From positions 1-64,000 of the forward strand of contig JANXBK010000001.1 in assembly GCA_025057595.1 (NCBI GenBank): a DNA stretch of 64,000 nt. Reading direction: 5' to 3'. Shown here one piece after another: positions 1 through 64,000 of the stretch (position 1 is its first letter; every line of letters starts with the position of its first letter). The notes beneath the pieces were generated by a model, which was not told where the DNA came from, did not search any database, and saw only the letters and a list, made by a program, of their open reading frames with translations. Origin of the DNA: Thermodesulfovibrio sp. GTDB lineage: Bacteria; Nitrospirota; Thermodesulfovibrionia; Thermodesulfovibrionales; Thermodesulfovibrionaceae. The position numbers were made by a program, and so were the translations under genes.

Positions 1-2
1 AT

Positions 3-301
3 CAAAGATTTGCTGAATTTATAAATAAGGATTGTGATTCTATTGTTGGGCAAAAATGCCATGAGCTTGTCCATGGTACTGAAGGTTTTCTTGAAGACTG
101 AGAGAGGCATGGGAATTAAAGGAAGGTGAAAAAATTTTTTCAATTGTGGTTGATCCAATAAAGGATAACGAAGGCAAAATAGTTTGGTTTATTCATATTC
201 TGCGTGATATAACAGAACAAAAAAGCGGAAGAGGCTTTCAAGGAAAGTGAAGAGAAATATAGAACTATTATCAAATGTTGGAGAGGCAATAGTTATTGCA
301 C
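3..301 (+). pseudogene. PAS-domain sensor kinase remnant, frame-disrupted
   Basis: No open frame spans this stretch, but pieces of one PAS domain are readable in successive frames. From base 3 the frame reads as PAS sequence (GQKCHELVHGTEGF) to a TGA at 99-101. The next frame continues with DPIKDNEGKIVWFIHILRDI up to an A-run at 219-224, and the next gives the linker EEAFKESEEKYR. Near 268-273 the frame shifts again and shows the start of a second PAS domain (NVGEAIVIAQD) that stops abruptly at about 301. The 5' end lies outside the window. This looks like the 3' part of a PAS histidine kinase that has decayed or been truncated, although sequencing errors could explain some of the shifts. Confidence 0.6.
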
Positions 302-2066
302 AGGATGTTTAAAAAAAGATATACCTTAAGTATTGTTCTCTTTTATGCTCTTATAGGTGCTTTATGGATAGTTTTTTCTGATAGAATTCTTGCCAGTTTA
401 ATTAAGGATTTTGAGCTTTATGCTCTTTTTCAAACATATAAGGGATGGTTCTATGTCTGTGCTACTGCTATACTGCTTTATCTATTGATTAAAGCTTATG
501 TTTCAAGAGTTGAGCGCTATGAGAAAGAGTTAAAAAAACAGCTGGATTATAATAGACTTCTTTTTGAAAAATCTTCAATGGGACTTGCCCTATGCAAAAT
601 GGATGGAACACTCATTGATGTAAATGAGGCTTATGCAAAAATTATAGGTAGAACAGTTGAGGAAACCCTTAAGCTTACCTATTGGGATATTACACCAGAG
701 GAGTACAGAGAACAAGAGCTAAAACAACTTGAATCTTTAAGACAAACAGGAAAATACGGACCCTATGAAAAACACTACATACACAAAGACGGACATTTAG
801 TTCCTGTTAGGCTTCAAGGGATTTTGATAAATATAAATGGAGAGGAATTTATATGGTCAAGCGTGGAAGATATAACAGAGTTAAAAAAAATCAGAGGAGG
901 CATTAAGAGAAAGTGAGAAGAAATATAGAGAAGTTGTTGATAATGCAACCAGTGTAATACTTAGGTTGAGTATTGATGGAGATATAATTTTTATAAATAA
1001 ATTTGGTGAGGCTTTTTTTGGTTTTTCTCCTGGAGAGCTTATTGGTAGAAATGTTATTGGCACAATCGTACCAGAGAGAGAAACTACTGGAAGAGATTTG
1101 ACAGAGTTAATTAGAAGCATTTGTCAAAATACTGAAAAATATGAATACAACATAAATGAAAATATTAAGAAGAATGGAGAAAGAGTCTGGATATTTTGGG
1201 TTAATAAGGTTATATATGATGAACAGGGAAAACCAAAGGAGATTCTCAGTATCGGCACAGACATAACAGAGCTTAAAGAAGCACACGAAGAACTTAAAAA
1301 ATACAAAGAACACCTTGAAGAACTTGTTCATGAGAGAACCCGTGAACTTGAAGAGGCAAATGAAAAACTTAAAGAACTTGACAGACTCAAATCAATGTTC
1401 ATTGCAAGCATGAGCCATGAACTGAGAACGCCGCTTAATTCAATAATAGGTTTTTCAAGTATTCTTCTTAATGAGTGGCTTGGACCACTTAATGAAGAAC
1501 AAAAACTAAATATTGCTACAATTAATAGAGCAGGTAAACATCTTTTGGCACTTATAAACGATGTTATAGACATATCAAAAATTGAAGCAGGTGTGATAGA
1601 TATAGTTTATGAAGATTTTGAGCTTTCTGAGCTTATTAGAGAAGCAATTAAAAACTTTGAAAACGAAATTACTCAGAAGGGCTTGCAGTTAATTATTGAA
1701 CTTTCACAAGTAGATATGCATACAGACAGAAGAAGGCTTCTTCAGTGTGTCATGAATCTTTTAAGCAATGCAGTGAAATTTACTGAAAAGGGATTTATAA
1801 AGATAGGCTCCTCTGTGAATAGAGATTTTGTTGAAATAATTGTGGAGGACTCTGGAAGAGGTATTAAAGAAGAAGATTTAAGCAAACTTTTTAAACCTTT
1901 TCAGAGATTTGAAATGCCTGATAAAGCTAAGATACCGGGAACAGGATTAGGGCTTTATTTAACAAAGAAGATAGTTACAGAGATTCTTAAAGGTGATATA
2001 ACTGTAGAAAGTAAATATGGTGTGGGTAGTAAATTTATCTTAAAAATTCCTGTAAAATTAAATTAA
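302..2066 (+). pseudogene. Membrane PAS-PAS sensor histidine kinase, split by one frameshift
   Basis: The first frame (to 916) encodes two membrane helices (about residues 10-30 and 50-65) and a PAS domain ending in the usual DIT-E-K motif. The second frame (966-2066 as an open frame) encodes a second PAS domain, a coiled coil, a HisKA domain with SMSHELRTPLNS and an HATPase domain with N, G1 (DSGRGI) and G2 (GTGLGLYL) boxes. The frames join seamlessly if one A is removed from the run of eight at 883-890, restoring the linker SEEALRESEKKYREVV. It is therefore one kinase gene interrupted by a homopolymer shift. An upstream ATG at 296 is also in frame; neither start has a good ribosome binding site. 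A response regulator gene follows at once. Slippage at the A8 run could still give full-length protein. Confidence 0.75.
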
Positions 2067-2073
2067 GAAAGTT

Positions 2074-2442
2074 ATGAAAAAAGTCCTTGTCATAGAGGAC
2101 AATCCTGACAATCTAAGGCTAATAACTTATGCCCTAAAAAGAGCTGGTTATGAGGTAGTTCATGCAGAAAGTGGTGAGGAAGGAGTTGAAAAGGCATTAA
2201 GCGAAAAGCCATTTTTTATCATAATGGATATAAATCTTCCTGGGATAGATGGTTTGGAGGCAACTAAAAGAATAAGAGCCTTAGAAGAAATAAAAAATAT
2301 ACCAATAATCGCAATAACTTCTTTTGCAATGGCAGGAGACAGAGAAAGAATCCTTTCAGCAGGATGTAATGGATATCTTGAAAAACCCATAGACCCTCTC
2401 ACAGTTGTTGAGTCCATTCATAAGTTTTTAAAGATTAGTTAA
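2074..2442 (+). CDS. Single-domain response regulator (CheY/DivK-like)
   Basis: A stand-alone receiver domain of 122 residues with the acidic pair E8-D9, phospho-acceptor D52 in MDINLPGIDG, the conserved T/S of AITSFAM and the lysine of EKPID. There is no output domain. It starts 7 bases after the kinase stop and lies between two kinase genes, so it probably receives phosphate from the upstream kinase or acts as a phosphorelay intermediate. The target is unknown. The DivK-like motif FAMAGDRE after the T/S position is typical of receivers paired with PAS hybrid kinases. Confidence 0.85.
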   Translation: MKKVLVIEDNPDNLRLITYALKRAGYEVVHAESGEEGVEKALSEKPFFIIMDINLPGIDGLEATKRIRALEEIKNIPIIAITSFAMAGDRERILSAGCNGYLEKPIDPLTVVESIHKFLKIS

Positions 2443-2457
2443 AAGAGAGTTTTTATT

Positions 2458-4469
2458 ATGAAAGTTTTAATAGTTGAGGACAACGATGATGACAGAAGGT
2501 TACTAAAAATTAATATGCAACATCAAGGCTGTGAGGTTATAGAGGCTTCAAATGGTCAGGAAGCACTTGAGTTAGCACTCAGTGAAAAACCAGAATTAAT
2601 TATTGCAGATATACTAATGCCCAAGATGGATGGATTTGAGCTTTTATGGAGTCTTAAACAAGATGAGCAAACTAAAAATATTCCTTTCATATTTTATTCT
2701 GCTATATATACAGGTGAAAAAGACAAAAAACTTGCAATGGCACTTGGAGCAGAAGCATTTATTGAAAAACCCAAGGAGCCTGAAGAGTTTTACAGAAGAG
2801 TTTGCGAGATTGTTGAGAGATGCAGACTAAAAGGCTCTTCAAGGCTTCCTGATATGGAATTAATCATGAAAGAACAAGATTTTTTAAAAGCCTACAGTCA
2901 GATAGTTGCTTCAAAATTGGATGAAAAAGTAAGAGAACTCTCTGAGTTAAGCAAAAAATATTCTAAACTTTGCACTGAATTCAAAACACTTCTTGACTCT
3001 ATGCCAGATAATATTTATTTACTTGATTCAGATTTAAAAATAGTATGGTGTAACAGGAGGGTTGAAACAAGCTTTGACAAAAGTACTGATGAAATTATAG
3101 GCAAACACTGTTATGCTTTTTTCCATGGAAGAGATATTCCTTGTAGTATTTGTCCAGTTCAGAAGGCTTTTGTTTCTGGAAATATAGAATCAATGGAAAA
3201 GAAGACAAAAGATGAAAGACTCTGGGAGATAAGAGCAGTGCCAATAAAAGATGAAAGGGGCAAAGTTGTCAATACTATAGAAATTGCAAGAGATATTACA
3301 GAGGAAAGAAAAACACAGGAACAACTAATTCATGCCCAAAGGATGGAAGCAATTGGAATACTTGCAGGTGGAATAGCCCATGACTTTAAAAACATGCTTA
3401 CACCAATCATAGGATTTGCACAGCTTATAAAAATATTTGTAGATAAATCATCTCCTATCTATAACTATGCAGAAAATATAATCTCTGCAGGAGAAAAAGC
3501 CTCCTCGTTAGTCCAGGGATTGCTTGCTTTCAGTAGAAAGCAAGTGCTTGATATGGAATCAGTTGTAATAGATGATTTAATTTTTGATTTTTCAGAGATT
3601 ATCTCAAGAATCATTGGCGAGGATATTGAATTAAAACTTAATTTAAATTCAGGAAAACATGTAGTAATGGCTGATATTACACAGATTCAGCAGGTGTTAA
3701 TGAATTTGATTACCAATGCAAGAGATGCTATGCCAAAAGGTGGTGTGCTTACAATTTCAACAGAACTGATTGATATTGATGAAAATTTTATAAAAATTCA
3801 CGGATTTGGAGAGCTTGGCAGATATATTCTTATTACTGTAAGCGATACAGGTATAGGGATGGATGAAACTACAAAATCTAAGATTTTTGAGCCCTTTTTT
3901 ACAACAAAGCCTGTTGGCAAAGGCACAGGGCTTGGGCTTTCTATTGTATATGGTATTGTAAAACAGCACAATGGATATATTAATGTTTACAGTGAATTAG
4001 GTAAAGGGACTACTTTTAAAATATATCTTCCTGTAGTAGAAGAAAGAGAAGAGGTTGTAAAAAAAGAAATTCTTTTAGATTTTGAGTATCTTAAAGGAGA
4101 AGGCGAAACTATTTTATTGGTTGAGGATGATGACACCGTTAGAGACTATATTAGGACAGTTTTAGAGGAGGCTAACTACAGAGTTATTGAGGCAAAAATG
4201 GACAAGAGGGAGTTGATGAATTTGTAAAAAACAAGGATGTTATTCAGCTTGTTTTACTTGACTTAATTATGCCTGTAAAAGATGGGAAAGAAGCTTTAGA
4301 AGAGATAAAAAGCATCAAGCCAGAAATAAAATATATCTTTATGAGTGGTTATACCTCTGACATAATTTTTGAAAGAGGCATTATTGACAAAGAGATTGAG
4401 TATCTTTCAAAACCTATCTCTCCAGCTACTTTATTGCAAAAGATGAAGAAAGTCCTTTCAAAAAGCTGA
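2458..4469 (+). pseudogene. Hybrid PAS histidine kinase with N- and C-terminal receivers, frameshifted in the last domain
   Basis: Domain order is receiver (residues 1-120, D51), coiled coil (140-175), PAS (175-285) with a CSICP motif, HisKA with H308 in GGIAHDFKNM, HATPase (about 400-515, GTGLGLS) and a second receiver beginning near residue 555. The open frame ends at 4227 within the second receiver. Its remainder is open in another frame (4269-4469) and contains LLDLIMPVKDGKEAL and the lysine of SKPIS. Adding one A to the run of five at 4194-4198 restores a continuous protein of about 670 residues. No membrane segment is present, so it is cytoplasmic. It follows the preceding response regulator by 15 bases, in the same direction. 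The break may be real, a slippage site or a sequence error. Confidence 0.75.
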
Positions 4470-4488
4470 GGACATAAAATAGCTTTTT
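4460..4488 (+). terminator. Weak stem-loop after the kinase cluster
   Basis: The 8-base arms AAAAAGCT (4460-4467) and AGCTTTTT (4481-4488) are perfectly complementary around a 13-base loop that contains the kinase stop codon. T-rich sequence (4508-4519) follows a little downstream. The stem is AT-rich, so it would be a weak terminator in a thermophile. Confidence 0.3.
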
Positions 4489-4499
4489 AAATGATCAAA

Positions 4500-4529
4500 T
4501 TGCTCATTTTTGTTTTTTAATGATATAAT
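4500..4529 (+). promoter_or_regulatory. Sigma-70-type promoter for trkA-trkH
   Basis: TTGCTC at 4500-4505 and TATAAT at 4524-4529 are separated by 18 bases, and the trkA start lies 32 bases after the -10 box. The -10 is a perfect match and the -35 matches four of six positions. Confidence 0.6.
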
Positions 4530-4561
4530 TTTTTCACTAATTAATAAGGTTAGAATTAATA

Positions 4562-5902
4562 ATGAGAGTAATAATTGTTGGTGCCGGAGAAGTAGGATAT
4601 CAAGTTGCAAAGTTTTTAGCCTACGAGGGTGTTGATGTTGTCATAATTGATAGAGACGAGGATAAACTCCGAAGAATCGCCGATGAGCTTGATATCGCTA
4701 CAATTGTAGCTGAAGGTAGTGATCCCTCCGCATTTAAAGAAGCAGGAGCGGATAATGCAGATCTTTTAATTGCTGTAACAAACAGCGATGAAACAAACAT
4801 GATTGCCTGCCTTCTTGGTAAGGCTATGTTCAATATAAAGCGTAAGATAGCAAGAATTAGAAATCCCGATTATTTTTTTAATAAGGAGCTTTTGGGTAAA
4901 GCAAATCTTGATATTGATCCTGCTATTAATCCTGAGCTTGAATCAGCTGAAGCAATAGTTAAACTTGTAGAGAATCCATTTGCCAGCGAATTAATAGATT
5001 TTGAACAAGGCAAAATAATGGTTATAGGTTTCAAGATTCCTAAGGACAGTCCAATTAAAGATGTAAAGTTAAAGTCTGTTAGAGCAGTACTCAACAGAGA
5101 TTTTATCGTTGGAGTTATAGAAAGAGATGAGGATGTTATAGTTCCTTCAGGAGAGGATCTTATTAGAGAAGGAGATATTGTTTATATACCTCTAAGAAAA
5201 AATGAAATCTACGAGGTTGCAAAATCATTAGGCTTTCAGATTTTAGCTCCAAAAAGAGTTATGATTATGGGAGGAGGAAGAATAGGATATTATGTAGCAC
5301 AGAGGTTAGAAACAAAATATGATGTAAAAGTTATAGAAAAAGACCCTGAAAGATGCAAATTTTTAAGTAAACATCTTGGAAAATCACTCATTCTTCAAGG
5401 TGATGGAGCAGATAAAAATCTTCTTATTGAAGAAAATGTTTCATATAACGACATATATATTGCTTGTTCCAACAACGATGAGTTAAATATTATGGCGTCA
5501 CTACTTGCTAAAAAGTTAGGAACAAAAAAAGCGATAGCTCTTGTAAATAAAATTGATTATATTCCTCTTGCTCATAATCTTGGTATTCAATCTGTTCTTT
5601 GTCCAAGACTTATTACAGCAAGTATAATATTAAGATACATAAGAAAGGGAGAGGTGCTTTCTCTTACCACCTTTGCAGAAAATAAAGCTGAGATAATGGA
5701 AGTTTTAGTCAAAAAAACAGCACCTATAGTTGGCAAAGCACTTAAAGAGGGATTTTTCCCTAAGAACTCAATATTAGGTGTTATTATAAGAAATGAAAAA
5801 ATAATTACTCCAAGAGGTGAGGATTTCATAAAAGAGAGTGATAAACTCATCATATTTGCCCTGAAAGAGTCAATAAAGGAAGTTGAAAAACTCATAACGT
5901 GA
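4562..5902 (+). CDS. trkA: Trk potassium transport regulatory protein TrkA
   Basis: Peripheral NAD(H)-binding subunit that gates the TrkH potassium channel-like transporter at the inner membrane. The protein of 446 residues has two tandem RCK units, as in full-length TrkA. The first starts with the nucleotide-binding glycine motif IVGAGEVG and the second, near residue 235, with MGGGRIGY; each Rossmann half is followed by an RCK_C domain. The stop overlaps the GTG start of trkH by 4 bases, so the two are translationally coupled. A promoter with a perfect TATAAT lies just upstream. Confidence 0.93.
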   Translation: MRVIIVGAGEVGYQVAKFLAYEGVDVVIIDRDEDKLRRIADELDIATIVAEGSDPSAFKEAGADNADLLIAVTNSDETNMIACLLGKAMFNIKRKIARIRNPDYFFNKELLGKANLDIDPAINPELESAEAIVKLVENPFASELIDFEQGKIMVIGFKIPKDSPIKDVKLKSVRAVLNRDFIVGVIERDEDVIVPSGEDLIREGDIVYIPLRKNEIYEVAKSLGFQILAPKRVMIMGGGRIGYYVAQRLETKYDVKVIEKDPERCKFLSKHLGKSLILQGDGADKNLLIEENVSYNDIYIACSNNDELNIMASLLAKKLGTKKAIALVNKIDYIPLAHNLGIQSVLCPRLITASIILRYIRKGEVLSLTTFAENKAEIMEVLVKKTAPIVGKALKEGFFPKNSILGVIIRNEKIITPRGEDFIKESDKLIIFALKESIKEVEKLIT

Positions 5903-7347
5903 ACTTCAAAACTGTAATAAATATCGTCGGAATCATCCTCATAATTTTGTCTATTTTTATGGTGTTGCCTATTTTTATATCTATAGTAAATCGATCCTCA
6001 GATACTTTAGAGTTAATTATATCCTCAGTTTTAACGCTATTTTCTGGAACTGTTATGCTTGCTACAACTAAGCAATACAGATATGAGGATATTATGTATA
6101 GAGAAGCCTTTATGATAGTTACCTTATCATGGATAAGTGTAGCCCTTTTTGGTTCGCTACCCTACATACTAACAGGCTCTGTAAACTCCTTTACAGATGC
6201 CTTTTTTGAAGCAATGTCTGGCTTTACAACAACAGGAGCGAGCATTTTTGCTGATGTAGAAAGTCTTCCAGCAGGAGTTCTTTTTTGGAGAAGTATGACT
6301 CAATGGATAGGTGGAATGGGCATAATAGTCTTTGCTCTTGCAGTACTTCCTATAATTGGAACTGGTGGGATGCAACTTTTTAAAGCTGAGGTTCCGGAGA
6401 TAAGTGTTGATAAATTAAGGCCAAGGATCATAGATACTGCTAAAGCACTATGGTTTATCTATATTACAATAACTTTGTTTATAGTAATTTTATATGTTAT
6501 TGCAGGAATGAATTTGTATGATGCCGTATGTCATGCTTTCACAACAATCTCTACAGGAGGATTTTCAACTAAAAACACAAGCATCGGACATTTTAACAAT
6601 CCTTTTTTAGATTATGTTGTAACATTAGGAATGCTTCTTGGAGGAATCAATTTTGCTCTCTATTTTTACTTTATAAGAGGAAATTTTAAGAAATTTCTTA
6701 AAAATGCAGAATTTAAATTTTATTTTTTTGTTATACTTGTTATAGTTGGTCTTTTTACAATTAATCTTTGGCTTTATTTTTATGATTCTGTATTTGATTC
6801 ATTGAGATTTGCTGTGTTTCAAGTTGTCTCCATAATCACAACAACAGGATATACTACAGCAGACTACTTAAAATGGAGCTCCTTCTGTCAGTTGTCATTA
6901 TTAATCATAATGTTTTTTGGAGGAATGACAGGCTCCACAGGAGGCGGACTTAAGCAGGTTAGAATTTACTTAATGATAAAGCAAATATATAGAGAGTTTT
7001 ACCAGCTTATTCATCCTAGAGCAGTACTGGCTTTAAAACTTGATGATAAATTCCTTACTAAGGAGACTCTTGGAAGTATCTGGGGGTTTGTCTTTCTTGC
7101 TTTATTCTTATGTGCCATAGCAAGCATTGCTATGACAGCAACAGGTGTTGAGCTTATAACAGCGATTTCAACGGTTATTTCAGCGATGAATAATGTAGGT
7201 CCTGCTTTGGGAGAAGCTGGACCAATGAGTAATTACTCATCTCTTCCTGTTTTGGGCAAATGGATTCTAATTTTTTGTATGCTTGCAGGAAGACTAGAGT
7301 ATTATACAGTACTTATACTTTTAACTCCTGCTTTCTGGAAAAGATAA
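5899..7347 (+). CDS. trkH: Trk potassium uptake membrane subunit TrkH
   Basis: Integral membrane K+ transporter of the SKT superfamily with four M1-P-M2 repeats. It is 482 residues long, the usual size, and very hydrophobic. Pore-loop motifs are visible as FTTTGAS, FTTISTGGFST, ITTTGYTTAD and, near the C-terminus, NNVGPALG, which would line the K+ selectivity filter. It begins with GTG at 5899, overlapping the trkA stop. Together with trkA it forms a two-gene operon for K+ uptake. The next gene is on the opposite strand and ends 2 bases away. Confidence 0.93.
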   Translation: MNFKTVINIVGIILIILSIFMVLPIFISIVNRSSDTLELIISSVLTLFSGTVMLATTKQYRYEDIMYREAFMIVTLSWISVALFGSLPYILTGSVNSFTDAFFEAMSGFTTTGASIFADVESLPAGVLFWRSMTQWIGGMGIIVFALAVLPIIGTGGMQLFKAEVPEISVDKLRPRIIDTAKALWFIYITITLFIVILYVIAGMNLYDAVCHAFTTISTGGFSTKNTSIGHFNNPFLDYVVTLGMLLGGINFALYFYFIRGNFKKFLKNAEFKFYFFVILVIVGLFTINLWLYFYDSVFDSLRFAVFQVVSIITTTGYTTADYLKWSSFCQLSLLIIMFFGGMTGSTGGGLKQVRIYLMIKQIYREFYQLIHPRAVLALKLDDKFLTKETLGSIWGFVFLALFLCAIASIAMTATGVELITAISTVISAMNNVGPALGEAGPMSNYSSLPVLGKWILIFCMLAGRLEYYTVLILLTPAFWKR

Positions 7348-7349
7348 TA

Positions 7350-8168
7350 TCACATTTTACCACTTTTTCGCACAGGAATATACTCTACGGAGTGTCTTAC
7401 AGGTTGAGGATATAGATTCATAAGTAACATTATTTCTTTTAGCATTTCTGTTGATACAGGAAGTCCGAGCTGTTTTGCTTCTTCAGCACTTATTGGATAG
7501 TCATGAGTCCATCTTCCAGAGACAAGTTTTTCAGCAATCTCCTTTGCTTTTTCTTCAAGATGGCTACGGGACATAACCTCTATAATTATCTCTTTCATTT
7601 GCCTTATTGCTTTCTCAGCTTGGTCAGCAAGGATAAGGGTTGAGTCATCTATCTCACTGATTGGTTTTTTCTGAACTACATTAAGTATTGAGAAAGCAGA
7701 AAACTGACCAAGTTGAGGATCAAGTGGACCAAGCACTGCATGTTCGCACATTACTATCTCATCTGCAGATAGAGCAATTAATGTTCCGCCTGACATAGCA
7801 TAGTGAGGAATAAATACAGTGACTTTTCCTTTATGCTTTGACAGCGCTCTTGCAATCTGTGTAGCTGCTATCACTAATCCTCCAGGAGTATGAACTACAA
7901 GATCTATAGGCATATCATCATCAGTCATATGAATTGCTCTAAGCACCTCTTCAGAGTCATGAATGTCAATATAACGCATTATAGGAAATCCGAGAAAACT
8001 CATAGTTTCTTGTCTATGAACAAGTAAAATCACACGACTACCTCGTTTTTTTTCAATCTCAGCTATAAGTTTCATTCTTGCGTTTTCAAGAAGTTTTTGT
8101 CTTATTATTGGCTGAACAGCAATTATTATTAAAAAAATTAAGAAAAATATTGTGGGGTCAAAATACAT
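7350..8168 (-). CDS. Clp-fold membrane serine protease, SDH_sah family
   Basis: Membrane-anchored serine protease of the family usually named SDH_sah (ClpP/crotonase fold). An N-terminal membrane helix spans about residues 6-22. The protease domain contains VVHTPGG at 92-98, which forms the oxyanion region, and the putative nucleophile S126 in HYAMSGGTLIAL, followed by GPLDPQLG. Homologues are related to signal peptide peptidase SppA and to stomatin-operon proteases, but no stomatin or NfeD gene is adjacent here. It is monocistronic and divergent from the DUF2703-like gene. Substrates are not known for this family. The historical name serine dehydrogenase should not be taken literally. Confidence 0.8.
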   Translation of the reverse strand: MYFDPTIFFLIFLIIIAVQPIIRQKLLENARMKLIAEIEKKRGSRVILLVHRQETMSFLGFPIMRYIDIHDSEEVLRAIHMTDDDMPIDLVVHTPGGLVIAATQIARALSKHKGKVTVFIPHYAMSGGTLIALSADEIVMCEHAVLGPLDPQLGQFSAFSILNVVQKKPISEIDDSTLILADQAEKAIRQMKEIIIEVMSRSHLEEKAKEIAEKLVSGRWTHDYPISAEEAKQLGLPVSTEMLKEIMLLMNLYPQPVRHSVEYIPVRKSGKM

Positions 8169-8181
8169 CTAATCCTCCTTC

Positions 8182-8209
8182 TTGGGTTTTTTAAAATTAT
8201 AACTATGAT
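8182..8209 (+). promoter_or_regulatory. Possible promoter giving a near-leaderless transcript
   Basis: TTGGGT at 8182-8187 and TATGAT at 8204-8209 are 16 bases apart. The start codon is only 12 bases beyond the -10 box and no ribosome binding site is present, so the transcript would have almost no leader. Confidence 0.3.
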
Positions 8210-8221
8210 AAAATATTATAA

Positions 8222-8644
8222 ATGAAAAAGCTTTTAATAAAATGGCAAAGATTGATTAATAATGACCAGACCTGCCCACGATGTAAATCTACAGAAGTTG
8301 AAATTGAAAGAGCCTATAAAAAACTAAAAGAAGCTCTCAGAATTTTTGGAATCAAAGTCATTCTTGAAAAGTTAGAAATCACTCCTTCAGAATTCAATAA
8401 AAACAGTTTAATTTCTAACCAAATATTTATAAATAATAAAGCTCTTGAAGAGTGGATAAATGCCAAAACAGGACAATCACCTTGTTGTGATGTATGTGGA
8501 GAGCAAGACTGCAGAACTGTAGAATTTTTAGATAAAACTTATGAAACGATTCCTGAAACACTAATTATCAAAGCCTGCTTATTAGCTGCTGCCGAGATAT
8601 TAACAGCCAAGCCACTTCCTTTAAAGTTCCACGTGGAACATTAA
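8222..8644 (+). CDS. DUF2703-like cysteine protein
   Basis: A protein of 140 residues resembling the DUF2703 family by recall: a short N-terminal segment with CPRC (residues 18-21), a helix and strand arrangement reminiscent of thioredoxin-like folds, and the phrase ISNQIFINNKALEEW seen in that family. A second cysteine group follows (CCDVCGEQDC, about 89-98). The cysteines suggest metal binding or redox activity, but no function is established. No Shine-Dalgarno sequence precedes the ATG. The last codons (FHVEH) overlap the first parS-like palindrome. Alone on its transcript or read into dapL, 68 bases downstream. Confidence 0.65.
   Translation: MKKLLIKWQRLINNDQTCPRCKSTEVEIERAYKKLKEALRIFGIKVILEKLEITPSEFNKNSLISNQIFINNKALEEWINAKTGQSPCCDVCGEQDCRTVEFLDKTYETIPETLIIKACLLAAAEILTAKPLPLKFHVEH
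8626..8639. other. parS-like centromere site 1
   Basis: The 14-base perfect palindrome GTTCCACGTGGAAC, flanked by A on the left and A on the right, matches the known bacterial parS consensus (TGTTNCACGTGAAACA and its GTTCCACGTGGAAC variant) to which ParB binds. It overlaps the last codons of the upstream gene, where it is read as F-H-V-E. An identical copy occurs 1,071 bases downstream. Confidence 0.7.
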
Positions 8645-8652
8645 AAAATTTT

Positions 8653-8681
8653 TTGAATTATTTATTCTTATTTTGTAAACT
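8653..8681 (+). promoter_or_regulatory. Probable dapL promoter
   Basis: TTGAAT (8653-8658) and TAAACT (8676-8681) are spaced by 17 bases in the 68-base gap before dapL, followed by a strong ribosome binding site (AGGAGG) before the ATG at 8713. Confidence 0.45.
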
Positions 8682-8712
8682 GAATAAGAGATTTTTTCTT
8701 TAGGAGGTATAG

Positions 8713-9882
8713 ATGCAGATTCAATTTGCTGAAAGAATAAGAACACTTCCACCTTATCTTTTTGCAGCTATTGATCAGATGAAGAAAGAGGCGGTTTCAA
8801 AGGGAGCAGATTTAATTGATTTAAGTATAGGTGACCCTGATATTCCAACACCAAAACATATAGTGGAGGCTATGAAAAGGGCCGTAGAAAATCCTGAGCA
8901 TCATAGATATCCAAGCTACGAAGGGATGTTTTCCTACAGAGAGGCTGTAGCAAAGTGGTACAAAAGAAGGTTCAATGTTGATCTTGATCCTGAAAAAGAG
9001 GTTTTATCTCTAATCGGCTCAAAAGAAGGCATTGGACACATACCATTAGCATTTGTTGATCCTGGAGATATTGTCTTAGTGCCATCTCCAGGTTATCCTG
9101 TCTATCCTGTTGGAACAAAGTTTGCTGGTGGAATTCCTTATTTTATGCCTCTTAAAGAAGAAAACAGCTTTTTACCTGATCTTGATGCAATACCAGAGGA
9201 GATTTGTAAAAAGGCAAAACTTATTTTTATAAACTATCCTAATAATCCAACAGCAGCTTTAGCAAATGAGGATTTTTATAGGAAAGTTATAGAGTTTGCA
9301 AAAAAATACAATACAGTAGTCTGTCATGATGCTGCATACTCTGAGATTTACTTTGAAGAAAAACCTTTAAGCTTTATGCAGATAGAGGGTGCGAAAGAAG
9401 TGGGTGTAGAGTTTCACTCCTTATCAAAAACTTATAATATGACGGGCTGGAGAGTAGGATATGTTGTAGGTAATAGTAAAATTATCTCCGGACTTGGTAA
9501 GGTTAAAACAAATCTTGACTCTGGTGTATTTCAAGCTATTCAAGAAGCAAGTATTGTTGCTCTTCAAACAGATGATATGATACTTAAGTCTATAAGAGAT
9601 ACATATAGAGAAAGAAGAGATATTCTATGTGAGGGATTAGAAGCTGCGGGATTTGAATTTAAAAAGCCATTGGCAACTTTTTATGTTTGGGTAAAAGTTC
9701 CACGTGGAACAAACTCAATAGATTTTGTTGGAAAGCTTCTTAAGAAGGCAGAGGTTTTATGCACTCCAGGAGTTGGTTTTGGTGAGCACGGAGAAGGCTT
9801 TGTAAGATTTGCACTGACCCAGCCTAAGGAAAGAATTAAAGAAGCAGTACAAAGAATTAGGAGGGTTATGGAAGATGATTAA
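8713..9882 (+). CDS. dapL: LL-diaminopimelate aminotransferase (DapL-type)
   Basis: PLP-dependent fold-type I aminotransferase of 389 residues. DapL converts tetrahydrodipicolinate and glutamate to LL-diaminopimelate for lysine and peptidoglycan synthesis. The sequence has the DLSIGDPDIPTP opening, PNNPT at 176-180 and the PLP lysine K239 in SLSKTYNMTGWRVG, all typical of the DapL group. Closely related class I aminotransferases share these motifs, so the exact substrate is an inference. A strong AGGAGG precedes the ATG. The gene contains the second parS-like palindrome near its end and overlaps the downstream yjbQ gene by 8 bases. Confidence 0.8.
   Translation: MQIQFAERIRTLPPYLFAAIDQMKKEAVSKGADLIDLSIGDPDIPTPKHIVEAMKRAVENPEHHRYPSYEGMFSYREAVAKWYKRRFNVDLDPEKEVLSLIGSKEGIGHIPLAFVDPGDIVLVPSPGYPVYPVGTKFAGGIPYFMPLKEENSFLPDLDAIPEEICKKAKLIFINYPNNPTAALANEDFYRKVIEFAKKYNTVVCHDAAYSEIYFEEKPLSFMQIEGAKEVGVEFHSLSKTYNMTGWRVGYVVGNSKIISGLGKVKTNLDSGVFQAIQEASIVALQTDDMILKSIRDTYRERRDILCEGLEAAGFEFKKPLATFYVWVKVPRGTNSIDFVGKLLKKAEVLCTPGVGFGEHGEGFVRFALTQPKERIKEAVQRIRRVMEDD
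9697..9710. other. parS-like centromere site 2
   Basis: The same 14-base palindrome as at 8626-8639, again flanked by A on both sides, inside dapL. It is read in a different codon phase (V-P-R-G-T) from site 1 (F-H-V-E), so the shared bases cannot be explained by protein similarity. This favours selection on the DNA, as expected for a ParB binding site. Confidence 0.7.
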
Positions 9883-10276
9883 GACCCTAACTGTTAAATC
9901 ATCAGCAAGAGAGGATTTTATTGATATTACAGATGAGGTAGAAAGAGTTGTTAAAGCTGAAGGTGTAAAAAGGGGTATTTGTTATCTTTATGTGCCCCAT
10001 ACTACAGCTGGAATAACAATAAATGAAGGAGCCGACCCTTCAGTTAAAAAAGATATATTAAGTGTTTTAAAAAAGATAGCTCCTCAAGCTGCAGGATATC
10101 TTCATATGGAAGGAAATGCCGACAGCCATATAAAAGCAACAATTGTTGGCTCCTCGGTAGTTGTTTTAGTAGAAGGAGGGAGTCTTCTTTTAGGGCAATG
10201 GCAGAGCATTTTTTTCTGTGAGTTTGATGGTCCGAGAACAAGAAAAGTATATCTAAAAATTTTAAAGGAGGACTAA
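9875..10276 (+). CDS. YjbQ/UPF0047 family protein
   Basis: A 133-residue protein of the UPF0047 (YjbQ, COG0432) family. Family hallmarks are [18 protein letters not shown] near the middle, and [26 protein letters not shown] at the C-terminus, with conserved histidine and glutamate residues likely to form an active or metal site. Some members have been reported with weak thiamine-phosphate synthase activity, but the physiological role is not settled. It overlaps the end of dapL by 8 bases and is followed directly by the YkgJ gene, so the three form one operon. Confidence 0.85.
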   Translation: [133 protein letters not shown]

Positions 10277-11038
10277 ATGTTAAATACAGATGCAATAGTG
10301 CCGCATCAATTAACTCTAAAAGATAGATTTAATTTTAGATGCTACCCTGGGATTTCCTGTTATAAAAGTTGCTGCAAAAATATTGATATTATGCTAACTC
10401 CTTATGATATTTTGAGAATTAAAAAGAGACTTAATCTTACCTCAAGAGAGTTTCTTATGAATTATACTTATACTTTCATTGAGCCTAAAAGTGGATATCC
10501 CTTTGTTTTTTTAAATAAAAATAGTGATGAAGAAAAAACGTGCCCTTTTCTTTATGAGGCTGGATGTATAATATATGAAGACAGACCAGCCTCTTGTAGA
10601 TACTATCCAATTGGTCAAGCATCTTTAAAAAGATTTGATTTTTCAGTTGGTATTACAGATGAGTATTATTTTTTTATAAGAGAGCCACATTGTCAGGGAT
10701 TTAAAGAAGACAAGGAATGGAGTATTGAGGATTGGAGAATAGATCAAGGTGTTGATCTTTATGATGATATTAATAGAGGATGGAGAGAGCTATTTTTTAC
10801 AAAGAATTTACCAGGACAGAAGCTTGATGAAATGAAACAGAAAGCATTTTATATGTGCTGTTACAATCTTGATGCTTTCAGAAATTTTGTTTTTGAGAGC
10901 CGTTTTCTTAAAGTTTTTGATATTCCTGAAGAAAGAGTTGAAAAAATGAAAAACGATGAAGTAGAGCTTTTGAAATTTGGATTTGATTATATGAAATATC
11001 TTCTTATGATAAAGGAGACATTAAAGCTTAAAAGTTAA
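10277..11038 (+). CDS. YkgJ family cysteine-cluster protein
   Basis: A 253-residue protein with the CxxxxCxxCC-type cluster of the YkgJ/UPF0153 family near the N-terminus (CYPGISCYKSCC), then CPFLYEAGC and RPASCRYYP. These cysteines are thought to bind a zinc ion or an iron-sulfur cluster. The function is unknown; names such as Fe-S oxidoreductase are not proven. The ATG follows the yjbQ stop directly and is served by the ribosome binding site AAAGGAGG. It converges on the AsmA-like gene with a 4-base overlap. Confidence 0.8.
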   Translation: MLNTDAIVPHQLTLKDRFNFRCYPGISCYKSCCKNIDIMLTPYDILRIKKRLNLTSREFLMNYTYTFIEPKSGYPFVFLNKNSDEEKTCPFLYEAGCIIYEDRPASCRYYPIGQASLKRFDFSVGITDEYYFFIREPHCQGFKEDKEWSIEDWRIDQGVDLYDDINRGWRELFFTKNLPGQKLDEMKQKAFYMCCYNLDAFRNFVFESRFLKVFDIPEERVEKMKNDEVELLKFGFDYMKYLLMIKETLKLKS

Positions 11039-12024
11039 TATTTTTTAATAATACTCTGGAAAGGTTTTGTCAAATTTTGAAAGGGAGAAAAAACTTTCAT
11101 CCCTAATTCTTCTGAAATCTTTCTCTTTAAAGACTCTTCAAAATCTGTTTGTAAGTTATTTGAAGGTCCCCAAACATTAAAGTTTAACACAATTTCTCCC
11201 CTTTTCTCTATAAGCTTTATCAGGACAGGAGCCATAACTCCCATTAAGACTCCTCTTGGTTCAACCTCTAATTCTTTCACAGTAAGCTGACAAGGAGCTT
11301 TTATGTAGTTATTATTTAGTATAAAATTAGAGTTTAAGGAAAGAATTCCTTTTTTTATTTGAGCATTACCCTTTAAGAAAGGTTTTATTGTGAGTATGTT
11401 TAAATTCTTTAATGTAAAAATTCCTTTAAAAGTTTTAGTATTAAAATCACCTTCGGAGCTAAGTAGTAGTTCACCACCATCTTTAAATTTTGCAGAGGCA
11501 GTAATGACTCCTTGTCCGCTTTTAAAAATTGAGTCAGTACTCTTTATAAGAAGATTTATATTAAAAAGTTCAATTTTTAAATTCTTTATTTCATCCTTTA
11601 GAAGGAAGGTTCCATCCTGTGCTCCAAGCGATTTTAATTTAAATTCGATAGATTGATTCTGAGAAGAATTCTTAGAGAAAAAATCCGGTATTAACCAAAT
11701 ATTTTTCTTTGTGCGCACTAATGTTACAGAAGGTTTAACTAAATATATTGACTTTATATCAAGTCTTTTTTTAAATAATGCAAAGAAATAAGGCTTAAGC
11801 TCGATTTCTTTAACTTTAGAAAAAACATGCTCATTTTGAGATTTAATGTAAACATCCTTAGCGGATATTTTGTGAAAACTTATTTTAAGCTCTTTTATCA
11901 GAATTTTTGATTCAAAAGCTTTTTCAATCTGCTTTTTTATAAATGATTCAAAGGGAAAGAATAGAATAAATCCGATAATTATAATCAGAATAGCAAAAGA
12001 TATAATTAAGAAGTTTTTAAACAT
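11035..12024 (-). CDS. AsmA/GspN-like membrane-anchored protein
   Basis: A 329-residue protein with one N-terminal membrane helix (about residues 5-25) and a periplasmic region rich in beta strands. Features such as the early KIELKPYFFALFKKRLDIKS-type segment, repeated strand-turn units and the C-terminal VLMGVMAPVLIKLIEKRG segment resemble AsmA-like, DUF748 and GspN-like proteins, which act at the envelope and may bridge or shuttle lipid. This is fold-level resemblance only. It is the last gene of the minus-strand nrdJ group, 26 bases after rlmN. Confidence 0.5.
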   Translation of the reverse strand: MFKNFLIISFAILIIIIGFILFFPFESFIKKQIEKAFESKILIKELKISFHKISAKDVYIKSQNEHVFSKVKEIELKPYFFALFKKRLDIKSIYLVKPSVTLVRTKKNIWLIPDFFSKNSSQNQSIEFKLKSLGAQDGTFLLKDEIKNLKIELFNINLLIKSTDSIFKSGQGVITASAKFKDGGELLLSSEGDFNTKTFKGIFTLKNLNILTIKPFLKGNAQIKKGILSLNSNFILNNNYIKAPCQLTVKELEVEPRGVLMGVMAPVLIKLIEKRGEIVLNFNVWGPSNNLQTDFEESLKRKISEELGMKVFSPFQNLTKPFQSIIKKY

Positions 12025-12050
12025 TTTTAATTATTTTATATTAAAAAGTG

Positions 12051-13079
12051 CTAATTATACATAGCTTTTAATTGGCCACAAGCAGCAAGGATGTCCTCAC
12101 CTTTACTTTTACGTATAAAAACTGAATATCCCTTCGATATAAGAATTTGTTGAAATTTTACAATTCTACTTTCTTCTGGTCTTTCAAACTCACATCCTTG
12201 CCAAGGATTAAAAGGTATGAGATTTATTTTGCAAGGTATATTTTTAAGTAGTTTACAAAGGCTGTAGGCATTCTCCTCAGAGTCATTTACTCCCTTAAGT
12301 AAAACATACTCTATTGTTATTCTCTGTCGTGGTTTTAAGGGATAGTTTTTCAATGTTTTTATCAGCTCATAAAGAGGATATTGTTTATTTATAGGCATAA
12401 GATATGTTCTTATAGTATCATCGCTTGCGTTTAAAGAGATAGCTAACTTCACATTTGGTGCTCTCTTTGGAAGTTCCTTTAATGCCGGGATAATTCCTAC
12501 TGTTGAGAGAGTTATTCTTCTTGGTGAAAACTCAACTAAATCTTTAAATCTCCATAGTGCTTCAGTGGTGTTTTCAAAATTAAGAAGTGGCTCGCCCATA
12601 CCCATAAATACTATGTTTGTTATTCTTCTGTTTTCCTTTATTAGGCTTTTACTTATTTGTATGAATTGGTCTACTATTTCCCAAGCCTCTAAATTTCTTA
12701 TAAAACCAATTTTACCTGTAAGACAAAACTTACATTTTAAAGGACAGCCAACTTGAGATGAGATACATAAAGTAAGCCTTTGTTTGTCTGGTATTAGAAC
12801 ACTTTCTATTCTTTCACTATCCTTAAGTTCAAATAAATATTTTTCAGTTTTATCAGCACTGACTTTTTTTTCAATAAGTTTTATATTGCCTATAAAGTAG
12901 TTTTTTGAAAACTCTTCTCTGAGAGACTTAGGCCACTCTGTTATCTCTTGAATTGAAGAGGCGAATCTATGATAAATCCAATGAATTAGTTGTTTAGCCC
13001 TAAAGGAAGGTAGCTGCCACTCTTTAATAATACCCTCAATTTCTTTTGAAGACAACTTTTTAAGATTTATTTTATCCAT
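12051..13079 (-). CDS. rlmN: 23S rRNA (adenine-2503-C2)-methyltransferase RlmN
   Basis: Radical SAM enzyme that methylates A2503 of 23S rRNA and A37 of some tRNAs. It has 342 residues, the normal size. The SAM cluster motif CxxxCxxC is present as CPLKCKFC, preceded by the SSQVG segment, followed by NIVFMGMGEPLLN, and with the later catalytic cysteine in AACGQLK near the C-terminus. The start directly follows the LOG-family stop (1 base or less), showing cotranscription with the upstream minus-strand genes. Confidence 0.95.
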   Translation of the reverse strand: MDKINLKKLSSKEIEGIIKEWQLPSFRAKQLIHWIYHRFASSIQEITEWPKSLREEFSKNYFIGNIKLIEKKVSADKTEKYLFELKDSERIESVLIPDKQRLTLCISSQVGCPLKCKFCLTGKIGFIRNLEAWEIVDQFIQISKSLIKENRRITNIVFMGMGEPLLNFENTTEALWRFKDLVEFSPRRITLSTVGIIPALKELPKRAPNVKLAISLNASDDTIRTYLMPINKQYPLYELIKTLKNYPLKPRQRITIEYVLLKGVNDSEENAYSLCKLLKNIPCKINLIPFNPWQGCEFERPEESRIVKFQQILISKGYSVFIRKSKGEDILAACGQLKAMYN

Positions 13080-13754
13080 TTATTTACAGTCAAAATCAGG
13101 AAGAGGCATTCCAAGTTTGAGTAAATGATTTTTGAGGCTGTTACAAACATCTTCTGGTTTATCCATTAATTGAAAGTATTTTAGGTCATCAATACTGATT
13201 GTGCCAAGATTTTTCGGAGAGCTTTTGAGCCATTCAATAAGTCCATGCCAATACTCAGAGCCATAAAGTATTATGGGAAATGACCGAATTTTACCCGATT
13301 GAACAAGAGTGAGAGCTTCAAAGAGCTCATCTAAAGTTCCAAAACCACCTGGAAAAATTATAAAACCGATTGAGTATTTGACAAACATTAGTTTTCTTAC
13401 AAAGAAATATCTAAAGTTTAAGGAAATATCAAGATATATATTAGGATGTTGCTCATTGGGTATTTCAATATTAAGTCCAATAGACTTTCCTCTACCAACT
13501 TTTGCCCCCTTGTTAGCAGCTTCCATTATTCCTGGTCCGCCGCCAGTAATTATGGAAAAACCTGATTGACTAAGAAGTTTTGCAACTTTAAAGGCTTCTT
13601 GATAGTAAAAACTTTCCTCTGTAAGACGAGAACTTCCAAATATAGATACAGCAGGACCTATATCATGAAGAGTTTCAAATCCTTCTACAAGTTCTGATTG
13701 AATTCTAAATACTCTCCATGTGTCGTGAATTTTAAAATCCTCTATCATGCTCAT
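13080..13754 (-). CDS. LOG family protein (TIGR00730-like)
   Basis: A 224-residue Rossmann-like protein with the LOG motifs GGGPGIMEAANKGA and PGGFGTLDELFEALTLVQ. Proteins of this family are nucleotide 5'-monophosphate phosphoribohydrolases (cytokinin-activating LOG or purine nucleotide N-glycosidases such as PpnN) or uncharacterised lysine decarboxylase-like proteins. The PGGxGTxxE motif supports hydrolase activity on a nucleotide, but the substrate cannot be told. It overlaps the end of the groES-like gene by 23 bases, and rlmN follows directly. Confidence 0.85.
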   Translation of the reverse strand: MSMIEDFKIHDTWRVFRIQSELVEGFETLHDIGPAVSIFGSSRLTEESFYYQEAFKVAKLLSQSGFSIITGGGPGIMEAANKGAKVGRGKSIGLNIEIPNEQHPNIYLDISLNFRYFFVRKLMFVKYSIGFIIFPGGFGTLDELFEALTLVQSGKIRSFPIILYGSEYWHGLIEWLKSSPKNLGTISIDDLKYFQLMDKPEDVCNSLKNHLLKLGMPLPDFDCK

Positions 13755-14121
13755 CCTCTATGATAGTTGTTCTAATTAATGCTAAAATTGCTGAATGTGG
13801 AACAATCAAATATTTTTTTTCCTCAAACTCAATCTCATAAGAGGCTTCTTTAAGAAAGAAAGCATAATCTCCCTCCTGAGCTTGAAGTGGGATATATTTA
13901 GGTGCTTTTGAAGAAGTCTGTTTCCAAGACTCCTCTAACATAGCTGAAGGATCATGTACAGGATATCCTGGACCAACTTTAATTACTCTTCCACTTACTA
14001 TCTTTTCTTTTTCTCTGACTGTTGGAGGCAGTAATAGTCCTGCTGAGGTTTTGTCAGCTCTTTCATCAGGTTCAATTAAAACTCTGTCACCAACAATTAT
14101 AAGTTCTCTTTTTGTTTTCAT
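13732..14121 (-). CDS. Divergent GroES-family co-chaperonin
   Basis: A 129-residue protein with a recognisable Cpn10 fold: GDRVLIEPDE-KTSAGLLLPPTV-EK at the start, GRVIKVGPG in the middle and YLIVPHSAILALI at the end. It is longer than typical GroES (95-100 residues) because about 20 extra residues follow the VGPG segment (HDPSAMLEESWKQ region). No groEL is adjacent. It sits between nrdJ and the LOG gene in one operon. It may be a second, specialised co-chaperonin; the main groES would be elsewhere. Confidence 0.75.
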   Translation of the reverse strand: MKTKRELIIVGDRVLIEPDERADKTSAGLLLPPTVREKEKIVSGRVIKVGPGYPVHDPSAMLEESWKQTSSKAPKYIPLQAQEGDYAFFLKEASYEIEFEEKKYLIVPHSAILALIRTTIIEDEHDRGF

Positions 14122-14135
14122 AAAGATTTCCAGAT

Positions 14136-16343
14136 TTAGCTACATTTTGTAAATCCGCAACTATGACAGACAAAACAGCCTTCCTCAAAAGAAAGGCTAC
14201 CACCACATTCAGGACAAGCTCCATAATGAACTAAATTAGCTGAGGTATTTTTTTCTGAATTATATATTTCTAAATTTTTAAGTTCTGCTTCTATTGCTTT
14301 TGCAATCGCATCTGAACAGCTTGTTATCTTCCCATTTGAAGACCAAACAGGACTATGACAGGATATGCCTTTCAGTTGTTTTACTATTTGCTGAGGCTCT
14401 ATACCACTTCTTAGAGCAAGTGAGATTAATCTGCCAATTGCTTCTGCTTGTGAGGCAGCACATCCACCAGCTTTACCAATGTTTGTGAAAACTTCAAAGA
14501 GTTTATTCTTTTCATCTCTATTAATTGTTACATAAAGATTTCCACATCCTGTTTTCATAAGTCTTGTAACACCCTTTAAAACCTCTGGTCTTTTTCTTGG
14601 TTTTAAAGCTTCGGAAGAGACGTCGGATTTTACTTTCTGTATAACTTGCCCTTGTCTTGAACCATCTCTATATACAGTTACACCTTTACATCCTAAACGA
14701 TATGCTAGAAGATATACTTCTCTGACATCATCCTCTGTAGCATAATTTGGCAAATTAACAGTTTTGCTTACAGCATTGTCAACATATCTTTGGAAAGCTG
14801 CCTGCATTCTTATATGTTCAGAAGGTGTTATATCATGGGCTGTTAGAAATATTCTTTTCACCTCTTCTGGAATCTCACTTATTTCTTGTATTGAGCCTGT
14901 TTCTGCGATTTTTTCAGCTAAGGAGTCAGACCATAGCCCAATTTTTTGCATCTCTCTCTTAAAATAAGGATTTACCTCTACAAGACGTGTGCCATCCATT
15001 ACATTTCTTGTAAAGCACACTGCAAAAAGTGGTTCAATTCCTGAGGAACATCCAGCAATTATACTTAATGTTCCAGTTGGTGCTATTGTTGTTATTGTTG
15101 CATTTCTTAAGGGAAGCTTTCCATAGTAAATACTTTTTTCATAGTTGGGGAAGGTGCCTCTTTCTTTCGCAAGTGCTTGAGAAGCAGCTCTTCCTTCCTC
15201 AAGAATAAATTTCATAAGCTCTTCAGCAAGATTTAGAGCCTCCTTTGAGTTGTAGGGAATTCTAAGTTGAATCAACATATCAGCCCATCCCATGACTCCA
15301 AGACCTATTTTCCTGTTTGCTTTTGTCATCTTTTCAATTATTGGGATAGGATATTTATTTGCATCAATAACATTATCAAGAAAATGGATAGCCTTCCAGA
15401 TAGTATCTTTCAGAAGCTCCCAATCAATGCTGTCATTTTTAACCATCTTTGCGAGATTTATAGAGCCAAGATTACAGGATTCATAAGGTAGCAAAGGCTG
15501 CTCTCCACATGGATTCGTTGCTTCAATTTGACCCAATTCAGGAGTTGGATTAGCTGCATTTATTCTATCCAAAAAGACTATACCAGGCTCGCCATTTTTC
15601 CATGCCTGATGTACAATTAAATCAAACACTTCTTTTGCCTTAAGTCTTTTGACTGGTTGACCTGTTCTGGGATTTACTAAATCATAATCTTCATCGTTTA
15701 TTACAGCTTTCATAAACTCTTCAGTTAATGCTACAGAGATATTGAAGTTTGTAAACTTGGTTAAGTCATCTTTACAGGTTATAAACTCTAATATATCAGG
15801 ATGGTCAACCCTTAAAACTCCCATATTTGCTCCTCTTCTACGTCCACCCTGTTTTACTGCTTCTGTTGCTGCATCAAAAACACTCATAAAAGAAACTGGT
15901 CCAGAGCTAATACCTTTTGTGGAGCCAACAACATCACCTTTAGGTCTTAGCCTTGAAAAGCTAAAGCCTGTTCCCCCTCCAGATTTATGAATAATAGCTG
16001 CATATTTTACAGCATCAAATATACCCTCCATAGAGTCTTCAACGGGAAGAACAAAACAAGCACTTAACTGTCCAAGAGAAGTTCCTGCATTCATAAGAGT
16101 TGGAGAGTTTGGTAGAAATTTAAGGGATGTCATAAGCTCATAAAAGTCCTCTTTTGTTTTATTTACCTCTCGCTCACTTTTTCCATAATTTGCATCAATC
16201 TCAGCTATTGCCTTAGCAACTCTTTGAAAAAGTTCTTCAGGTGTTTCTATAATTCTACCCTCCTCATCTTTTTTTAAGTATCTTCTTTTTAAGACTTCTA
16301 TTGCATTTGGAGTAAGTTCTAATTGTTGGGTTTTTTTGTCCAT
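14136..16343 (-). CDS. nrdJ: Adenosylcobalamin-dependent ribonucleotide reductase (class II)
   Basis: Class II reductase that makes deoxynucleotides with coenzyme B12 instead of oxygen, suiting an anaerobe. It has 735 residues. Visible features are the N-terminal NSPTLMNAG and CFVLPVEDSMEGIFD segments, NPCGEQPLLPYESCNLGSINL with active-site cysteine and glutamate, and ATITTIAPTGTLSIIAG. A C-terminal TSCPAxD-type region is replaced by GCxxS and a zinc ribbon (CPECGG...CHSCG). The gene heads a minus-strand operon. A TATACT -10 box lies 32 bases upstream and two palindromes lie just beyond. Confidence 0.95.
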   Translation of the reverse strand: MDKKTQQLELTPNAIEVLKRRYLKKDEEGRIIETPEELFQRVAKAIAEIDANYGKSEREVNKTKEDFYELMTSLKFLPNSPTLMNAGTSLGQLSACFVLPVEDSMEGIFDAVKYAAIIHKSGGGTGFSFSRLRPKGDVVGSTKGISSGPVSFMSVFDAATEAVKQGGRRRGANMGVLRVDHPDILEFITCKDDLTKFTNFNISVALTEEFMKAVINDEDYDLVNPRTGQPVKRLKAKEVFDLIVHQAWKNGEPGIVFLDRINAANPTPELGQIEATNPCGEQPLLPYESCNLGSINLAKMVKNDSIDWELLKDTIWKAIHFLDNVIDANKYPIPIIEKMTKANRKIGLGVMGWADMLIQLRIPYNSKEALNLAEELMKFILEEGRAASQALAKERGTFPNYEKSIYYGKLPLRNATITTIAPTGTLSIIAGCSSGIEPLFAVCFTRNVMDGTRLVEVNPYFKREMQKIGLWSDSLAEKIAETGSIQEISEIPEEVKRIFLTAHDITPSEHIRMQAAFQRYVDNAVSKTVNLPNYATEDDVREVYLLAYRLGCKGVTVYRDGSRQGQVIQKVKSDVSSEALKPRKRPEVLKGVTRLMKTGCGNLYVTINRDEKNKLFEVFTNIGKAGGCAASQAEAIGRLISLALRSGIEPQQIVKQLKGISCHSPVWSSNGKITSCSDAIAKAIEAELKNLEIYNSEKNTSANLVHYGACPECGGSLSFEEGCFVCHSCGFTKCS

Positions 16344-16374
16344 TTAAAGATCCCTCCTTTAATACTTTTAGTTT

Positions 16375-16380
16375 AGTATA
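16375..16380 (-). promoter_or_regulatory. nrdJ -10 box
   Basis: Read on the minus strand, TATACT lies 32 bases before the nrdJ start and is followed by a GGAGGG ribosome binding site. The matching -35 region (about 16398-16404) is poor and touches the palindrome that starts at 16401, so a protein bound there could affect nrdJ as well. Confidence 0.5.
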
Positions 16381-16400
16381 CCATATTCATTCTGCACTTA

Positions 16401-16450
16401 ACTGTTCCATTTGGAACAGTTGATTTTACGACTGTTCCATTTAGCACTGT
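16401..16450. promoter_or_regulatory. Tandem palindromic operator / enhancer sites
   Basis: Two 20-base elements begin with the same ten bases. The first (16401-16420) is the near-perfect palindrome ACTGTTCCATTTGGAACAGT; the second (16431-16450), ACTGTTCCATTTAGCACTGT, is imperfect in the right arm. Their centres are 30 bases apart, about three helical turns. They lie roughly 70-120 bases upstream of the transcription start predicted from the sigma-54 promoter at 16491, the normal location of NtrC-family enhancer sites. The consensus does not match NrdR boxes or parS. Confidence 0.65.
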
Positions 16451-16490
16451 CTATTTTTTTATTTTTCTATAATTTTTAATATCTTTGAGT

Positions 16491-16507
16491 TTGGCAATCT
16501 TTTTGCT
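16491..16507 (+). promoter_or_regulatory. Sigma-54 (-24/-12) promoter of the uspA-phnD-Mo-nuo operon
   Basis: TTGGCAATCTTTTTGCT fits the sigma-54 consensus: the GG at 16493-16494 and the GC at 16505-16506 are exactly 10 bases apart, with flanking TTGGCA and TTGCT. Transcription should begin near 16518, leaving a leader of about 22 bases with a GGGAGG ribosome binding site before uspA. A sigma-54 activator gene lies at the far end of the same region. A separate TATAAT at 16468-16473 exists but has no good -35 box. Confidence 0.7.
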
Positions 16508-16539
16508 CCCTTCTTTTTAGTTTTTGTAGGGAGGCTACA

Positions 16540-16956
16540 ATGGAAAAAATTTTAGTATGTTTTGATGGTTCAGAGTGGTCAAAGAAAGCTTTAAATGAAG
16601 CTATTAAGATAGCTCAGAGGTTTGGTTCTCAAATAACAGTGCTGTCTGTTGTTCCTAAGGTTTGCTTTTTAGAGATGGGTATTGACTGCGCTACAGTGGA
16701 GTCTATATTTAGAGCAGAGACAGAGGGTAATCTTAGAAAAGCAGAAGAAATATTAAGTGAAAAGGGGGTGAGAGGACAAACTTTAATACTTGAGGGAACT
16801 CCTGCAGATGTTATTGTGGAGTACGCAAAGAATAATAATGTAGACCTATTAGTTATGGGTTCTAAGGGTAAGGACGCTACGGAAAGAACACTCTTTGGAA
16901 GTGTTACTCAAAAGGTAACAGCTACTGCAAGCTGTTCAGTTTTAATAGTTAGATAA
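16540..16956 (+). CDS. Universal stress protein (UspA family)
   Basis: A 138-residue single-domain Usp protein. It has the N-terminal KILVCFDGSEWSKKAL segment and the ATP-binding pattern G-x2-G-x9-GS at the C-terminus (MGSKGKDATERTLFGSVTQKV, split here by residue order), so it should bind ATP and dimerise in the cytoplasm. It is the first gene after the sigma-54 promoter, 23 bases before the PhnD-like gene. Such proteins often accompany respiratory operons, with unclear roles. Confidence 0.88.
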   Translation: MEKILVCFDGSEWSKKALNEAIKIAQRFGSQITVLSVVPKVCFLEMGIDCATVESIFRAETEGNLRKAEEILSEKGVRGQTLILEGTPADVIVEYAKNNNVDLLVMGSKGKDATERTLFGSVTQKVTATASCSVLIVR

Positions 16957-16979
16957 TTTATTAATAAGAGGAGGTAAAG

Positions 16980-17819
16980 ATGAAAAAGATTTTAACATCA
17001 ATTTTAGTTTTAGTTTTCATCACAGTGGTACCTATTGTGGCATTCGCTACAGAGCTGAAGTTTGGTTTACTACCAAGACTTACAGAAAAAGAGATGATAG
17101 AAGGATTTACTCCTTTAGCTCAATATCTTGAAAAAGAGTTAGGCGTTAAAGTTAAACTTGTGATACCAAAAGATTTTGACACATGGACAGCTGAAGCAAA
17201 GGCTGGTGCTTACGATATTGCCTATACTAATCCTTATCTTTACGTAGTAGTTAAGAAAACACTAAAGGATGCTCAACCAATAGCTATCGCATCTGAGCCA
17301 GAGATTGGAACAAAACTTTATGGAACAATAATTGTAAAAAAAGACAGTCCAATAAAATCAATAACTGATCTGAAGGGAAAAACTATAGCAGCTACAGATC
17401 CTGGTTCAGCAGGTGCATATCTTGTTCAGATGCTAATGCTTCAGAAAGCTAAGCTTAAAAAAGAGGATGTAAAAATCATTTTTGAAAAGAAGCGTGATCC
17501 AGTAGCTGAGGCAGTACTGTCTGGAAAGGCTGATGCTGGTTTTTTAAGAGATGATGATGTAGAAAAACTAAAGGTTGGCGGAGATAAATTTAGAAGACTT
17601 GGCAAAAGCGATCCAATTCCCAACTGGGTTATCTTTATAGGTAAAAAGATAGATCCAGCTATGGCAACAAAGATTAAGAATGCTATTCTCAAATTGAAAC
17701 CAGGAGATTTACAGTCTGTTAAGGTTCTTGCTCCAGCAAGAATAGATGGTTTTGTTCCAGCAACTGATAAGGATTTCAATGTTGTAATTAATGCTGCAAA
17801 AGCAGCAGGTGCTTACTAA
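16980..17819 (+). CDS. PhnD-like periplasmic oxyanion-binding protein
   Basis: Periplasmic solute-binding protein of the PhnD family (phosphate/phosphite/phosphonate type) with 279 residues. A Sec signal peptide covers about residues 1-24 (ending near AFAT). The body shows FGLLPRLTEKEM, DIAYTNPYLYVVV, SDPGSAGAY-like ligand loop (DPGSAGAYLVQ) and ADAGFLRDDD. No ABC permease or ATPase gene is present, so it is not part of an ordinary ABC importer. Instead it is followed by a TauE-type transporter and a sulfur-type Mo enzyme. It resembles the second PhnD domain of the lipoprotein at 36140. A sulfur oxyanion ligand is an inference. Confidence 0.82.
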   Translation: MKKILTSILVLVFITVVPIVAFATELKFGLLPRLTEKEMIEGFTPLAQYLEKELGVKVKLVIPKDFDTWTAEAKAGAYDIAYTNPYLYVVVKKTLKDAQPIAIASEPEIGTKLYGTIIVKKDSPIKSITDLKGKTIAATDPGSAGAYLVQMLMLQKAKLKKEDVKIIFEKKRDPVAEAVLSGKADAGFLRDDDVEKLKVGGDKFRRLGKSDPIPNWVIFIGKKIDPAMATKIKNAILKLKPGDLQSVKVLAPARIDGFVPATDKDFNVVINAAKAAGAY

Positions 17820-17827
17820 TTAAAGTG

Positions 17828-17852
17828 GAGGGCATGCTTAAAGCATGCCCTC
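17828..17852 (+). terminator. Strong intergenic hairpin, possible attenuator or mRNA stabiliser
   Basis: An 11-base perfect stem (GAGGGCATGCT at 17828-17838 with AGCATGCCCTC at 17842-17852) encloses a 3-base loop. It is GC-rich against an AT-rich background. Only TAAAAGG follows, with no T-tract, so it is more likely an RNA processing or 3'-stabilising element that raises the PhnD level relative to downstream genes than a full terminator. Confidence 0.6.
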
Positions 17853-17867
17853 TAAAAGGAGGTTTGT

Positions 17868-19094
17868 ATGAGTGTGAAGATTTTAACTCTTTTAACTATC
17901 ATAACATTAATAACTATTCAGCCCGAGATACTAAAGGCACAGCCTCAAGAGGCTCAGGCTCAACAGCAAAAACCAGAAGTTACTATTCAACTTGACAAAA
18001 AAACATTAAAAAACGGTGGCACAGTAATTGTAAGTGGTAAGGCTCCAGAAGGTAAACCAGTATATATAGAAGTCTGGACAGAGGAAAGGGTAAGAGCTGC
18101 AAGACTTGATGCCGATATAGATAAAGAGACAGGCAAAAGACCATATATCTTCTACATGACTGATGAGATGCCAGCCTTTTATAATCTTCTCGTTCCTAAG
18201 GAGTTTAGTGATGTGCTTGAAGCAGAAAAAAAACTTGGAAGAAAATGGAGTGTATCTACTGTATTAAGAAACACAGGTGCTACAGCTGTATTTGAAGCAC
18301 CAGCACAAGCAAAAATTGACCGATATCAAACCACTCTGTGGGCAAGCATAATAGGATCCCGTGGTGAGCTTCTTCCTCCGATGGATAAAACTGAAAATAA
18401 AAGAAGAGCTATGCAGCTTGTGAAGGCAAAATTTAGAGAGTTGCCAGTAGTATTTAAGGCAACTGTTGATATAGCTCCTGATGGAACATATAAAGCTCCA
18501 ATTGAGCTTCCGTCTAATGCACCTCCTGGCAAATACTATGTGATTGCAAAGGTTGACAAAGATACAAAGAGTGAGACAGCTACATTTGAAAACTCAATAG
18601 GCTTTCCTAGTGTATATCTTAATAATGCAGGAAGAACTATTAATTTGTTTGTTCCCTTTTTACTTACAGTAGCAATCACTACTTTTGGTGTTTTGATGGG
18701 AGCAGGGGGAGGTTTCATTCTCAATCCAGTCCTTGTAATGATGGGATTACCTCATACAGTTGTTGCAGGAACAGTCATGCCTACAGTTCTTTTTTCCCAA
18801 GGCAGTGGTATATATAACTACTCCAAAATAAAATTCATCAGCTTTAAACTTGGGATCACATTAGGACTTGCTATGTTAGCTGGAGGATTTATAGGTCCTA
18901 AGCTTACTGAGCTTATTACTCTTGAGCAATATAAATTCCTGTTTGGTTGGATTTTATTGATTCTTGCTGCTTTGATGCTTTGGCAGACAACTCCAAAATA
19001 TATCGAGAAAAATAAGAAAGAACAAGCTATACTGAGAGAGTATCAAAGAAGAGCTATAGAAGCAGCCAAGAAAAAACAAGAAGGAGGTAAATAA
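17868..19094 (+). CDS. TauE/SafE transporter half with large extracytoplasmic domain
   Basis: A 408-residue protein. Residues 1-24 form a signal or anchor helix, about 30-255 form a predicted beta-sandwich extracytoplasmic domain (GGTVIVSGKAPEGKPVYIEVW, APPGKYYVIAKV), and about 257-385 hold four membrane helices with the TauE repeat motif GAGGGFILNPVLVM. TauE/SafE permeases normally contain two such repeats (about eight helices) in one chain and export sulfite, sulfoacetate or related anions. Here the second repeat is encoded by the next gene, 3 bases away. The C-terminus is charged and cytoplasmic. A good AGGAGG precedes the ATG. Confidence 0.78.
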   Translation: MSVKILTLLTIITLITIQPEILKAQPQEAQAQQQKPEVTIQLDKKTLKNGGTVIVSGKAPEGKPVYIEVWTEERVRAARLDADIDKETGKRPYIFYMTDEMPAFYNLLVPKEFSDVLEAEKKLGRKWSVSTVLRNTGATAVFEAPAQAKIDRYQTTLWASIIGSRGELLPPMDKTENKRRAMQLVKAKFRELPVVFKATVDIAPDGTYKAPIELPSNAPPGKYYVIAKVDKDTKSETATFENSIGFPSVYLNNAGRTINLFVPFLLTVAITTFGVLMGAGGGFILNPVLVMMGLPHTVVAGTVMPTVLFSQGSGIYNYSKIKFISFKLGITLGLAMLAGGFIGPKLTELITLEQYKFLFGWILLILAALMLWQTTPKYIEKNKKEQAILREYQRRAIEAAKKKQEGGK

Positions 19095-19097
19095 ACT

Positions 19098-19487
19098 ATG
19101 AAAGTTGAATTTTGGGGACAAGAGTTTAAAGTAAATCTTTTTATTGGCATACCTGGAGCATTTCTAATAGCAGTTGCATCCTCTATGTTTGGATTTGGTG
19201 GAGGACCCTTTATGGTTCCACTTATGGCTGTTGGACTGAGGCTTCCTATGTACATTATTGTTGGTAGTTCTCTGCTTGCTATATTCTTTAATACCCTTAT
19301 GGGTTCCTTTAGACATTATGGTTTTGGAAACTTTGATCTAATCTTTTTCCTGTTAATGTTTCCTGGTGCGATTCTTGGTGGATATATAGGTCCAAGAATA
19401 GCTAAAAGGCTTAATCCAATAATTGTAAAAAGAGTTGCTTGTGTGGGACTTACAATTTTAGCTTTGCAACTTTTAGGTGTTTTCTAA
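19098..19487 (+). CDS. TauE/SafE transporter, second half
   Basis: A 129-residue membrane protein with about four helices and one TauE repeat (MFGFGGGPFMVPLMAVG, then GGYIGPRIAKRLNP). It is only half the normal permease and must pair with itself or, more likely, with the preceding gene product, whose stop is 3 bases upstream. Both genes have their own ribosome binding site (GGAGG near 19083). The reading frame is intact with no sign of a frameshift that could fuse them. Confidence 0.78.
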   Translation: MKVEFWGQEFKVNLFIGIPGAFLIAVASSMFGFGGGPFMVPLMAVGLRLPMYIIVGSSLLAIFFNTLMGSFRHYGFGNFDLIFFLLMFPGAILGGYIGPRIAKRLNPIIVKRVACVGLTILALQLLGVF

Positions 19488-19506
19488 AATTTAAAAGGGG
19501 TTAAAT

Positions 19507-21594
19507 ATGAAAAGCTCGGTATTTAGTTATTGTGGGATGTGCTCTGTTAGATGTCCTATCCGTGTTGAAGTAACAGATGGAAGAGTAACTTGGATAGAGG
19601 GAAATCCTTATGTTCCTGGCATGGAGGGAAGTCTCTGTGCTAGGGGTTCTGCAGGAGTTGCTCTTCTTTATGACTTTGAAAGGCTTCAGTATCCTATGAT
19701 AAGAACTGGTCAGAGAGGTTCAGGACAGTTTAAAAGAGTAAGTTGGAATGAGGCGTTTACCTATGTAGCTGAAAGGATTAAAGAAATACAGTCCCAGTAC
19801 GGCAAAAAAGCTGTAGCACTTTTAGACAGGGGTGCAGGGCTCTTTGGTGAGATACAGAGACTTATCGTAAGAGGTTTAGGTTCTCCTAACTACTTCAGTC
19901 ATGATGATTTTTGTAGAAAAAATGTGGACTTGGCTTATCAAACTCTTCTTGGATATGGAAGACCAGAAGTTAGCTATGACTTTGCTAATACTAAACACAT
20001 GGTCTTTTATGGAAGAAATGCTGTAGAGGCCTTGGGTGTAAGGGAGGTAAACAATATTATAAGGGCTCTTGAAAATGGAGCAGAGTTGACTTATATAGAT
20101 GTAAGAGTATCTAAGACAGCAACAAAAGCTACGAGATATTTTCAAATAAGACCTGGCACTGACTACGCTTTAAATCTTGCTCTTATCCATGTGATTCTTA
20201 GAGAAAATCTTTTTGATAAGGAGTTCGTTGATAGATTTGTCTCAGGAATAACAGAGCTTGAAGATTTTATAAAAAACTATACTCCTCAATGGGCAGAAAG
20301 GGAAACAGGAATTCCTGCTTATGAGATTATTAATCTTGCAAGAGCTTTAGGTGCTGCAAAACCGAGAGTAATAATTTATCCTGGTTGGTTTGCAGCAAGA
20401 TATATGGATGCCTTTTATTTTGCTCGCTCAGTAATCATTCTTAATGCTCTTCTTGGAAGCATTGAACAAAAAGGTGGGCTTATTTTAGCAAAAACACCAA
20501 AAGAGGTGGGAGCAAGAGGAATTAAAAGTCTTCTTGATAGAATACCTGCTTCAGAAGAAAAAAGAGTAGAGGCTGAGGAAGGTCAGGGCTTTCTTTATGA
20601 TGGAGCAGGGCACATATTACACCTTTTTAAAGCAATAAAAACAGCTAAGCCCTATCCTATAAAAGCTCTATTTGTAGTTCGTTATGATCCTTTTGCAGGA
20701 GTAACTCAAAAAGACATACAGGAAATACTTAATGGATTAGATCTCCTTGTAACAGTAGATGTAAACTACTCTGCAACTTCTTGGTATGCAGATGTTATTT
20801 TGCCTGAATCTACTTATCTGGAAAGAGATGATATAATCGGACTTCAAAGAGGTGCCAAGCCTACTCTTGTAATGAGACGTCAGGCAATAAAGCCTCTTTA
20901 CGATACAAAGGCAAAGTGGGAGATTGTAAAGGGCGTCCTAAATGCTTATGGAGTTGGTGATTATATGCCCTATGAGAGTATTGAAGATATATGGAGTTAT
21001 CAACTTGAGGAGACAGGAATAAAGATTGAGGATTTTAATAAAACTGGCCAAGTGGCACTATGTAAAGAGCCTAAGATGTATTCAAGAGAAGAGCTTAAAT
21101 TTAAAACACCTTCAGGCAAAATAGAGATTCTGTCAAGCAAAATGGCAGAAAGAGAGGTTCCATACTTTCTTGATTATCATGATCCAGCAAGACCAAATAT
21201 TGAGGAGGGAGAGTTTAGGCTGATTTTTGGAAGAATGGCAGTTCATACTCATGTTCAAACTCATAATAATAGGTATCTCAATGAAATAGTTCCAGAAAAT
21301 GAGCTATGGATAAATGATAAAGTAGCTACAAAACTTGGAATAAGAAGTGGTGATTGGGTAGAGGTTTCCTCGGAAGACTATGCAGGAAAAATAAAAGCAA
21401 AGGTTACACCTTTTATTCATCCAGAGGTGGTGTTTATGTATAGAGGATTTGAAAATGAGGTGCCATGGAAGAGTCGGTCTTTTGGCAGAGGATTAAATGA
21501 AGGCAGACTTCTTAAAGGTGCCTTTGACAGAATGGCTTATGGAAGTCATACTGGTGCACTTTTTGAGAACTTTGTAAAAGTAAGAAAGATTTAG
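19507..21594 (+). CDS. Molybdopterin oxidoreductase, PsrA/PhsA-like, no export signal
   Basis: Catalytic Mo/W-bisPGD subunit of 695 residues in the DMSO reductase superfamily. The N-terminus has the [4Fe-4S] motif CGMCSVRC...LCARG (C9, C12, C16, C44). C136 in SHDDFCRKN is the likely Mo ligand. The C-terminal Molydop_binding domain includes the FGRMAVHTHVQTHNN segment. It resembles polysulfide and thiosulfate reductase catalytic chains. Those usually carry a Tat signal; none is present here, and no upstream in-frame start supplies one, so it should be cytoplasmic. No PsrC-type membrane subunit follows; a ferredoxin gene and nuo genes do. The substrate is not proven. Confidence 0.83.
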   Translation: MKSSVFSYCGMCSVRCPIRVEVTDGRVTWIEGNPYVPGMEGSLCARGSAGVALLYDFERLQYPMIRTGQRGSGQFKRVSWNEAFTYVAERIKEIQSQYGKKAVALLDRGAGLFGEIQRLIVRGLGSPNYFSHDDFCRKNVDLAYQTLLGYGRPEVSYDFANTKHMVFYGRNAVEALGVREVNNIIRALENGAELTYIDVRVSKTATKATRYFQIRPGTDYALNLALIHVILRENLFDKEFVDRFVSGITELEDFIKNYTPQWAERETGIPAYEIINLARALGAAKPRVIIYPGWFAARYMDAFYFARSVIILNALLGSIEQKGGLILAKTPKEVGARGIKSLLDRIPASEEKRVEAEEGQGFLYDGAGHILHLFKAIKTAKPYPIKALFVVRYDPFAGVTQKDIQEILNGLDLLVTVDVNYSATSWYADVILPESTYLERDDIIGLQRGAKPTLVMRRQAIKPLYDTKAKWEIVKGVLNAYGVGDYMPYESIEDIWSYQLEETGIKIEDFNKTGQVALCKEPKMYSREELKFKTPSGKIEILSSKMAEREVPYFLDYHDPARPNIEEGEFRLIFGRMAVHTHVQTHNNRYLNEIVPENELWINDKVATKLGIRSGDWVEVSSEDYAGKIKAKVTPFIHPEVVFMYRGFENEVPWKSRSFGRGLNEGRLLKGAFDRMAYGSHTGALFENFVKVRKI

Positions 21595-21607
21595 AAGGAG
21601 GCAAAGG

Positions 21608-22114
21608 GTGAGCATATACTACATATATCAAGATCATGACCGCTGTATAGGATGTTACGCTTGTGAGGTTCACTGTAAAACTAAAAATGAGCTTCCTGTA
21701 GGACCAAGGCTTTGCAGAATCATTGAAACAGAGATAAAACTTGTTGGCGGGCTTCCAAGACAAAGATTTGTCTTTATGCCATGTTTTCATTGTGAAGAGC
21801 CATGGTGTGTAAAGGCTTGTCCTACAGGTGCAATGCAACGACGTTCTAAGGATGGAATTGTATTTGTTGAGCAGGCTCTCTGTGTAGGTTGTAAATCTTG
21901 TATTACAGCATGTCCGTGGGGTGTGCCACAGTGGAATCCTGAGACAGGCAAAGTTGTAAAGTGTGATTACTGTAAGGATAGAGTAGATGAGGGATTAAAG
22001 CCTGCTTGTGTAACAAAATGCACCACAAAAGCATTAAGATTTATATCTGCAGATGAGGCTTCAAGGCTTAAAAGAGAAAGATTTGTAAAAGATACATATG
22101 CTTCACTTTATTGA
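21608..22114 (+). CDS. Four-cluster ferredoxin subunit (PsrB/HycB-like)
   Basis: A 168-residue electron-transfer protein with 16 cysteines in four groups: [37 protein letters not shown] and CDYCKDR...CVTKC. This is the pattern of PsrB, DmsB and HycB, which carry four [4Fe-4S] clusters. It starts with GTG at 21608 after an AGGAGG. Its end overlaps the nuoB start by 17 bases. That coupling and the lack of a membrane anchor subunit suggest it passes electrons between the Mo subunit and the NuoB/NuoI clusters, as HycB does in formate hydrogenlyase. Confidence 0.88.
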
Positions 22115-22574
22115 TAAAAACATCATTGTTACCACTCTAGATAAAATAGTAAATTGGGGTAGGTCAAACTCTCTTTGGCCCCTTACCTTTGGATTAGCCT
22201 GTTGTGCTATTGAGATGATGGCAGCAGGTGCTTCACACTTAGATTTTGACAGATTTGGTGTTCTTTTTAGAGCTTCTCCACGCCAAGCAGATCTAATAAT
22301 AGTTGCAGGGACTGTCACATATAAAATGGCTCCAATACTAAAAAGAATATATGAGCAAATGGGTGAACCAAAGTATGTAATAGCTATGGGAAGTTGTGCT
22401 TGTACAGGAGGAGTTTTTAATACCTACAGTACTGTTCAAGGAGTAGATCAGTTTTTGCCAGTAGATGTGTATGTGCCAGGATGTCCACCGAGACCAGAAG
22501 CATTAATGTATGGAGTTTTGAAGTTAAAGGAAAAAATAATAAAAGAACAGAAAAGATGGGGAAGCTGGAGATAG
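22098..22574 (+). CDS. nuoB: NADH-quinone oxidoreductase subunit B
   Basis: Holds cluster N2, the last iron-sulfur cluster before quinone, in the peripheral arm. It has 158 residues with the cluster ligands in [18 protein letters not shown] and [11 protein letters not shown]. The start overlaps the ferredoxin gene by 17 bases and the end overlaps nuoD by 19 bases. It is the first nuo gene, preceded by no nuoA or nuoC, which is unusual. Confidence 0.95.
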
Positions 22575-23761
22575 AAAAACTTTCCGATTCGAACTTTATT
22601 CTTCAGATGGGACCTCATCATCCAGCAACTCATGGAGTATTAAGACTATTTTGTGAGTTTGAGGGTGAAAGAGTAATTAAAATAACTCCTGATATAGGAT
22701 ATCTTCACAGAGGCATAGAAAAGCTCTCAGAGACTAAAACCTATCCTGTAGCAATGACTCTTACTGATAGGCTCGATTACATTTCAAGCATGATTAACAA
22801 TATAGGATATTGTCTCGCAGTTGAAAGACTTTTAAATATTGAGCCACCCCCCAGAGCAAAGTTTATAAGAACTGTGGTTTCTGAGCTTACAAGACTAAGC
22901 AGTCATCTACTCTGGCTTGCTACTCACGCTTTGGATATAGGAGCAATGACAGTGTTTCTTTATGCCTTCAGAGAAAGAGAGCAAATACTTCAGTTTTTTG
23001 AAAAAATTTGTGGGGCAAGACTTACAGTAAGTTATCCAAGAATTGGTGGAGTAAGATTTGATATAAACAGTTTTGTTCTTGATGAGATTTATAAATTTAT
23101 GGATACAATGCTTAACCGCATTGATGAGTATGAAACTCTTCTTACAGAAAATCGGATATGGATTGCAAGAACAAAAAATATAGGAGTTATCTCAGCAGCA
23201 GAGGCAGTTTCTTTAGGACTTACAGGTCCTGCTTTAAGAGCCTCTGGAGTTTATTACGATGTCAGAAAACATATGCCCTATGATGCCTACAATGAGGTTG
23301 AGTTTGAAGTTCCTTTAGGTGAAAATGGAGATACCTATGACAGATACTTATGTAGAATTCGTGAGATGAGACAGTCGGTTTTTATAGTAAAACAGTGCAT
23401 CGAAAAAATGCCTAAAGGAGAGATTATCACAGATAAGGCTATTGATATTGATATTTCACCTGAAAGAAAGCGTTTATTTGTAGCAGAAGATTCTCTATGG
23501 AGTGGATTTATAGCTTTTTTAGATGAAAAACGAGAGCTTATACCAAAAGGAGAAATATATTCAGCTGTTGAAGCTCCGAAGGGAGAGCTTGGCTTTTACA
23601 TTGTAAGTGACGGAGGTGGAAAGCCATACAGAATGCGTATAAGAGCACCATCTTTTATTCATATCTCAGCTATTCCAAAACTCTGTGAAGGACATTTTCT
23701 TGCGGATGTTATTGCAATAATTGGAACTCTTGATATAGTAATGGGCGAGGCAGACAGATGA
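22556..23761 (+). CDS. nuoD: NADH-quinone oxidoreductase subunit D
   Basis: The 49-kDa-type subunit that shapes the quinone site with NuoB. The frame is open from 22481, but ATG 22556 is preferred because the protein then begins just before the family's normal N-terminus ([14 protein letters not shown]) at 401 residues. Other signatures are [11 protein letters not shown], the RLDYISSM segment and C-terminal [17 protein letters not shown] and [12 protein letters not shown]. It is not fused to NuoC, which is encoded later. The stop overlaps nuoI by 4 bases. Confidence 0.94.
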
Positions 23762-24315
23762 AAACTCTCTTAAGAAAAATTCTCTTTGTTGACTTATTTA
23801 AAGGCATGGCTCTTACTTTTAAAACTATATTTAAAAAACCTGTTACAGTTCGTTATCCAAAGGAAAAAAGAGCCATTGAACCTGGATTCAGAGGCAGACA
23901 CGCCCTTGTTCGAGAATCTGAAACAGATAGGGAGCGGTGTATTGCTTGCACAAAGTGTGCGGTTGTTTGCCCCTCTCAATGTATTCATATAGAGTATGTA
24001 ATAAACTCTGAAACAGCTACAAGAAGTCTAACAAAATATGAGATAGATGCATTAAGATGTATTTTCTGCGGATACTGCGAGGAAGTCTGTCCTGTAAATG
24101 CTATTGTCTTAACAGAGTTTTATGAATATGCCTCCTACAGTAGAGAAGAAAACTATTTTGACAAAGAGGTATTGCTTAAGAATTGGGATGAATTTATAAG
24201 ACAGTATGAGGGCAGAGACTATATAAATAAATTCTGGTATTTACCAGGAATTAATAGAGAGAGACTACCAGTAGGTAAAAGACAACCTAAAGCTATTTTT
24301 AAAACAAAGGAGTAA
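23758..24315 (+). CDS. nuoI: NADH-quinone oxidoreductase subunit I
   Basis: Ferredoxin-type subunit with clusters N6a and N6b. It has 185 residues with two CxxCxxCxxxC motifs ([12 protein letters not shown] and [12 protein letters not shown]) and the RGRHALVR segment. The N-terminal helix carries [19 protein letters not shown], typical of NuoI. ATG overlaps the nuoD stop. NuoI normally receives electrons from NuoG; as nuoG is absent, the ferredoxin encoded at 21608 is a candidate donor or acceptor. Confidence 0.94.
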
Positions 24316-24318
24316 AAG

Positions 24319-24699
24319 ATGGAGCCAGGAGCCTATATTCCTTATAAATACCTTCCAGTTGTTATTGCTATAATTTTGGCTACTGTTTTCGGTTTTGGAG
24401 GATTATTGATAAATAAACTTATGGCACCAAAAAAATTTAATCCCATTAAACTTATAGCTTATGAGTCTGGAAATCCACCAAGCGGACAGCCAAAGGATAG
24501 ATTTGTCATAGTCTTTTTTCTTATTGCCATACTTTTTGTAGTTTTTGATATAGAAGTTATCTTTCTTTATCCTTGGGCAGTAGCTTTTGGCGAGTTGTCC
24601 TCTGAAGGATTCTGGATTATGATTGTCTTTATTGCTTTGATTTTTCTTGGCTATCTTTATGAGATCTTTATAGGAGCTTTCAGATGGCAGAAAAGATAA
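24319..24699 (+). CDS. nuoA: NADH-quinone oxidoreductase subunit A
   Basis: Small membrane subunit near the quinone channel, 126 residues and three helices. It carries the conserved [14 protein letters not shown] loop and [12 protein letters not shown] in the second helix. It lies after nuoI instead of heading the operon. It overlaps nuoC by 16 bases. Confidence 0.93.
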
Positions 24700-25208
24700 A
24701 AAAGGCAGCAACTGAGGCAAGTTTAAAGATTGCAGAGCAGTTAAGGAGAATATTTTATGACTATATTGTTGATATAAAAGAATTCAGAGGGCAGGTTTTA
24801 GTAGTTGTAAATAAAGAAAAAATAAAAGAAATCATAAAGTATCTTAAAGAAGAGCAGGGTTTCAATCATCTACAAGACCTTTGTGGAGTTGATTACTATC
24901 CTCAAAAACCACGATTTGAGGTTGTTTATAGTCTTTTTAGTATTTGGAGAAGGCTGTATATTAGATTAAAGGTAAAAGTTGATGAAGAAGATCCAGAGAT
25001 AGAAAGCATTTCAGATCTTTGGCAGTCCGCAAATTGGCTTGAAAGAGAATGCTTTGATATGTTTGGATTAAGATTCAAAGGACATCCGGATTTAAAAAGG
25101 ATTCTTATGCCAGAGGATTGGGAAGGATATCCTCTAAGAAAAGATTATCCTATTGAGGGAAAAGAAGTTTGGAAAGGATTTAGAGAAATAGTTGAAAGCG
25201 GAGTTTAA
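24684..25208 (+). CDS. nuoC: NADH-quinone oxidoreductase subunit C
   Basis: The 30-kDa-type peripheral subunit of 174 residues. Motifs are [49 protein letters not shown] (in part) and the terminal [12 protein letters not shown]. It is a stand-alone gene located after nuoA, while most operons have nuoC between nuoB and nuoD. Confidence 0.93.
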
Positions 25209-25211
25209 TTA

Positions 25212-26207
25212 ATGATTGAGTTACTTGGCCTAGTAATAAAAACATTTGTTGTTTTTGCTATAGTACTAACTCATGTTGCCTACACAACCTACGCAGAAAG
25301 AAAGATTATAGGTAGAGCTCAAGCAAGAATGGGTCCTATGGAGGTAGGGCCTCATGGACTGCTTCAGCCCATTGCAGATTTTATAAAAATATTCTTCAAA
25401 GAAGATATTATTCCTATGAATGCTGAAAAACTACTTTTTAAGATAGCTCCATTAGTAGTTTTAGTTTTTACTACGATTAATCTCACTGTTATTCCTTTTA
25501 CATCAGATTTTATTATTGCCGACTTAAACATAGGAGTTTTATTTATCTTAGCTTCCGCATCCGTTGCTGTTTATGGAGTAATACTTGCTGGATGGTCATC
25601 AAACAGTAAATATTCATTTCTTGGAGGAATTCGTTCTGCCAGTCAGGTCTTAAGCTATGAGATAGCTCTTGGATTAAGTCTTGCTGGAGTGGTATTGATG
25701 GCTGGCTCTCTTAATTTAAGAGAGATAGTTTATGCTCAACATAAAACTGCCTTTGGTATATATGCAATACCTCAGATTATAGGTTTTGTTGTGTTTATAA
25801 TAGCAGCATTTGCAGAAACCAACAGAGCACCTTTTGATCTCCCAGAAGCAGAAACAGAGCTCGTAGCAGGTTATTTAACCGAGTATAGTGCTTTCAGATA
25901 TGCGCTGTTTTTCCTTGCTGAGTATATTGCTATGTATGTTATGGCATCTATCTGTACCCTCTGTTTTTTAGGTGGATGGACAATCCCAAAGTTTATTACT
26001 GATTTTCTGCCGTTTTTAGAGAAAGTTCCTGGCATAGTATGGTTTGCCATAAAAGTCTATGCCTTCATATTTCTTTACATTTGGATAAGAGCAACATTTC
26101 CCAGATATAGATTTGACCAATTACTTAGTATTGGATGGAAAGTGCTAATTCCAGCAGGAATAATTAATATTTTTATTACCGCCTTCATAAAGAGGTTTGC
26201 ACTATGA
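25212..26207 (+). CDS. nuoH: NADH-quinone oxidoreductase subunit H
   Basis: Membrane subunit that joins the peripheral arm to the pump and forms part of the quinone channel. It has 331 residues and about eight helices. Signatures are AYTTYAERKIIGRAQARMGP, QPIADFIKIFFKED, AAFAETNRAPFDLPEAETEL and the terminal RATFPRYRFDQLLSIGWK. The end overlaps nuoJ by 4 bases. Confidence 0.95.
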   Translation: MIELLGLVIKTFVVFAIVLTHVAYTTYAERKIIGRAQARMGPMEVGPHGLLQPIADFIKIFFKEDIIPMNAEKLLFKIAPLVVLVFTTINLTVIPFTSDFIIADLNIGVLFILASASVAVYGVILAGWSSNSKYSFLGGIRSASQVLSYEIALGLSLAGVVLMAGSLNLREIVYAQHKTAFGIYAIPQIIGFVVFIIAAFAETNRAPFDLPEAETELVAGYLTEYSAFRYALFFLAEYIAMYVMASICTLCFLGGWTIPKFITDFLPFLEKVPGIVWFAIKVYAFIFLYIWIRATFPRYRFDQLLSIGWKVLIPAGIINIFITAFIKRFAL

Positions 26208-26716
26208 TTTATTTGATATTTGGTTATTTTTGTATAGCCACAGTAGGAATTTCAATTGTGGCACTTACAAGGAAAAATCCAGTTCATGCAGTATTAGGGT
26301 TATTATTACTTTTTCTTCATATAGCAGTGATATATCTTTTTCTGAATGCCGAGTTTTTAGCGATGGTTCAAATAATAGTTTATGCGGGTGCCATATTAGT
26401 AATGTTTCTTTTTACCTTATTTTTACTCGGAGCAAAAGAGCTCTCTTCAACTAAAAGATATACCTCAATCTTTGAAGGTAGAGTTCTCATAGGAGTTGCT
26501 ACAATGGCAGTTATAGTTGGAGCCTTTTCTTTAATAGAGACTAAATATAAGGGAAAATATACTATAAGTTATATTCAGGAAATAGGCAATACCAAGGCAG
26601 TAGGTGTCTTACTTTTCAATGAGTATCCTATAGGTGTGCTTCTTATTGGTATTATTCTTCTTATTCCAATGATAGCAGTTGCGGTATTAGCATGGAGAAA
26701 AAATGATACCTCTTGA
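26204..26716 (+). CDS. nuoJ: NADH-quinone oxidoreductase subunit J
   Basis: Membrane subunit with five helices and 170 residues. The pi-bulge helix region is seen as AEFLAMVQIIVYAGAILVMF. ATG overlaps the nuoH stop, and the end overlaps nuoK by 14 bases. Confidence 0.92.
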   Translation: MIYLIFGYFCIATVGISIVALTRKNPVHAVLGLLLLFLHIAVIYLFLNAEFLAMVQIIVYAGAILVMFLFTLFLLGAKELSSTKRYTSIFEGRVLIGVATMAVIVGAFSLIETKYKGKYTISYIQEIGNTKAVGVLLFNEYPIGVLLIGIILLIPMIAVAVLAWRKNDTS

Positions 26717-27017
26717 GGCATATCTCGTATTAGCTGGATTAATTTTTAGCATAGGATTGATAAATCTTTTAATAAGTAGGAATATGATTATTTTATTTAT
26801 CTCTGTTGAAGTAATGCTTGCAGGAGTTAATCTTATGTTAGTCGCTATGGCACACTATATGAATGATATTAGGGGGCATGTTTTAGCTCTTTTTAGTATA
26901 GCGGTTACAGCAGGCTCTGTAGCAGTTGGGCTTTCTCTTCTAGTAGCCTACTTTAATCTTAAAAAGAGTATAGACAGCGAAGAATTAAGAGAACTAAGAG
27001 AAAGATTAGATGGTTGA
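26703..27017 (+). CDS. nuoK: NADH-quinone oxidoreductase subunit K
   Basis: Three-helix MrpC-like subunit of 104 residues with conserved membrane glutamates in SVEVMLAGVNLML and the later AVTAGSVAVGLSLLV helix. It overlaps nuoJ by 14 bases and the next antiporter gene by 8 bases. Confidence 0.93.
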   Translation: MIPLEAYLVLAGLIFSIGLINLLISRNMIILFISVEVMLAGVNLMLVAMAHYMNDIRGHVLALFSIAVTAGSVAVGLSLLVAYFNLKKSIDSEELRELRERLDG

Positions 27018-28470
27018 ACTACTACCACTTTTGTCTATTCTGGTTTCTGTAGTTGCAGCTATCTTAATTGTCTTTATCGGAGATAGAAATCCCAATCTTA
27101 GAGAGTTTGTATCAGTAGTTGCGGGTTTACTGAAGTTTTCTTTCGTTTTAATGCTTATTCCTCCTTTTTTAAAGAACAAAGAGATATATCTGAAAATTAC
27201 TACAGTTTTACCAGGCATAGAGCTATCTTTTAGAGTTGATGGATTAGGACTACTCTTTGCTTTAGGTGCTTCTTTTCTTTGGATACTGACTACTTTCTAC
27301 TCAATTGGATATATGAGAGGATTAAATGAGCATTCTCAAACTAGATATTTTGCTTGTTTTGCTCTTTCTTTAAGCTCTGCAATGGGAATAGCTTTTGCAG
27401 GAAATCTATTCACTATGTTTATATTTTATGAAGCATTGACTATTGTTACTTATCCTTTGGTTGCTCATCGGGAAGACAGAGAGGGACTTGAGGGTGGAAG
27501 ACAGTATGTTGTATATCTCTTGGGAACAGCAAAAATTTTTCTTCTTGCTGCGATAGTTACTACTTATATTCTTACCGGGACTCTTGATTTTAAAGACGGT
27601 GGAATATTTACTTCCCAGATAGTTGACAACAACAAACTATTTCTTCAGATTCTGCTATTTCTTTTTATATACGGTTTTAATAAGTCAGCGGTGATGCCGC
27701 TTCATAGCTGGCTTCCTGCAGCAATGGTAGCCCCAACACCTGTAAGTGCACTGTTGCATGCAGTGGCTGTGGTAAAAGCAGGAGTTTTCAGTGTTTCAAG
27801 AGTTTTTCTTAATATTTATGGTGAAAACACTATAAAACTTCTGGGAGTACAGGATTTAATCTTTTTTATTACAGGTTTTACTATCATAGCTGCCTCTATT
27901 GTGGCGCTTACAAGAGATGATTTCAAGGCAAGACTCGCCTTTTCTACAGTAGCGAATCTTTCCTATATACTCATCGGAGTTGCTATGTTTTCTCCTTTAG
28001 GAGTGCTCGGGGGATTAATTCATATAAGTATGCACGCTTTTTCAAAAATAACCATGTTTTTTGTGGCTGGTTCAGTTTATGTTTCAACACATATAAAGAA
28101 AATAAGTGAACTTGATGGAGTTGGAAGAGTAATGCCGATTACTATGTTTTCCTTCTTTCTTGCTACCTTAAGCATGATAGGTATTCCTTTTTTTGCTGGA
28201 TTCATCAGTAAATACTATCTTGCTTTGGGAGCTTTGCAGATAGAGAGGTTTGAACTATTAGGAGTTTTTGTATTAAGCTCCTTTCTGAATGCGGTCTACT
28301 TTCTTCCGATTTCTTATAGAGCATTTTTTAAAAAGCCAACTTCATCACAGAGATGGTATGGTGTCAAGGAGAACTACTTTTGTGCTATTCCTCTTTTACT
28401 AACTGCTCTTTTAACGGTTTTATTAGGTATCTATCCAAATTTCCTTATAGAAATTATAAAGAGAGGATAA
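27010..28470 (+). CDS. MrpD/NuoL-like proton antiporter subunit, first copy
   Basis: A 486-residue, roughly 14-helix protein of the proton-conducting antiporter family (NuoL/M/N, MrpA/D). Key positions are the helix-5 glutamate in FIFYEALTIVTYP, the helix-7 lysine in NKSAVMPLHSWLPAAMVAPTPVSALLHA, and the helix-8 lysine in VKAGVFSVSR. It sits where nuoL normally lies but is shorter and lacks the long C-terminal lateral helix of NuoL, so it is closer to MrpD in form. It overlaps nuoK at its start and the small gene at 28470 by 1 base (TAATG). Confidence 0.85.
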   Translation: MVELLPLLSILVSVVAAILIVFIGDRNPNLREFVSVVAGLLKFSFVLMLIPPFLKNKEIYLKITTVLPGIELSFRVDGLGLLFALGASFLWILTTFYSIGYMRGLNEHSQTRYFACFALSLSSAMGIAFAGNLFTMFIFYEALTIVTYPLVAHREDREGLEGGRQYVVYLLGTAKIFLLAAIVTTYILTGTLDFKDGGIFTSQIVDNNKLFLQILLFLFIYGFNKSAVMPLHSWLPAAMVAPTPVSALLHAVAVVKAGVFSVSRVFLNIYGENTIKLLGVQDLIFFITGFTIIAASIVALTRDDFKARLAFSTVANLSYILIGVAMFSPLGVLGGLIHISMHAFSKITMFFVAGSVYVSTHIKKISELDGVGRVMPITMFSFFLATLSMIGIPFFAGFISKYYLALGALQIERFELLGVFVLSSFLNAVYFLPISYRAFFKKPTSSQRWYGVKENYFCAIPLLLTALLTVLLGIYPNFLIEIIKRG

Positions 28471-28682
28471 TGTATAGGAGAATTCTCTATATAGTCTGTG
28501 TAACTATAGTACTTCTTGAAATAGTGCTTCTTAAGCTTATGCATCTCGGGCATGGATATTTTAAAATTGAGGAAATTCCTGCCTTTGGAGCTATATTAGG
28601 CTTTTTAGGAAGTTTATTTGTTGTGATTGTTGCTAAATCTTTAAGCAAAGTTATCACAAAGAGGGAAGACTACTATGACTGA
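28470..28682 (+). CDS. Small two-helix membrane protein of the antiporter module
   Basis: A 70-residue protein with two predicted helices (about 4-24 and 37-58) and the C-terminus KREDYYD. The frame is open further upstream (from 28353), but ATG 28470 is chosen because it overlaps the stop of the preceding antiporter gene and gives a clean hydrophobic N-terminus. It overlaps the next antiporter gene by 8 bases. Similar small proteins ending in EDYYD are remembered beside MrpD-like genes in other anaerobes; no function is known. It may fill the role of a missing small Mrp-type subunit. Confidence 0.75.
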   Translation: MYRRILYIVCVTIVLLEIVLLKLMHLGHGYFKIEEIPAFGAILGFLGSLFVVIVAKSLSKVITKREDYYD

Positions 28683-30444
28683 TTTTATACATCCGGGATT
28701 AGTACTCATTTTTGCTTCACTTATTTTACCAGTTATACCAAAAAATTTAAGAGGTCCATACAGTGTGTTGATAGCTACTTTGGGGTTTTCCCTTACACTT
28801 ATGGCAGAACAAGGATTTTATGGCTCTGTAAATCTATTTGGTGTGAATATTTCTCCTATTGTAAGAGTAGACAGTTTAAGTCTTCTTTTTGCCTCTATTT
28901 TTAGTTTTATTGGATTAATTGGGATAATCTACTGCTGTCACATAGATGATTGGATTCAGCAGATGGCTGGACTGCTTTATACAGGAGCTTCATTAGGTGT
29001 AAGTTTTGCTGCTGATCTTCTTAGTTTTTATCTTTTCTGGGAGATGCTTTCCTTCTGCGCGGTTTTACTTATATGGTCTCAAAGAACAAAGGAAGCAATA
29101 GATGCTGGATACAGATATATACTTGTTCATATAGTAGGAGGTCTTTCACTATTTGTAGGCATAGTAATCTTTATATATAAAACAGGAAGTATAGAGTTTT
29201 CCTCTTTTATGAGTTATTCAAATGAGGCTTTCTGGTGGTTTATTCTTGTAGGTTTTGCTTTATGTGCAGCAGTTCCGCCTTTTCATGCATGGCTTCCTGA
29301 TTCTTATCCCTCTGCTACAATTTATGGAAGTGTCTTTCTTAATCCTTTCACTACAAAAGCAGCAGTTTATGCTCTTATTAGAGGATTTCCAGGTGCGGAG
29401 ATTCTTATTTATTTTGGCTCAATAATGGCTGTTTATGGAGTTATTTATGCACTTCTTGAGAATAACTTAAGAAGACTTCTTTCTTATCACATAGTAAGTC
29501 AGGTTGGATATATGGTTGCAGGAGTAGGACTTGGAGTAATTAGCTTAGGACTGAATGGTTCTGCATCCCATGCATTTAATCATATACTTTATAAATGTTT
29601 ACTTTTTATGTCAGCAGGAGCAGTAATATATGCTACTGGAAAGGAAAAAATGACTGAACTTGGTAGTTTTGCCAAGTATGCTCCAGTCACTGCTATAAGC
29701 TTTTTCATAGGCGCTTTTTCTATCGCAGGTTTTCCTCTTACTAATGGATTTATTGGAAAAGCACCTGTTGTCTCAGCAGCAGGTGAAATAAAGAATTTTT
29801 TTGCTTATTTAATGCTTAATGTAGCTACTTGTGGGACGATTATAAGCATTGTTTGTAAGATGGGATATTACACATTTTTTTCAGACAAGAAAACAGATTA
29901 TTCAGTGAGACAAACTCCCCTAAATATGAAAATTGCTATGGTTATAACATCTGGCTTATGTATTTTAATAGGTATCTTTCCGAAAACTTTTTATCAGTAT
30001 TTACCTTATCCGATGGATTATGAGCCCTACACAGCCCAGCACATTCTTGATACTCTTGCTATTTTCGGTTTTACTGGAGTTGTTTTTTTGATTTTTCTTA
30101 AAAAACTAAAGCCTAAGCCCTATATAAATCTTGATATGGACTGGTTTTACAGGAAAGGAGCGATCTTAACGGTGAATTATTTTAACAAAACGGTTCCTTC
30201 AGTAGAATACGGTTTAGTAAACAGGATTTGGAGATGGATAATAGAGTTAGTGGTATTACCCCTAAGTCATAAAGTTTCCAACTACGAAAGAGTAAAAATG
30301 AGCAGAATTCCTAATTTTTTCTCCAACTTAGCGAAAAATTTTAGTGACAGTTTAGCTATTTTCCATACAGGAAGAATACAGGATTATGCTATGTATATGT
30401 TAAGTTTTTTAGGATTGGCACTTTTAATTTATCTACTCTTTTAG
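28675..30444 (+). CDS. MrpD/NuoL-like proton antiporter subunit, second copy with long C-terminus
   Basis: A 589-residue antiporter-family protein. The core has LLSFYLFWEMLSFCAVLLIW (helix-5 glutamate), VPPFHAWLPDSYPSATIYGSVFL and a lysine in NPFTTKAAVY. After the core, from about residue 470, it carries a long segment with an extra membrane helix and a C-terminus FHTGRIQDYAMYML, which resembles the end of NuoL and of hydrogenase-4 or Mrp subunits. It could act as the distal pump with a lateral helix. A ribosome binding site lies within the preceding small gene. Confidence 0.85.
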   Translation: MTDFIHPGLVLIFASLILPVIPKNLRGPYSVLIATLGFSLTLMAEQGFYGSVNLFGVNISPIVRVDSLSLLFASIFSFIGLIGIIYCCHIDDWIQQMAGLLYTGASLGVSFAADLLSFYLFWEMLSFCAVLLIWSQRTKEAIDAGYRYILVHIVGGLSLFVGIVIFIYKTGSIEFSSFMSYSNEAFWWFILVGFALCAAVPPFHAWLPDSYPSATIYGSVFLNPFTTKAAVYALIRGFPGAEILIYFGSIMAVYGVIYALLENNLRRLLSYHIVSQVGYMVAGVGLGVISLGLNGSASHAFNHILYKCLLFMSAGAVIYATGKEKMTELGSFAKYAPVTAISFFIGAFSIAGFPLTNGFIGKAPVVSAAGEIKNFFAYLMLNVATCGTIISIVCKMGYYTFFSDKKTDYSVRQTPLNMKIAMVITSGLCILIGIFPKTFYQYLPYPMDYEPYTAQHILDTLAIFGFTGVVFLIFLKKLKPKPYINLDMDWFYRKGAILTVNYFNKTVPSVEYGLVNRIWRWIIELVVLPLSHKVSNYERVKMSRIPNFFSNLAKNFSDSLAIFHTGRIQDYAMYMLSFLGLALLIYLLF

Positions 30445-30454
30445 GTGTTTTTTT

Positions 30455-31894
30455 ATGTTGGGAGTTAAGTTAATTTTATTGCTTCCACTTATTGGAGCAA
30501 TTTTAGTTTGGATGATTAGAAAAAGGTTTTTAGTTAATTTAGTTGCAATAAGCCTTTCTCTTTTTTCCTTTTTAATCGCTTTATTTTACTATCTAAACTT
30601 AGACAGGACAAAGAGGGAATTTCAATTCATTTTTTCCTATAGATGGATTTCTGCATGGAATCTTGATTTTTCTGTAGGATTTGATCATATAAATGCACCT
30701 TTTGTTCTTCTCACCACACTAATTACAACTGTGGCTGTAGTTTTATCTGCCAAGACAATTAAAGAAAAATTATCATCCTACATGGCTTTGCTACTCTTAC
30801 TTTCTTTTTTTGTGAATACTTTTTTTATGTCCACTAACTTTTTACAATTCTTTTTCTTCTATGAAGCAATGCTTATACCTTCTGTTTTGTTAATTCAAAG
30901 ATGGGGTGGAAGGAATGCATATGAAGCTTCACTTAAATTTTTACTTTATACTTTCGGATTCAGTCTCTTTCTCTTTATTGCTATAATTGCTGTATATTTT
31001 TATGGAGGTGGGTTTAGATTTGACAGTTTAAGCCAATTGAGTTTAACTGCTCAATCTAAAATGTTACTTTTTATAAGTTTTTTATTAGCCTTCTTTGTTA
31101 AAATTCCTATTGTTCCTCTACATGGATGGTTAAGAGAGGCCTACTATGAAGCTCCTATGCCTATGACAATATTTATGTCTTCTGTGCTTAGTAAAATGGG
31201 AGTATATGGTACTCTTAGGATAGCTCCCTATTTCAGTGATACAGTCTCTTTAGTTTCTAATTGGATTATTGCTTTATGTGTTTTTTCTTTTATTTACTCT
31301 GCATTTGTAGCACTTACTGCTAAGAATACGAAGATTATGTTTTCCTATATGAGCCTTAGCCATATAGGAATGATTACTGCTGGAGTATTTACTGGAAACA
31401 TCTTGGGTTATCAAGGTACATTACTGCAAAGTATAAACCATGGATTACTCTCTGCAGGATTTTTTTACATAGCAGAGCTATTACAGAGACAAACACAGAG
31501 TTTTGATTCGGAAAAATTTGGTGGTCTTTCAAAGAGAGTTCCTGCACTCACATTCTTTACTTTTGCTCTAATAATGGCAATGGCTGGATTCCCAGGGCTT
31601 AACTACTTTAATGGAGAACTTTTACTTTTAAGCGGCATATTTAAAGAAAATATCTATCTTGGTTTTTTCAGTGTGTTTGGTGTTGCTTTAGGGGTTTTAT
31701 ATTTGGCATGGTTTTTCTACAGAGTTTTTCTAAGAAAGCCTGCTGCAGAGATGTCTTACTATGTTAAAGATGTTAGTTCTTGGGAATTTCTTATTTTACT
31801 TTTGTTTTTCCTTATATCCATATATCTTGGTCTAAATCCGGATTTTGTTCTATTAGGACTAAAAAATATCATATCTTTTGGAGGCAAAGTATGA
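30455..31894 (+). CDS. nuoM: NADH-quinone oxidoreductase subunit M
   Basis: Antiporter-like subunit of 479 residues and about 14 helices. It carries FFFYEAMLIPSVLLIQRWGG with the pump glutamate, KIPIVPLHGWLREAYYEAPMPMTIFMSSVLSKMG with lysines (in part), and SYMSLSHIGM, which mark NuoM. The start is 10 bases after the previous gene, and the stop overlaps the nuoN start (ATGA). Confidence 0.93.
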   Translation: MLGVKLILLLPLIGAILVWMIRKRFLVNLVAISLSLFSFLIALFYYLNLDRTKREFQFIFSYRWISAWNLDFSVGFDHINAPFVLLTTLITTVAVVLSAKTIKEKLSSYMALLLLLSFFVNTFFMSTNFLQFFFFYEAMLIPSVLLIQRWGGRNAYEASLKFLLYTFGFSLFLFIAIIAVYFYGGGFRFDSLSQLSLTAQSKMLLFISFLLAFFVKIPIVPLHGWLREAYYEAPMPMTIFMSSVLSKMGVYGTLRIAPYFSDTVSLVSNWIIALCVFSFIYSAFVALTAKNTKIMFSYMSLSHIGMITAGVFTGNILGYQGTLLQSINHGLLSAGFFYIAELLQRQTQSFDSEKFGGLSKRVPALTFFTFALIMAMAGFPGLNYFNGELLLLSGIFKENIYLGFFSVFGVALGVLYLAWFFYRVFLRKPAAEMSYYVKDVSSWEFLILLLFFLISIYLGLNPDFVLLGLKNIISFGGKV

Positions 31895-33264
31895 CTCAAT
31901 ACTTGCTACTACTACCTGAGATAACTCTATTTGTTTTGGGAGTTATAACTTTCTGTTATGGTTTCATAAGGAGAGAAAGTAAACATTTATGGATATTTGG
32001 TTTGTTAACTTTTGCTGTCTCCCTTGCAGTTGCTGTTGTTTGTTTTAATCACAGGGAATTTTCAGCAGAGGCTGTGAAAATAAGTGAGTATAAACAGTTG
32101 ATGAGAGTATTTATCTTTACTATAGGTTTACTGGTGCTTGTCTTGTCTTACGAAGATCTAAAGAAAAATGTAAACAAAGCAGCAGAGTATTTTTTTCTTT
32201 TAATAATATCTTTATTTGGTATGAATATTATGATTGTTGCCAATGATTTACTTATTCTTTATCTTTCTTTGGAGACTTTTTCCTTAGCTTTATACACTCT
32301 TGCAGGATTTTATCAAAAAGAAAGAGTAAGTGTAGAGGCAGGTTTAAAGTATTTTATTCTTGGCACATTATCCTCTGTGCTTCTTCTTGCCTGCATAGCC
32401 TTTCTTTATGGTATAACAGGCAGTACCTCCTATGAGATTCTTAGATCAATGAAAGTAGAAGATTTTTCTTTCAGTTTAGGAGTTCTTTTCCTTGTCGCAT
32501 CCTTTGCTTTTAAGCTTTCTCTTGTTCCTTTTCATGCATGGGCTCCAGATGTATATCAAGGCGCTCCAACTTCTGTAACAGCTTTTTTTTCTACAGCGCC
32601 CAAAGTAGCAGTTTTTTCGGCGTTGATTAATATTTTTCTGTCCTTTTCTCTACAAACAAAGCCTGAAGGTTTGATAATAATTCTTTCAAGCCTTTCAATG
32701 TTTTTAGGAAATCTTTTAGCTCTTAGGCAAACAAATTTAAAGAGAATGCTTGCATATTCATCTATAGCTCATTCAGGATATATGTTTATGGCATTTTTAC
32801 TCAGCGATAATTTAATTGTTTTGTCTCTTATTCCCTATTTGATAGTTTATGTATTTATGAATATAGGAATTTTTGCTGTAATAATATCAATAAAGGAAGA
32901 AACTCTCAATAAATATTATGGTCTTGGCAAATACAATCCTATAGTTGCTCTCTGTCTTATAATAATACTTTTCTCTTTTACAGGAATACCTCCTACAGCA
33001 GGATTTGTGGTAAAACTTAATCTTTTTAAAAATGTTTTTTCTGCCGGCTACAGTGAGCTAGTTTTTTTTGCACTTTTAATGAGTATTTTGTCTGCCTTTT
33101 ACTACCTAAGAGTGGTTTTTTATCTTTATAAGGATGCTCCTATAAATTTTAAGTATAACAAAAATAATATTACTCTTGCCTTAGCTTTACTCTGTTGTAT
33201 ATTTCTATTATTAGTCGGAGTTTTGCCAGATTTGATTCTATTTTTCTTCTTCAAACTGTGGTAG
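31891..33264 (+). CDS. nuoN: NADH-quinone oxidoreductase subunit N
   Basis: Antiporter-like subunit of 457 residues. The frame extends upstream to 31780, but ATG 31891 overlaps the nuoM stop, follows GGAGGC and gives the normal NuoN N-terminus (LLLPEITLFVLG). Signatures are LILYLSLETFSLALY, FKLSLVPFHAWAPDVYQGAPTSVTAFFSTAPK (in part) and AYSSIAHSGY. It ends the plus-strand operon and overlaps the convergent regulator gene by 27 bases, with no obvious terminator between. Confidence 0.93.
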   Translation: MTQYLLLLPEITLFVLGVITFCYGFIRRESKHLWIFGLLTFAVSLAVAVVCFNHREFSAEAVKISEYKQLMRVFIFTIGLLVLVLSYEDLKKNVNKAAEYFFLLIISLFGMNIMIVANDLLILYLSLETFSLALYTLAGFYQKERVSVEAGLKYFILGTLSSVLLLACIAFLYGITGSTSYEILRSMKVEDFSFSLGVLFLVASFAFKLSLVPFHAWAPDVYQGAPTSVTAFFSTAPKVAVFSALINIFLSFSLQTKPEGLIIILSSLSMFLGNLLALRQTNLKRMLAYSSIAHSGYMFMAFLLSDNLIVLSLIPYLIVYVFMNIGIFAVIISIKEETLNKYYGLGKYNPIVALCLIIILFSFTGIPPTAGFVVKLNLFKNVFSAGYSELVFFALLMSILSAFYYLRVVFYLYKDAPINFKYNKNNITLALALLCCIFLLLVGVLPDLILFFFFKLW

Positions 33265-34575
33265 AAGTCCATGGTGTTTCATTTTGGTGCGAAGTTGTTT
33301 TCTTGAAATTCCTAATATTTCAGCTGCTTTAGTTTGATTCCAACCAGTTGAGTTTAGTGCTTTCAAAATAACAGATTTTTCAATTTCAAGAAGATTTAGA
33401 GAGTCTTCTTTAGGAGTTACCCATTTTTCCTGTAGTTTCTTAGGCAAATACTTTATTGATATTAGGCCTGATGGTGATAAAACAACAGCTCTTTCAATAA
33501 CATTGGCAAGTTCTCTCACATTTCCTGGCCAATCGTAGTTTATTAATAACTCCATTACATCTGATTCAATCTGCGGGATAGGTTTATTATTTTCCTTTGA
33601 AAACTTATATAAAAAATGGTTGACTAACAGGGGTATATCTTCCCTTCTTTCTCTGAGTGGAGGAAGATTTATTCTTATTACATTAAGCCTCCAGTAAAGA
33701 TCTTCTCTGAAGTTTCCTTCTTTTACTGCTGTTTCAAGATCTTTATTAGTGGCTGATATTACTCTTACATCTATCTTAATTCTTTGAGTGCTTCCTATTC
33801 TTTGAATTTCTCTTTCTTGAAGAAATCTAAGAAGTTTTTTTTGTAAAGACATAGGTAACTCACCAATTTCATCGAGAAAGAGAGTACCTTCGTGGGCAAG
33901 TTCAATTAGTCCTATTTTTCTGTCAGTTGCACCGGTAAAGGCTCCTTTTTCATGTCCAAAAAGCTCTGATTCAAGAAGATTTTCAGGTATTGTAGTACAA
34001 TCAACTACTACAAAAGGCTTTGAGCTTCTCAATGATTTTCTATGAATTGCTCTTGCTACAAGCTCTTTACCTGTTCCAGACTCACCTGTAATTAGAACAT
34101 TTGCATTACTCTCTGAAACCATTTGCATTATATAGAAGACCTCTTGCATCGCCTTACTTTTACTAATTATTTCTGGAAACGGTGTTTCTGATGTCTGTAT
34201 TTTTTTAATACCTTTTGATTTTTCAATTGCCTCTTTTAGTATATTTAAGAGTAATTGAGTATCTATGGGTTTTATAAGATAGTGATAAGCACCAAGTTTC
34301 ATTGCTTCAACAGCCTTCTCAATAGTTCCGTAGGCTGTAAGCATCACTGTTGGTATTGATACTTCATTAAGCTTCATCCATTTTAATAAATCTATCCCAT
34401 CCATTCCCGGTAGTCTATAGTCAAGAAGCACACAGTCAACAGTAAAGTTTTTAAGAATGTTAATGCCTTCCTCTGCAGTGGTGGCTGTATAAACAGAGTA
34501 TCCCTCTTTTTTAAGAATAGCTGAAATTGCCCTCAAAGCACTTATTTCATCATCTATATATAAAATGTTTGCCAC
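33238..34575 (-). CDS. Sigma-54-dependent response regulator, NtrC family
   Basis: A 445-residue transcription activator. Domains: receiver (1-120) with D52 in LLDYRLPGMDG; AAA+ domain (about 140-370) with Walker A GESGTGKE, the sigma-54 contact loop GAFTGA and LFLDEIGELP; and a C-terminal Fis-type helix-turn-helix (NQTKAAEILGISRKQLRTKM). All key residues are present. It directly follows the membrane kinase gene. The operon on the other side of nuoN has a sigma-54 promoter with tandem palindromes in enhancer position, which makes it a likely target. Confidence 0.93.
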   Translation of the reverse strand: MANILYIDDEISALRAISAILKKEGYSVYTATTAEEGINILKNFTVDCVLLDYRLPGMDGIDLLKWMKLNEVSIPTVMLTAYGTIEKAVEAMKLGAYHYLIKPIDTQLLLNILKEAIEKSKGIKKIQTSETPFPEIISKSKAMQEVFYIMQMVSESNANVLITGESGTGKELVARAIHRKSLRSSKPFVVVDCTTIPENLLESELFGHEKGAFTGATDRKIGLIELAHEGTLFLDEIGELPMSLQKKLLRFLQEREIQRIGSTQRIKIDVRVISATNKDLETAVKEGNFREDLYWRLNVIRINLPPLRERREDIPLLVNHFLYKFSKENNKPIPQIESDVMELLINYDWPGNVRELANVIERAVVLSPSGLISIKYLPKKLQEKWVTPKEDSLNLLEIEKSVILKALNSTGWNQTKAAEILGISRKQLRTKMKHHGLLPQFEEEK

Positions 34576-36177
34576 TTATTCCTCCCTTAAGGGCAACTCT
34601 ACTGTAAATTCTGTCCCTTCGTTTAATCTACTTTTTACAACTATATTTCCTTGATGATCTTTTATAATTCTGTCTACACATGCAAGTCCAAGTCCTGAGC
34701 CAGTTGTTTTTGTTGTAAAAAAGGGCTCAAATATCTTATCTATTAACTCTTCAGGTATTCCACTTCCTGAGTCTCTTATTATTATTTTTACTTTTCCGTC
34801 AGCTTTCTCGGTTTTAATTGAAATTATATCGCCCTTTGTTGTAGCATCAATAGCATTTACTAAAAGATTTAGTATCGCCTGTTTTAGCTGATGATGGTCA
34901 AAATAAAACTCCGGTATAGATGTATCAAGCTCGGTGCTGAGTATTTTTTCTCCTTCTTTAATCTCTGTTTCAACAAGTTTTATAACATCTTTTATTATGT
35001 TATTTATATTTCCCCTTTCATATTTAATAGGTAGAGGTCTTGCATAAGACAAAAAGCTTGTAATAAGCTCATTTAACCTCTCTGTCTCTCTATCAATAAT
35101 TGTAAGAAACTCTTTTAAAACCTCACCTTGAAAGTTTGCTTTAAGATAAGAAGTAGATGCTTTAATTGCGTTAAGTGGATTTTTTATTTCATGCGCAACT
35201 ATCATTGCCATTTCTGCTATAGCAGAAGATTTTTCCAGTTTCAATTTTTCTTTTGTTGTCTTATCAAGTTCTTCAATTGAGTGTTTCAATTTTATAATCA
35301 TCTCATTAAATGTTTCTATAAGATATCCAATTTCATCTCCACAAGAGCTTCTGTATACCTCACAGTTTTTGCAGTCAGTTTTATGGAATTCTTTACAGTT
35401 TTCCTCTGCTTTCTTTATAAACCAACATCTTTCTTTTCCATAAGCAGGACAGTCGGTTTTTTCACATTTAAAAACATCTTTGCATAGAACATTTGTCGGA
35501 TTTTCACATAGTTCAAGTTTATCAGTTTGAATACTTAGCATCTTGTCTTTTAGCCTTTGTAAGGGTTTTATCAGAGTTCTAGAAAGCATAAAAGATAAAA
35601 TTACAGTAAGACAAAAGGATAAAAAACTGATTATATAAATATAATTTTTGAGATCTTTTATATTTTCTTCTATATATAATGCAATTTTATCTTCTGAAAT
35701 ACCAGCTCTTAAAATTCCAAAGAAGCTATCTCCTATACCTATTGGTAAATTTATATGGAGAATCCCTTCTGAGTCCGTTTTCTGCCATTTTCTAAAATCC
35801 GGTTCTAACAAGTTTCCAAGGTGACTTTTAATGCTATGTCCAATAACTCTACCATTTCTATCTGTCACCATAATATACTCCATACCAGGATTGCTCATAG
35901 CTAAAGAGATTTTCTCATCAATGGCTAAAGGATCAAAAAAGATAAGATTGTCTATAACTTCTTTAGATAGGTTATCAAGTGCTACTGAAAGATTTATATT
36001 TATTTGATTTTTCAATGATTTTCTTTGATAATTTAAAATTAAAAGATTTGTAGATAACATAAGTATTAAAAAGATTAAGAGAAAGGAGAAAAATATTTTC
36101 CATCTAATACTTAATCTTTGAGTATTTTTTAGTAGGTTTTTAATTGCCCAATTTTTTAAGTAATAATATATCCTCAT
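34576..36177 (-). CDS. Membrane sensor histidine kinase with cysteine-rich HAMP region
   Basis: A 533-residue NtrB-type kinase. Membrane helices at about 28-48 and 178-198 flank a periplasmic domain of about 130 residues. A HAMP region (about 200-295) is interrupted by a stretch with nine cysteines (224, 232, 238, 243, 251, 261, 269, 272, 279) including DCPAYGKERCW. HisKA follows with H329 in VAHEIKNPLNAIK, then HATPase with DSGSGIPEE and GSGLGL. The first ATG overlaps the preceding lipoprotein gene by 38 bases; a later start is possible. The partner regulator follows with no gap. The cysteines suggest an intracellular metal, cluster or thiol sensor. Confidence 0.88.
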   Translation of the reverse strand: MRIYYYLKNWAIKNLLKNTQRLSIRWKIFFSFLLIFLILMLSTNLLILNYQRKSLKNQININLSVALDNLSKEVIDNLIFFDPLAIDEKISLAMSNPGMEYIMVTDRNGRVIGHSIKSHLGNLLEPDFRKWQKTDSEGILHINLPIGIGDSFFGILRAGISEDKIALYIEENIKDLKNYIYIISFLSFCLTVILSFMLSRTLIKPLQRLKDKMLSIQTDKLELCENPTNVLCKDVFKCEKTDCPAYGKERCWFIKKAEENCKEFHKTDCKNCEVYRSSCGDEIGYLIETFNEMIIKLKHSIEELDKTTKEKLKLEKSSAIAEMAMIVAHEIKNPLNAIKASTSYLKANFQGEVLKEFLTIIDRETERLNELITSFLSYARPLPIKYERGNINNIIKDVIKLVETEIKEGEKILSTELDTSIPEFYFDHHQLKQAILNLLVNAIDATTKGDIISIKTEKADGKVKIIIRDSGSGIPEELIDKIFEPFFTTKTTGSGLGLACVDRIIKDHQGNIVVKSRLNEGTEFTVELPLREE

Positions 36178-37783
36178 TTTTTACTTCTTTGAAACCTTTT
36201 ATCTTAGCACTCTTTAAAATTAGAGGATTATCAAGTTTTGTAATAAGACTCTTTACTTTTTCAGTTAGTTCCTGATTTTTGTTGTTAACCACTGCAAAGG
36301 GCCAGTTGGGAAGGTACTCTCCATAATCAAGAATTTTTATCTTTGAGATATCTACCTCATTTGCCCATACACTTAAGGCAGCCTCTCTTATAAATCCGGC
36401 GTCAGCTTCTCCTTTGTAAACTCCAATAATGACTTTCTCTTGTCTTTTTGCATCTATTAATTTAAAATCCCTTTGCAGATTAAAACCTTTTTTCTCAAGA
36501 TAAAGCTTTTGTGAGAGATAACCACCAGCTGAAGTGGGAGAGACAATCATTACTCTTTTCCCTTTAAGGTCTTCAAGTTTATTTATTCCACTGTCTTTTC
36601 TTGTAATTATTATGCCTCTGAATTTTTCATCACCGCATACTCCCTCCTCAGTAGTACAGTCTTCACCAACTGTTATTGCAAGTGGTTTTATAGGATATTT
36701 CTTTGATATTATTGAAAAAACATATGGATTTTGGTAGGAAAAATGGACTTTACCTTCGCTTACAATTTGAATAAACTCCTCAAAATTTTTTGGGATAAAT
36801 AACTTAAATTCATAGCCTGTTTTTTCCGATAGATATCTCATAAGTGGGTCATATCTTTTATATATAGTTAAAGGACTATAAAGAGGCAGTATCGCAACTT
36901 TAATAGTTTTGGGTCCATACTCAGTATAGTCAGAGCCTTTAAGATTTTTTATGAGCACTCTTATGTAATCAAAATCTCTATCCTCTGCTAAGATAAATCT
37001 TTCCACTTCCATTGATCTGTAGACTTCTTCATTTGATTTGTGAATAATGGCATCCTTTATTTTTTCTACTTCCTCCTTCTTTAAAGTATCTGAATAGGCA
37101 ATTAAAAATCTTGGAGTCGGTTCAGAGTATCTTATTATTTTTAATCCATCCTTAATATACTTGGTTGCTGTAGTTTCACTCATCGCACCTACATCATGGT
37201 CACCAATAAGCACAGAGAGAGCGACTCTTTGTTCTTTCCCAAGCATATCAACAGATTTAAAATCTCCTATAGAGATATCTACATCTCTAAGCATTGAAAG
37301 AGGAATTAAATAACTAAAGGAGGATTTTTCCTCTCCTAAAGCGAGTTTTTTCCCAAGAGAGTCAAATATTTTTTCAATACCTTTACCGTCTTTTGTTACA
37401 AACACACTTCTTGTCTCAGCTTTTCCGCCCTCAGGTTTAACTAAAGGTAGGATTTTTCCTTTAAGAAGCCATTTAAGTTCACAGTATGTGGCAGGATCCA
37501 CTATGAGAAGATGGATTTTTTCTTTTTTTATCTTATTTTCTAAATCTTTGAAATCTTTTGCTATTTCTATAACGACGGGCATTTGAATTTTATCAGATAT
37601 TAATCTTTTTAGGGGATAAAGTTTTTCATATATTACTCTTGGAGACTCCTCAGGGAGTGTACCAATAACTATAGGTTCTCTATTTTCAACAAATTTAGCT
37701 TGACTACTTTTTTCCTCCTGTATTTTACTGCAGGAAAGAGGCAGGATAAAAAGTAATAACACGACTAATTTAAGTAATTTCAT
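36140..37783 (-). CDS. Lipoprotein with two tandem PhnD-like binding domains
   Basis: Predicted envelope lipoprotein of 547 residues. The frame is open to 37873, but ATG 37783 gives a proper lipoprotein signal (hydrophobic 3-14, LPLSC with C18). Two PhnD-like domains follow, at about 45-290 and 300-540. The second has LPLYSPLTIYKRYDPL, FSYQNPYVF, SPTSAGGYLSQ and EADAGFIREA and resembles the PhnD protein at 16980. The first is more diverged. No transporter genes are adjacent; a kinase and a sigma-54 activator are. It therefore probably works as a ligand-sensing accessory of the kinase, similar in fold to the PhnD sensor domain of TtrS. The ligand is unknown. Confidence 0.8.
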   Translation of the reverse strand: MKLLKLVVLLLFILPLSCSKIQEEKSSQAKFVENREPIVIGTLPEESPRVIYEKLYPLKRLISDKIQMPVVIEIAKDFKDLENKIKKEKIHLLIVDPATYCELKWLLKGKILPLVKPEGGKAETRSVFVTKDGKGIEKIFDSLGKKLALGEEKSSFSYLIPLSMLRDVDISIGDFKSVDMLGKEQRVALSVLIGDHDVGAMSETTATKYIKDGLKIIRYSEPTPRFLIAYSDTLKKEEVEKIKDAIIHKSNEEVYRSMEVERFILAEDRDFDYIRVLIKNLKGSDYTEYGPKTIKVAILPLYSPLTIYKRYDPLMRYLSEKTGYEFKLFIPKNFEEFIQIVSEGKVHFSYQNPYVFSIISKKYPIKPLAITVGEDCTTEEGVCGDEKFRGIIITRKDSGINKLEDLKGKRVMIVSPTSAGGYLSQKLYLEKKGFNLQRDFKLIDAKRQEKVIIGVYKGEADAGFIREAALSVWANEVDISKIKILDYGEYLPNWPFAVVNNKNQELTEKVKSLITKLDNPLILKSAKIKGFKEVKNEDILLLKKLGN

Positions 37784-37812
37784 AGCGAAAACTAAGTTTA
37801 TAAATTTTTTTA

Positions 37813-37842
37813 AGTATAACGTAGCTTTTAATATTTCGTCAA
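37813..37842 (-). promoter_or_regulatory. Promoter of the PhnD-kinase-activator operon
   Basis: On the minus strand, TTGACG (37842-37837) and TATACT (37818-37813) are 18 bases apart, matching the sigma-70 consensus well. Transcription would start near 37806, about 23 bases before the lipoprotein ATG. Confidence 0.65.
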
Positions 37843-37873
37843 ATAGCCGTTTTGCCAATATAAGTTGTAGCAA

Positions 37874-37903
37874 TTGCCTGTTTTTAGGGTATCCGATTAT
37901 AAT
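37874..37903 (+). promoter_or_regulatory. Promoter of the cation/Ca2+ exchanger gene, near-leaderless
   Basis: TTGCCT (37874-37879) and TATAAT (37898-37903) are 18 bases apart. The ATG at 37912 is only 8 bases beyond the -10 box and no ribosome binding site is visible, so the message should be leaderless or nearly so. Confidence 0.6.
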
Positions 37904-37911
37904 TTTTATTT

Positions 37912-38919
37912 ATGACTGTTGAGATTCTAATTTTATTTGTAAATCTTGTTTTAATTTTAGTTGGTGCAGAGATTTTTACTAATGGAGTAGAAGTTTTTGC
38001 TAAAAGATTTTCTTTAACTCAAGCAGTAGCTGGTAGTATATTAGCAGCGATGGGAACAGCTCTTCCAGAGACAATTTTACCTCTGGTAGCAATTTTACTT
38101 CATAAGGGTGAAGCAGGTCATTCAATAGGAGTTGGTGCCATACTGGGAGCTCCATTTATGCTGTCTACCTTAGCTTTTTTTCTTATAGGACTGACAGGTT
38201 TTTTAAGTAGTATTTTAAAAAGAAGAGAGTTTTCGTTTGATATAGAGATTTCAACTGTAAAGAGAGATTTAATATTCTTTATTTTAATGTATTCGTGTGG
38301 TATATTTTTACCAATGGTTGTAGAAAAAGCTTTTATTGTAGTTATGTTATTAATATTTGGATATGTTTTCTATCTTTACAAAACCCTAAAAAGTTCAAGT
38401 AAAGAAATAATACAAGAAGAAAAGCTGCATTTTGAAAGATTTTTGGAAAGAATCCCATTAATATCAAGATTCAAAAGCTTACTGACGTCTTTACAAATAT
38501 TAATTGCAGTTTTTGTAATGATTGAGGGTGCGCAAGGATTTGTGAAAGCATTACAGAAGCTTTCAGAGAGTTTTAATTTTGACCCATTGATATTCTCTTT
38601 GTTAGTAGCTCCAGTTGCAACAGAGCTTCCAGAAAAGGTTAATTCTATAATTTGGACTTTGAAGGGCAGAGATACGCTTGCAATAGGAAATGTAACAGGT
38701 GCTATGGTTTTTCAGTCAACTTTTCCAGTTGCTATAGGAATTCTTTTTACTGAATGGAATATAAAAGGTTATGCACTTCTAAGTGCTTGTTTAGTATTGT
38801 TTATAAGTTTAATTATTTTAGGAGGAACTCTCTTAAGAAGAAGAGTTCCTCCTTTTCTCTTAATATTTTCAGGTGTTTTTTATATTTTATACATTATGAT
38901 TGTATTAGTAACGTTATGA
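37912..38919 (+). CDS. Cation/Ca2+ exchanger (CaCA family, YrbG-like)
   Basis: Membrane antiporter of 335 residues with about ten helices. The two alpha-repeat ion-binding motifs are seen as GSILAAMGTALPETI near residue 41 and LLVAPVATELPEKVNSI near 230, each with the acidic residue that binds the cation. It would exchange Ca2+ or a similar ion for Na+ or H+. The start follows a near-leaderless promoter. A perfect 11-base inverted repeat lies within the last part of the gene. It converges on the ferritin-like gene with 1 base between. Confidence 0.82.
   Translation: MTVEILILFVNLVLILVGAEIFTNGVEVFAKRFSLTQAVAGSILAAMGTALPETILPLVAILLHKGEAGHSIGVGAILGAPFMLSTLAFFLIGLTGFLSSILKRREFSFDIEISTVKRDLIFFILMYSCGIFLPMVVEKAFIVVMLLIFGYVFYLYKTLKSSSKEIIQEEKLHFERFLERIPLISRFKSLLTSLQILIAVFVMIEGAQGFVKALQKLSESFNFDPLIFSLLVAPVATELPEKVNSIIWTLKGRDTLAIGNVTGAMVFQSTFPVAIGILFTEWNIKGYALLSACLVLFISLIILGGTLLRRRVPPFLLIFSGVFYILYIMIVLVTL
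38821..38852 (+). repeat. Inverted repeat inside the exchanger gene
   Basis: GGAGGAACTCT (38821-38831) and AGAGTTCCTCC (38842-38852) are perfect 11-base complements around a 10-base spacer, followed by the T-rich TTTTCTCTTAATATTTT. It has the form of an intrinsic terminator but lies about 65 bases before the exchanger stop codon. Confidence 0.5.
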
Positions 38920-38920
38920 A

Positions 38921-39217
38921 TTACTCTTCTTCCTTTTCTTCTAAAAGTTCCTCTACCTCTTCTTTACCCTCTTCAAGCTCGTCTTCCTGTTCTTCATCAT
39001 TCATAAGAAGAAGTGTTAAAAACTCACCTACGTGAGTTTTTTCTTCTCTTGCTATGTCAAGGAAAATTGTTTTAATATTTTCATCATTTGTTAAAGCTGC
39101 AAGTTGCTCATAAAGATTGATAGCATCTAACTCAGCAATTAATCCGATTCTCAAAATTTGTCTGTTAATGTCTTCTTTTGTTAAATTCTCCATTGAAAAA
39201 GGTATTTTAGAAAGCAT
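38921..39217 (-). CDS. Ferritin-like diiron protein (encapsulated-ferritin-like)
   Basis: A 98-residue helical protein. It has ELDAINLYEQLA and REEKTHVGEFLTLL, where E-x(n)-EExxH provides a diiron or ferroxidase site like that of encapsulated ferritins and rubrerythrin-like proteins. The frame opens at 39232, but ATG 39217 is chosen because GGGAGGTG sits right before it. The last 25 residues are extremely acidic (EEGKEEVEELLEEKEEE). No encapsulin shell gene is present in the window. It likely stores or oxidises iron or handles peroxide; database names such as demethoxyubiquinone hydroxylase family would be misleading. Confidence 0.75.
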   Translation of the reverse strand: MLSKIPFSMENLTKEDINRQILRIGLIAELDAINLYEQLAALTNDENIKTIFLDIAREEKTHVGEFLTLLLMNDEEQEDELEEGKEEVEELLEEKEEE

Positions 39218-39298
39218 AATAGCACCTCCCATTTTTAATTAATTATTATACTCAAAAAAGTGTTAAAATTAAAGTAATTAAATTTAGGAGGATTAGAA

Positions 39299-39640
39299 AT
39301 GAGACCAGAATTAAAAATTATAGGAGCCTTTCTTATAGGAGGAGTTATTGGTGCTACAGTAGCACTTCTTTATGCACCTCAATCTGGAAAAGAAACAAGA
39401 AGGGAAATTAAAAAAAGGGCTAAAGAGCTAAGAAAAAAGACTAAGAAGGCGGTTGAGAATCTATACAGTGAAGTTGAAGAGCTTGCAGAGACCCTGAAAG
39501 ACAGACTTAAAGAAATAAAAGAAAGGGGGCAAGAGCTAACATCAGATGCAAAAAAAGAGATTTTATATCAAATTGAAAAGCTTTTAAAAATTCTTCAAGA
39601 AAGAAAGAAGGCTTTGGAGAGTTTGATTGAAGGTAAATAG
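39299..39640 (+). CDS. YtxH-domain protein
   Basis: A 113-residue protein with an N-terminal glycine-rich membrane helix and the YtxH signature GAFLIGGVIGATVALLYAPQ, then SGKETRREIKKRAKELRKK. The rest is a long charged amphipathic or coiled-coil region (about 45-110). YtxH proteins are general-stress or membrane-associated proteins of unknown mechanism. An AGGAGG precedes the ATG. The stop overlaps the mutS2 start. Confidence 0.85.
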   Translation: MRPELKIIGAFLIGGVIGATVALLYAPQSGKETRREIKKRAKELRKKTKKAVENLYSEVEELAETLKDRLKEIKERGQELTSDAKKEILYQIEKLLKILQERKKALESLIEGK

Positions 39641-41957
39641 AACTCTTCAGGATTTAGATTTTTATAAAATTCTGAGTTTTATAAAAGATTACTCTCATTC
39701 AGAGGCAACAGTAAAAACTATTCAGAGTTTTTATCCCTGTGAGAAAATAGAAGATGCAAAAATACTTTTAGAAGAGTTTTCTGAAATTAGAGAGTTTTTT
39801 GACAAAGGCAATCAGTTTCCTATTTCTTTTTTTCCTGATATAACTAATTTAATTGAAAAAGCAAAAAAAGAGGGAGTATTTTTTGAGCCTTCTGAACTTG
39901 CAGAATTTTTAAAGGTTTTAAAATTAGTAGAGAAAACTATAATCTTCATTGATGAGCTAAAAAAATATAAAGTTATAAATAAAAGAATAAAAGAGTTTTT
40001 AGGAGAGTTTGTTTTCTCAGATATAAGCTTTCTTTTAAGAAAGCTTGATTTAACAGTAGATGAAGAGGGGAATCTTCTTGATTCAGCCTCGCAAATGCTT
40101 AAGTATTTGAGAAAACAGATAAAGATTACTGAAGAAAGAATTAAGATTAAATTAGAAGAAATAATCAGTCGTCCAGATGTGGAAGTATTTCTACAGGACA
40201 GATTTATTACAAAGAGAAATAATAGATGGGTAATTCCTGTAAGAATGGATTCAAAAGGACAGATAAAAGGGATACTACATGATATTTCAAGGTCTGGTGA
40301 GACAGCTTTTATTGAGCCCGAAGAGATAACAGCTTTTTCAAAAAGAGTTGAAGAGCTTAAAGTTGAAGAGAGAGTTGAAGAAATAAGGATTCTTAAAGAA
40401 CTCTCTTATAGTATCTTTAAAGAGAGTGAAAAGATTGAAAGATACTTCAATCTTCTTGTTTATTTTGACAGATTGAACGCAATATATAAATTTGCACAAA
40501 GATTTAAAGCTAATGTACCAGAGCTTACGGAGAAAAGATATTACCGTTTAGTAGATGCAAGACATCCTATACTGCTACTGTCAAAGGAGAGTGTGGTTCC
40601 TTTAAATCTTGAATTAAGTGATAAAAAAGTTTTACTTATTACAGGACCTAATGCAGGTGGTAAAACAGTAGCACTTAAGACAATAGGTTTACTGACAGCT
40701 ATGGCTTTGTCTGGCCTTCCTATTCCTGCAAATCCGTCTACAGTAATTCCTTTTTTTAACTCTATTTATGTTGATTTATATCATGAAGGTAGTATTGAAG
40801 AGCATCTTTCAAGCTTTACATCTCATCTAATGAAAATCAAAGAGATTATTGATAAAGCAGACTCTCAAAGTCTAATTCTTCTTGATGAGATAGGTACAAA
40901 TACAGATCCAGAGGAAGGCTCAGCACTTGCCTGTGCGATACTTGATGAGTTAAGTAGTATAGGTGCTCTTACTGTTGCTACAACACATTTGAGCAAAGTT
41001 AAAATCTTTGCAGCTACTCAAGAAACAATGGAAGTTGCATCAATGCTTTTTGATGAAAAAACAATGACTCCTCTATATAAATTAGAAAAGGGAGTCATAG
41101 CTCCCTCTTATGCTTTATATGTTGCTAAAAAATATGGATTTCCAGAAAGAATTCTAAAGAAAGCTTATGAGTTAAAAGGTACAGAAGACACGAGAATTTA
41201 TGAGATTGTAAAAGAGCTTGAATTAGTAAAATCAGAGTATGAAACAAAGCTAAAGGAGCTGGAAGAGCTAAAGCACCAGATTTTAAAAGATAGGGAGAGA
41301 ATAAGGAATGAAATTATGAAGATTGAGGAAAAAAGAAAAAAGACAATTGAACAGGCAAAAGAGGAGGCACAGCAATTTATTAGTAAAATGAAAAAAGAAA
41401 TTAGTAGACTTTATGAAGAGGCCAAAAAAGCTGATAAACAGAGACTTAAGGAGATTTCAAAAAAGCTCTATGAGTTGTCTTCAGAGTTTTACAAAAAAGA
41501 AAATAAACTTTCAGAGATAATAAAAGTTGGCGATTATGTAAAAGTAGGAAGTTTAAATCTTTCAGGAAGAGTCTTAAGTATAGAAGGTAGCAAAGTAAAG
41601 ATTCAGACAGATAAACTTCAGATTGAAGCAGACCTCGATGAGCTTGAAAAAATTCATAAAGATATAAAAACTGAAGAATCTTTTAGATTTGAAAAATCTG
41701 AAGAGTTTGAAAAAGTAGACATAAAAGTTGACGTTAGAGGATTAAGAGTTGATGAGGCAGTATCTAAGCTTGAAAGATTTATTAACGATATTTTGTTAGC
41801 AGATTTATCAGTAGGGATAATAATACATGGTGTTGGCAAGGGTGTATTAAGAGATGCCATAAGAGACTATCTAAAGGAGCATCCCTTAGTCAAAAGTTTC
41901 AGAAAAGGTGATCACGAGGAAGGAGGTGATGGAGTTACCATCTTTGAGTTAAGATGA
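39627..41957 (+). CDS. mutS2: Endonuclease MutS2
   Basis: A 776-residue MutS2 protein, which resolves branched DNA and stalled or collided ribosomes in different bacteria. It has the MutS core with Walker A GPNAGGKT, LILLDEIGTNTDPEEG (Walker B) and ATTHLSKVK, then a long coiled coil (about 510-630), a KOW-like part and a C-terminal Smr domain (VDVRGLRVDEAV, GIIIHGVGKGVLR). The start is TTG at 39627 after GGAGA, overlapping the ytxH stop by 14 bases. The stop overlaps the next gene (ATGA). Confidence 0.93.
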   Translation: MKVNRTLQDLDFYKILSFIKDYSHSEATVKTIQSFYPCEKIEDAKILLEEFSEIREFFDKGNQFPISFFPDITNLIEKAKKEGVFFEPSELAEFLKVLKLVEKTIIFIDELKKYKVINKRIKEFLGEFVFSDISFLLRKLDLTVDEEGNLLDSASQMLKYLRKQIKITEERIKIKLEEIISRPDVEVFLQDRFITKRNNRWVIPVRMDSKGQIKGILHDISRSGETAFIEPEEITAFSKRVEELKVEERVEEIRILKELSYSIFKESEKIERYFNLLVYFDRLNAIYKFAQRFKANVPELTEKRYYRLVDARHPILLLSKESVVPLNLELSDKKVLLITGPNAGGKTVALKTIGLLTAMALSGLPIPANPSTVIPFFNSIYVDLYHEGSIEEHLSSFTSHLMKIKEIIDKADSQSLILLDEIGTNTDPEEGSALACAILDELSSIGALTVATTHLSKVKIFAATQETMEVASMLFDEKTMTPLYKLEKGVIAPSYALYVAKKYGFPERILKKAYELKGTEDTRIYEIVKELELVKSEYETKLKELEELKHQILKDRERIRNEIMKIEEKRKKTIEQAKEEAQQFISKMKKEISRLYEEAKKADKQRLKEISKKLYELSSEFYKKENKLSEIIKVGDYVKVGSLNLSGRVLSIEGSKVKIQTDKLQIEADLDELEKIHKDIKTEESFRFEKSEEFEKVDIKVDVRGLRVDEAVSKLERFINDILLADLSVGIIIHGVGKGVLRDAIRDYLKEHPLVKSFRKGDHEEGGDGVTIFELR

Positions 41958-42400
41958 AAACAGTAGGAGTTATTGGTGCCGGCAAAGCAGATGATGAACT
42001 TTTAAGATTGGCAGAAGATTTAGGAAGGCTTATAGCTAAGAATGGCCTTATACTTATCACAGGAGGGCTTAAGGGAGTTATGGAAGCAGCCTGTCGTGGA
42101 GCATGCTCAGAAGGAGGTATAACTGTTGGAATTCTTCCAACCTTAGATAAGCAAGATGCAAATCCATACGTAAGAGTTCCTATTCCAACTGGAATGGGAG
42201 AGATGAGGAATATTCTTGTTGTAAGAGCATCAGATGTTTTAATTGCAGTTGGTGGAGAGTATGGCACTTTAAGTGAGATAGCTTTTGCATTAAAAACAGG
42301 CAAAAAAGTTATAGGTATTAAAACATGGAAGATACCTGGAGTTATTGAAGCAGCTTCAGCGGAGGAAGCCTTCAGGATTGCCTTAAGTTTTATCTTTTAA
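41954..42400 (+). CDS. LOG-like protein, TIGR00725 type
   Basis: A 148-residue Rossmann-like protein with VIGAGKADD, ITGGLKGVMEAACRGA and AVGGEYGTLSEIAFALK. It belongs to the small LOG-related TIGR00725 group, of unknown function, possibly nucleotide-binding. It is coupled to mutS2 by a 4-base overlap. It is distinct from the LOG protein at 13080. The gene converges on the glycosyltransferase gene, 8 bases away. Confidence 0.82.
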   Translation: MKTVGVIGAGKADDELLRLAEDLGRLIAKNGLILITGGLKGVMEAACRGACSEGGITVGILPTLDKQDANPYVRVPIPTGMGEMRNILVVRASDVLIAVGGEYGTLSEIAFALKTGKKVIGIKTWKIPGVIEAASAEEAFRIALSFIF

Positions 42401-42408
42401 AGTTTATC

Positions 42409-44538
42409 TTATCTGCCCCAAATAATTTCAACTGCGGAGAATTTAATAGATTTCTTAATTAATTCCTCAAAATTAATATCACTTCTACCTTTTACTGCAA
42501 TGGCGTATTGGAAGTTACCAAGAAGCCTACTGTTAAGATAAAGAGACTTAAAACTTTCAAGGATTATTACTTTTGTTATATCTGATGCTACATTGACAAT
42601 CTTGTCGTCAGATAGTTTCAACTCAAATCCAAAAGGAGTTATTCCCTCAAGTACTGTTCCAGGGATTAAAGGTTCAGTAAAGATATATACCTCATCAAAT
42701 CCGACTTTTTTAAGGGCATAGTGAAGACTCCAAGGTTTCCAACGTGTTACATGATTTGGTGGATAGTCTCCATTCCACCATTTATATTTTCTGTAACCTT
42801 TAGCTATGTTTTCAAATTTATAAAAGGGTGGACAACTAAGAATTAAGATTCCCCTTTCTTTAAGAAGGGAGTAAATGTCACTTAAAAACTTAACTGGCTC
42901 ATAGACATGTTCAATAACTTCAAAAGCAGTTATTATATCATAAGGTTTTTGATACTCTTCTGGAAGCTCATCAAAAGAAAGGGCCTGCACAACGTTTAGT
43001 TTAAATTTATCTTTTGCTATTTTTGCTGCTTTTTCAGAGGCTTCTGTCCCGTATACTTCAAAGCCTAAATTTCTTGCAATAAGCATAAAAAATCCTGTTG
43101 AACAGCCTACATCAAGGAGTCTTCCTTTTGGAATTTGGGATAAAATTGGAAGTAACACATTAAATCTAGGCAGCCTACTCCATCTCTCAATTTCAACATT
43201 TTCTTCTTCTGTACTGAGATAGGATTCATAGGATATATTTGTAAAGATTAATAAATCTCTATGTTCTCTTTCATAGGCTTTTTCATAATCCATTACCTTC
43301 ATAGGATAGACAAACTGAAGTCCACAAGAGGGACACTCAAAAACTCTTGAGTTATTTATAACTTCAAAAAGGGGAATCTTACCCGAGAAATCACAAACTA
43401 TACATTTTTGTGGTTTTTCATAATTCTTCTGGGATAGCAATTCAGCATCTTTAAGAGCAGAATAGATCACTTTTGGTGGTATGCTTTCAATGCAAGGACT
43501 GTAAAATTGCTTTTTAATTTGTGCCTCTATGCAAGGCTCTGCTGTAGCGTGTCTCATGCAGGGTGAAACACAACTCTGTCCCTTGTAGTTCGGTGATATA
43601 GGAATCACAGTTGGATAATTTCCAGCTCTTAGCTCCGCGTCAATTGGTCCTGAAATTAGCACTGTTGGCTTTTCAAATCCTGCAGCTATATGAAGTGTTG
43701 CTGTATCAGCTGTAATTACAGCATCAGAAAGGGCAACAGAAGCAATTAGGTATTGTATATTTTTCATAAAAACAGACAGATTTGCAGCTCTTATTCCATA
43801 AACATCGAGAGCTGTTTCTACTGTTATGTCTTCCTCTGGTAAGGAGCATACTACAGGAACATACTCATCCCAAATAAGATTTTCGAGCTCTTTTAAAAGC
43901 CTTGGTGGAAGTGTTCTATGAATTGAGGAGGCAAGATAGTGAAAAAGTAAGATTTTCTTCCCACCAGAAGCTTCACGAATTTTATCAAAAATCTCTTTCA
44001 TTTCGTTTAAAACTGCTTCGTCAACTACTATATCAGGTATCTCTTTCTCAGATTTGTAAATATAAAGCTTCCAAAGGTAGTAATCAATGAGACTTAAATT
44101 GTCAAACTGAGGAGTATTAACCATTTCAACGGCCTTTACGATATAGTCTGCCTTTACTACTTCTTTAAGAGGAACAGGCATTGGAAGAAGATTATCTATG
44201 TAAGGTAATCCTTCAAGAACTGGTCTTGCCCTGCCGGAAATTGTCACGTTAAGTGTCATTGTTGGATATTTTTTCTTTATTTCTCTAAGTGCAGGTGTCA
44301 TACATAAAGCATCACCAATTGCTGCTTGAGCTATCACAAGAAGTGTTTTCCCCTCAAGTGGTTCACCTCTGTAAAAAGGTGGAAGAACACTATGGGTCTG
44401 TTCAAAGGATGACTTAATGTTTTCTGCTAAAAGATTAAAAACATCATCTGCGAATAAAAATTTGTCTCCTGGTTTAATTTTAAACTCATAGCCATTAAAT
44501 CTTATTTCAAGTTTAGTCTTTGCTTTCCAAACCTTCAT
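42409..44538 (-). CDS. Fused GT9-like glycosyltransferase, zinc ribbon and SAM methyltransferase
   Basis: A 709-residue three-part protein. Residues 65-370 resemble a GT9 heptosyltransferase (LLVIAQAAIGDALCMTPALREI, SDAVITADTATLHIAAGFEKP in part). Residues 379-405 hold a zinc ribbon (C379, C382, C402, C405). Residues 455-640 are a SAM methyltransferase (LLDVGCSTG at 474-482, then ITAFEVIEHV and a typical C-terminal strand set). It overlaps fliW by 4 bases and so belongs to the flagellar operon. It may glycosylate and methylate a sugar on flagellin, but this rests only on context. Confidence 0.78.
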   Translation of the reverse strand: MKVWKAKTKLEIRFNGYEFKIKPGDKFLFADDVFNLLAENIKSSFEQTHSVLPPFYRGEPLEGKTLLVIAQAAIGDALCMTPALREIKKKYPTMTLNVTISGRARPVLEGLPYIDNLLPMPVPLKEVVKADYIVKAVEMVNTPQFDNLSLIDYYLWKLYIYKSEKEIPDIVVDEAVLNEMKEIFDKIREASGGKKILLFHYLASSIHRTLPPRLLKELENLIWDEYVPVVCSLPEEDITVETALDVYGIRAANLSVFMKNIQYLIASVALSDAVITADTATLHIAAGFEKPTVLISGPIDAELRAGNYPTVIPISPNYKGQSCVSPCMRHATAEPCIEAQIKKQFYSPCIESIPPKVIYSALKDAELLSQKNYEKPQKCIVCDFSGKIPLFEVINNSRVFECPSCGLQFVYPMKVMDYEKAYEREHRDLLIFTNISYESYLSTEEENVEIERWSRLPRFNVLLPILSQIPKGRLLDVGCSTGFFMLIARNLGFEVYGTEASEKAAKIAKDKFKLNVVQALSFDELPEEYQKPYDIITAFEVIEHVYEPVKFLSDIYSLLKERGILILSCPPFYKFENIAKGYRKYKWWNGDYPPNHVTRWKPWSLHYALKKVGFDEVYIFTEPLIPGTVLEGITPFGFELKLSDDKIVNVASDITKVIILESFKSLYLNSRLLGNFQYAIAVKGRSDINFEELIKKSIKFSAVEIIWGR

Positions 44539-44942
44539 TTAATTGGCTCTTTAAAGCTGTACCGTTCATCTTCAAGGAGAATCTGGACTCCGATCTTTTT
44601 ATTTTTGTTTATAACAAAAGGAGATTTAAGATTAGCGGCTACTCCATCATTGTATTTAAGTAAAGCTACGTATACTTCAAGTTCCTCTTCAGTTTTTGCT
44701 TCTAAAACTGATACAATCTCATCACTTAACTCAAATCCATAAGTAGGAAAATATTTAAAAGGAGACACAATGAGCATTGCTGCCTCTGGATCATCAACAG
44801 CAATGAGCCATTTAACTGGGTTAACACACTCTCTTATGACAAATCTTTCAAAAGGAAGTCCGGGAATTCCCATAGGAAAGTATATTATTTCTGTCTCTTC
44901 AATCTGAATTTCTCCAAATCTTTCGGTTTTAAGTTTTATCAT
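44535..44942 (-). CDS. fliW: Flagellar assembly factor FliW
   Basis: A 135-residue FliW protein with FGEIQIEETEIIYFPMGIPGLP at the N-terminus (in part) and PEAAMLIVSPFKYFP. FliW binds the CsrA translational repressor and also flagellin, releasing CsrA as flagellin is secreted. It lies one base after csrA in the same operon, the classical pairing. Confidence 0.93.
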   Translation of the reverse strand: MIKLKTERFGEIQIEETEIIYFPMGIPGLPFERFVIRECVNPVKWLIAVDDPEAAMLIVSPFKYFPTYGFELSDEIVSVLEAKTEEELEVYVALLKYNDGVAANLKSPFVINKNKKIGVQILLEDERYSFKEPIK

Positions 44943-44943
44943 C

Positions 44944-45177
44944 TCATTCTCCTTTAGTAACAGTATTAATTATTTCTTGAGAAATTTCCTTAGACACCTT
45001 TAATGCTTCAATATTACTTTCCCTAAGTTTTTCATACAGCTCTTCTCTGAATATGGGTATTCCTTTTGGTGCTTCAATGCCTATTCTGACTTGCGAGCCA
45101 TCAATATCTAAGACTTTTATAATTATTTCATCTCCTATTCTTATTGATTGCCCTAATTTTCTCGTTAAGACTAACAA
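44944..45177 (-). CDS. csrA: Carbon storage / translational regulator CsrA
   Basis: A 77-residue RNA-binding regulator starting MLVLTRKLGQSIRIGDEI, with KVLDIDGSQVRIGIEAPKGIPIFREELYE, the standard CsrA core. It represses flagellin translation by covering GGA motifs at the ribosome binding site and is opposed by FliW, encoded next. It is 2 bases after flgL. Confidence 0.96.
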   Translation of the reverse strand: MLVLTRKLGQSIRIGDEIIIKVLDIDGSQVRIGIEAPKGIPIFREELYEKLRESNIEALKVSKEISQEIINTVTKGE

Positions 45178-45179
45178 AT

Positions 45180-46601
45180 CTACCTCAAAAAGTCAAAGAG
45201 ATTACTACGGAAAAAATCAGTGAGAGTTACTCTTAATGCTTGAAGAACTGTCATTCTTTGATTAAGCTCTGAGATTACTTGTAAAGCATCTGCATCTTGA
45301 TCATTAGATAAAGCTTGTTTAGTATTTGTTTCTAATTCAAGGTTATAATCTGTAATAGTTTCAATTTTGTTTAATCTTGCTCCAATAATAGATTGTTGTT
45401 TGAAAAGATTTTCGGTGATTTTATCAAGATAATCCACTGCTTTCTGAATTCTTCCCTGATCATTGGTTTCAAGGGCAACTTTAAGAAAATGGAGTGCTCT
45501 TAAGTAGTAGTTTTCATTAATATAGTTATTGTTAAAGCTATAGTAGTTGGGATTATTAGGATCAGTTATATAGTTATAACCTGGTATATTTTCTTCAAGA
45601 CTCATATGTACAATGCCAGCCTCAGGGTTGTAGGATAAGAGATTAAGATTGTCTGCTGAGGCTGAACTTACATTAATTCTTATCATATTAGATTTTCCAC
45701 TTGGTATACTTCCGATTATAAGTCTATAGTCAGCAGAGGCTGTAGTTCCTATATTTACGATCCAGGCTTTCACGATACTACCTGCTTGAGAGTTTATAGC
45801 ATCTCTAATATAAGTTAGAGAAGCATTAGCAGGAATTGCTATTTCAACAGATTGATTATCATCCATTTTAATAGTAATAGTTCCACCATTGGCAGTAAAA
45901 GATTGATTAGGATTGCTTAAAGAAGCGGTTTTCATAAGAAGTGCTGAAAGAGGATCAGCATCGTAAACTTCATTTATATCATTTAGATCATCAAAAAATT
46001 TATAATTATAGGGAGTTAAAACTTTAATGTTTCTGTCAGGATCATTAGGTTCAACTTGATAGGTGAAAAACTCTGTTGCCGGTAAATTAACTGCTACATC
46101 AAGGAAAAAGCTTATATCAAGATACTGTAAATTAATATCCGACTCATAAATTCCTGTAGATTCATTAACAGCAGGAGTGTCTCCCTTAAAGCCTGCAAAA
46201 ATATATCTTCCAGAGACTTTTGTATTTATTGTGTCAATACTACGTTGAATTAATATGTCTATCTCTTTTGCAAGTGCCAATCTATCTGTAGCCGACAGTG
46301 TGTCTGTAGAGCCCTGTACAGCATATTGTTTTGCTTTGATAGCAATACTCTTAAGGTCTTCAATTGCCTTTTCAATAGAGGAATTAAAAATCTTAGATGT
46401 ATCAATAACTCTTCTGTATTCTGTTAAAGCTGAAAGCTCTGATTTATATTTTACTATTCTTGAGATTGCAACTGGATCATCTCCTGGAGAAAGTATTCTT
46501 TTTCCAGTAGAAAGTTGTTTTTGAGATTTAAACATTGCCTCAATCTGATTATTTAAATCTCTTAAGAGGTTTTCATAAAAAAATCTTGCTGTTACTTTCA
46601 T
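45180..46601 (-). CDS. flgL: Flagellar hook-filament junction protein FlgL
   Basis: HAP3 of 473 residues, joining hook and filament. The N-terminal MFKSQKQLSTGKRILSPGDDPVAISRI and C-terminal flagellin-like helices are typical. The middle is large, with a variable insertion (about 180-330) longer than that of enteric FlgL (about 317 residues in total). It begins 1 base after the flgK stop. Confidence 0.92.
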   Translation of the reverse strand: MKVTARFFYENLLRDLNNQIEAMFKSQKQLSTGKRILSPGDDPVAISRIVKYKSELSALTEYRRVIDTSKIFNSSIEKAIEDLKSIAIKAKQYAVQGSTDTLSATDRLALAKEIDILIQRSIDTINTKVSGRYIFAGFKGDTPAVNESTGIYESDINLQYLDISFFLDVAVNLPATEFFTYQVEPNDPDRNIKVLTPYNYKFFDDLNDINEVYDADPLSALLMKTASLSNPNQSFTANGGTITIKMDDNQSVEIAIPANASLTYIRDAINSQAGSIVKAWIVNIGTTASADYRLIIGSIPSGKSNMIRINVSSASADNLNLLSYNPEAGIVHMSLEENIPGYNYITDPNNPNYYSFNNNYINENYYLRALHFLKVALETNDQGRIQKAVDYLDKITENLFKQQSIIGARLNKIETITDYNLELETNTKQALSNDQDADALQVISELNQRMTVLQALRVTLTDFFRSNLFDFLR

Positions 46602-46602
46602 T

Positions 46603-48249
46603 TTATTTCACCATCTCAAAAAGGGTTGCTAAAATTTCATCAGCAACTCTTATTACTCTTGCAGAAGCCTCATACATTTTTTGAAACTTTATAAGATTTA
46701 CTGCTTCTTCATCAAGGCTTACACCTGAAATGTCTTGTCTACGTTTTTGCATCTCTTGAACCATTGCTTCTTGAAAACTTTTCTGAGTCTTGGCTCCAGA
46801 AGAGTATACTCCGATTTCAGAAACAATTGATCTGTAAAAATCTATTGGAGTTGCATTTCCTATAATTTTACCCTCAATAAGTGAATATATTGCTTTTGCA
46901 TTTCTGTTATCCATAACTCCGCCTGCAGAGGTTGGATCTTCTGCGGCAGCTGCGATTTTATCCGGATTAGTTATCTCAACTTCAAAATAAAGAGCAGTAT
47001 TTGGTCTTATTTGAAAATTTAAAATGAGATCCACCGAAGGATTTCTTAGGGTTATCTCTATTTCATTAAAACTTAATTTATAGTATATATCACTACCAAT
47101 ACTCCAAGAAGTAACTTGAGGAGTTATATTAGTTGGTGGGGTAGTTGAGTTATCAATAACTGTCCAAATATTTCCATCAAAGGAAATTTGATATTTATGA
47201 TAACTGTTTGAGTTTACTGAATTAATTTTAAATACTACTTCAGAGTCAACTGTTCCTTGAGCAACATCTAAATTATAAAGCTTTTTAAAGAAATTATTTC
47301 CTGTTGAGCCATCAAGCCCGTATCCCTGCCTATGTAGTTGATTTATAGCTTCAGTTAAATCAAAGACAAACATATTAAGTTTATTCATATATTGCAGCAC
47401 AATGCTGTCTCTTAAATCTATTTCAGCCTTTAGTTTTCCAGACTGAATTAGATGAGTTATATCCAATGTAGCTGAGGGAGTTTTAACTTCAAGTTTTAGA
47501 TTTTGGTTAAAGTCTGTCGTCACATTTAGGTGATAAACTTTTCCTGCTTCAACAAGGGGAGTTCCTCCAACTAAAATAGAGTATCTTCCTGTAGCATCTT
47601 CAAAATAAGTAATTCCAACTATATCATTAAGCTTTTTTACAAGACTCTCTCTTTGATCTTTTATATCAAGAGCTCCAGGGTTTGCAACTATTTTCTCATT
47701 AAGCTCATTAATTTGGTCAAGACAGGAGTTAACTATATTAACAAGATTAACTGCATCTTTGTAAATCTCCTGTCTTTCATCAATTAAAGCCTTATAGGCA
47801 GTATTTATTCTTTGAGCAAGATAATTAGCTTTGTTAAGGAGAAGATGTCGTTGTGCTGTTCCTGAAGGATTTTGACTCACCTCTTGCCAAGCATTAAAAA
47901 AATCGTTTATGGTGTCAGTTAAGGCAACTTCCGATGCTTCATTAAAAATGCTTTCGAGTCTTAAAATGCCGTTTTGAAAAACATCCCAATAGGCAAGCCT
48001 TGATGATTCTGTTTTAATTTGAAGTTCAATAAAAGAGTCATACAGTCTTCTTATATCCGCAATTCTAACTCCTCTTCCAGAGATGCCCATATAGCTGAAG
48101 ATTCCAGATGTAATGTTTTCAAATATAACATCTTGTCTTGTATAACCTTCTGTTGCAGCATTTGCTATATTGTGGGAGACTACTTCAAGAGCTTTTTGAT
48201 AACTTAATAGCCCTGATTTTCCTATATCAAAAAGTACAGAAAGGGCCAT
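46603..48249 (-). CDS. flgK: Flagellar hook-associated protein FlgK
   Basis: HAP1 of 548 residues. The N-terminus has the rod/hook signature SYQKALEVVSHNIANAATEGYTRQ (in part) and the C-terminus has SGVSLDEEAVNLIKFQKMYEASARVI (in part), both conserved in FlgK. It overlaps the flgN stop by 1 base and is followed by flgL. Confidence 0.94.
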   Translation of the reverse strand: MALSVLFDIGKSGLLSYQKALEVVSHNIANAATEGYTRQDVIFENITSGIFSYMGISGRGVRIADIRRLYDSFIELQIKTESSRLAYWDVFQNGILRLESIFNEASEVALTDTINDFFNAWQEVSQNPSGTAQRHLLLNKANYLAQRINTAYKALIDERQEIYKDAVNLVNIVNSCLDQINELNEKIVANPGALDIKDQRESLVKKLNDIVGITYFEDATGRYSILVGGTPLVEAGKVYHLNVTTDFNQNLKLEVKTPSATLDITHLIQSGKLKAEIDLRDSIVLQYMNKLNMFVFDLTEAINQLHRQGYGLDGSTGNNFFKKLYNLDVAQGTVDSEVVFKINSVNSNSYHKYQISFDGNIWTVIDNSTTPPTNITPQVTSWSIGSDIYYKLSFNEIEITLRNPSVDLILNFQIRPNTALYFEVEITNPDKIAAAAEDPTSAGGVMDNRNAKAIYSLIEGKIIGNATPIDFYRSIVSEIGVYSSGAKTQKSFQEAMVQEMQKRRQDISGVSLDEEAVNLIKFQKMYEASARVIRVADEILATLFEMVK

Positions 48250-48689
48250 TAAACCTCCTTTGAGATAGTTGACTTAGCGGATATATTGAAATTTTCAAGA
48301 AATTTTAGGCTTCTATGTATATTAAAAAGACAGTGATCAATAAGCTGCTCATTTATTCTTTGAATTTCTTCTATAGCAGTAAGCAGAGTTTTTATCGTTG
48401 TATAGAGCTCTTTTAGTTTTGATGTTTCTTCGTATATTTCGTATTTTTTTATAATTTCAGAAAGAGAAAGTCCGTTAAGTTCATTTTCTAAAAGAAATTT
48501 CTCTCTTTCTTTCTCCAGAAGAGAAATTTTCATTACTGTTTCTTCCTTTTTTCTTAAAATTCTTTCAAGTTCATGGTGTCTAAGGGAAACAATAGTATCT
48601 CTTTCTTCTGAGACAATATTGTAAAGCTCTGAAAGGCATTCTTTTTCTTTAGTTAATATTTCTAAAAGCCTGTTAAGTAAGTTTGTCAA
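48249..48689 (-). CDS. flgN: Flagellar export chaperone FlgN-like
   Basis: A 146-residue helical protein between flgM and flgK. FlgN is the cytoplasmic chaperone for FlgK and FlgL. Sequence similarity is low in this family, but the size, coiled-coil nature (RHHELERILRKKEETV) and location in flgM-flgN-flgK-flgL order make the call sound. It overlaps the flgM end by 17 bases. Confidence 0.82.
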   Translation of the reverse strand: MTNLLNRLLEILTKEKECLSELYNIVSEERDTIVSLRHHELERILRKKEETVMKISLLEKEREKFLLENELNGLSLSEIIKKYEIYEETSKLKELYTTIKTLLTAIEEIQRINEQLIDHCLFNIHRSLKFLENFNISAKSTISKEV

Positions 48690-48972
48690 TCAAAGCCTCC
48701 TTTATTATTTTTCCTGCTACATCACTTCCTCTTATTTCATAAGTTCCGGTATTAATTGCGTTTTTAATTTCCTCAACCTTATCTGCTCTTATATCAGGCA
48801 AATTGCTTACTTCAACCATTAATTTTGACAGCTGCTTTGCAGTCTCTGATAGTGTTATTTGGTCTTTTGTAGCTATCTCTTCACCTTTTTCAGGATGCTT
48901 TCCTTGAGATTTTTCAGTAGATACTTGAATATTCGCTCCTACTCCCTCTATTCTTAAAGGTCCTCCAATCAT
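48673..48972 (-). CDS. flgM: Anti-sigma-28 factor FlgM
   Basis: A 99-residue negative regulator that binds sigma-28 (FliA) until exported through the hook. The C-terminal half has DQITLSETAKQLSKLM and VEEIKNAINTGTYEIRGSDVAGKI, the FlgM signature. It is preceded by AAAGGAGG and by a sigma-28 type promoter at 49003-49029, so it would be controlled by the factor it inhibits. FliA is encoded at 62368. Confidence 0.9.
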   Translation of the reverse strand: MIGGPLRIEGVGANIQVSTEKSQGKHPEKGEEIATKDQITLSETAKQLSKLMVEVSNLPDIRADKVEEIKNAINTGTYEIRGSDVAGKIIKEALIDKLT

Positions 48973-48997
48973 AAAAAATACCTCCTTTTTTTCTTTT

Positions 48998-49726
48998 TTA
49001 TGAAATCGGCGATTTTACCGATTTATTTATTATTACCAAAGGATCTATAGTTTTTCCATTTTTTCTTACCTCAAAGTGAAGATGTGGACCAGTCGTTCTT
49101 CCTGTTGAGCCGCTCAAAGCAATTGTAGTATTTTCAGTAACTATATCACCTACATTTACCAGATTCTTTGAATTATGAGCATAAACAGTTTGTGTGCCAT
49201 TTTCATGTTCAACTACTATACAATTTCCATAGCTAGAGCTGTAGCCTGAATAAATAACTTTTCCAGGTAAGACTGGTTTAACTTCTGTTCCTTCAGGTAC
49301 TGCTATATCTATACCTTTATGATATTTGATTTTTCCATCTATTGGGTCAACTCTTAATCCAAATTTAGATGAGATAATACCCTTTACTGGGAGAGAAATT
49401 TTCTTAGGTAAAGGAGTGGTTTGAGTTTTTTCAATGTCTTTTTTTAAGTCGGGTTTTAATTCAAGCTTATTATTATTGAAACTATTTAAAAAATTAGAAT
49501 TTTCTGTTAGAAATCTTCCGAATCCTAACTCTCTGTCAGCCATCATCTCTGCGATCTCAGGAATTACAATGCTCATATAAGTTTGAATTGTTCTATCTTT
49601 ACTAAAAGATGTATTGTTAAACATTAACTTAAGTAGTTCAGTAAGAAAGAGAGTATCTATTTTTTTTGAAATAATTTTCAACTGTTTTTCATCATGATTA
49701 ATTTGACTATTAATAGCTTCTATCAT
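48998..49726 (-). CDS. FlgJ-type rod protein fused to an M23 (LytM) peptidase
   Basis: A 242-residue two-domain protein. Residues 15-80 are a FlgJ rod-binding domain (LFLTELLKLMF, YMSIVIPEIAEMMADRELGFGR in part). Residues 110-235 are an M23 metallopeptidase with zinc ligands H136 and D140 in HKGID, and H215/H217 in PHLHFE; H184 in YAH completes the site. In enterics the second FlgJ domain is a glucosaminidase. Here a peptidase would open the murein for the rod by cutting cross-links. No signal peptide is present, so export would be by the flagellar machinery. It follows flgI by 7 bases. Confidence 0.85.
   Translation of the reverse strand: MIEAINSQINHDEKQLKIISKKIDTLFLTELLKLMFNNTSFSKDRTIQTYMSIVIPEIAEMMADRELGFGRFLTENSNFLNSFNNNKLELKPDLKKDIEKTQTTPLPKKISLPVKGIISSKFGLRVDPIDGKIKYHKGIDIAVPEGTEVKPVLPGKVIYSGYSSSYGNCIVVEHENGTQTVYAHNSKNLVNVGDIVTENTTIALSGSTGRTTGPHLHFEVRKNGKTIDPLVIINKSVKSPIS
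49003..49029 (-). promoter_or_regulatory. Sigma-28 promoter of flgM-flgN-flgK-flgL-csrA-fliW
   Basis: On the minus strand TAAA (49029-49026), exactly 15 bases, then GCCGATTT (49010-49003) match the FliA consensus TAAA-N15-GCCGATAA in ten of twelve positions. It overlaps the end of flgJ, and transcription would begin about 24 bases before the flgM start. Confidence 0.7.
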
Positions 49727-49733
49727 AGAGTCC

Positions 49734-50831
49734 TCACATTATTATTAGTTCAGCCTTTAATGCACCAGCTGTTTTTAATGCCTGAAGTATTGAAATTAAA
49801 TCTTTTGGAGTTACTCCTAAAGCATTAAGAGCCTTCACTAACTCACCAACTGTTGAGCCCTTAACTTCAGTTAGAGATGCTTGTCTTTCCTCGACTTTAA
49901 GCTCTGTTCTTGGAACAACTTCAGTTCTTGCAGTTTCAGGTGCTAAAGGAGGAGGCTGAACAACCTGTGGAGCTTCTCTTATTGTAATAGTAAGTCCACC
50001 ATGAGCCAAAGCTACAGGAGAGAGTTTTACATTTGAACCTATTACAACAGTGCCAGTTCTTTCGTTTATTACTACTCTAGCTGGCTCATCTGTTGTAACT
50101 TCAATTTTTTCTATCTGAGCCATAAAATCTAAGACATTTTCTTTGTATTTGTCAGGAACATAAATTACTACTGTTGAGGGATCAACAGCTTTTGCTAAGG
50201 AAGATTTGAAACTCCTATTTATTTTTTCTGCTATAGATTGAGCAGTAGTTATATCAGGAAACTGAAGAAGTAACTGAAGCTCACTTTTTGCACCTAAATT
50301 TACTGTAACAGTTTTCTCTACAATTGCTCCCTCAGGTATATATCCTACATTTTGATGGTTTTTTATTGCCTGAGCAGCTCTTCCTGCTGCAATAAATCCT
50401 CCTATTGATATTGGCCCTTGTGCTACTGCATAAACTTCTCCATCAGGTCCGATAAGTGGAGTCATTAAGAGTGTTCCACCTTGTAGGCTTTTTGCATCTC
50501 CAATGGATGAGACTTGCACATCTATTTTACTGCCAGGTTTTATATTTGTTGGTAGTTTTGCTGTAACCATAACAGCAGCAACATTTTTTACCTTTCCCTT
50601 TAAGTCTCTCACATTTACAGTTACTCCCATTCTGCTAAGCATGTTTGCGATAGGTTGATAAAGATATGTGCCGTCTTTGTCTCCAGTTCCATTTAAACCA
50701 ACTACAAGTCCGTAACCAACAAGTTGGTTTTCTCTCACTCCAGCCCAATTTGCTATATCTTTAATTCTTTCTGCATAAGAGCTTGATACAAAAAGAGGTA
50801 TTATTGCTAAGACAAAAAGTATTTTTCTCAT
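49734..50831 (-). CDS. flgI: Flagellar P-ring protein FlgI
   Basis: Periplasmic ring around the rod in the peptidoglycan layer. The frame opens at 50855, but ATG 50831 is preferred: it has GGAGG 6 bases before it and gives a clean signal peptide (MRKILFVLAIIPLF...SYA). The protein is then 365 residues. Signatures are IADIANW-like RIKDIANWAGVRENQLVGYG, VVGLNGTGDK and VVINERTGTVVIG. It begins 11 bases after flgH. Confidence 0.94.
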   Translation of the reverse strand: MRKILFVLAIIPLFVSSSYAERIKDIANWAGVRENQLVGYGLVVGLNGTGDKDGTYLYQPIANMLSRMGVTVNVRDLKGKVKNVAAVMVTAKLPTNIKPGSKIDVQVSSIGDAKSLQGGTLLMTPLIGPDGEVYAVAQGPISIGGFIAAGRAAQAIKNHQNVGYIPEGAIVEKTVTVNLGAKSELQLLLQFPDITTAQSIAEKINRSFKSSLAKAVDPSTVVIYVPDKYKENVLDFMAQIEKIEVTTDEPARVVINERTGTVVIGSNVKLSPVALAHGGLTITIREAPQVVQPPPLAPETARTEVVPRTELKVEERQASLTEVKGSTVGELVKALNALGVTPKDLISILQALKTAGALKAELIIM

Positions 50832-50842
50832 ACTATCCTCCA

Positions 50843-51577
50843 TTAAAAGGGCCAAATTTTATCAAGAAACCTTACAAGCCAGCCTTGAGACTGCTTATCT
50901 CCTATAGCTCCTTCACCAACAAGATATATTTGAGCGTCAGCTACATACTGGCTAAGAACAGTATTGTTTGGATTTATATCATCAGGTCTAATAATTCCTC
51001 TTAAGACGAGTATCTCTTTTTCATTATTTACGATGATTTCTTTTCTTGACTCAATAACTAAATTTCCATTTGGAAGAACTTCAACAACCTTAGCAGTAAT
51101 AGTTCCTATGATTTTACCAGTTCTCTCTGTATCTCCGTCACCTTTGAAATCACTTTTAGCAGAGCCTTTAACATTAGGAGTAAAGATATTTCCAGATTTA
51201 TAAAATCCTTTAAGTATTGGAAGATTATGAATGTTAAAATCTGTATTCATACCAAAAAAAGTATCAACTCCGTAATCTACAGAGGAGTCTCTTGATGCAG
51301 AGGTTGATGCCTTCTTTTGGGCTGCTGTCGACTCACTTATAATTATTGTAACAAGATCATTGACTCTACGAGCTTTTTTGTCTTCAAACAAAGAGGCTCG
51401 ATTTTTCCACAAAGAGCCTTCTGCTGTAGTGTCGGTTTTTGATTGTTCAGTGTAGTAGTATTTTGGAGGCATTCCTGCATTTTTAATCTCTCTTACTTCC
51501 TTTAATTCTGAGCAAGCAGAGGCAATTAAAATCAAAAAAGACAGGAAGAAGGATTTTTTAATAAACTCTCTTTTCAT
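50843..51577 (-). CDS. flgH: Flagellar L-ring protein FlgH
   Basis: Outer-membrane ring lipoprotein of 244 residues. It has a lipobox (LIASAC, C22) and the core LWKNRASLFEDKKARRVNDLVTIIISEST (in part), then RTGKIIGTITAKV and LVIESRKEIIVNNEKEIL (in part). Its presence shows a diderm envelope with an outer membrane. Start overlaps the flgA stop by 4 bases. Confidence 0.93.
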   Translation of the reverse strand: MKREFIKKSFFLSFLILIASACSELKEVREIKNAGMPPKYYYTEQSKTDTTAEGSLWKNRASLFEDKKARRVNDLVTIIISESTAAQKKASTSASRDSSVDYGVDTFFGMNTDFNIHNLPILKGFYKSGNIFTPNVKGSAKSDFKGDGDTERTGKIIGTITAKVVEVLPNGNLVIESRKEIIVNNEKEILVLRGIIRPDDINPNNTVLSQYVADAQIYLVGEGAIGDKQSQGWLVRFLDKIWPF

Positions 51578-52233
51578 AGAATTACCCTCACAGTGTTTTT
51601 GTCTACTAATTTACCTACAATATCTTTGCCAGTTTGAATACAATGAACCAAAGCTGTATCACCTACTACACTGTCAGATTTTAGAACTCCTTCTGTCATT
51701 ATTATGACTTTACCAATTTCTATTACTAAATTAACTTTACTTCCCCTTTTTACAGGAGTATTTGGATAAAGATGCTCTTGTTTGATTATTACTCCTTGAG
51801 CAAGACTTCTTTTAGCTATTTTCCCTACAATTAATCTTTTATCAGTTATAGCTCCTAACGGAGTTCTGTTTGCTGGTTGCTTAATCTCTATTAGATCTTC
51901 TTCTTTAATAGTATCTCCTTTTTTAATAACTCTTTGAGTTAGATATACTTTTGTGAGAATCTCGTAGTTTGCTAAAGCTCTGTAGAGTCTTTTGTCGCAC
52001 TTAAATGTAAACTCTAATGAGTTTGGTCTTTTTATCTCACGAATCTTTAAGTTTTCAGGAATACATCCAATAGGCTGAAAACCTATAAACTTTATTTGTC
52101 CTATGATGACTTCCTCGTTGATTGGAGATTTTTTTATCTCTCTTTCTAAAAGAGCTGTCAGAAGAGTTAAATCAAAGGCAAAGCTTACAGGTAAAATAGA
52201 TAAAATTATAATAACAACAAAGACTTTCTTCAT
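51574..52233 (-). CDS. flgA: Flagellar basal body P-ring assembly chaperone FlgA
   Basis: A 219-residue periplasmic chaperone for FlgI with a signal peptide (about 1-20) and a C-terminal SAF domain: LTQRVIKKGDTIKEEDL, GKIAKRSLAQGVIIKQEHL and a conserved end. It sits between flgG and flgH, 3 bases from flgG. Confidence 0.9.
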   Translation of the reverse strand: MKKVFVVIIILSILPVSFAFDLTLLTALLEREIKKSPINEEVIIGQIKFIGFQPIGCIPENLKIREIKRPNSLEFTFKCDKRLYRALANYEILTKVYLTQRVIKKGDTIKEEDLIEIKQPANRTPLGAITDKRLIVGKIAKRSLAQGVIIKQEHLYPNTPVKRGSKVNLVIEIGKVIIMTEGVLKSDSVVGDTALVHCIQTGKDIVGKLVDKNTVRVIL

Positions 52234-52236
52234 CCT

Positions 52237-53025
52237 TTACCTCTTAAGGCCTACTACTGTTTGAAGCATCTCATCAGAAGTTTGAATTGCCTTTGAATTA
52301 ATATCAAAAGCCCTTTGAGCGATTATTAGATTAGCAAGCTCTTCAACAACATTCACATTAGACATCTCAAGAAAACCTTGAATAATTGTACCTCTTCCCT
52401 CTGTGCCAGGAGTTCCAGTAGTTGGTGCTCCAGAAGCATCTGTTTCAAGAAATAAATTTTTACCTATAGCTCTAAGTCCAGCAGGATTTATAAATCTTGC
52501 AAGTTCAATGGTGCCTATTTCAACTGGAGCAACCGTGCCTGGCTGTAGCACTGTTACCCTTCCGTCAGCTCCAACTGTTATTTTTATCGCATCTGCAGGA
52601 ACTGTTATTCCTGGCTCTAAAGGATAGCCATCATTTGTGACAATTCTTCCATCTCTGTCAATTCTAAAATTACCAGCTCTTGTATAAGCTACTGTTCCGT
52701 CAGGAAGTGTAACCTGAAAGAATCCGTCACCATCTATCGCCAAATCAAGATCGTTTCCTGTGTTGATTAGATCTCCTGGTGTAAAAAATCTTGCTACAGC
52801 AATTGGTCTAACACCAAGTCCAATCTGAATGCCTGTTGGATATTGTGTTCCGTCATCAGAAGGTGCACCGGGGTTTATGATATTTTGATAGATTAAATCT
52901 TGAAACTCAGCTCTACCTTTTTTGAATCCTGTTGTATTAACATTTGCAAGATTATGAGCAATTACATCCACATTAAGCTGTTGGGCATGCATCCCTGTTG
53001 CTGCTGTGAATAAGGCTCTAAACAT
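52237..53025 (-). CDS. flgG: Flagellar distal rod protein FlgG
   Basis: A 262-residue rod protein with N-terminal [40 protein letters not shown] and C-terminal [18 protein letters not shown] plus [19 protein letters not shown], all diagnostic of FlgG. It follows flgF by 10 bases after an AGGAGG. Confidence 0.96.
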
Positions 53026-53035
53026 AGCTTACCTC

Positions 53036-53755
53036 CTAAAGTCTTGCAATTTCGCTTACTGCTTTTTGTGCAAGCTCATCAAAGTTTTTTGTTACTCTTT
53101 GAGTTAAGTCAAAGTTTCTTATAGCTTGAATCATTTGAACAAGTTCATTCATTGGATTAACATTTGAGGATTCAATCCATCCTTGAAGTATTTGTCCAGT
53201 GGCTTGACCTGCAATGATTCCATCATAAAAGGAGTTTCCCACATGAAAGATATTATCTATTTTTAAAAGATTTAATCTTGTAATCTGACTACCGTCAACA
53301 AAAATGCTTCCGTCCTTACCGATCTCTATCTTGTTTCCTTCAATTAAAATAGGATTATTATTTTCATCAAGAACTCTTAATCCACCTTGTGTAACAAGAT
53401 AGTTTTCTTTGTCGCGGCTAAAAGAGCCAGCTCTTGTATACAGATTTCTGTCTCCAACTCTTACAACAAAAAAACCCTCACCTTGAATGGCAAGATCCAA
53501 AGGATTTCCAGTATGTCTCAGATTTCCTTGAGAAAGCTCGATGTATTGTGTACCAAAGTAGGTTTGAGTTCTTGAGTCTTGATAGATAGCACGAGGCTCA
53601 GGTGGTCTTCCAGAAAGAAGAGGATAGAGTCTGCTTGCAAAAGAAACTCTTTTATAACCTGTTGTATTCATATTAGCGAGATTATTTGATACAGAGGCAA
53701 GCTCATTTTCTCTAATTAACATTCCAGACATTGTTATATAAATTCCTTTATACAT
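53036..53755 (-). CDS. flgF: Flagellar rod protein FlgF-like
   Basis: A 239-residue hook-basal body protein with MYKGIYITMSGMLIRENEL at the start, NLANMNTTGYKR and C-terminal GWIESSNVNPMNELVQMIQ. It is shorter than FlgG and precedes it, as FlgF does. There is no clear ribosome binding site, and a sigma-54-like element lies very close upstream, so the leader may be very short. Confidence 0.88.
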   Translation of the reverse strand: MYKGIYITMSGMLIRENELASVSNNLANMNTTGYKRVSFASRLYPLLSGRPPEPRAIYQDSRTQTYFGTQYIELSQGNLRHTGNPLDLAIQGEGFFVVRVGDRNLYTRAGSFSRDKENYLVTQGGLRVLDENNNPILIEGNKIEIGKDGSIFVDGSQITRLNLLKIDNIFHVGNSFYDGIIAGQATGQILQGWIESSNVNPMNELVQMIQAIRNFDLTQRVTKNFDELAQKAVSEIARL

Positions 53756-53770
53756 TCTAAAAAAAGCTAA

Positions 53771-53787
53771 TCAAAGATTGTGCCAAT
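53771..53787 (-). promoter_or_regulatory. Possible sigma-54 promoter before flgF
   Basis: On the minus strand the sequence TTGGCACAATCTTTGAT has a perfect -24 block (TTGGCAC) and a -12 block with GA where GC is expected, at the right 10-base spacing. Middle flagellar genes are commonly sigma-54 dependent. The predicted start would leave only about 5 bases of leader. Confidence 0.4.
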
Positions 53788-53851
53788 TAAAAAATTGAAA
53801 TTTAAGTTTTTTGACAGCAGAAAAAAGGAAAATTTTTTCTTGATAGGAAAT

Positions 53852-54022
53852 TTATGCCTCTATATCTATCCTATGCTCAGTGGTTTTTTCTTTTTGAGTT
53901 TCCTTCTCTTTTTTTTCTTTGTCTTTCTTTTTTACTCTAAATTTCGCAAAAATACTTCCCTGCTTTATTGGTTTAATTTCTCTGTAGGCTCCCAATGGAT
54001 CTATCTTGTCTTCCGGTGACAT
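53852..54022 (-). CDS. Small highly charged protein in the flagellar operon
   Basis: A short gene of 56 codons. ATG 54022-54020 directly follows the TAA of the HDOD gene. The product starts MSPEDKIDPLGAYREIKPIK, continues with a lysine-rich stretch (KKKDKEKKEKETQKEK) and ends HRIDIEA. No domain is recognised. Its position, exact abutment with the upstream stop and codon use like its neighbours argue for a real gene, possibly a small flagellar or chemotaxis accessory. The frame on the opposite strand (53780-54019) is judged a shadow. Confidence 0.6.
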   Translation of the reverse strand: MSPEDKIDPLGAYREIKPIKQGSIFAKFRVKKKDKEKKEKETQKEKTTEHRIDIEA

Positions 54023-54862
54023 TTAGCTAAGTAAAAAATCTCTTTGTTTTTCAAATTTCTCCTTAAATACTTTAATTAAGTTATTTAAGCTTTCTTCTGT
54101 TAATCCTATGGTTTCAAAATCGATCTTTACTTCAAGTGGTTTCTTTAAGCCTATTGCAAGACTAAGGCATATCTGGTCAGCAACTCTTACTACATTATAA
54201 ATATCAAAAAAAGAGGGATCTTCATAATCGGGATATGGAAATGTATGATGATACGCTATAACAACTTCAAGCTTTTCAGGGAGTTTCCACTTTTTTGCAA
54301 TAAGTCTTCCAATAAGAGCATGATTAAAACCTAAAACTTCATCTTCAATATTGACTATATCTCTTTTTTCTTCATATATTTTTTCATAAACTTGAATATA
54401 GAGCTCTGGTATGGAGTTATTTATTACTGTTTTACCTATATCGTGTATAAGACCGCATACTAAAGCTTCATCAGGAGTTGAAAGATGAGTTGCCATTGCT
54501 AATAAACTTGAGCATAAAGCTACACCAAGGCTATGTTCCCAAAGTCTTTGTTCAAAAGCCCCGAATTTTCTGTGTAGATCTCTTAAAGAAGTAGCAATTA
54601 CAAGAGATTTTAGAGTTTCAAATCCAATAAGAAGAATAGCTTGTGGAATATCCTCTATTTTTCTATCTCTTCCATAATAGGGAGAGTTAGCAATTCTAAG
54701 TAATCTTGTAGCAAAACCTTGGTCTCTTGAGATTATTTCTTCAAGTTGTCTAAGCGAAGCGTAATCATCCTGAATTAGATTCATAACTTTTACTGCGATA
54801 GGTGGTAAAGAGGGGATATCAACAGTTTTAAGAATTATTCTCTCTATTATCTCTTCCTGCAA
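54023..54862 (-). CDS. HDOD domain signalling protein
   Basis: A 279-residue protein with an HDOD domain over most of its length (DIPSLPPIAVKVMNLIQDD, LRIANSPYYGRDRKIEDI, AIILIGF-like region, GLIHDIGKTVIN, and FNHALIGRLIAKKW). HDOD proteins regulate motility, development and second-messenger signalling, often without enzyme activity. The start is TTG at 54862 behind a strong AGGAGG. It follows cheB by 9 bases. Confidence 0.87.
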   Translation of the reverse strand: MQEEIIERIILKTVDIPSLPPIAVKVMNLIQDDYASLRQLEEIISRDQGFATRLLRIANSPYYGRDRKIEDIPQAILLIGFETLKSLVIATSLRDLHRKFGAFEQRLWEHSLGVALCSSLLAMATHLSTPDEALVCGLIHDIGKTVINNSIPELYIQVYEKIYEEKRDIVNIEDEVLGFNHALIGRLIAKKWKLPEKLEVVIAYHHTFPYPDYEDPSFFDIYNVVRVADQICLSLAIGLKKPLEVKIDFETIGLTEESLNNLIKVFKEKFEKQRDFLLS

Positions 54863-54871
54863 GATTGCCTC

Positions 54872-55921
54872 CTATACCGCATTTATAATCTCTCCTGCCA
54901 ATTCTTCAAGAGGTATAACTTTATCTACAACTCCTGCCTCTACCACTGCCTTAGGCATACCATATACTACACAACTTTCTTCATCCTGTGCAAATACTCT
55001 TCCGCCAGTTTCCTTTATTTTTTTGCATCCTCTAACACCATCATTACCCATTCCTGTAAGTATTACTCCAAGACTTCTACCAGGAAATGTCTCTGCCACC
55101 GAAAGCATTAATGCATCAACACTCGGTCTATATATGAACTCCTCCTTGTCTTCAGATATTGATACAATTACTTCAATTCCTTTTCTTTTAAGCCTCATGT
55201 GTCCTCTTCCGGGTGCGATATAAACAAATCCTGGTTTTATAGGCTCTCCATCTTCTGCTTCTTTAACTTCAACTTGACTGAGCTGATTAAGTCTATCAGC
55301 AAAGGGTTTTGTAAAGTTTGGTGGCATATGTTGAGCTATAACAACAGGCACAGAGAAATCTTTTGGTAGTTTAGGTATTATCTCTTGAAGAGCTTTAGGT
55401 CCGCCTGTAGATGTTCCAATTGAAACAATACTTGTTTTTCTTTCAGTGGTAATTCTGGTTTTTAATGGCTCAATCTTTAGTGTTGTTGTTTCCGATGATT
55501 TTATAACTGGTTTTCTTTTGACTAGACCTCTTTTAGCTATTGTTTTTATTTTCTCAATTAAAACTCCTTTAATTTTTACTATATTAACTGAAAGCTCAGA
55601 GAGATTCTTAGGTATAAAATCAACTGCTCCAAGCTCTAATGCCTCGAGCGTAACTTTTGCACCTTCAGTAGTCAGAGAGCTAACCATTATTACAGGAACA
55701 GGATATTTCTGCATAATCTCTTTAAGCGCAGTGATTCCGTCCATTCTTGGCATTTCAACATCAAGTGTGACAATATCTGGTTTAAGCTCTTGAACCATCT
55801 GTACCGCTTCTACACCATCTTTAGCAGTAGCAATTACTTTTATTTCTGGATCTTCTTGAAGCATTGAAGATATAGCTTTTCTCATAAAGGCAGAGTCATC
55901 TACAACTAAAACTTTAATCAT
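54872..55921 (-). CDS. cheB: Chemotaxis protein-glutamate methylesterase CheB
   Basis: A 349-residue protein with a receiver (D54 in VTLDVEMPRMDG) and a methylesterase domain (about 165-349) carrying the Ser-His-Asp triad in GTSTGGP, AQHMPP and GMGNDGVRG. It removes methyl groups from chemoreceptors and so drives adaptation, opposing CheR encoded at 59616. It follows the cheW-cheZ gene by 9 bases. Confidence 0.95.
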   Translation of the reverse strand: MIKVLVVDDSAFMRKAISSMLQEDPEIKVIATAKDGVEAVQMVQELKPDIVTLDVEMPRMDGITALKEIMQKYPVPVIMVSSLTTEGAKVTLEALELGAVDFIPKNLSELSVNIVKIKGVLIEKIKTIAKRGLVKRKPVIKSSETTTLKIEPLKTRITTERKTSIVSIGTSTGGPKALQEIIPKLPKDFSVPVVIAQHMPPNFTKPFADRLNQLSQVEVKEAEDGEPIKPGFVYIAPGRGHMRLKRKGIEVIVSISEDKEEFIYRPSVDALMLSVAETFPGRSLGVILTGMGNDGVRGCKKIKETGGRVFAQDEESCVVYGMPKAVVEAGVVDKVIPLEELAGEIINAV

Positions 55922-55930
55922 CTTTGTTCC

Positions 55931-57112
55931 TTAAAAGCCAAACTCTTTAAGTAATTCATCAACCTCTTCTTGAGTAACTTTTTCAATTTCCTTTTTAACA
56001 CTTTCTTTTTCTTCAATCTTTAATCCAAATGTTTTTATTAAATGAACAAGTTCAACTTCCAGCTCACTGACAAGAGAAATTACTTTTTTAAGTATTTGTC
56101 CAGTCAAATCTTGAAAAGACTGAGTTGTTAATATTTCTGTTAGATCGTCTTCAAGAGCGTTTTTAAATTCCTTAAGAAATTTTATAGACTCTTCAGGAGC
56201 TTGAATTTGTCTTATATGATCAGCGAGATTATCCATTATTAATATATATTTTTCAACTATCTCCATAGTTTTATTTGCTGCTTCTTCTGTTTTTTCAATT
56301 ACCATTTCAAGTTGATCAACAGCCCTTGGCATTTTTTCAGTTGCTAACTCCTTAAGTCTTGGATCAATAATCTCTCTGAAGCTCTTCAATGACTCATGAA
56401 GCTTTCTTGCAACTTTTCCTATTTCTTTAAAGAGTTCGCTCTGACTTTTTTGTATAATGTTATTCATTATCTTGTCTGCAGATTCAAAATCACCTTGGCT
56501 TACAGCATTCATAAAGCTTACCATCTCTACAAGTAAGATATACTTAGGGTCATCTTTAGTAATTCCCTTCTCCTCATAAAATTTGACAGGATCTACACTC
56601 TCTTTTATAAGTATCTCCCCACCTATACTTCCAACTTTCTTTAAAACCTCAACTTTATCTCCTTCATTAATAACTTCCACTATTTCTTCTTCAAAAAGGC
56701 TTTGATCCTCTGAAGGAATCATCTTTTTTGGATCTAAAAGTATCAAAACTCTGTCATTTAAGCGAGCTACACCTTCAATTTGAGTATTACGTTCTATAAT
56801 TTCCTGAGTTGTCTCAATCATTCTTTCATCTATGTTTATAACTCCTGTAATCTCATCAACTACTGCTCCAAAGGTTATTTTTCCAGAAGATATAACTATT
56901 ACTTTGTTTCCTAACTTTTCCTCTGGGATACCTAAGACTTTTTTAAGATTTACTATAGGAATAATCCTTCCGCGCAAATTTGTAATTCCCTCTATATAGT
57001 AAGGAGCATTAGGCATCTTTGTAATCTGAGGAAGATTTATTATCTCTTGGACCTTCAGTATAGGTATTGTGTATTCATTTTGTTCAAGAATAAAACCAAT
57101 ATACTGTCTCAT
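55931..57112 (-). CDS. CheW-CheZ fusion: coupling protein joined to CheY-P phosphatase
   Basis: A 393-residue two-domain protein. Residues 1-140 are CheW (FILEQNEYTIPILKVQEI, GITNLRGRIIPIVNLK, AVVDEITGVINI), which couples CheA to receptors. Residues 185-393 are CheZ: a long four-helix core and QSFQDLTGQILKKVI, where D335 and Q339 match the catalytic D143 and Q147 of E. coli CheZ in spacing, then a C-terminal CheY-binding peptide VDELLKEFGF as in enteric CheZ. The fusion would place the phosphatase at the receptor array. It is 11 bases after cheA. Confidence 0.88.
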   Translation of the reverse strand: MRQYIGFILEQNEYTIPILKVQEIINLPQITKMPNAPYYIEGITNLRGRIIPIVNLKKVLGIPEEKLGNKVIVISSGKITFGAVVDEITGVINIDERMIETTQEIIERNTQIEGVARLNDRVLILLDPKKMIPSEDQSLFEEEIVEVINEGDKVEVLKKVGSIGGEILIKESVDPVKFYEEKGITKDDPKYILLVEMVSFMNAVSQGDFESADKIMNNIIQKSQSELFKEIGKVARKLHESLKSFREIIDPRLKELATEKMPRAVDQLEMVIEKTEEAANKTMEIVEKYILIMDNLADHIRQIQAPEESIKFLKEFKNALEDDLTEILTTQSFQDLTGQILKKVISLVSELEVELVHLIKTFGLKIEEKESVKKEIEKVTQEEVDELLKEFGF

Positions 57113-57123
57113 TTTAAACTCCT

Positions 57124-58812
57124 TTATTTAATTGCATAGATTTTTCTTGAAATTATTGCAAGATCAAGTATTAACACAACTTTTCCATCTCCAGTGATTG
57201 TTGCACCCATTATTCCGCACTCCTCAGAGTTTATTCCATTTATAGTTTTTATCACTATCTCTTCTTGTCCTAAAACTGCATCAACAGATATACAAAATCT
57301 TCTTTCACCTACCGATGCAACAAGAATATACTTTTTCTCTGAATCTAAGTTGCTGGAAACTCCTAATATTTCGTTCAATATAAAAACAGGTAAAACCTTT
57401 TCTCTTACAGTTAAAACTCTCTGTCCTACTACTTCCTTTATTTCTTTAGTATAAACTCTTAATGTTTCCTCAATCATAGACTGTGGAATAGCATATATTT
57501 CTTCACCTACTTGAACCATCATAGCTTGAATAATAGCTAATGTGAGAGGCAAGCTAATTCTGAAGGTTGTTCCTTTGTCTTTTTCAGTAAAGATCTCCAC
57601 ATATCCATTTAGCTTTGCCACATTTGATTTAACCACATCCATCCCAACTCCTCTTCCACTAAGCTCGGTTGAGATATCTTTAGTTGAAAATCCTGGAAGG
57701 AAGATTAAATTTATTATTGAATCCTCTGACATTTTTTCAGCTTCCTCTAATGTTATTAATCCCTTTGTTATTGCTTTAGCTTTAACTGCTTCAATATCTA
57801 TTCCCTTTCCATCATCAGAGACATCTATCACAATCTGAGTACCCTTTTGATAAGCATTTATTATAATCTTTCCTTTAGGAGGTTTTCCTTTACTAATTCT
57901 TTCTTCAGGAAACTCTACTCCATGATCAATTGAGTTTCTTATAATGTGAACAAGCGGATCTCCTATATGCTCAATAACTGATTTGTCAACTTCTGTATCT
58001 TCACCATAAATCTCTAAATCAACATCTTTACCAAGCGTTTTTGCGAGATCTCTTACCATTCTTGGAAATTTTCCAAACACCTTTTGAAGAGGCTGCATCC
58101 TCATACGCATTACAGCAAGCTGCAAGTCTGAGGTAACTCTATCAAGAAAACTTACAGTTTCTACTAATCCTTCTATATGATCATCTCCAGTATATTTAGC
58201 TTCAAGCTTATGTGCGAGATTAAGAAGTCTGTTCCTTGCAAGAACTATCTCTCCAGCTAAATCCATTACTTTGTCTATTCTTTCTACATCAACTCTTAAA
58301 GTTGATACTTCCTTCTCCTTCGGTATCTGAGTTACTACTTCTTCAGGTTTTGTAGGTTTAGGCTCTTCTTCAGGTTTAACTGGAGGTAGTTTCTCTTCTT
58401 GCTCAAAGTCTTCTTTTTTCTTAAGAGCTTCTATTAGAACATTATCAAGAAGATTAAGAACAGGGGATATATCTTCTGTAGTCTCTTCTTTTGCTTTTAT
58501 TTGAGATATAAGAATTCGGATAGTATCTGTAGCCTTAAGAATAGCATCTGTTATCTTAGATGTTAAAGTAAACTCACCTTCTCTTATTTTTTTTAAAATA
58601 GTTTCTGCTTTATGGGCGACATCTACTATGCTTTGAAATCCTAAAAAACCAGCAGCTCCTTTAAGAGTATGCATTCCTCTGAATATTTCGTTAACTATCT
58701 CAATGTCATGTCCTTTTTGTTCAAGCTGTACAAATAAAGGATCAAGTTTTTCAAGGATCTCTTCTGCCTCTATTATAAACTCATTTATGATCTCATCCAT
58801 TTCATTAGCCAT
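57124..58812 (-). CDS. cheA: Chemotaxis histidine kinase CheA
   Basis: A 562-residue kinase. The frame opens at 58857, but ATG 58812 is taken because GGGAGG lies 5-10 bases before it. Domains: HPt (H48 in GMHTLKGAAGF), a proline-rich linker, dimerisation (about 190-250), HATPase (HIIRNSIDHGVE, DDGKGID, GRGVGMDVV) and a C-terminal CheW-like domain. No separate CheY-binding P2 domain is visible between HPt and dimer domains. It overlaps cheY by 8 bases. Confidence 0.94.
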   Translation of the reverse strand: MANEMDEIINEFIIEAEEILEKLDPLFVQLEQKGHDIEIVNEIFRGMHTLKGAAGFLGFQSIVDVAHKAETILKKIREGEFTLTSKITDAILKATDTIRILISQIKAKEETTEDISPVLNLLDNVLIEALKKKEDFEQEEKLPPVKPEEEPKPTKPEEVVTQIPKEKEVSTLRVDVERIDKVMDLAGEIVLARNRLLNLAHKLEAKYTGDDHIEGLVETVSFLDRVTSDLQLAVMRMRMQPLQKVFGKFPRMVRDLAKTLGKDVDLEIYGEDTEVDKSVIEHIGDPLVHIIRNSIDHGVEFPEERISKGKPPKGKIIINAYQKGTQIVIDVSDDGKGIDIEAVKAKAITKGLITLEEAEKMSEDSIINLIFLPGFSTKDISTELSGRGVGMDVVKSNVAKLNGYVEIFTEKDKGTTFRISLPLTLAIIQAMMVQVGEEIYAIPQSMIEETLRVYTKEIKEVVGQRVLTVREKVLPVFILNEILGVSSNLDSEKKYILVASVGERRFCISVDAVLGQEEIVIKTINGINSEECGIMGATITGDGKVVLILDLAIISRKIYAIK

Positions 58813-59215
58813 GAGAGCCTCCCTTAAGAGAGGGTTTTTTTTGAGCAATCTTTTCAAGTTTCTCCTTTAAAACTTCACCAGTAAAGGGTTTAACAATATA
58901 GTTGTCAACTCCAGATTTTATTGCTTCAATTACTTTTTCTTTTTCAGCCTCAGCAGTTACCATTAAAAAGGGTATTTCCTTAAGCTTAGGATCGGTTCTG
59001 ACAGCCTTAAGAAGTTGAAGTCCATCCATAACCGGCATATTCCAATCAGAGACAATCAGTCCATAATCACTACTGTGAAGCTTTCTTAAGGCGTCTTCTC
59101 CATTTTCTGCTTCATCTATATTTTCAAATCCAATTTGTTTAAGAAGATTTTTAATTATTCTACGCATTGTTGGGAAATCATCTATAACTAAAACTTTTAT
59201 TTTATAATTAAACAT
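58805..59215 (-). CDS. cheY: Chemotaxis response regulator CheY
   Basis: A 136-residue receiver very close to enteric CheY: DD at 12-13, phospho-site D57 in SDWNMPVMDG, T of VTAEA and K of VKPFTGEVLKEKL. It should bind the motor and be dephosphorylated by the CheZ part of the neighbouring fusion. Start overlaps the second receiver gene by 8 bases. Confidence 0.93.
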   Translation of the reverse strand: MFNYKIKVLVIDDFPTMRRIIKNLLKQIGFENIDEAENGEDALRKLHSSDYGLIVSDWNMPVMDGLQLLKAVRTDPKLKEIPFLMVTAEAEKEKVIEAIKSGVDNYIVKPFTGEVLKEKLEKIAQKKPSLKGGSHG

Positions 59216-59606
59216 TTATGCCTCCTTCCTCTCTCTTTCTAAAAATTCTTCTTATTATTTTTTTCATGCTATCAATTATTTGTTCTGCTGTAGCTGGTTT
59301 AACAATGTAATCATCTACTCCTGCTTCATAGGCTTTATTTTTTTCTTCCTCATCTGCTTCTGTTGTAAGCATAACTATAGGTATATGAGCAAAATCAGGA
59401 GTTGCTCTTACTTGTTTTGTAAACTCTATTCCATCCATATAAGGCATATTCATATCTGTTAAAATAAGATTTATTTTTTCAAGTCCAAGCTTTTGAAGTG
59501 CCTCCATACCATTTTCAGCAGTAACAACCTCATAACCTTTACTTCTAAGAATTAATGATATCATTTTTCTCGTTGTTTTATCATCGTCAACTATAAGAAT
59601 TTTCAT
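59208..59606 (-). CDS. Second CheY-like receiver
   Basis: A 132-residue receiver with D51 in LTDMNMPYMDG, T of MLTTEA and K of VKPATAEQI. It lies between cheR and cheY and shares their operon. It could be a second CheY, a phosphate sink or a modulator. The DMNMPYMDG variant and a different C-terminal helix set it apart from the CheY at 58805. Confidence 0.88.
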   Translation of the reverse strand: MKILIVDDDKTTRKMISLILRSKGYEVVTAENGMEALQKLGLEKINLILTDMNMPYMDGIEFTKQVRATPDFAHIPIVMLTTEADEEEKNKAYEAGVDDYIVKPATAEQIIDSMKKIIRRIFRKREEGGINV

Positions 59607-59615
59607 ATGTCCCCC

Positions 59616-60461
59616 TTATACTTTCTGATATACAACAACTCTATTTATAACTATCGGACGAAAAGCTCTTGTTACATTATGAAGACTCTCTGAAGTTCCT
59701 ACAAGAAGGTAACCCTTTTGTCTTAGGATATCATAAATCAAAGAGACAGCTCTCTTTTTTGCCTTATCATCAAAATAGATTAAAACATTGCGACAGAATA
59801 CTATATCAATTCCTTTTAGTTGTTTTACTTCCTTCTCATCAACTAAATTTATATTCATAAACTTTACCATAGATTTTACCGTATCAGATATAGAGTAGAC
59901 TCCTCCAGAGTCTTTGAAATACTTAGCTAAATACTGAGGTGGAACATTTCTTATTGAATAGGCTCCGTATACTCCTCTTTTTGCAGACAAAAGCACAGAT
60001 TCACTTATATCAGAAGCATATATCTCTTTTTTCATTCCCATTAGCTCAGGTTTTTCAAGTAAAATCATAGCTATTGTGTAAGGCTCTTCACCAGTTGAGC
60101 AGGCAGCGGACCATATTTTTAAATCTTTTCTACCACTTTGATAGTTTTCTTTCGTAACTTGAGGTAGAAGATGATTTGAAAGAACCTCAAACTGCTGTGG
60201 TTCTCTAAAGAAAAAGGTCTCATTTGTAGTAACTGCATCAAAAAGTCTAGCTAAGTCCTGTTTTGAAGCACTGTATTTTAAAAAATAAAAATAGTCTTCA
60301 AAACTTCTAAAATTTCTCTCTTTTAGAAGTCTTGAAAGTCTGTTTTCAAGAAAGTATTTTTTATTATCAGGCACATATATACCGGTTTTTTCATAGATAA
60401 AATCTCTAATTTGTCTAAATATATTGTCTTGCATAGTAACAGAAGCTCCAGTGGTGCTCAT
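59616..60461 (-). CDS. cheR: Chemotaxis receptor methyltransferase CheR
   Basis: A 281-residue SAM enzyme that methylates chemoreceptor glutamates. It has an N-terminal helical domain (FYEKTGI-like FIYEKTGIYVPDNKK), FFREPQQFE, WSAACSTGEEPYTIAM (SAM site), DIVFCRNVLIYFD and GYLLVGTSESL. The ATG overlaps the HEAT-protein stop by 4 bases; a later ATG (60434) is also possible. Confidence 0.93.
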   Translation of the reverse strand: MSTTGASVTMQDNIFRQIRDFIYEKTGIYVPDNKKYFLENRLSRLLKERNFRSFEDYFYFLKYSASKQDLARLFDAVTTNETFFFREPQQFEVLSNHLLPQVTKENYQSGRKDLKIWSAACSTGEEPYTIAMILLEKPELMGMKKEIYASDISESVLLSAKRGVYGAYSIRNVPPQYLAKYFKDSGGVYSISDTVKSMVKFMNINLVDEKEVKQLKGIDIVFCRNVLIYFDDKAKKRAVSLIYDILRQKGYLLVGTSESLHNVTRAFRPIVINRVVVYQKV

Positions 60462-62335
60462 ATTCTACTTAGAACCTCCTCAATTTTTTCTCTTACGGCT
60501 TTTTCTGGATGATTTTTCTTTGAAATAATAATATCATATATTTCTGATGCTACCTCAGATAAAGCTTCTAATGTTGCTATTACTACAGGAGGGAAGGGAT
60601 CTTCAAGTAGAGGAATAAGTTTTTCTTTGAGTATTTCAGTATTACAGGCTTTGTGAATAGATTTCACTGTATAGTATCTTATCCAAGGGTCTTTGTCTTG
60701 TAAACAGTCAAACAGGATATCTGAACAGACATGTGCTTCTCCAAGTGCTACAATCGCTGTTTTTCTTATTTCTTGATCTTTATCTTTTAAGCAGTCAATT
60801 ATCTTAAAGACTGCTTCCTCTGTTGCTAATCTTCCAAATCCCTGAATTGCAGCTTTTTTGACCTCCTTGTCTTCACATTTAAAAAGCATATTTAAAATAT
60901 CGATAGAGTCTGTTATTTGAGCAAGTGTTTGTTTTACTTCACTTTTGTAAAGCTTTAAATTATTTAAAAATTTTTCTTTATCAATTAAGAGAAGAGAAGT
61001 CACTAAAGCTTCAACTATATCAGGATATATTTCTTTTTCAAGAAGATTCAAAAGTGGTTCAAAAGCTTGAGGATCTCTCACCACGCCCAATGCTTGAATT
61101 GCTGCTTTTCTTACATTTGCATCAGAATCATCTACGCTTCTTTTGATAAGAGGTAGTATTACTTCCTGTCCGCCTATCTCACCTAAAGCTTGAGCAGAAG
61201 CAACTCTTATATCTCTTTTTACGTCCTCAAGAAGTTTGATGAGAATAGGAACTGCTTTTCTGCTTTTTAACTTTCCAAGAATTTTGATTGTAAAAGCCTT
61301 AGCTCTATATTTTAATTTATTTTTCTCAAGAAGATTGATTAATTCATCCTCAGAGTCTATTGAAAGTAAAGTTTTCTCAAGATAATAAATCTTTTCCTCA
61401 TAATCAAAGCATAATGGATCAAGTTTGCCTGCTTCCTCTATAATGATTGGAGTAGCCTCTTTAAGGTTAGTTAATTCAACACCCTTTAATGCTATAAGTT
61501 TATTATCCCAATCTTCATCTGTAAGAATTAAAAGGATCTCATCTTTTAAATCATAGTCAATAGGAATTTTCCCAACTCCTATTAGTGCTTTAATTATTTC
61601 TCTTTTTTCGTCTTTTGTTGCAACAGTAAAATACTTCATAAGAGGCTCAATAGCCTTTTCAGTACCAATTTTCCCAAGAGTCTCAATTGCTTCATATTTA
61701 ATCAATATCGAATCGGTATTTAAAAGAAGCTCTCCAATATTTTCAATAGCCTCTTGAGCTTGGAGATTTGTTAAAGCTTGAAGAACATAAAATACGACCC
61801 ACTCTTCATCATTAAGGCTTTCTAATAAAGCTGGAATAGCTTCTTTTGCTTGTAGCTGGCCAAGAGTTTTAGCAGCGGCTGCTCTTACATTTGCATTTGG
61901 ATCTTTAAGAAGAGGAACTATTTTTAAATAGTCAAATCCAACTTTGATTTCAGATATTAGATCGAGACTGAATTTTCTTATATCAGGATCTTTATCTTTA
62001 AGAAGTGAAGTAATTAGCTGAGTTGCTCTATGTCCGATTTCCTTTATTATTAAAAGAGCTGTATTTCTAAGATAAGCATCATTTTCCCTTAAGAGAGGAA
62101 TAACCATATAGGTTACTAACTCTCCAAAATTAATTAAGAAATTTTCTTTATTTCCTATTGAAATAAGAGCGTAAGTTGCGGCTTCCTGAACTGCTGTGCT
62201 TTCATCTCTTAAGGCCTTTATTAGAGGATATATAGCTCTTTCATCCGCATCTGAAAGCTCCTCTGCAGCTGCTCTTCTTTCAGAGGGATCAGGAGCATTG
62301 AAAAGCTTAAAAATAACTTTTTTTATGTTTTTCAT
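60458..62335 (-). CDS. HEAT-repeat scaffold protein
   Basis: A 625-residue protein built of about 18 HEAT/PBS-lyase-type repeats; clear units are NVRAAAAKTLGQLQAKEAIP, DIRVASAQALGEIGGQEVIL and EIRKTAIVALGEAHVC. Such solenoids are protein-binding scaffolds with no catalytic residues. It has no signal peptide or membrane helix, so it is cytoplasmic. It lies between fliA and cheR in the flagellar-chemotaxis operon, 32 bases after fliA, which points to a role in motility or signalling, but none is known. Confidence 0.85.
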   Translation of the reverse strand: MKNIKKVIFKLFNAPDPSERRAAAEELSDADERAIYPLIKALRDESTAVQEAATYALISIGNKENFLINFGELVTYMVIPLLRENDAYLRNTALLIIKEIGHRATQLITSLLKDKDPDIRKFSLDLISEIKVGFDYLKIVPLLKDPNANVRAAAAKTLGQLQAKEAIPALLESLNDEEWVVFYVLQALTNLQAQEAIENIGELLLNTDSILIKYEAIETLGKIGTEKAIEPLMKYFTVATKDEKREIIKALIGVGKIPIDYDLKDEILLILTDEDWDNKLIALKGVELTNLKEATPIIIEEAGKLDPLCFDYEEKIYYLEKTLLSIDSEDELINLLEKNKLKYRAKAFTIKILGKLKSRKAVPILIKLLEDVKRDIRVASAQALGEIGGQEVILPLIKRSVDDSDANVRKAAIQALGVVRDPQAFEPLLNLLEKEIYPDIVEALVTSLLLIDKEKFLNNLKLYKSEVKQTLAQITDSIDILNMLFKCEDKEVKKAAIQGFGRLATEEAVFKIIDCLKDKDQEIRKTAIVALGEAHVCSDILFDCLQDKDPWIRYYTVKSIHKACNTEILKEKLIPLLEDPFPPVVIATLEALSEVASEIYDIIISKKNHPEKAVREKIEEVLSRI

Positions 62336-62367
62336 AGTAATCCTCCCTAAAAAATATATATAAAAAT

Positions 62368-63069
62368 TTAATCTATCTCAAGAAAATTTTTAAGTTTTAG
62401 TAAAGCCTTTCCGTGAATCTGGCTAACTCTTGATAGAGATATTCCCAAAATTTCGGCTATTTCTTTCATATTTAACTCTTCATAGTAGTAAAGAGTTATA
62501 ACTATTTTTTCAATATCTGATAAAATTTCTATTGCTTGAGTTAATTTCTTATGAATTTCTCTTATTTGAATATCTTCAAAGAGATTTTTTTCATCCGATA
62601 CTATTTCAAGAATACTCATTGGCTTTCCATTTTTATCGAATATAGGTGTATCAAGACTTATAACATCTGAGGCAATAATACTTTGATATACCCTTTTCAA
62701 CTCATCTTCAGTTAGATTAGCCATTTCAGCTATTTCTTTATCAGTTGGCTCATTTCCTGATTTTTTAAGATTTTTGTAAGCTCTTTTAACATCTTCGATC
62801 TTTTTTCTGAACTCTTTAGAAACAGAGTCAATAGCTCTTATTTCATCTAAAATTGCTCCTCTTATTCTGTAGTCAATAAATGAAGCGAGTGGAACATTTT
62901 TGTTTGGATTGTATTTGTTCAAAGCCTCAAGAAGTCCTTTAATACCTGCTGAAATAAGATCCTCCAGCTCTAAAACATTTTGGACAGGAAAGTATCTTAA
63001 AGCATAATGCTTTATTTTTGGTAAAAACTGTTTTATTATTTTTTCTTTATCTTCTTCATTATACTTCAT
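62368..63069 (-). CDS. fliA: Flagellar sigma factor FliA (sigma-28)
   Basis: A 233-residue sigma factor with region 2 (DLISAGIKGLLEALNKYNP, FIDYRIRGAILDEIR), region 3 and region 4 (YYEELNMKEIAEILGISLSRVSQIHGKAL in part). The set and spacing are those of FliA/SigD. It would read the promoter before flgM and is held by FlgM. It overlaps the fleN stop by 4 bases. Confidence 0.93.
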   Translation of the reverse strand: MKYNEEDKEKIIKQFLPKIKHYALRYFPVQNVLELEDLISAGIKGLLEALNKYNPNKNVPLASFIDYRIRGAILDEIRAIDSVSKEFRKKIEDVKRAYKNLKKSGNEPTDKEIAEMANLTEDELKRVYQSIIASDVISLDTPIFDKNGKPMSILEIVSDEKNLFEDIQIREIHKKLTQAIEILSDIEKIVITLYYYEELNMKEIAEILGISLSRVSQIHGKALLKLKNFLEID

Positions 63070-63878
63070 GGGTTAAATGACAAAGCTTTTTTAAGAAAAA
63101 ATTGAACTCCTCCTTTCACTAAATTCACTTCTTTTTTAAGAATTTGTTTTGCTATTTCAGTGAGTTTTTTTGAAAACTCATTAGTTGGATAAAGAGATAT
63201 ATAAGGCTTTTGAGCAATTATAGCTTCTTTAATTTTTTCATCATAAGGAAGATATCCAACAAAATCAAGATTTACTCCAAGAAATCTTTCAGCAACCATA
63301 GACAGCTTTCTAAAGGTTTCTCTTCCTTCCTTTAATTCTTTTACATTGTTAACAACTACTCTGAAGCTTTTTTCTCCATATTCTTTATGTAAAACTTTAA
63401 TTAAGGCATATGCATCTGCGATGGAGGTTGGCTCAGATGTAACTATAACTACTACATCATGAGCTGCTGAACAGAAAAACACTACATTGTCAGATATACC
63501 AGCAGCTGTATCTATAAGAAAGATGTCATAAGTATCATTAATTTGTTCAAGCTCCTCAATAATCTTAACTTTACCTTCAAGAGTCAAGTTAGTAAGCTCC
63601 TTTATCCCCGAGCTTGCAGGAATAATATCTACACCATAAGAGGTATTTAAAACTATATCTTTTAATGATTTTTCCCCGCTTAAGACATGTTTAATATTAA
63701 ATTTTGGAGCTACTCCAAACATAATATCTATATTGCTTAATCCAATGTCTGCATCCATAAGAAGAACTTTTTTTTGTAAGGTTTTAAACACTATTGCTAT
63801 ATTTGTGACAAAATTTGTTTTTCCTACCCCACCTTTACCACTTGTTACAGATATTATTCTTGGAATATTAGGCTTCAC
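63066..63878 (-). CDS. flhG: Flagellar number regulator FleN/FlhG (MinD-like ATPase)
   Basis: A MinD/ParA-type ATPase that limits flagellar number with FlhF. It has the deviant Walker A SGKGGVGKTN, LLMDADIGLSNIDIMFG, FLIDTAAGIS and VTSEPTSIADAYALIK. The frame opens with TTG 63890, but GTG 63878 (270 residues) is preferred as GGAGGAG lies just upstream and homologues start near PNIPRIISVTSGKGG. It is not the ParA that would go with the parS sites. It overlaps flhF by 11 bases with this start. Confidence 0.9.
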   Translation of the reverse strand: MKPNIPRIISVTSGKGGVGKTNFVTNIAIVFKTLQKKVLLMDADIGLSNIDIMFGVAPKFNIKHVLSGEKSLKDIVLNTSYGVDIIPASSGIKELTNLTLEGKVKIIEELEQINDTYDIFLIDTAAGISDNVVFFCSAAHDVVVIVTSEPTSIADAYALIKVLHKEYGEKSFRVVVNNVKELKEGRETFRKLSMVAERFLGVNLDFVGYLPYDEKIKEAIIAQKPYISLYPTNEFSKKLTEIAKQILKKEVNLVKGGVQFFLKKALSFNP

Positions 63879-64000
63879 AGGCTCCTCCAAGAATAAGATT
63901 TACTATATAGTTAGGAAGATAAATATCTTTTTTTTGTGCTGTAAAAGATCCAGACGTAAGAAAACTAACTGGTTTGCCAGACAAAACTGACAGATTATAT
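63868..64000 (-). CDS. flhF: Flagellar GTPase FlhF, C-terminal end (partial)
   Basis: Only the last 43 codons lie in the window. They read SVLSGKPVSFLTSGSFTA, then KKDIYLPNYIVNLILGG and stop at 63868-63870. The pattern of the C-terminal SRP-GTPase end (GKPVSFLTxGQ...DI) and the position directly before fleN support FlhF, an SRP-like GTPase that places the flagellum at the pole. The start lies beyond the right edge. Confidence 0.8.
   Translation of the reverse strand, partial: YNLSVLSGKPVSFLTSGSFTAQKKDIYLPNYIVNLILGGACEA

Follow-up and report, generated by a model that had tools for sequence, protein, structure and literature searches.

The window, a stretch of 64,000 nucleotides of a Thermodesulfovibrio contig, carries a plus-strand operon that begins with a universal stress protein gene (usp) and ends with a complex-I-type module (Table 1). 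A cassette of three minus-strand genes, encoding an NtrC-type response regulator, a sensor histidine kinase and a lipoprotein with two PhnD-type domains, adjoins the far end of the operon. On the other side, an intergenic region of 196 bp (16344-16539) lies between usp and a divergent ribonucleotide reductase gene (14136-16343, minus strand). The putative promoter and enhancer sites of the operon locate in this region.

Table 1. Features of the promoter region, the operon and the sensor cassette in the window
Feature	Position	Strand	Basis or remark
UAS1, upstream enhancer site (putative)	16400..16421	.	AACTGTTCCATTTGGAACAGTT; perfect inverted repeat, arms of 10, 2-bp centre; centre about -107
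UAS2, second enhancer site (putative)	16430..16451	.	GACTGTTCCATTTAGCACTGTC; degenerate copy, centre about -77
A+T-rich block between enhancer and promoter	16473..16486	+	relatives read TTTCAATAAcTTA, close to the IHF consensus WATCAANNNNTTR; window copy degenerate
Sigma-54 -24/-12 element	16491..16507	+	TTGGCAATCTTTTTGCT
Ribosome-binding site AGGGAGG of the first gene	16528..16534	+	sequence
Universal stress protein (usp, PF00582), first gene	16540..16956	+	domain match
PhnD-type oxyanion-binding protein (PF12974)	16980..17819	+	domain match
TauE/SafE-type anion transporter, N-terminal half with extra N-terminal domain	17868..19094	+	
TauE/SafE-type transporter, C-terminal half, own gene	19098..19487	+	
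PhsA/PsrA-like molybdopterin oxidoreductase	19507..21594	+	closest solved protein 2vpw, Thermus polysulfide/thiosulfate reductase
DmsB/PhsB-like 4Fe-4S protein (ferredoxin)	21608..22114	+	
Complex-I-type module: NuoB, D, I, A, C, H, J, K-like (26703-27017), four antiporter-type subunits	22098..33264	+	
NtrC-type response regulator, proposed activator	33238..34575	-	receiver PF00072, AAA+ PF00158 with GAFTGA, Fis HTH PF02954, all above cut-off
Sensor histidine kinase	34576..36177	-	weak sCache and HAMP matches, Cys-rich linker, HisKA, HATPase_c
Lipoprotein with two PhnD-type binding domains, proposed sensor subunit	36140..37873	-	lipobox LPLSC; relatives PtxB, ArrX

The operon genes overlap or lie close together, with no more than weak terminator-like matches on the plus strand of the operon, so the 17-kb operon is likely transcribed as one unit. 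Between the binding-protein and TauE genes we notice a strong inverted repeat (17828-17852, 11-bp stem), with no T run after it on the plus strand, which is possibly an mRNA-stabilising hairpin. The TauE domain is split in its middle. We ruled out a frameshift and regard the split as natural, since two adjacent genes are kept in 17/17 relatives examined from five families; of 80 further loci, mostly from Nitrospirota and Desulfobulbales, nearly all have the two parts as direct neighbours.

Aligning the PhsA/PsrA-like protein with 2vpw places its FCRK on LCTA, with a cysteine at the Mo-ligand position of Thermus PsrA; the aligned cysteine of 2vpw is presumably the Mo ligand. No Tat signal is seen in this protein. 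Its score against the NCBIfam PhsA model is 520.7 bits (cut-off 694), and the regulator reaches 471.6 bits against AtoC (cut-off 714) and 434 against ntrC (cut-off 558.6), which gives it no named orthologue there. Because all scores fall below the curated cut-offs, the identities AtoC, ZraR, NtrC and PhsA were dropped and NCBIfam names are not used as identities here.

Predicted promoter elements of the intergenic region

The GG (16493-94) and GC (16505-06) of the -24/-12 element have exactly 10 bases between them, the spacing given by the original prediction, which had proposed a sigma-54 promoter with two phased palindromes. Within the window, TTGGCAatcttttTGCT (16491-16507) is the sole 9/9 match to TGGCA-N6-TTGC on either strand; beyond these nine core positions, the element agrees with 11/13 of the longer consensus TTGGCACG-N4-TTGCW. 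Taking C16506 as -12, transcription is predicted to start at about 16518. For such a start, the centres of UAS1 and UAS2 fall within the range of about 70-120 bases upstream that had been proposed.

UAS1 and UAS2 share ACTGTTCCATTT, and their centres are 30 bp apart. The common sequence and the spacing had been described in this way, and both hold. The palindromic nature holds fully for UAS1 only: UAS2 is degenerate, keeping 8/10 consensus positions as a palindrome, so that in strict terms the two palindromes are a perfect one and a weak one. We estimated chance occurrence from 2000 dinucleotide shuffles of the 196-bp region. A palindrome arm of at least 9 appeared in 3/2000 shuffles, a 9/9 sigma-54 site in 1/2000 and an equally good site pair at 28-34 bp in 0/2000. 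Across 1.86 Mb of other fetched loci (both strands counted), the full arrangement occurs only at five promoters of the same operon.

The A+T-rich block between UAS2 and the promoter shows 75% column identity among relatives, against 55-60% in the spacers. IHF consensus positions are matched at 8 or 9 of 9, at the same offset, in 12/15 promoters, the window not among them, and at least 8 are also matched in about 14% of single shuffles. The window's block is the most degenerate of the promoter set, and for this reason the IHF-like part of the arrangement is suggestive only. The window's genome encodes HU/IHF-family proteins, an assignment at the family level that does not separate IHF from HU.

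Conservation of the paired sites among relatives

We compared 18 copies of the operon, the window's and those of 17 relatives (13 from the same genus and four from other families of the order). In all 18, covering five families, TGTyCC-N4-GGnACA occurs twice at a distance of 30-32 bp, followed by a -24/-12 element. Two more operons, outside the motif definition (L142, L149), carry the same pair and promoter layout. TGT.CC and GG..CA of UAS1 are invariant in 20/20 operon promoters compared, and UAS2 is usually weaker than UAS1. The upstream site lies 94-139 bp from the GC overall and 94-97 bp in 15/18 copies; in G037, G055 and G056 this distance is 130-138 bp, yet the pair is still 31-32 bp apart. 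An RpoN match is found once per genome in 7/7 genomes tested (the window's genome and six relatives). Phased paired sites with a -24/-12 element make up the NtrC-family architecture that had been claimed for this promoter. Aligning relatives had also been put forward as a check that might refute it; every operon-bearing relative inspected from Thermodesulfovibrio and four other families of the order has both the palindromes and the -24/-12 element, with one decayed -12 (G009, GC to GT).

Two relatives show changes between promoter and usp or in usp itself. In G009 (locus L073), usp has an internal deletion in addition to the GT at -12, which looks like a joint decay of the first gene and its promoter. 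In G012, promoter and usp stand about 400 bp apart, with other sequence between them, and repeated GGAATGACA-like motifs extend there over several hundred bp (L072, 2770-3150).

Column identity is 0.82 for UAS1, 0.83 for the -24/-12 element, 0.66 for UAS2 and 0.55-0.60 for the spacers. These values bear on a different reading of the region, in which the -24/-12 match has arisen by chance, a sigma-70 promoter drives the operon and the palindromes are the target of a repressor or of some other dimeric regulator. Repressors, too, typically recognise palindromes of this size. However, the -24/-12 element is as well conserved as UAS1 at nearly fixed spacing, no sigma-70-like match was found on the plus strand of the intergenic region (16344-16539), and sites 77-107 bp before the start suit enhancers rather than operators. 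We consider a sigma-70 promoter with operators very improbable here.

The same promoter stands behind at least eight unrelated upstream genes in different genomes, and it therefore belongs to the operon downstream. These neighbours, partly named from sequence only, include ribonucleotide reductase, a membrane protein, an aconitase-like gene, a transposase-like ORF, the regulator itself, a chemotaxis receptor, a peptidase-like gene and others. In six species, the aconitase-like gene ends 5-11 bp upstream, and in 5/6 of them (L068, L070, L072, L073, L075), where this distance is 8-11 bp, the UAS1 arms extend to 11-13 bp and could form a hairpin. UAS1 might thus be mainly a terminator of the upstream gene, its pairing with UAS2 incidental. 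In the window, however, the neighbour is divergent and leaves nothing to terminate, and the UAS1 core and its pairing at 30-32 bp persist whichever of the different neighbours precedes them. A mere terminator is hardly to be expected on these grounds; a double role as enhancer and terminator is possible in the aconitase species.

The TauE-PhsA operons of other lineages (e.g. Desulfobulbales) have no such paired sites. This indicates that the motif goes with the regulator and not with the function of the operon.

The proposed regulator, its sensor cassette and its putative targets

The NtrC-family gene that had been noted at 33238, at the far end of the operon, encodes receiver, GAFTGA-bearing AAA+ and Fis-type domains. 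The original prediction had overlooked the rest of the sensory cassette with its tandem binding-protein sensor, as well as the degeneracy of UAS2, the IHF-like block and the sulfur nature of the operon. The complete cassette adjoins the operon in G025, G037, G056 and L149, and in L142 the regulator does. These five regulators are 55-59% identical to the window's and keep the helix S/T-R-K/R-QLRTKMK, and the paired sites are present. In L157 and L160, an operon of the same type goes with a 41% identical regulator, the helix RKVLWKK and no paired sites. The recognition helix SRKQLRTKMKHHG is kept in the inspected orthologues with the motif, and in G002, a complete congener genome with 12 sigma-54 activators, it is absent from the other 11. 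Across these sequences, the recognition helix covaries with TGTyCC-N4-GGnACA.

Meanwhile, the promoter and enhancer sites could be genuine but served by another NtrC-type activator, the gene at 33238 being a mere neighbour. A congener with about a dozen sigma-54 activators offers enough candidates, and the cassette and the operon stand on different contigs in several genomes. On the other hand, the helix that covaries with the motif is found only in the 33238-type regulator, and in several families the cassette and the paired sites occur together at two different target clusters. We judge another activator unlikely and retain the adjoining regulator as the proposed one.

The kinase carries a Cys-rich linker between HAMP and HisKA (residues about 225-280; C-x4-C-P-A/S-Y-G, RCW, further Cys), which is possibly a metal or redox site. 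The linker is kept in eleven compared kinases of the clade and is absent in those of G021, G030 and G046. We also notice a regulator branch (L121, L122, L125, L126) with GAFTCA for GAFTGA in the sigma-54 contact loop; its recognition helix is kept, and its cassettes have no tandem PhnD protein.

A single-palindrome search allowing two mismatches was set aside, as it mostly returned TGTTCCACGTGGAACA, which is unlike the operon motif and, we assume, resembles the ParB parS site. Two GTTCCACGTGGAAC sites in the window (8625 and 9696) likewise look to us like ParB parS sites. The whole-promoter profile used instead was built from 15 promoters, from sequence only, and searched over 61 genomes, with E below 1e-14 defining a strong match. 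Matches below about 25 bits outside operon promoters mostly covered the model partially and were counted only where paired sites were found.

The search with this profile, which takes up the proposed genome-wide check of the motif, returned one strong match in each of 14 Thermodesulfovibrio genomes with an operon promoter found (the window's included); the G025 operon promoter was the only other strong match in the 61 genomes. The switch is local in Thermodesulfovibrio, since the sole strong match per genome is the operon promoter. Some of the searched assemblies are fragmentary: the two genomes in which no operon was found, G010 and G015, have a completeness of only 63-66%, and the window's own (G000; 1.17 Mb, 72 contigs) is 72% complete and may hold a second target.

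Relatives do have a second putative target. In G020 and G032, the cassette, whose regulator keeps this helix, stands beside genes for a YeeE-type sulfur transporter (PF04143), TusA, a DsrE-like protein and small proteins, and paired sites with a -24/-12 element are present at this cluster. Paired sites stand at a similar sulfur cluster in G025 and G027 too, G025 thus having both targets. Judged from domains only, the cluster resembles the YTD cluster, a marker of sulfur disproportionation (PMC8780430). G020 has a second promoter with paired sites and -24/-12 element before a PF03601 gene. In G037, an extra sigma-54 promoter with one good site lies just behind the regulator gene, before genes for a receiver-type protein and a chemotaxis receptor.

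Proposed mechanism, signal and relation to known systems

On the basis of these comparisons, we conclude that 16400-16507 is very probably the single sigma-54-dependent promoter of the usp-phnD-tauE-phsAB-nuo operon, activated by the 33238 regulator under its sensor cassette. Phosphorylated regulator dimers would bind the strong UAS1 palindrome, and the weak UAS2, three helical turns off on the same helix face, would be bound cooperatively. The bound regulator would form an AAA+ oligomer, and the DNA would loop over the bendable A+T block, aided in most relatives by IHF or HU. The closed sigma-54 polymerase complex at 16491-16507 could then be remodelled, and transcription would start near 16518. 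We propose that the kinase phosphorylates the regulator upon binding of an oxyanion by the tandem PhnD-type protein, which would be anchored in the membrane; thiosulfate or some other sulfur oxyanion is the likeliest ligand.

The claim that a specific signal switches the operon is plausible and becomes more concrete with the PhnD-type sensor protein. A sulfur oxyanion, for instance thiosulfate, is the probable signal, because the gene set of the operon combines a PhsA/PsrA-like molybdoenzyme with a ferredoxin, TauE and complex-I subunits. For the tandem lipoprotein itself, the analogy with TtrS and ThsS (see below) points to a sulfur-oxyanion ligand, at a chance that we put at about even, since by sequence PtxB (phosphite)/PhnD (phosphonate) and ArrX are its equally close relatives. 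PhsA of cable bacteria groups with Thermodesulfovibrio homologues, and that enzyme is considered thiosulfate-specific (PMC13047784). In Desulfolithobacter dissulfuricans, PhsA-1, Nuo subunits (neighbouring locus tags) and YTD proteins, whose orthology to the operon here is putative, are either of higher abundance during thiosulfate disproportionation or detected under that condition alone (PMC9751629).

The arrangement is that of NtrC-type sigma-54 promoters (glnA-type; D. vulgaris regulome, PMC4641369), with paired palindromes in helical phase, a -24/-12 element, a GAFTGA response regulator and a small regulon. Most such regulators of Desulfovibrio vulgaris control one to four operons (PMC4641369). 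The motif here, in contrast, is TGTyCC-N4-GGnACA, and no matching string occurs in the text of PMC4641369, which presents its motif logos as figures. Like TtrSR and ThsSR, the cassette has a PhnD-like sensing domain and regulator genes beside a thiosulfate/tetrathionate reductase-type operon (PMC5408782). TtrS is thought to bind tetrathionate through its PhnD-like domain; ThsS, found by its PhnD-like similarity beside a phs operon, senses thiosulfate (PMC5408782). Unlike in these systems, the PhnD part here is a separate tandem lipoprotein not fused to the kinase (TtrS-model score 55.4 bits, cut-off 750). Further differences are a kinase with an sCache-like domain of its own and a Cys-rich linker, and a regulator of the sigma-54 activator class. 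To our knowledge, TtrR and ThsR have no AAA+ domain.

ArrX-type proteins, which have a role in sensing, are PhnD-family binding proteins related by sequence to the second domain of the lipoprotein. Here, however, two domains are joined in one lipoprotein, and the operon and the regulator class are different. With the YTD cluster of sulfur disproportionators (PMC9751629, PMC8780430), the likeness is that relatives have a YeeE/TusA/DsrE cluster flanked by this cassette and by paired sites, whereas the TauE-PhsAB-complex I operon is the only strong target found in Thermodesulfovibrio. The promoter architecture is a textbook one, but the regulator, the motif and the target assignment seem undescribed, as no earlier description of them was found in the literature searched, with subscription journals outside its scope.

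Knowledge of the sulfur disproportionation pathway is only partial, as PMC8780430 states for the first step, and the literature examined describes no regulator of sulfur disproportionation. We tentatively suggest, as a possibility short of an even chance, that the tandem-PhnD lipoprotein, the Cys-linker kinase and the GAFTGA regulator form a dedicated three-component sensor of sulfur intermediates. Through TGTyCC-N4-GGnACA pairs, it might control the PhsAB-complex I operon and the YTD cluster and act as the thiosulfate/sulfur disproportionation switch of Thermodesulfovibrionales, the Cys-rich linker perhaps adding a redox input. The promoter could serve as a thermophile-derived reporter of sulfur oxyanions. 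Our findings assign a motif to a regulator in a phylum whose regulation is sparsely annotated. The sigma-54 switch, conserved, local and linked to a single sensor cassette, offers a direct handle on this system, and its ligand would reveal the purpose of the operon and of the YTD cluster.
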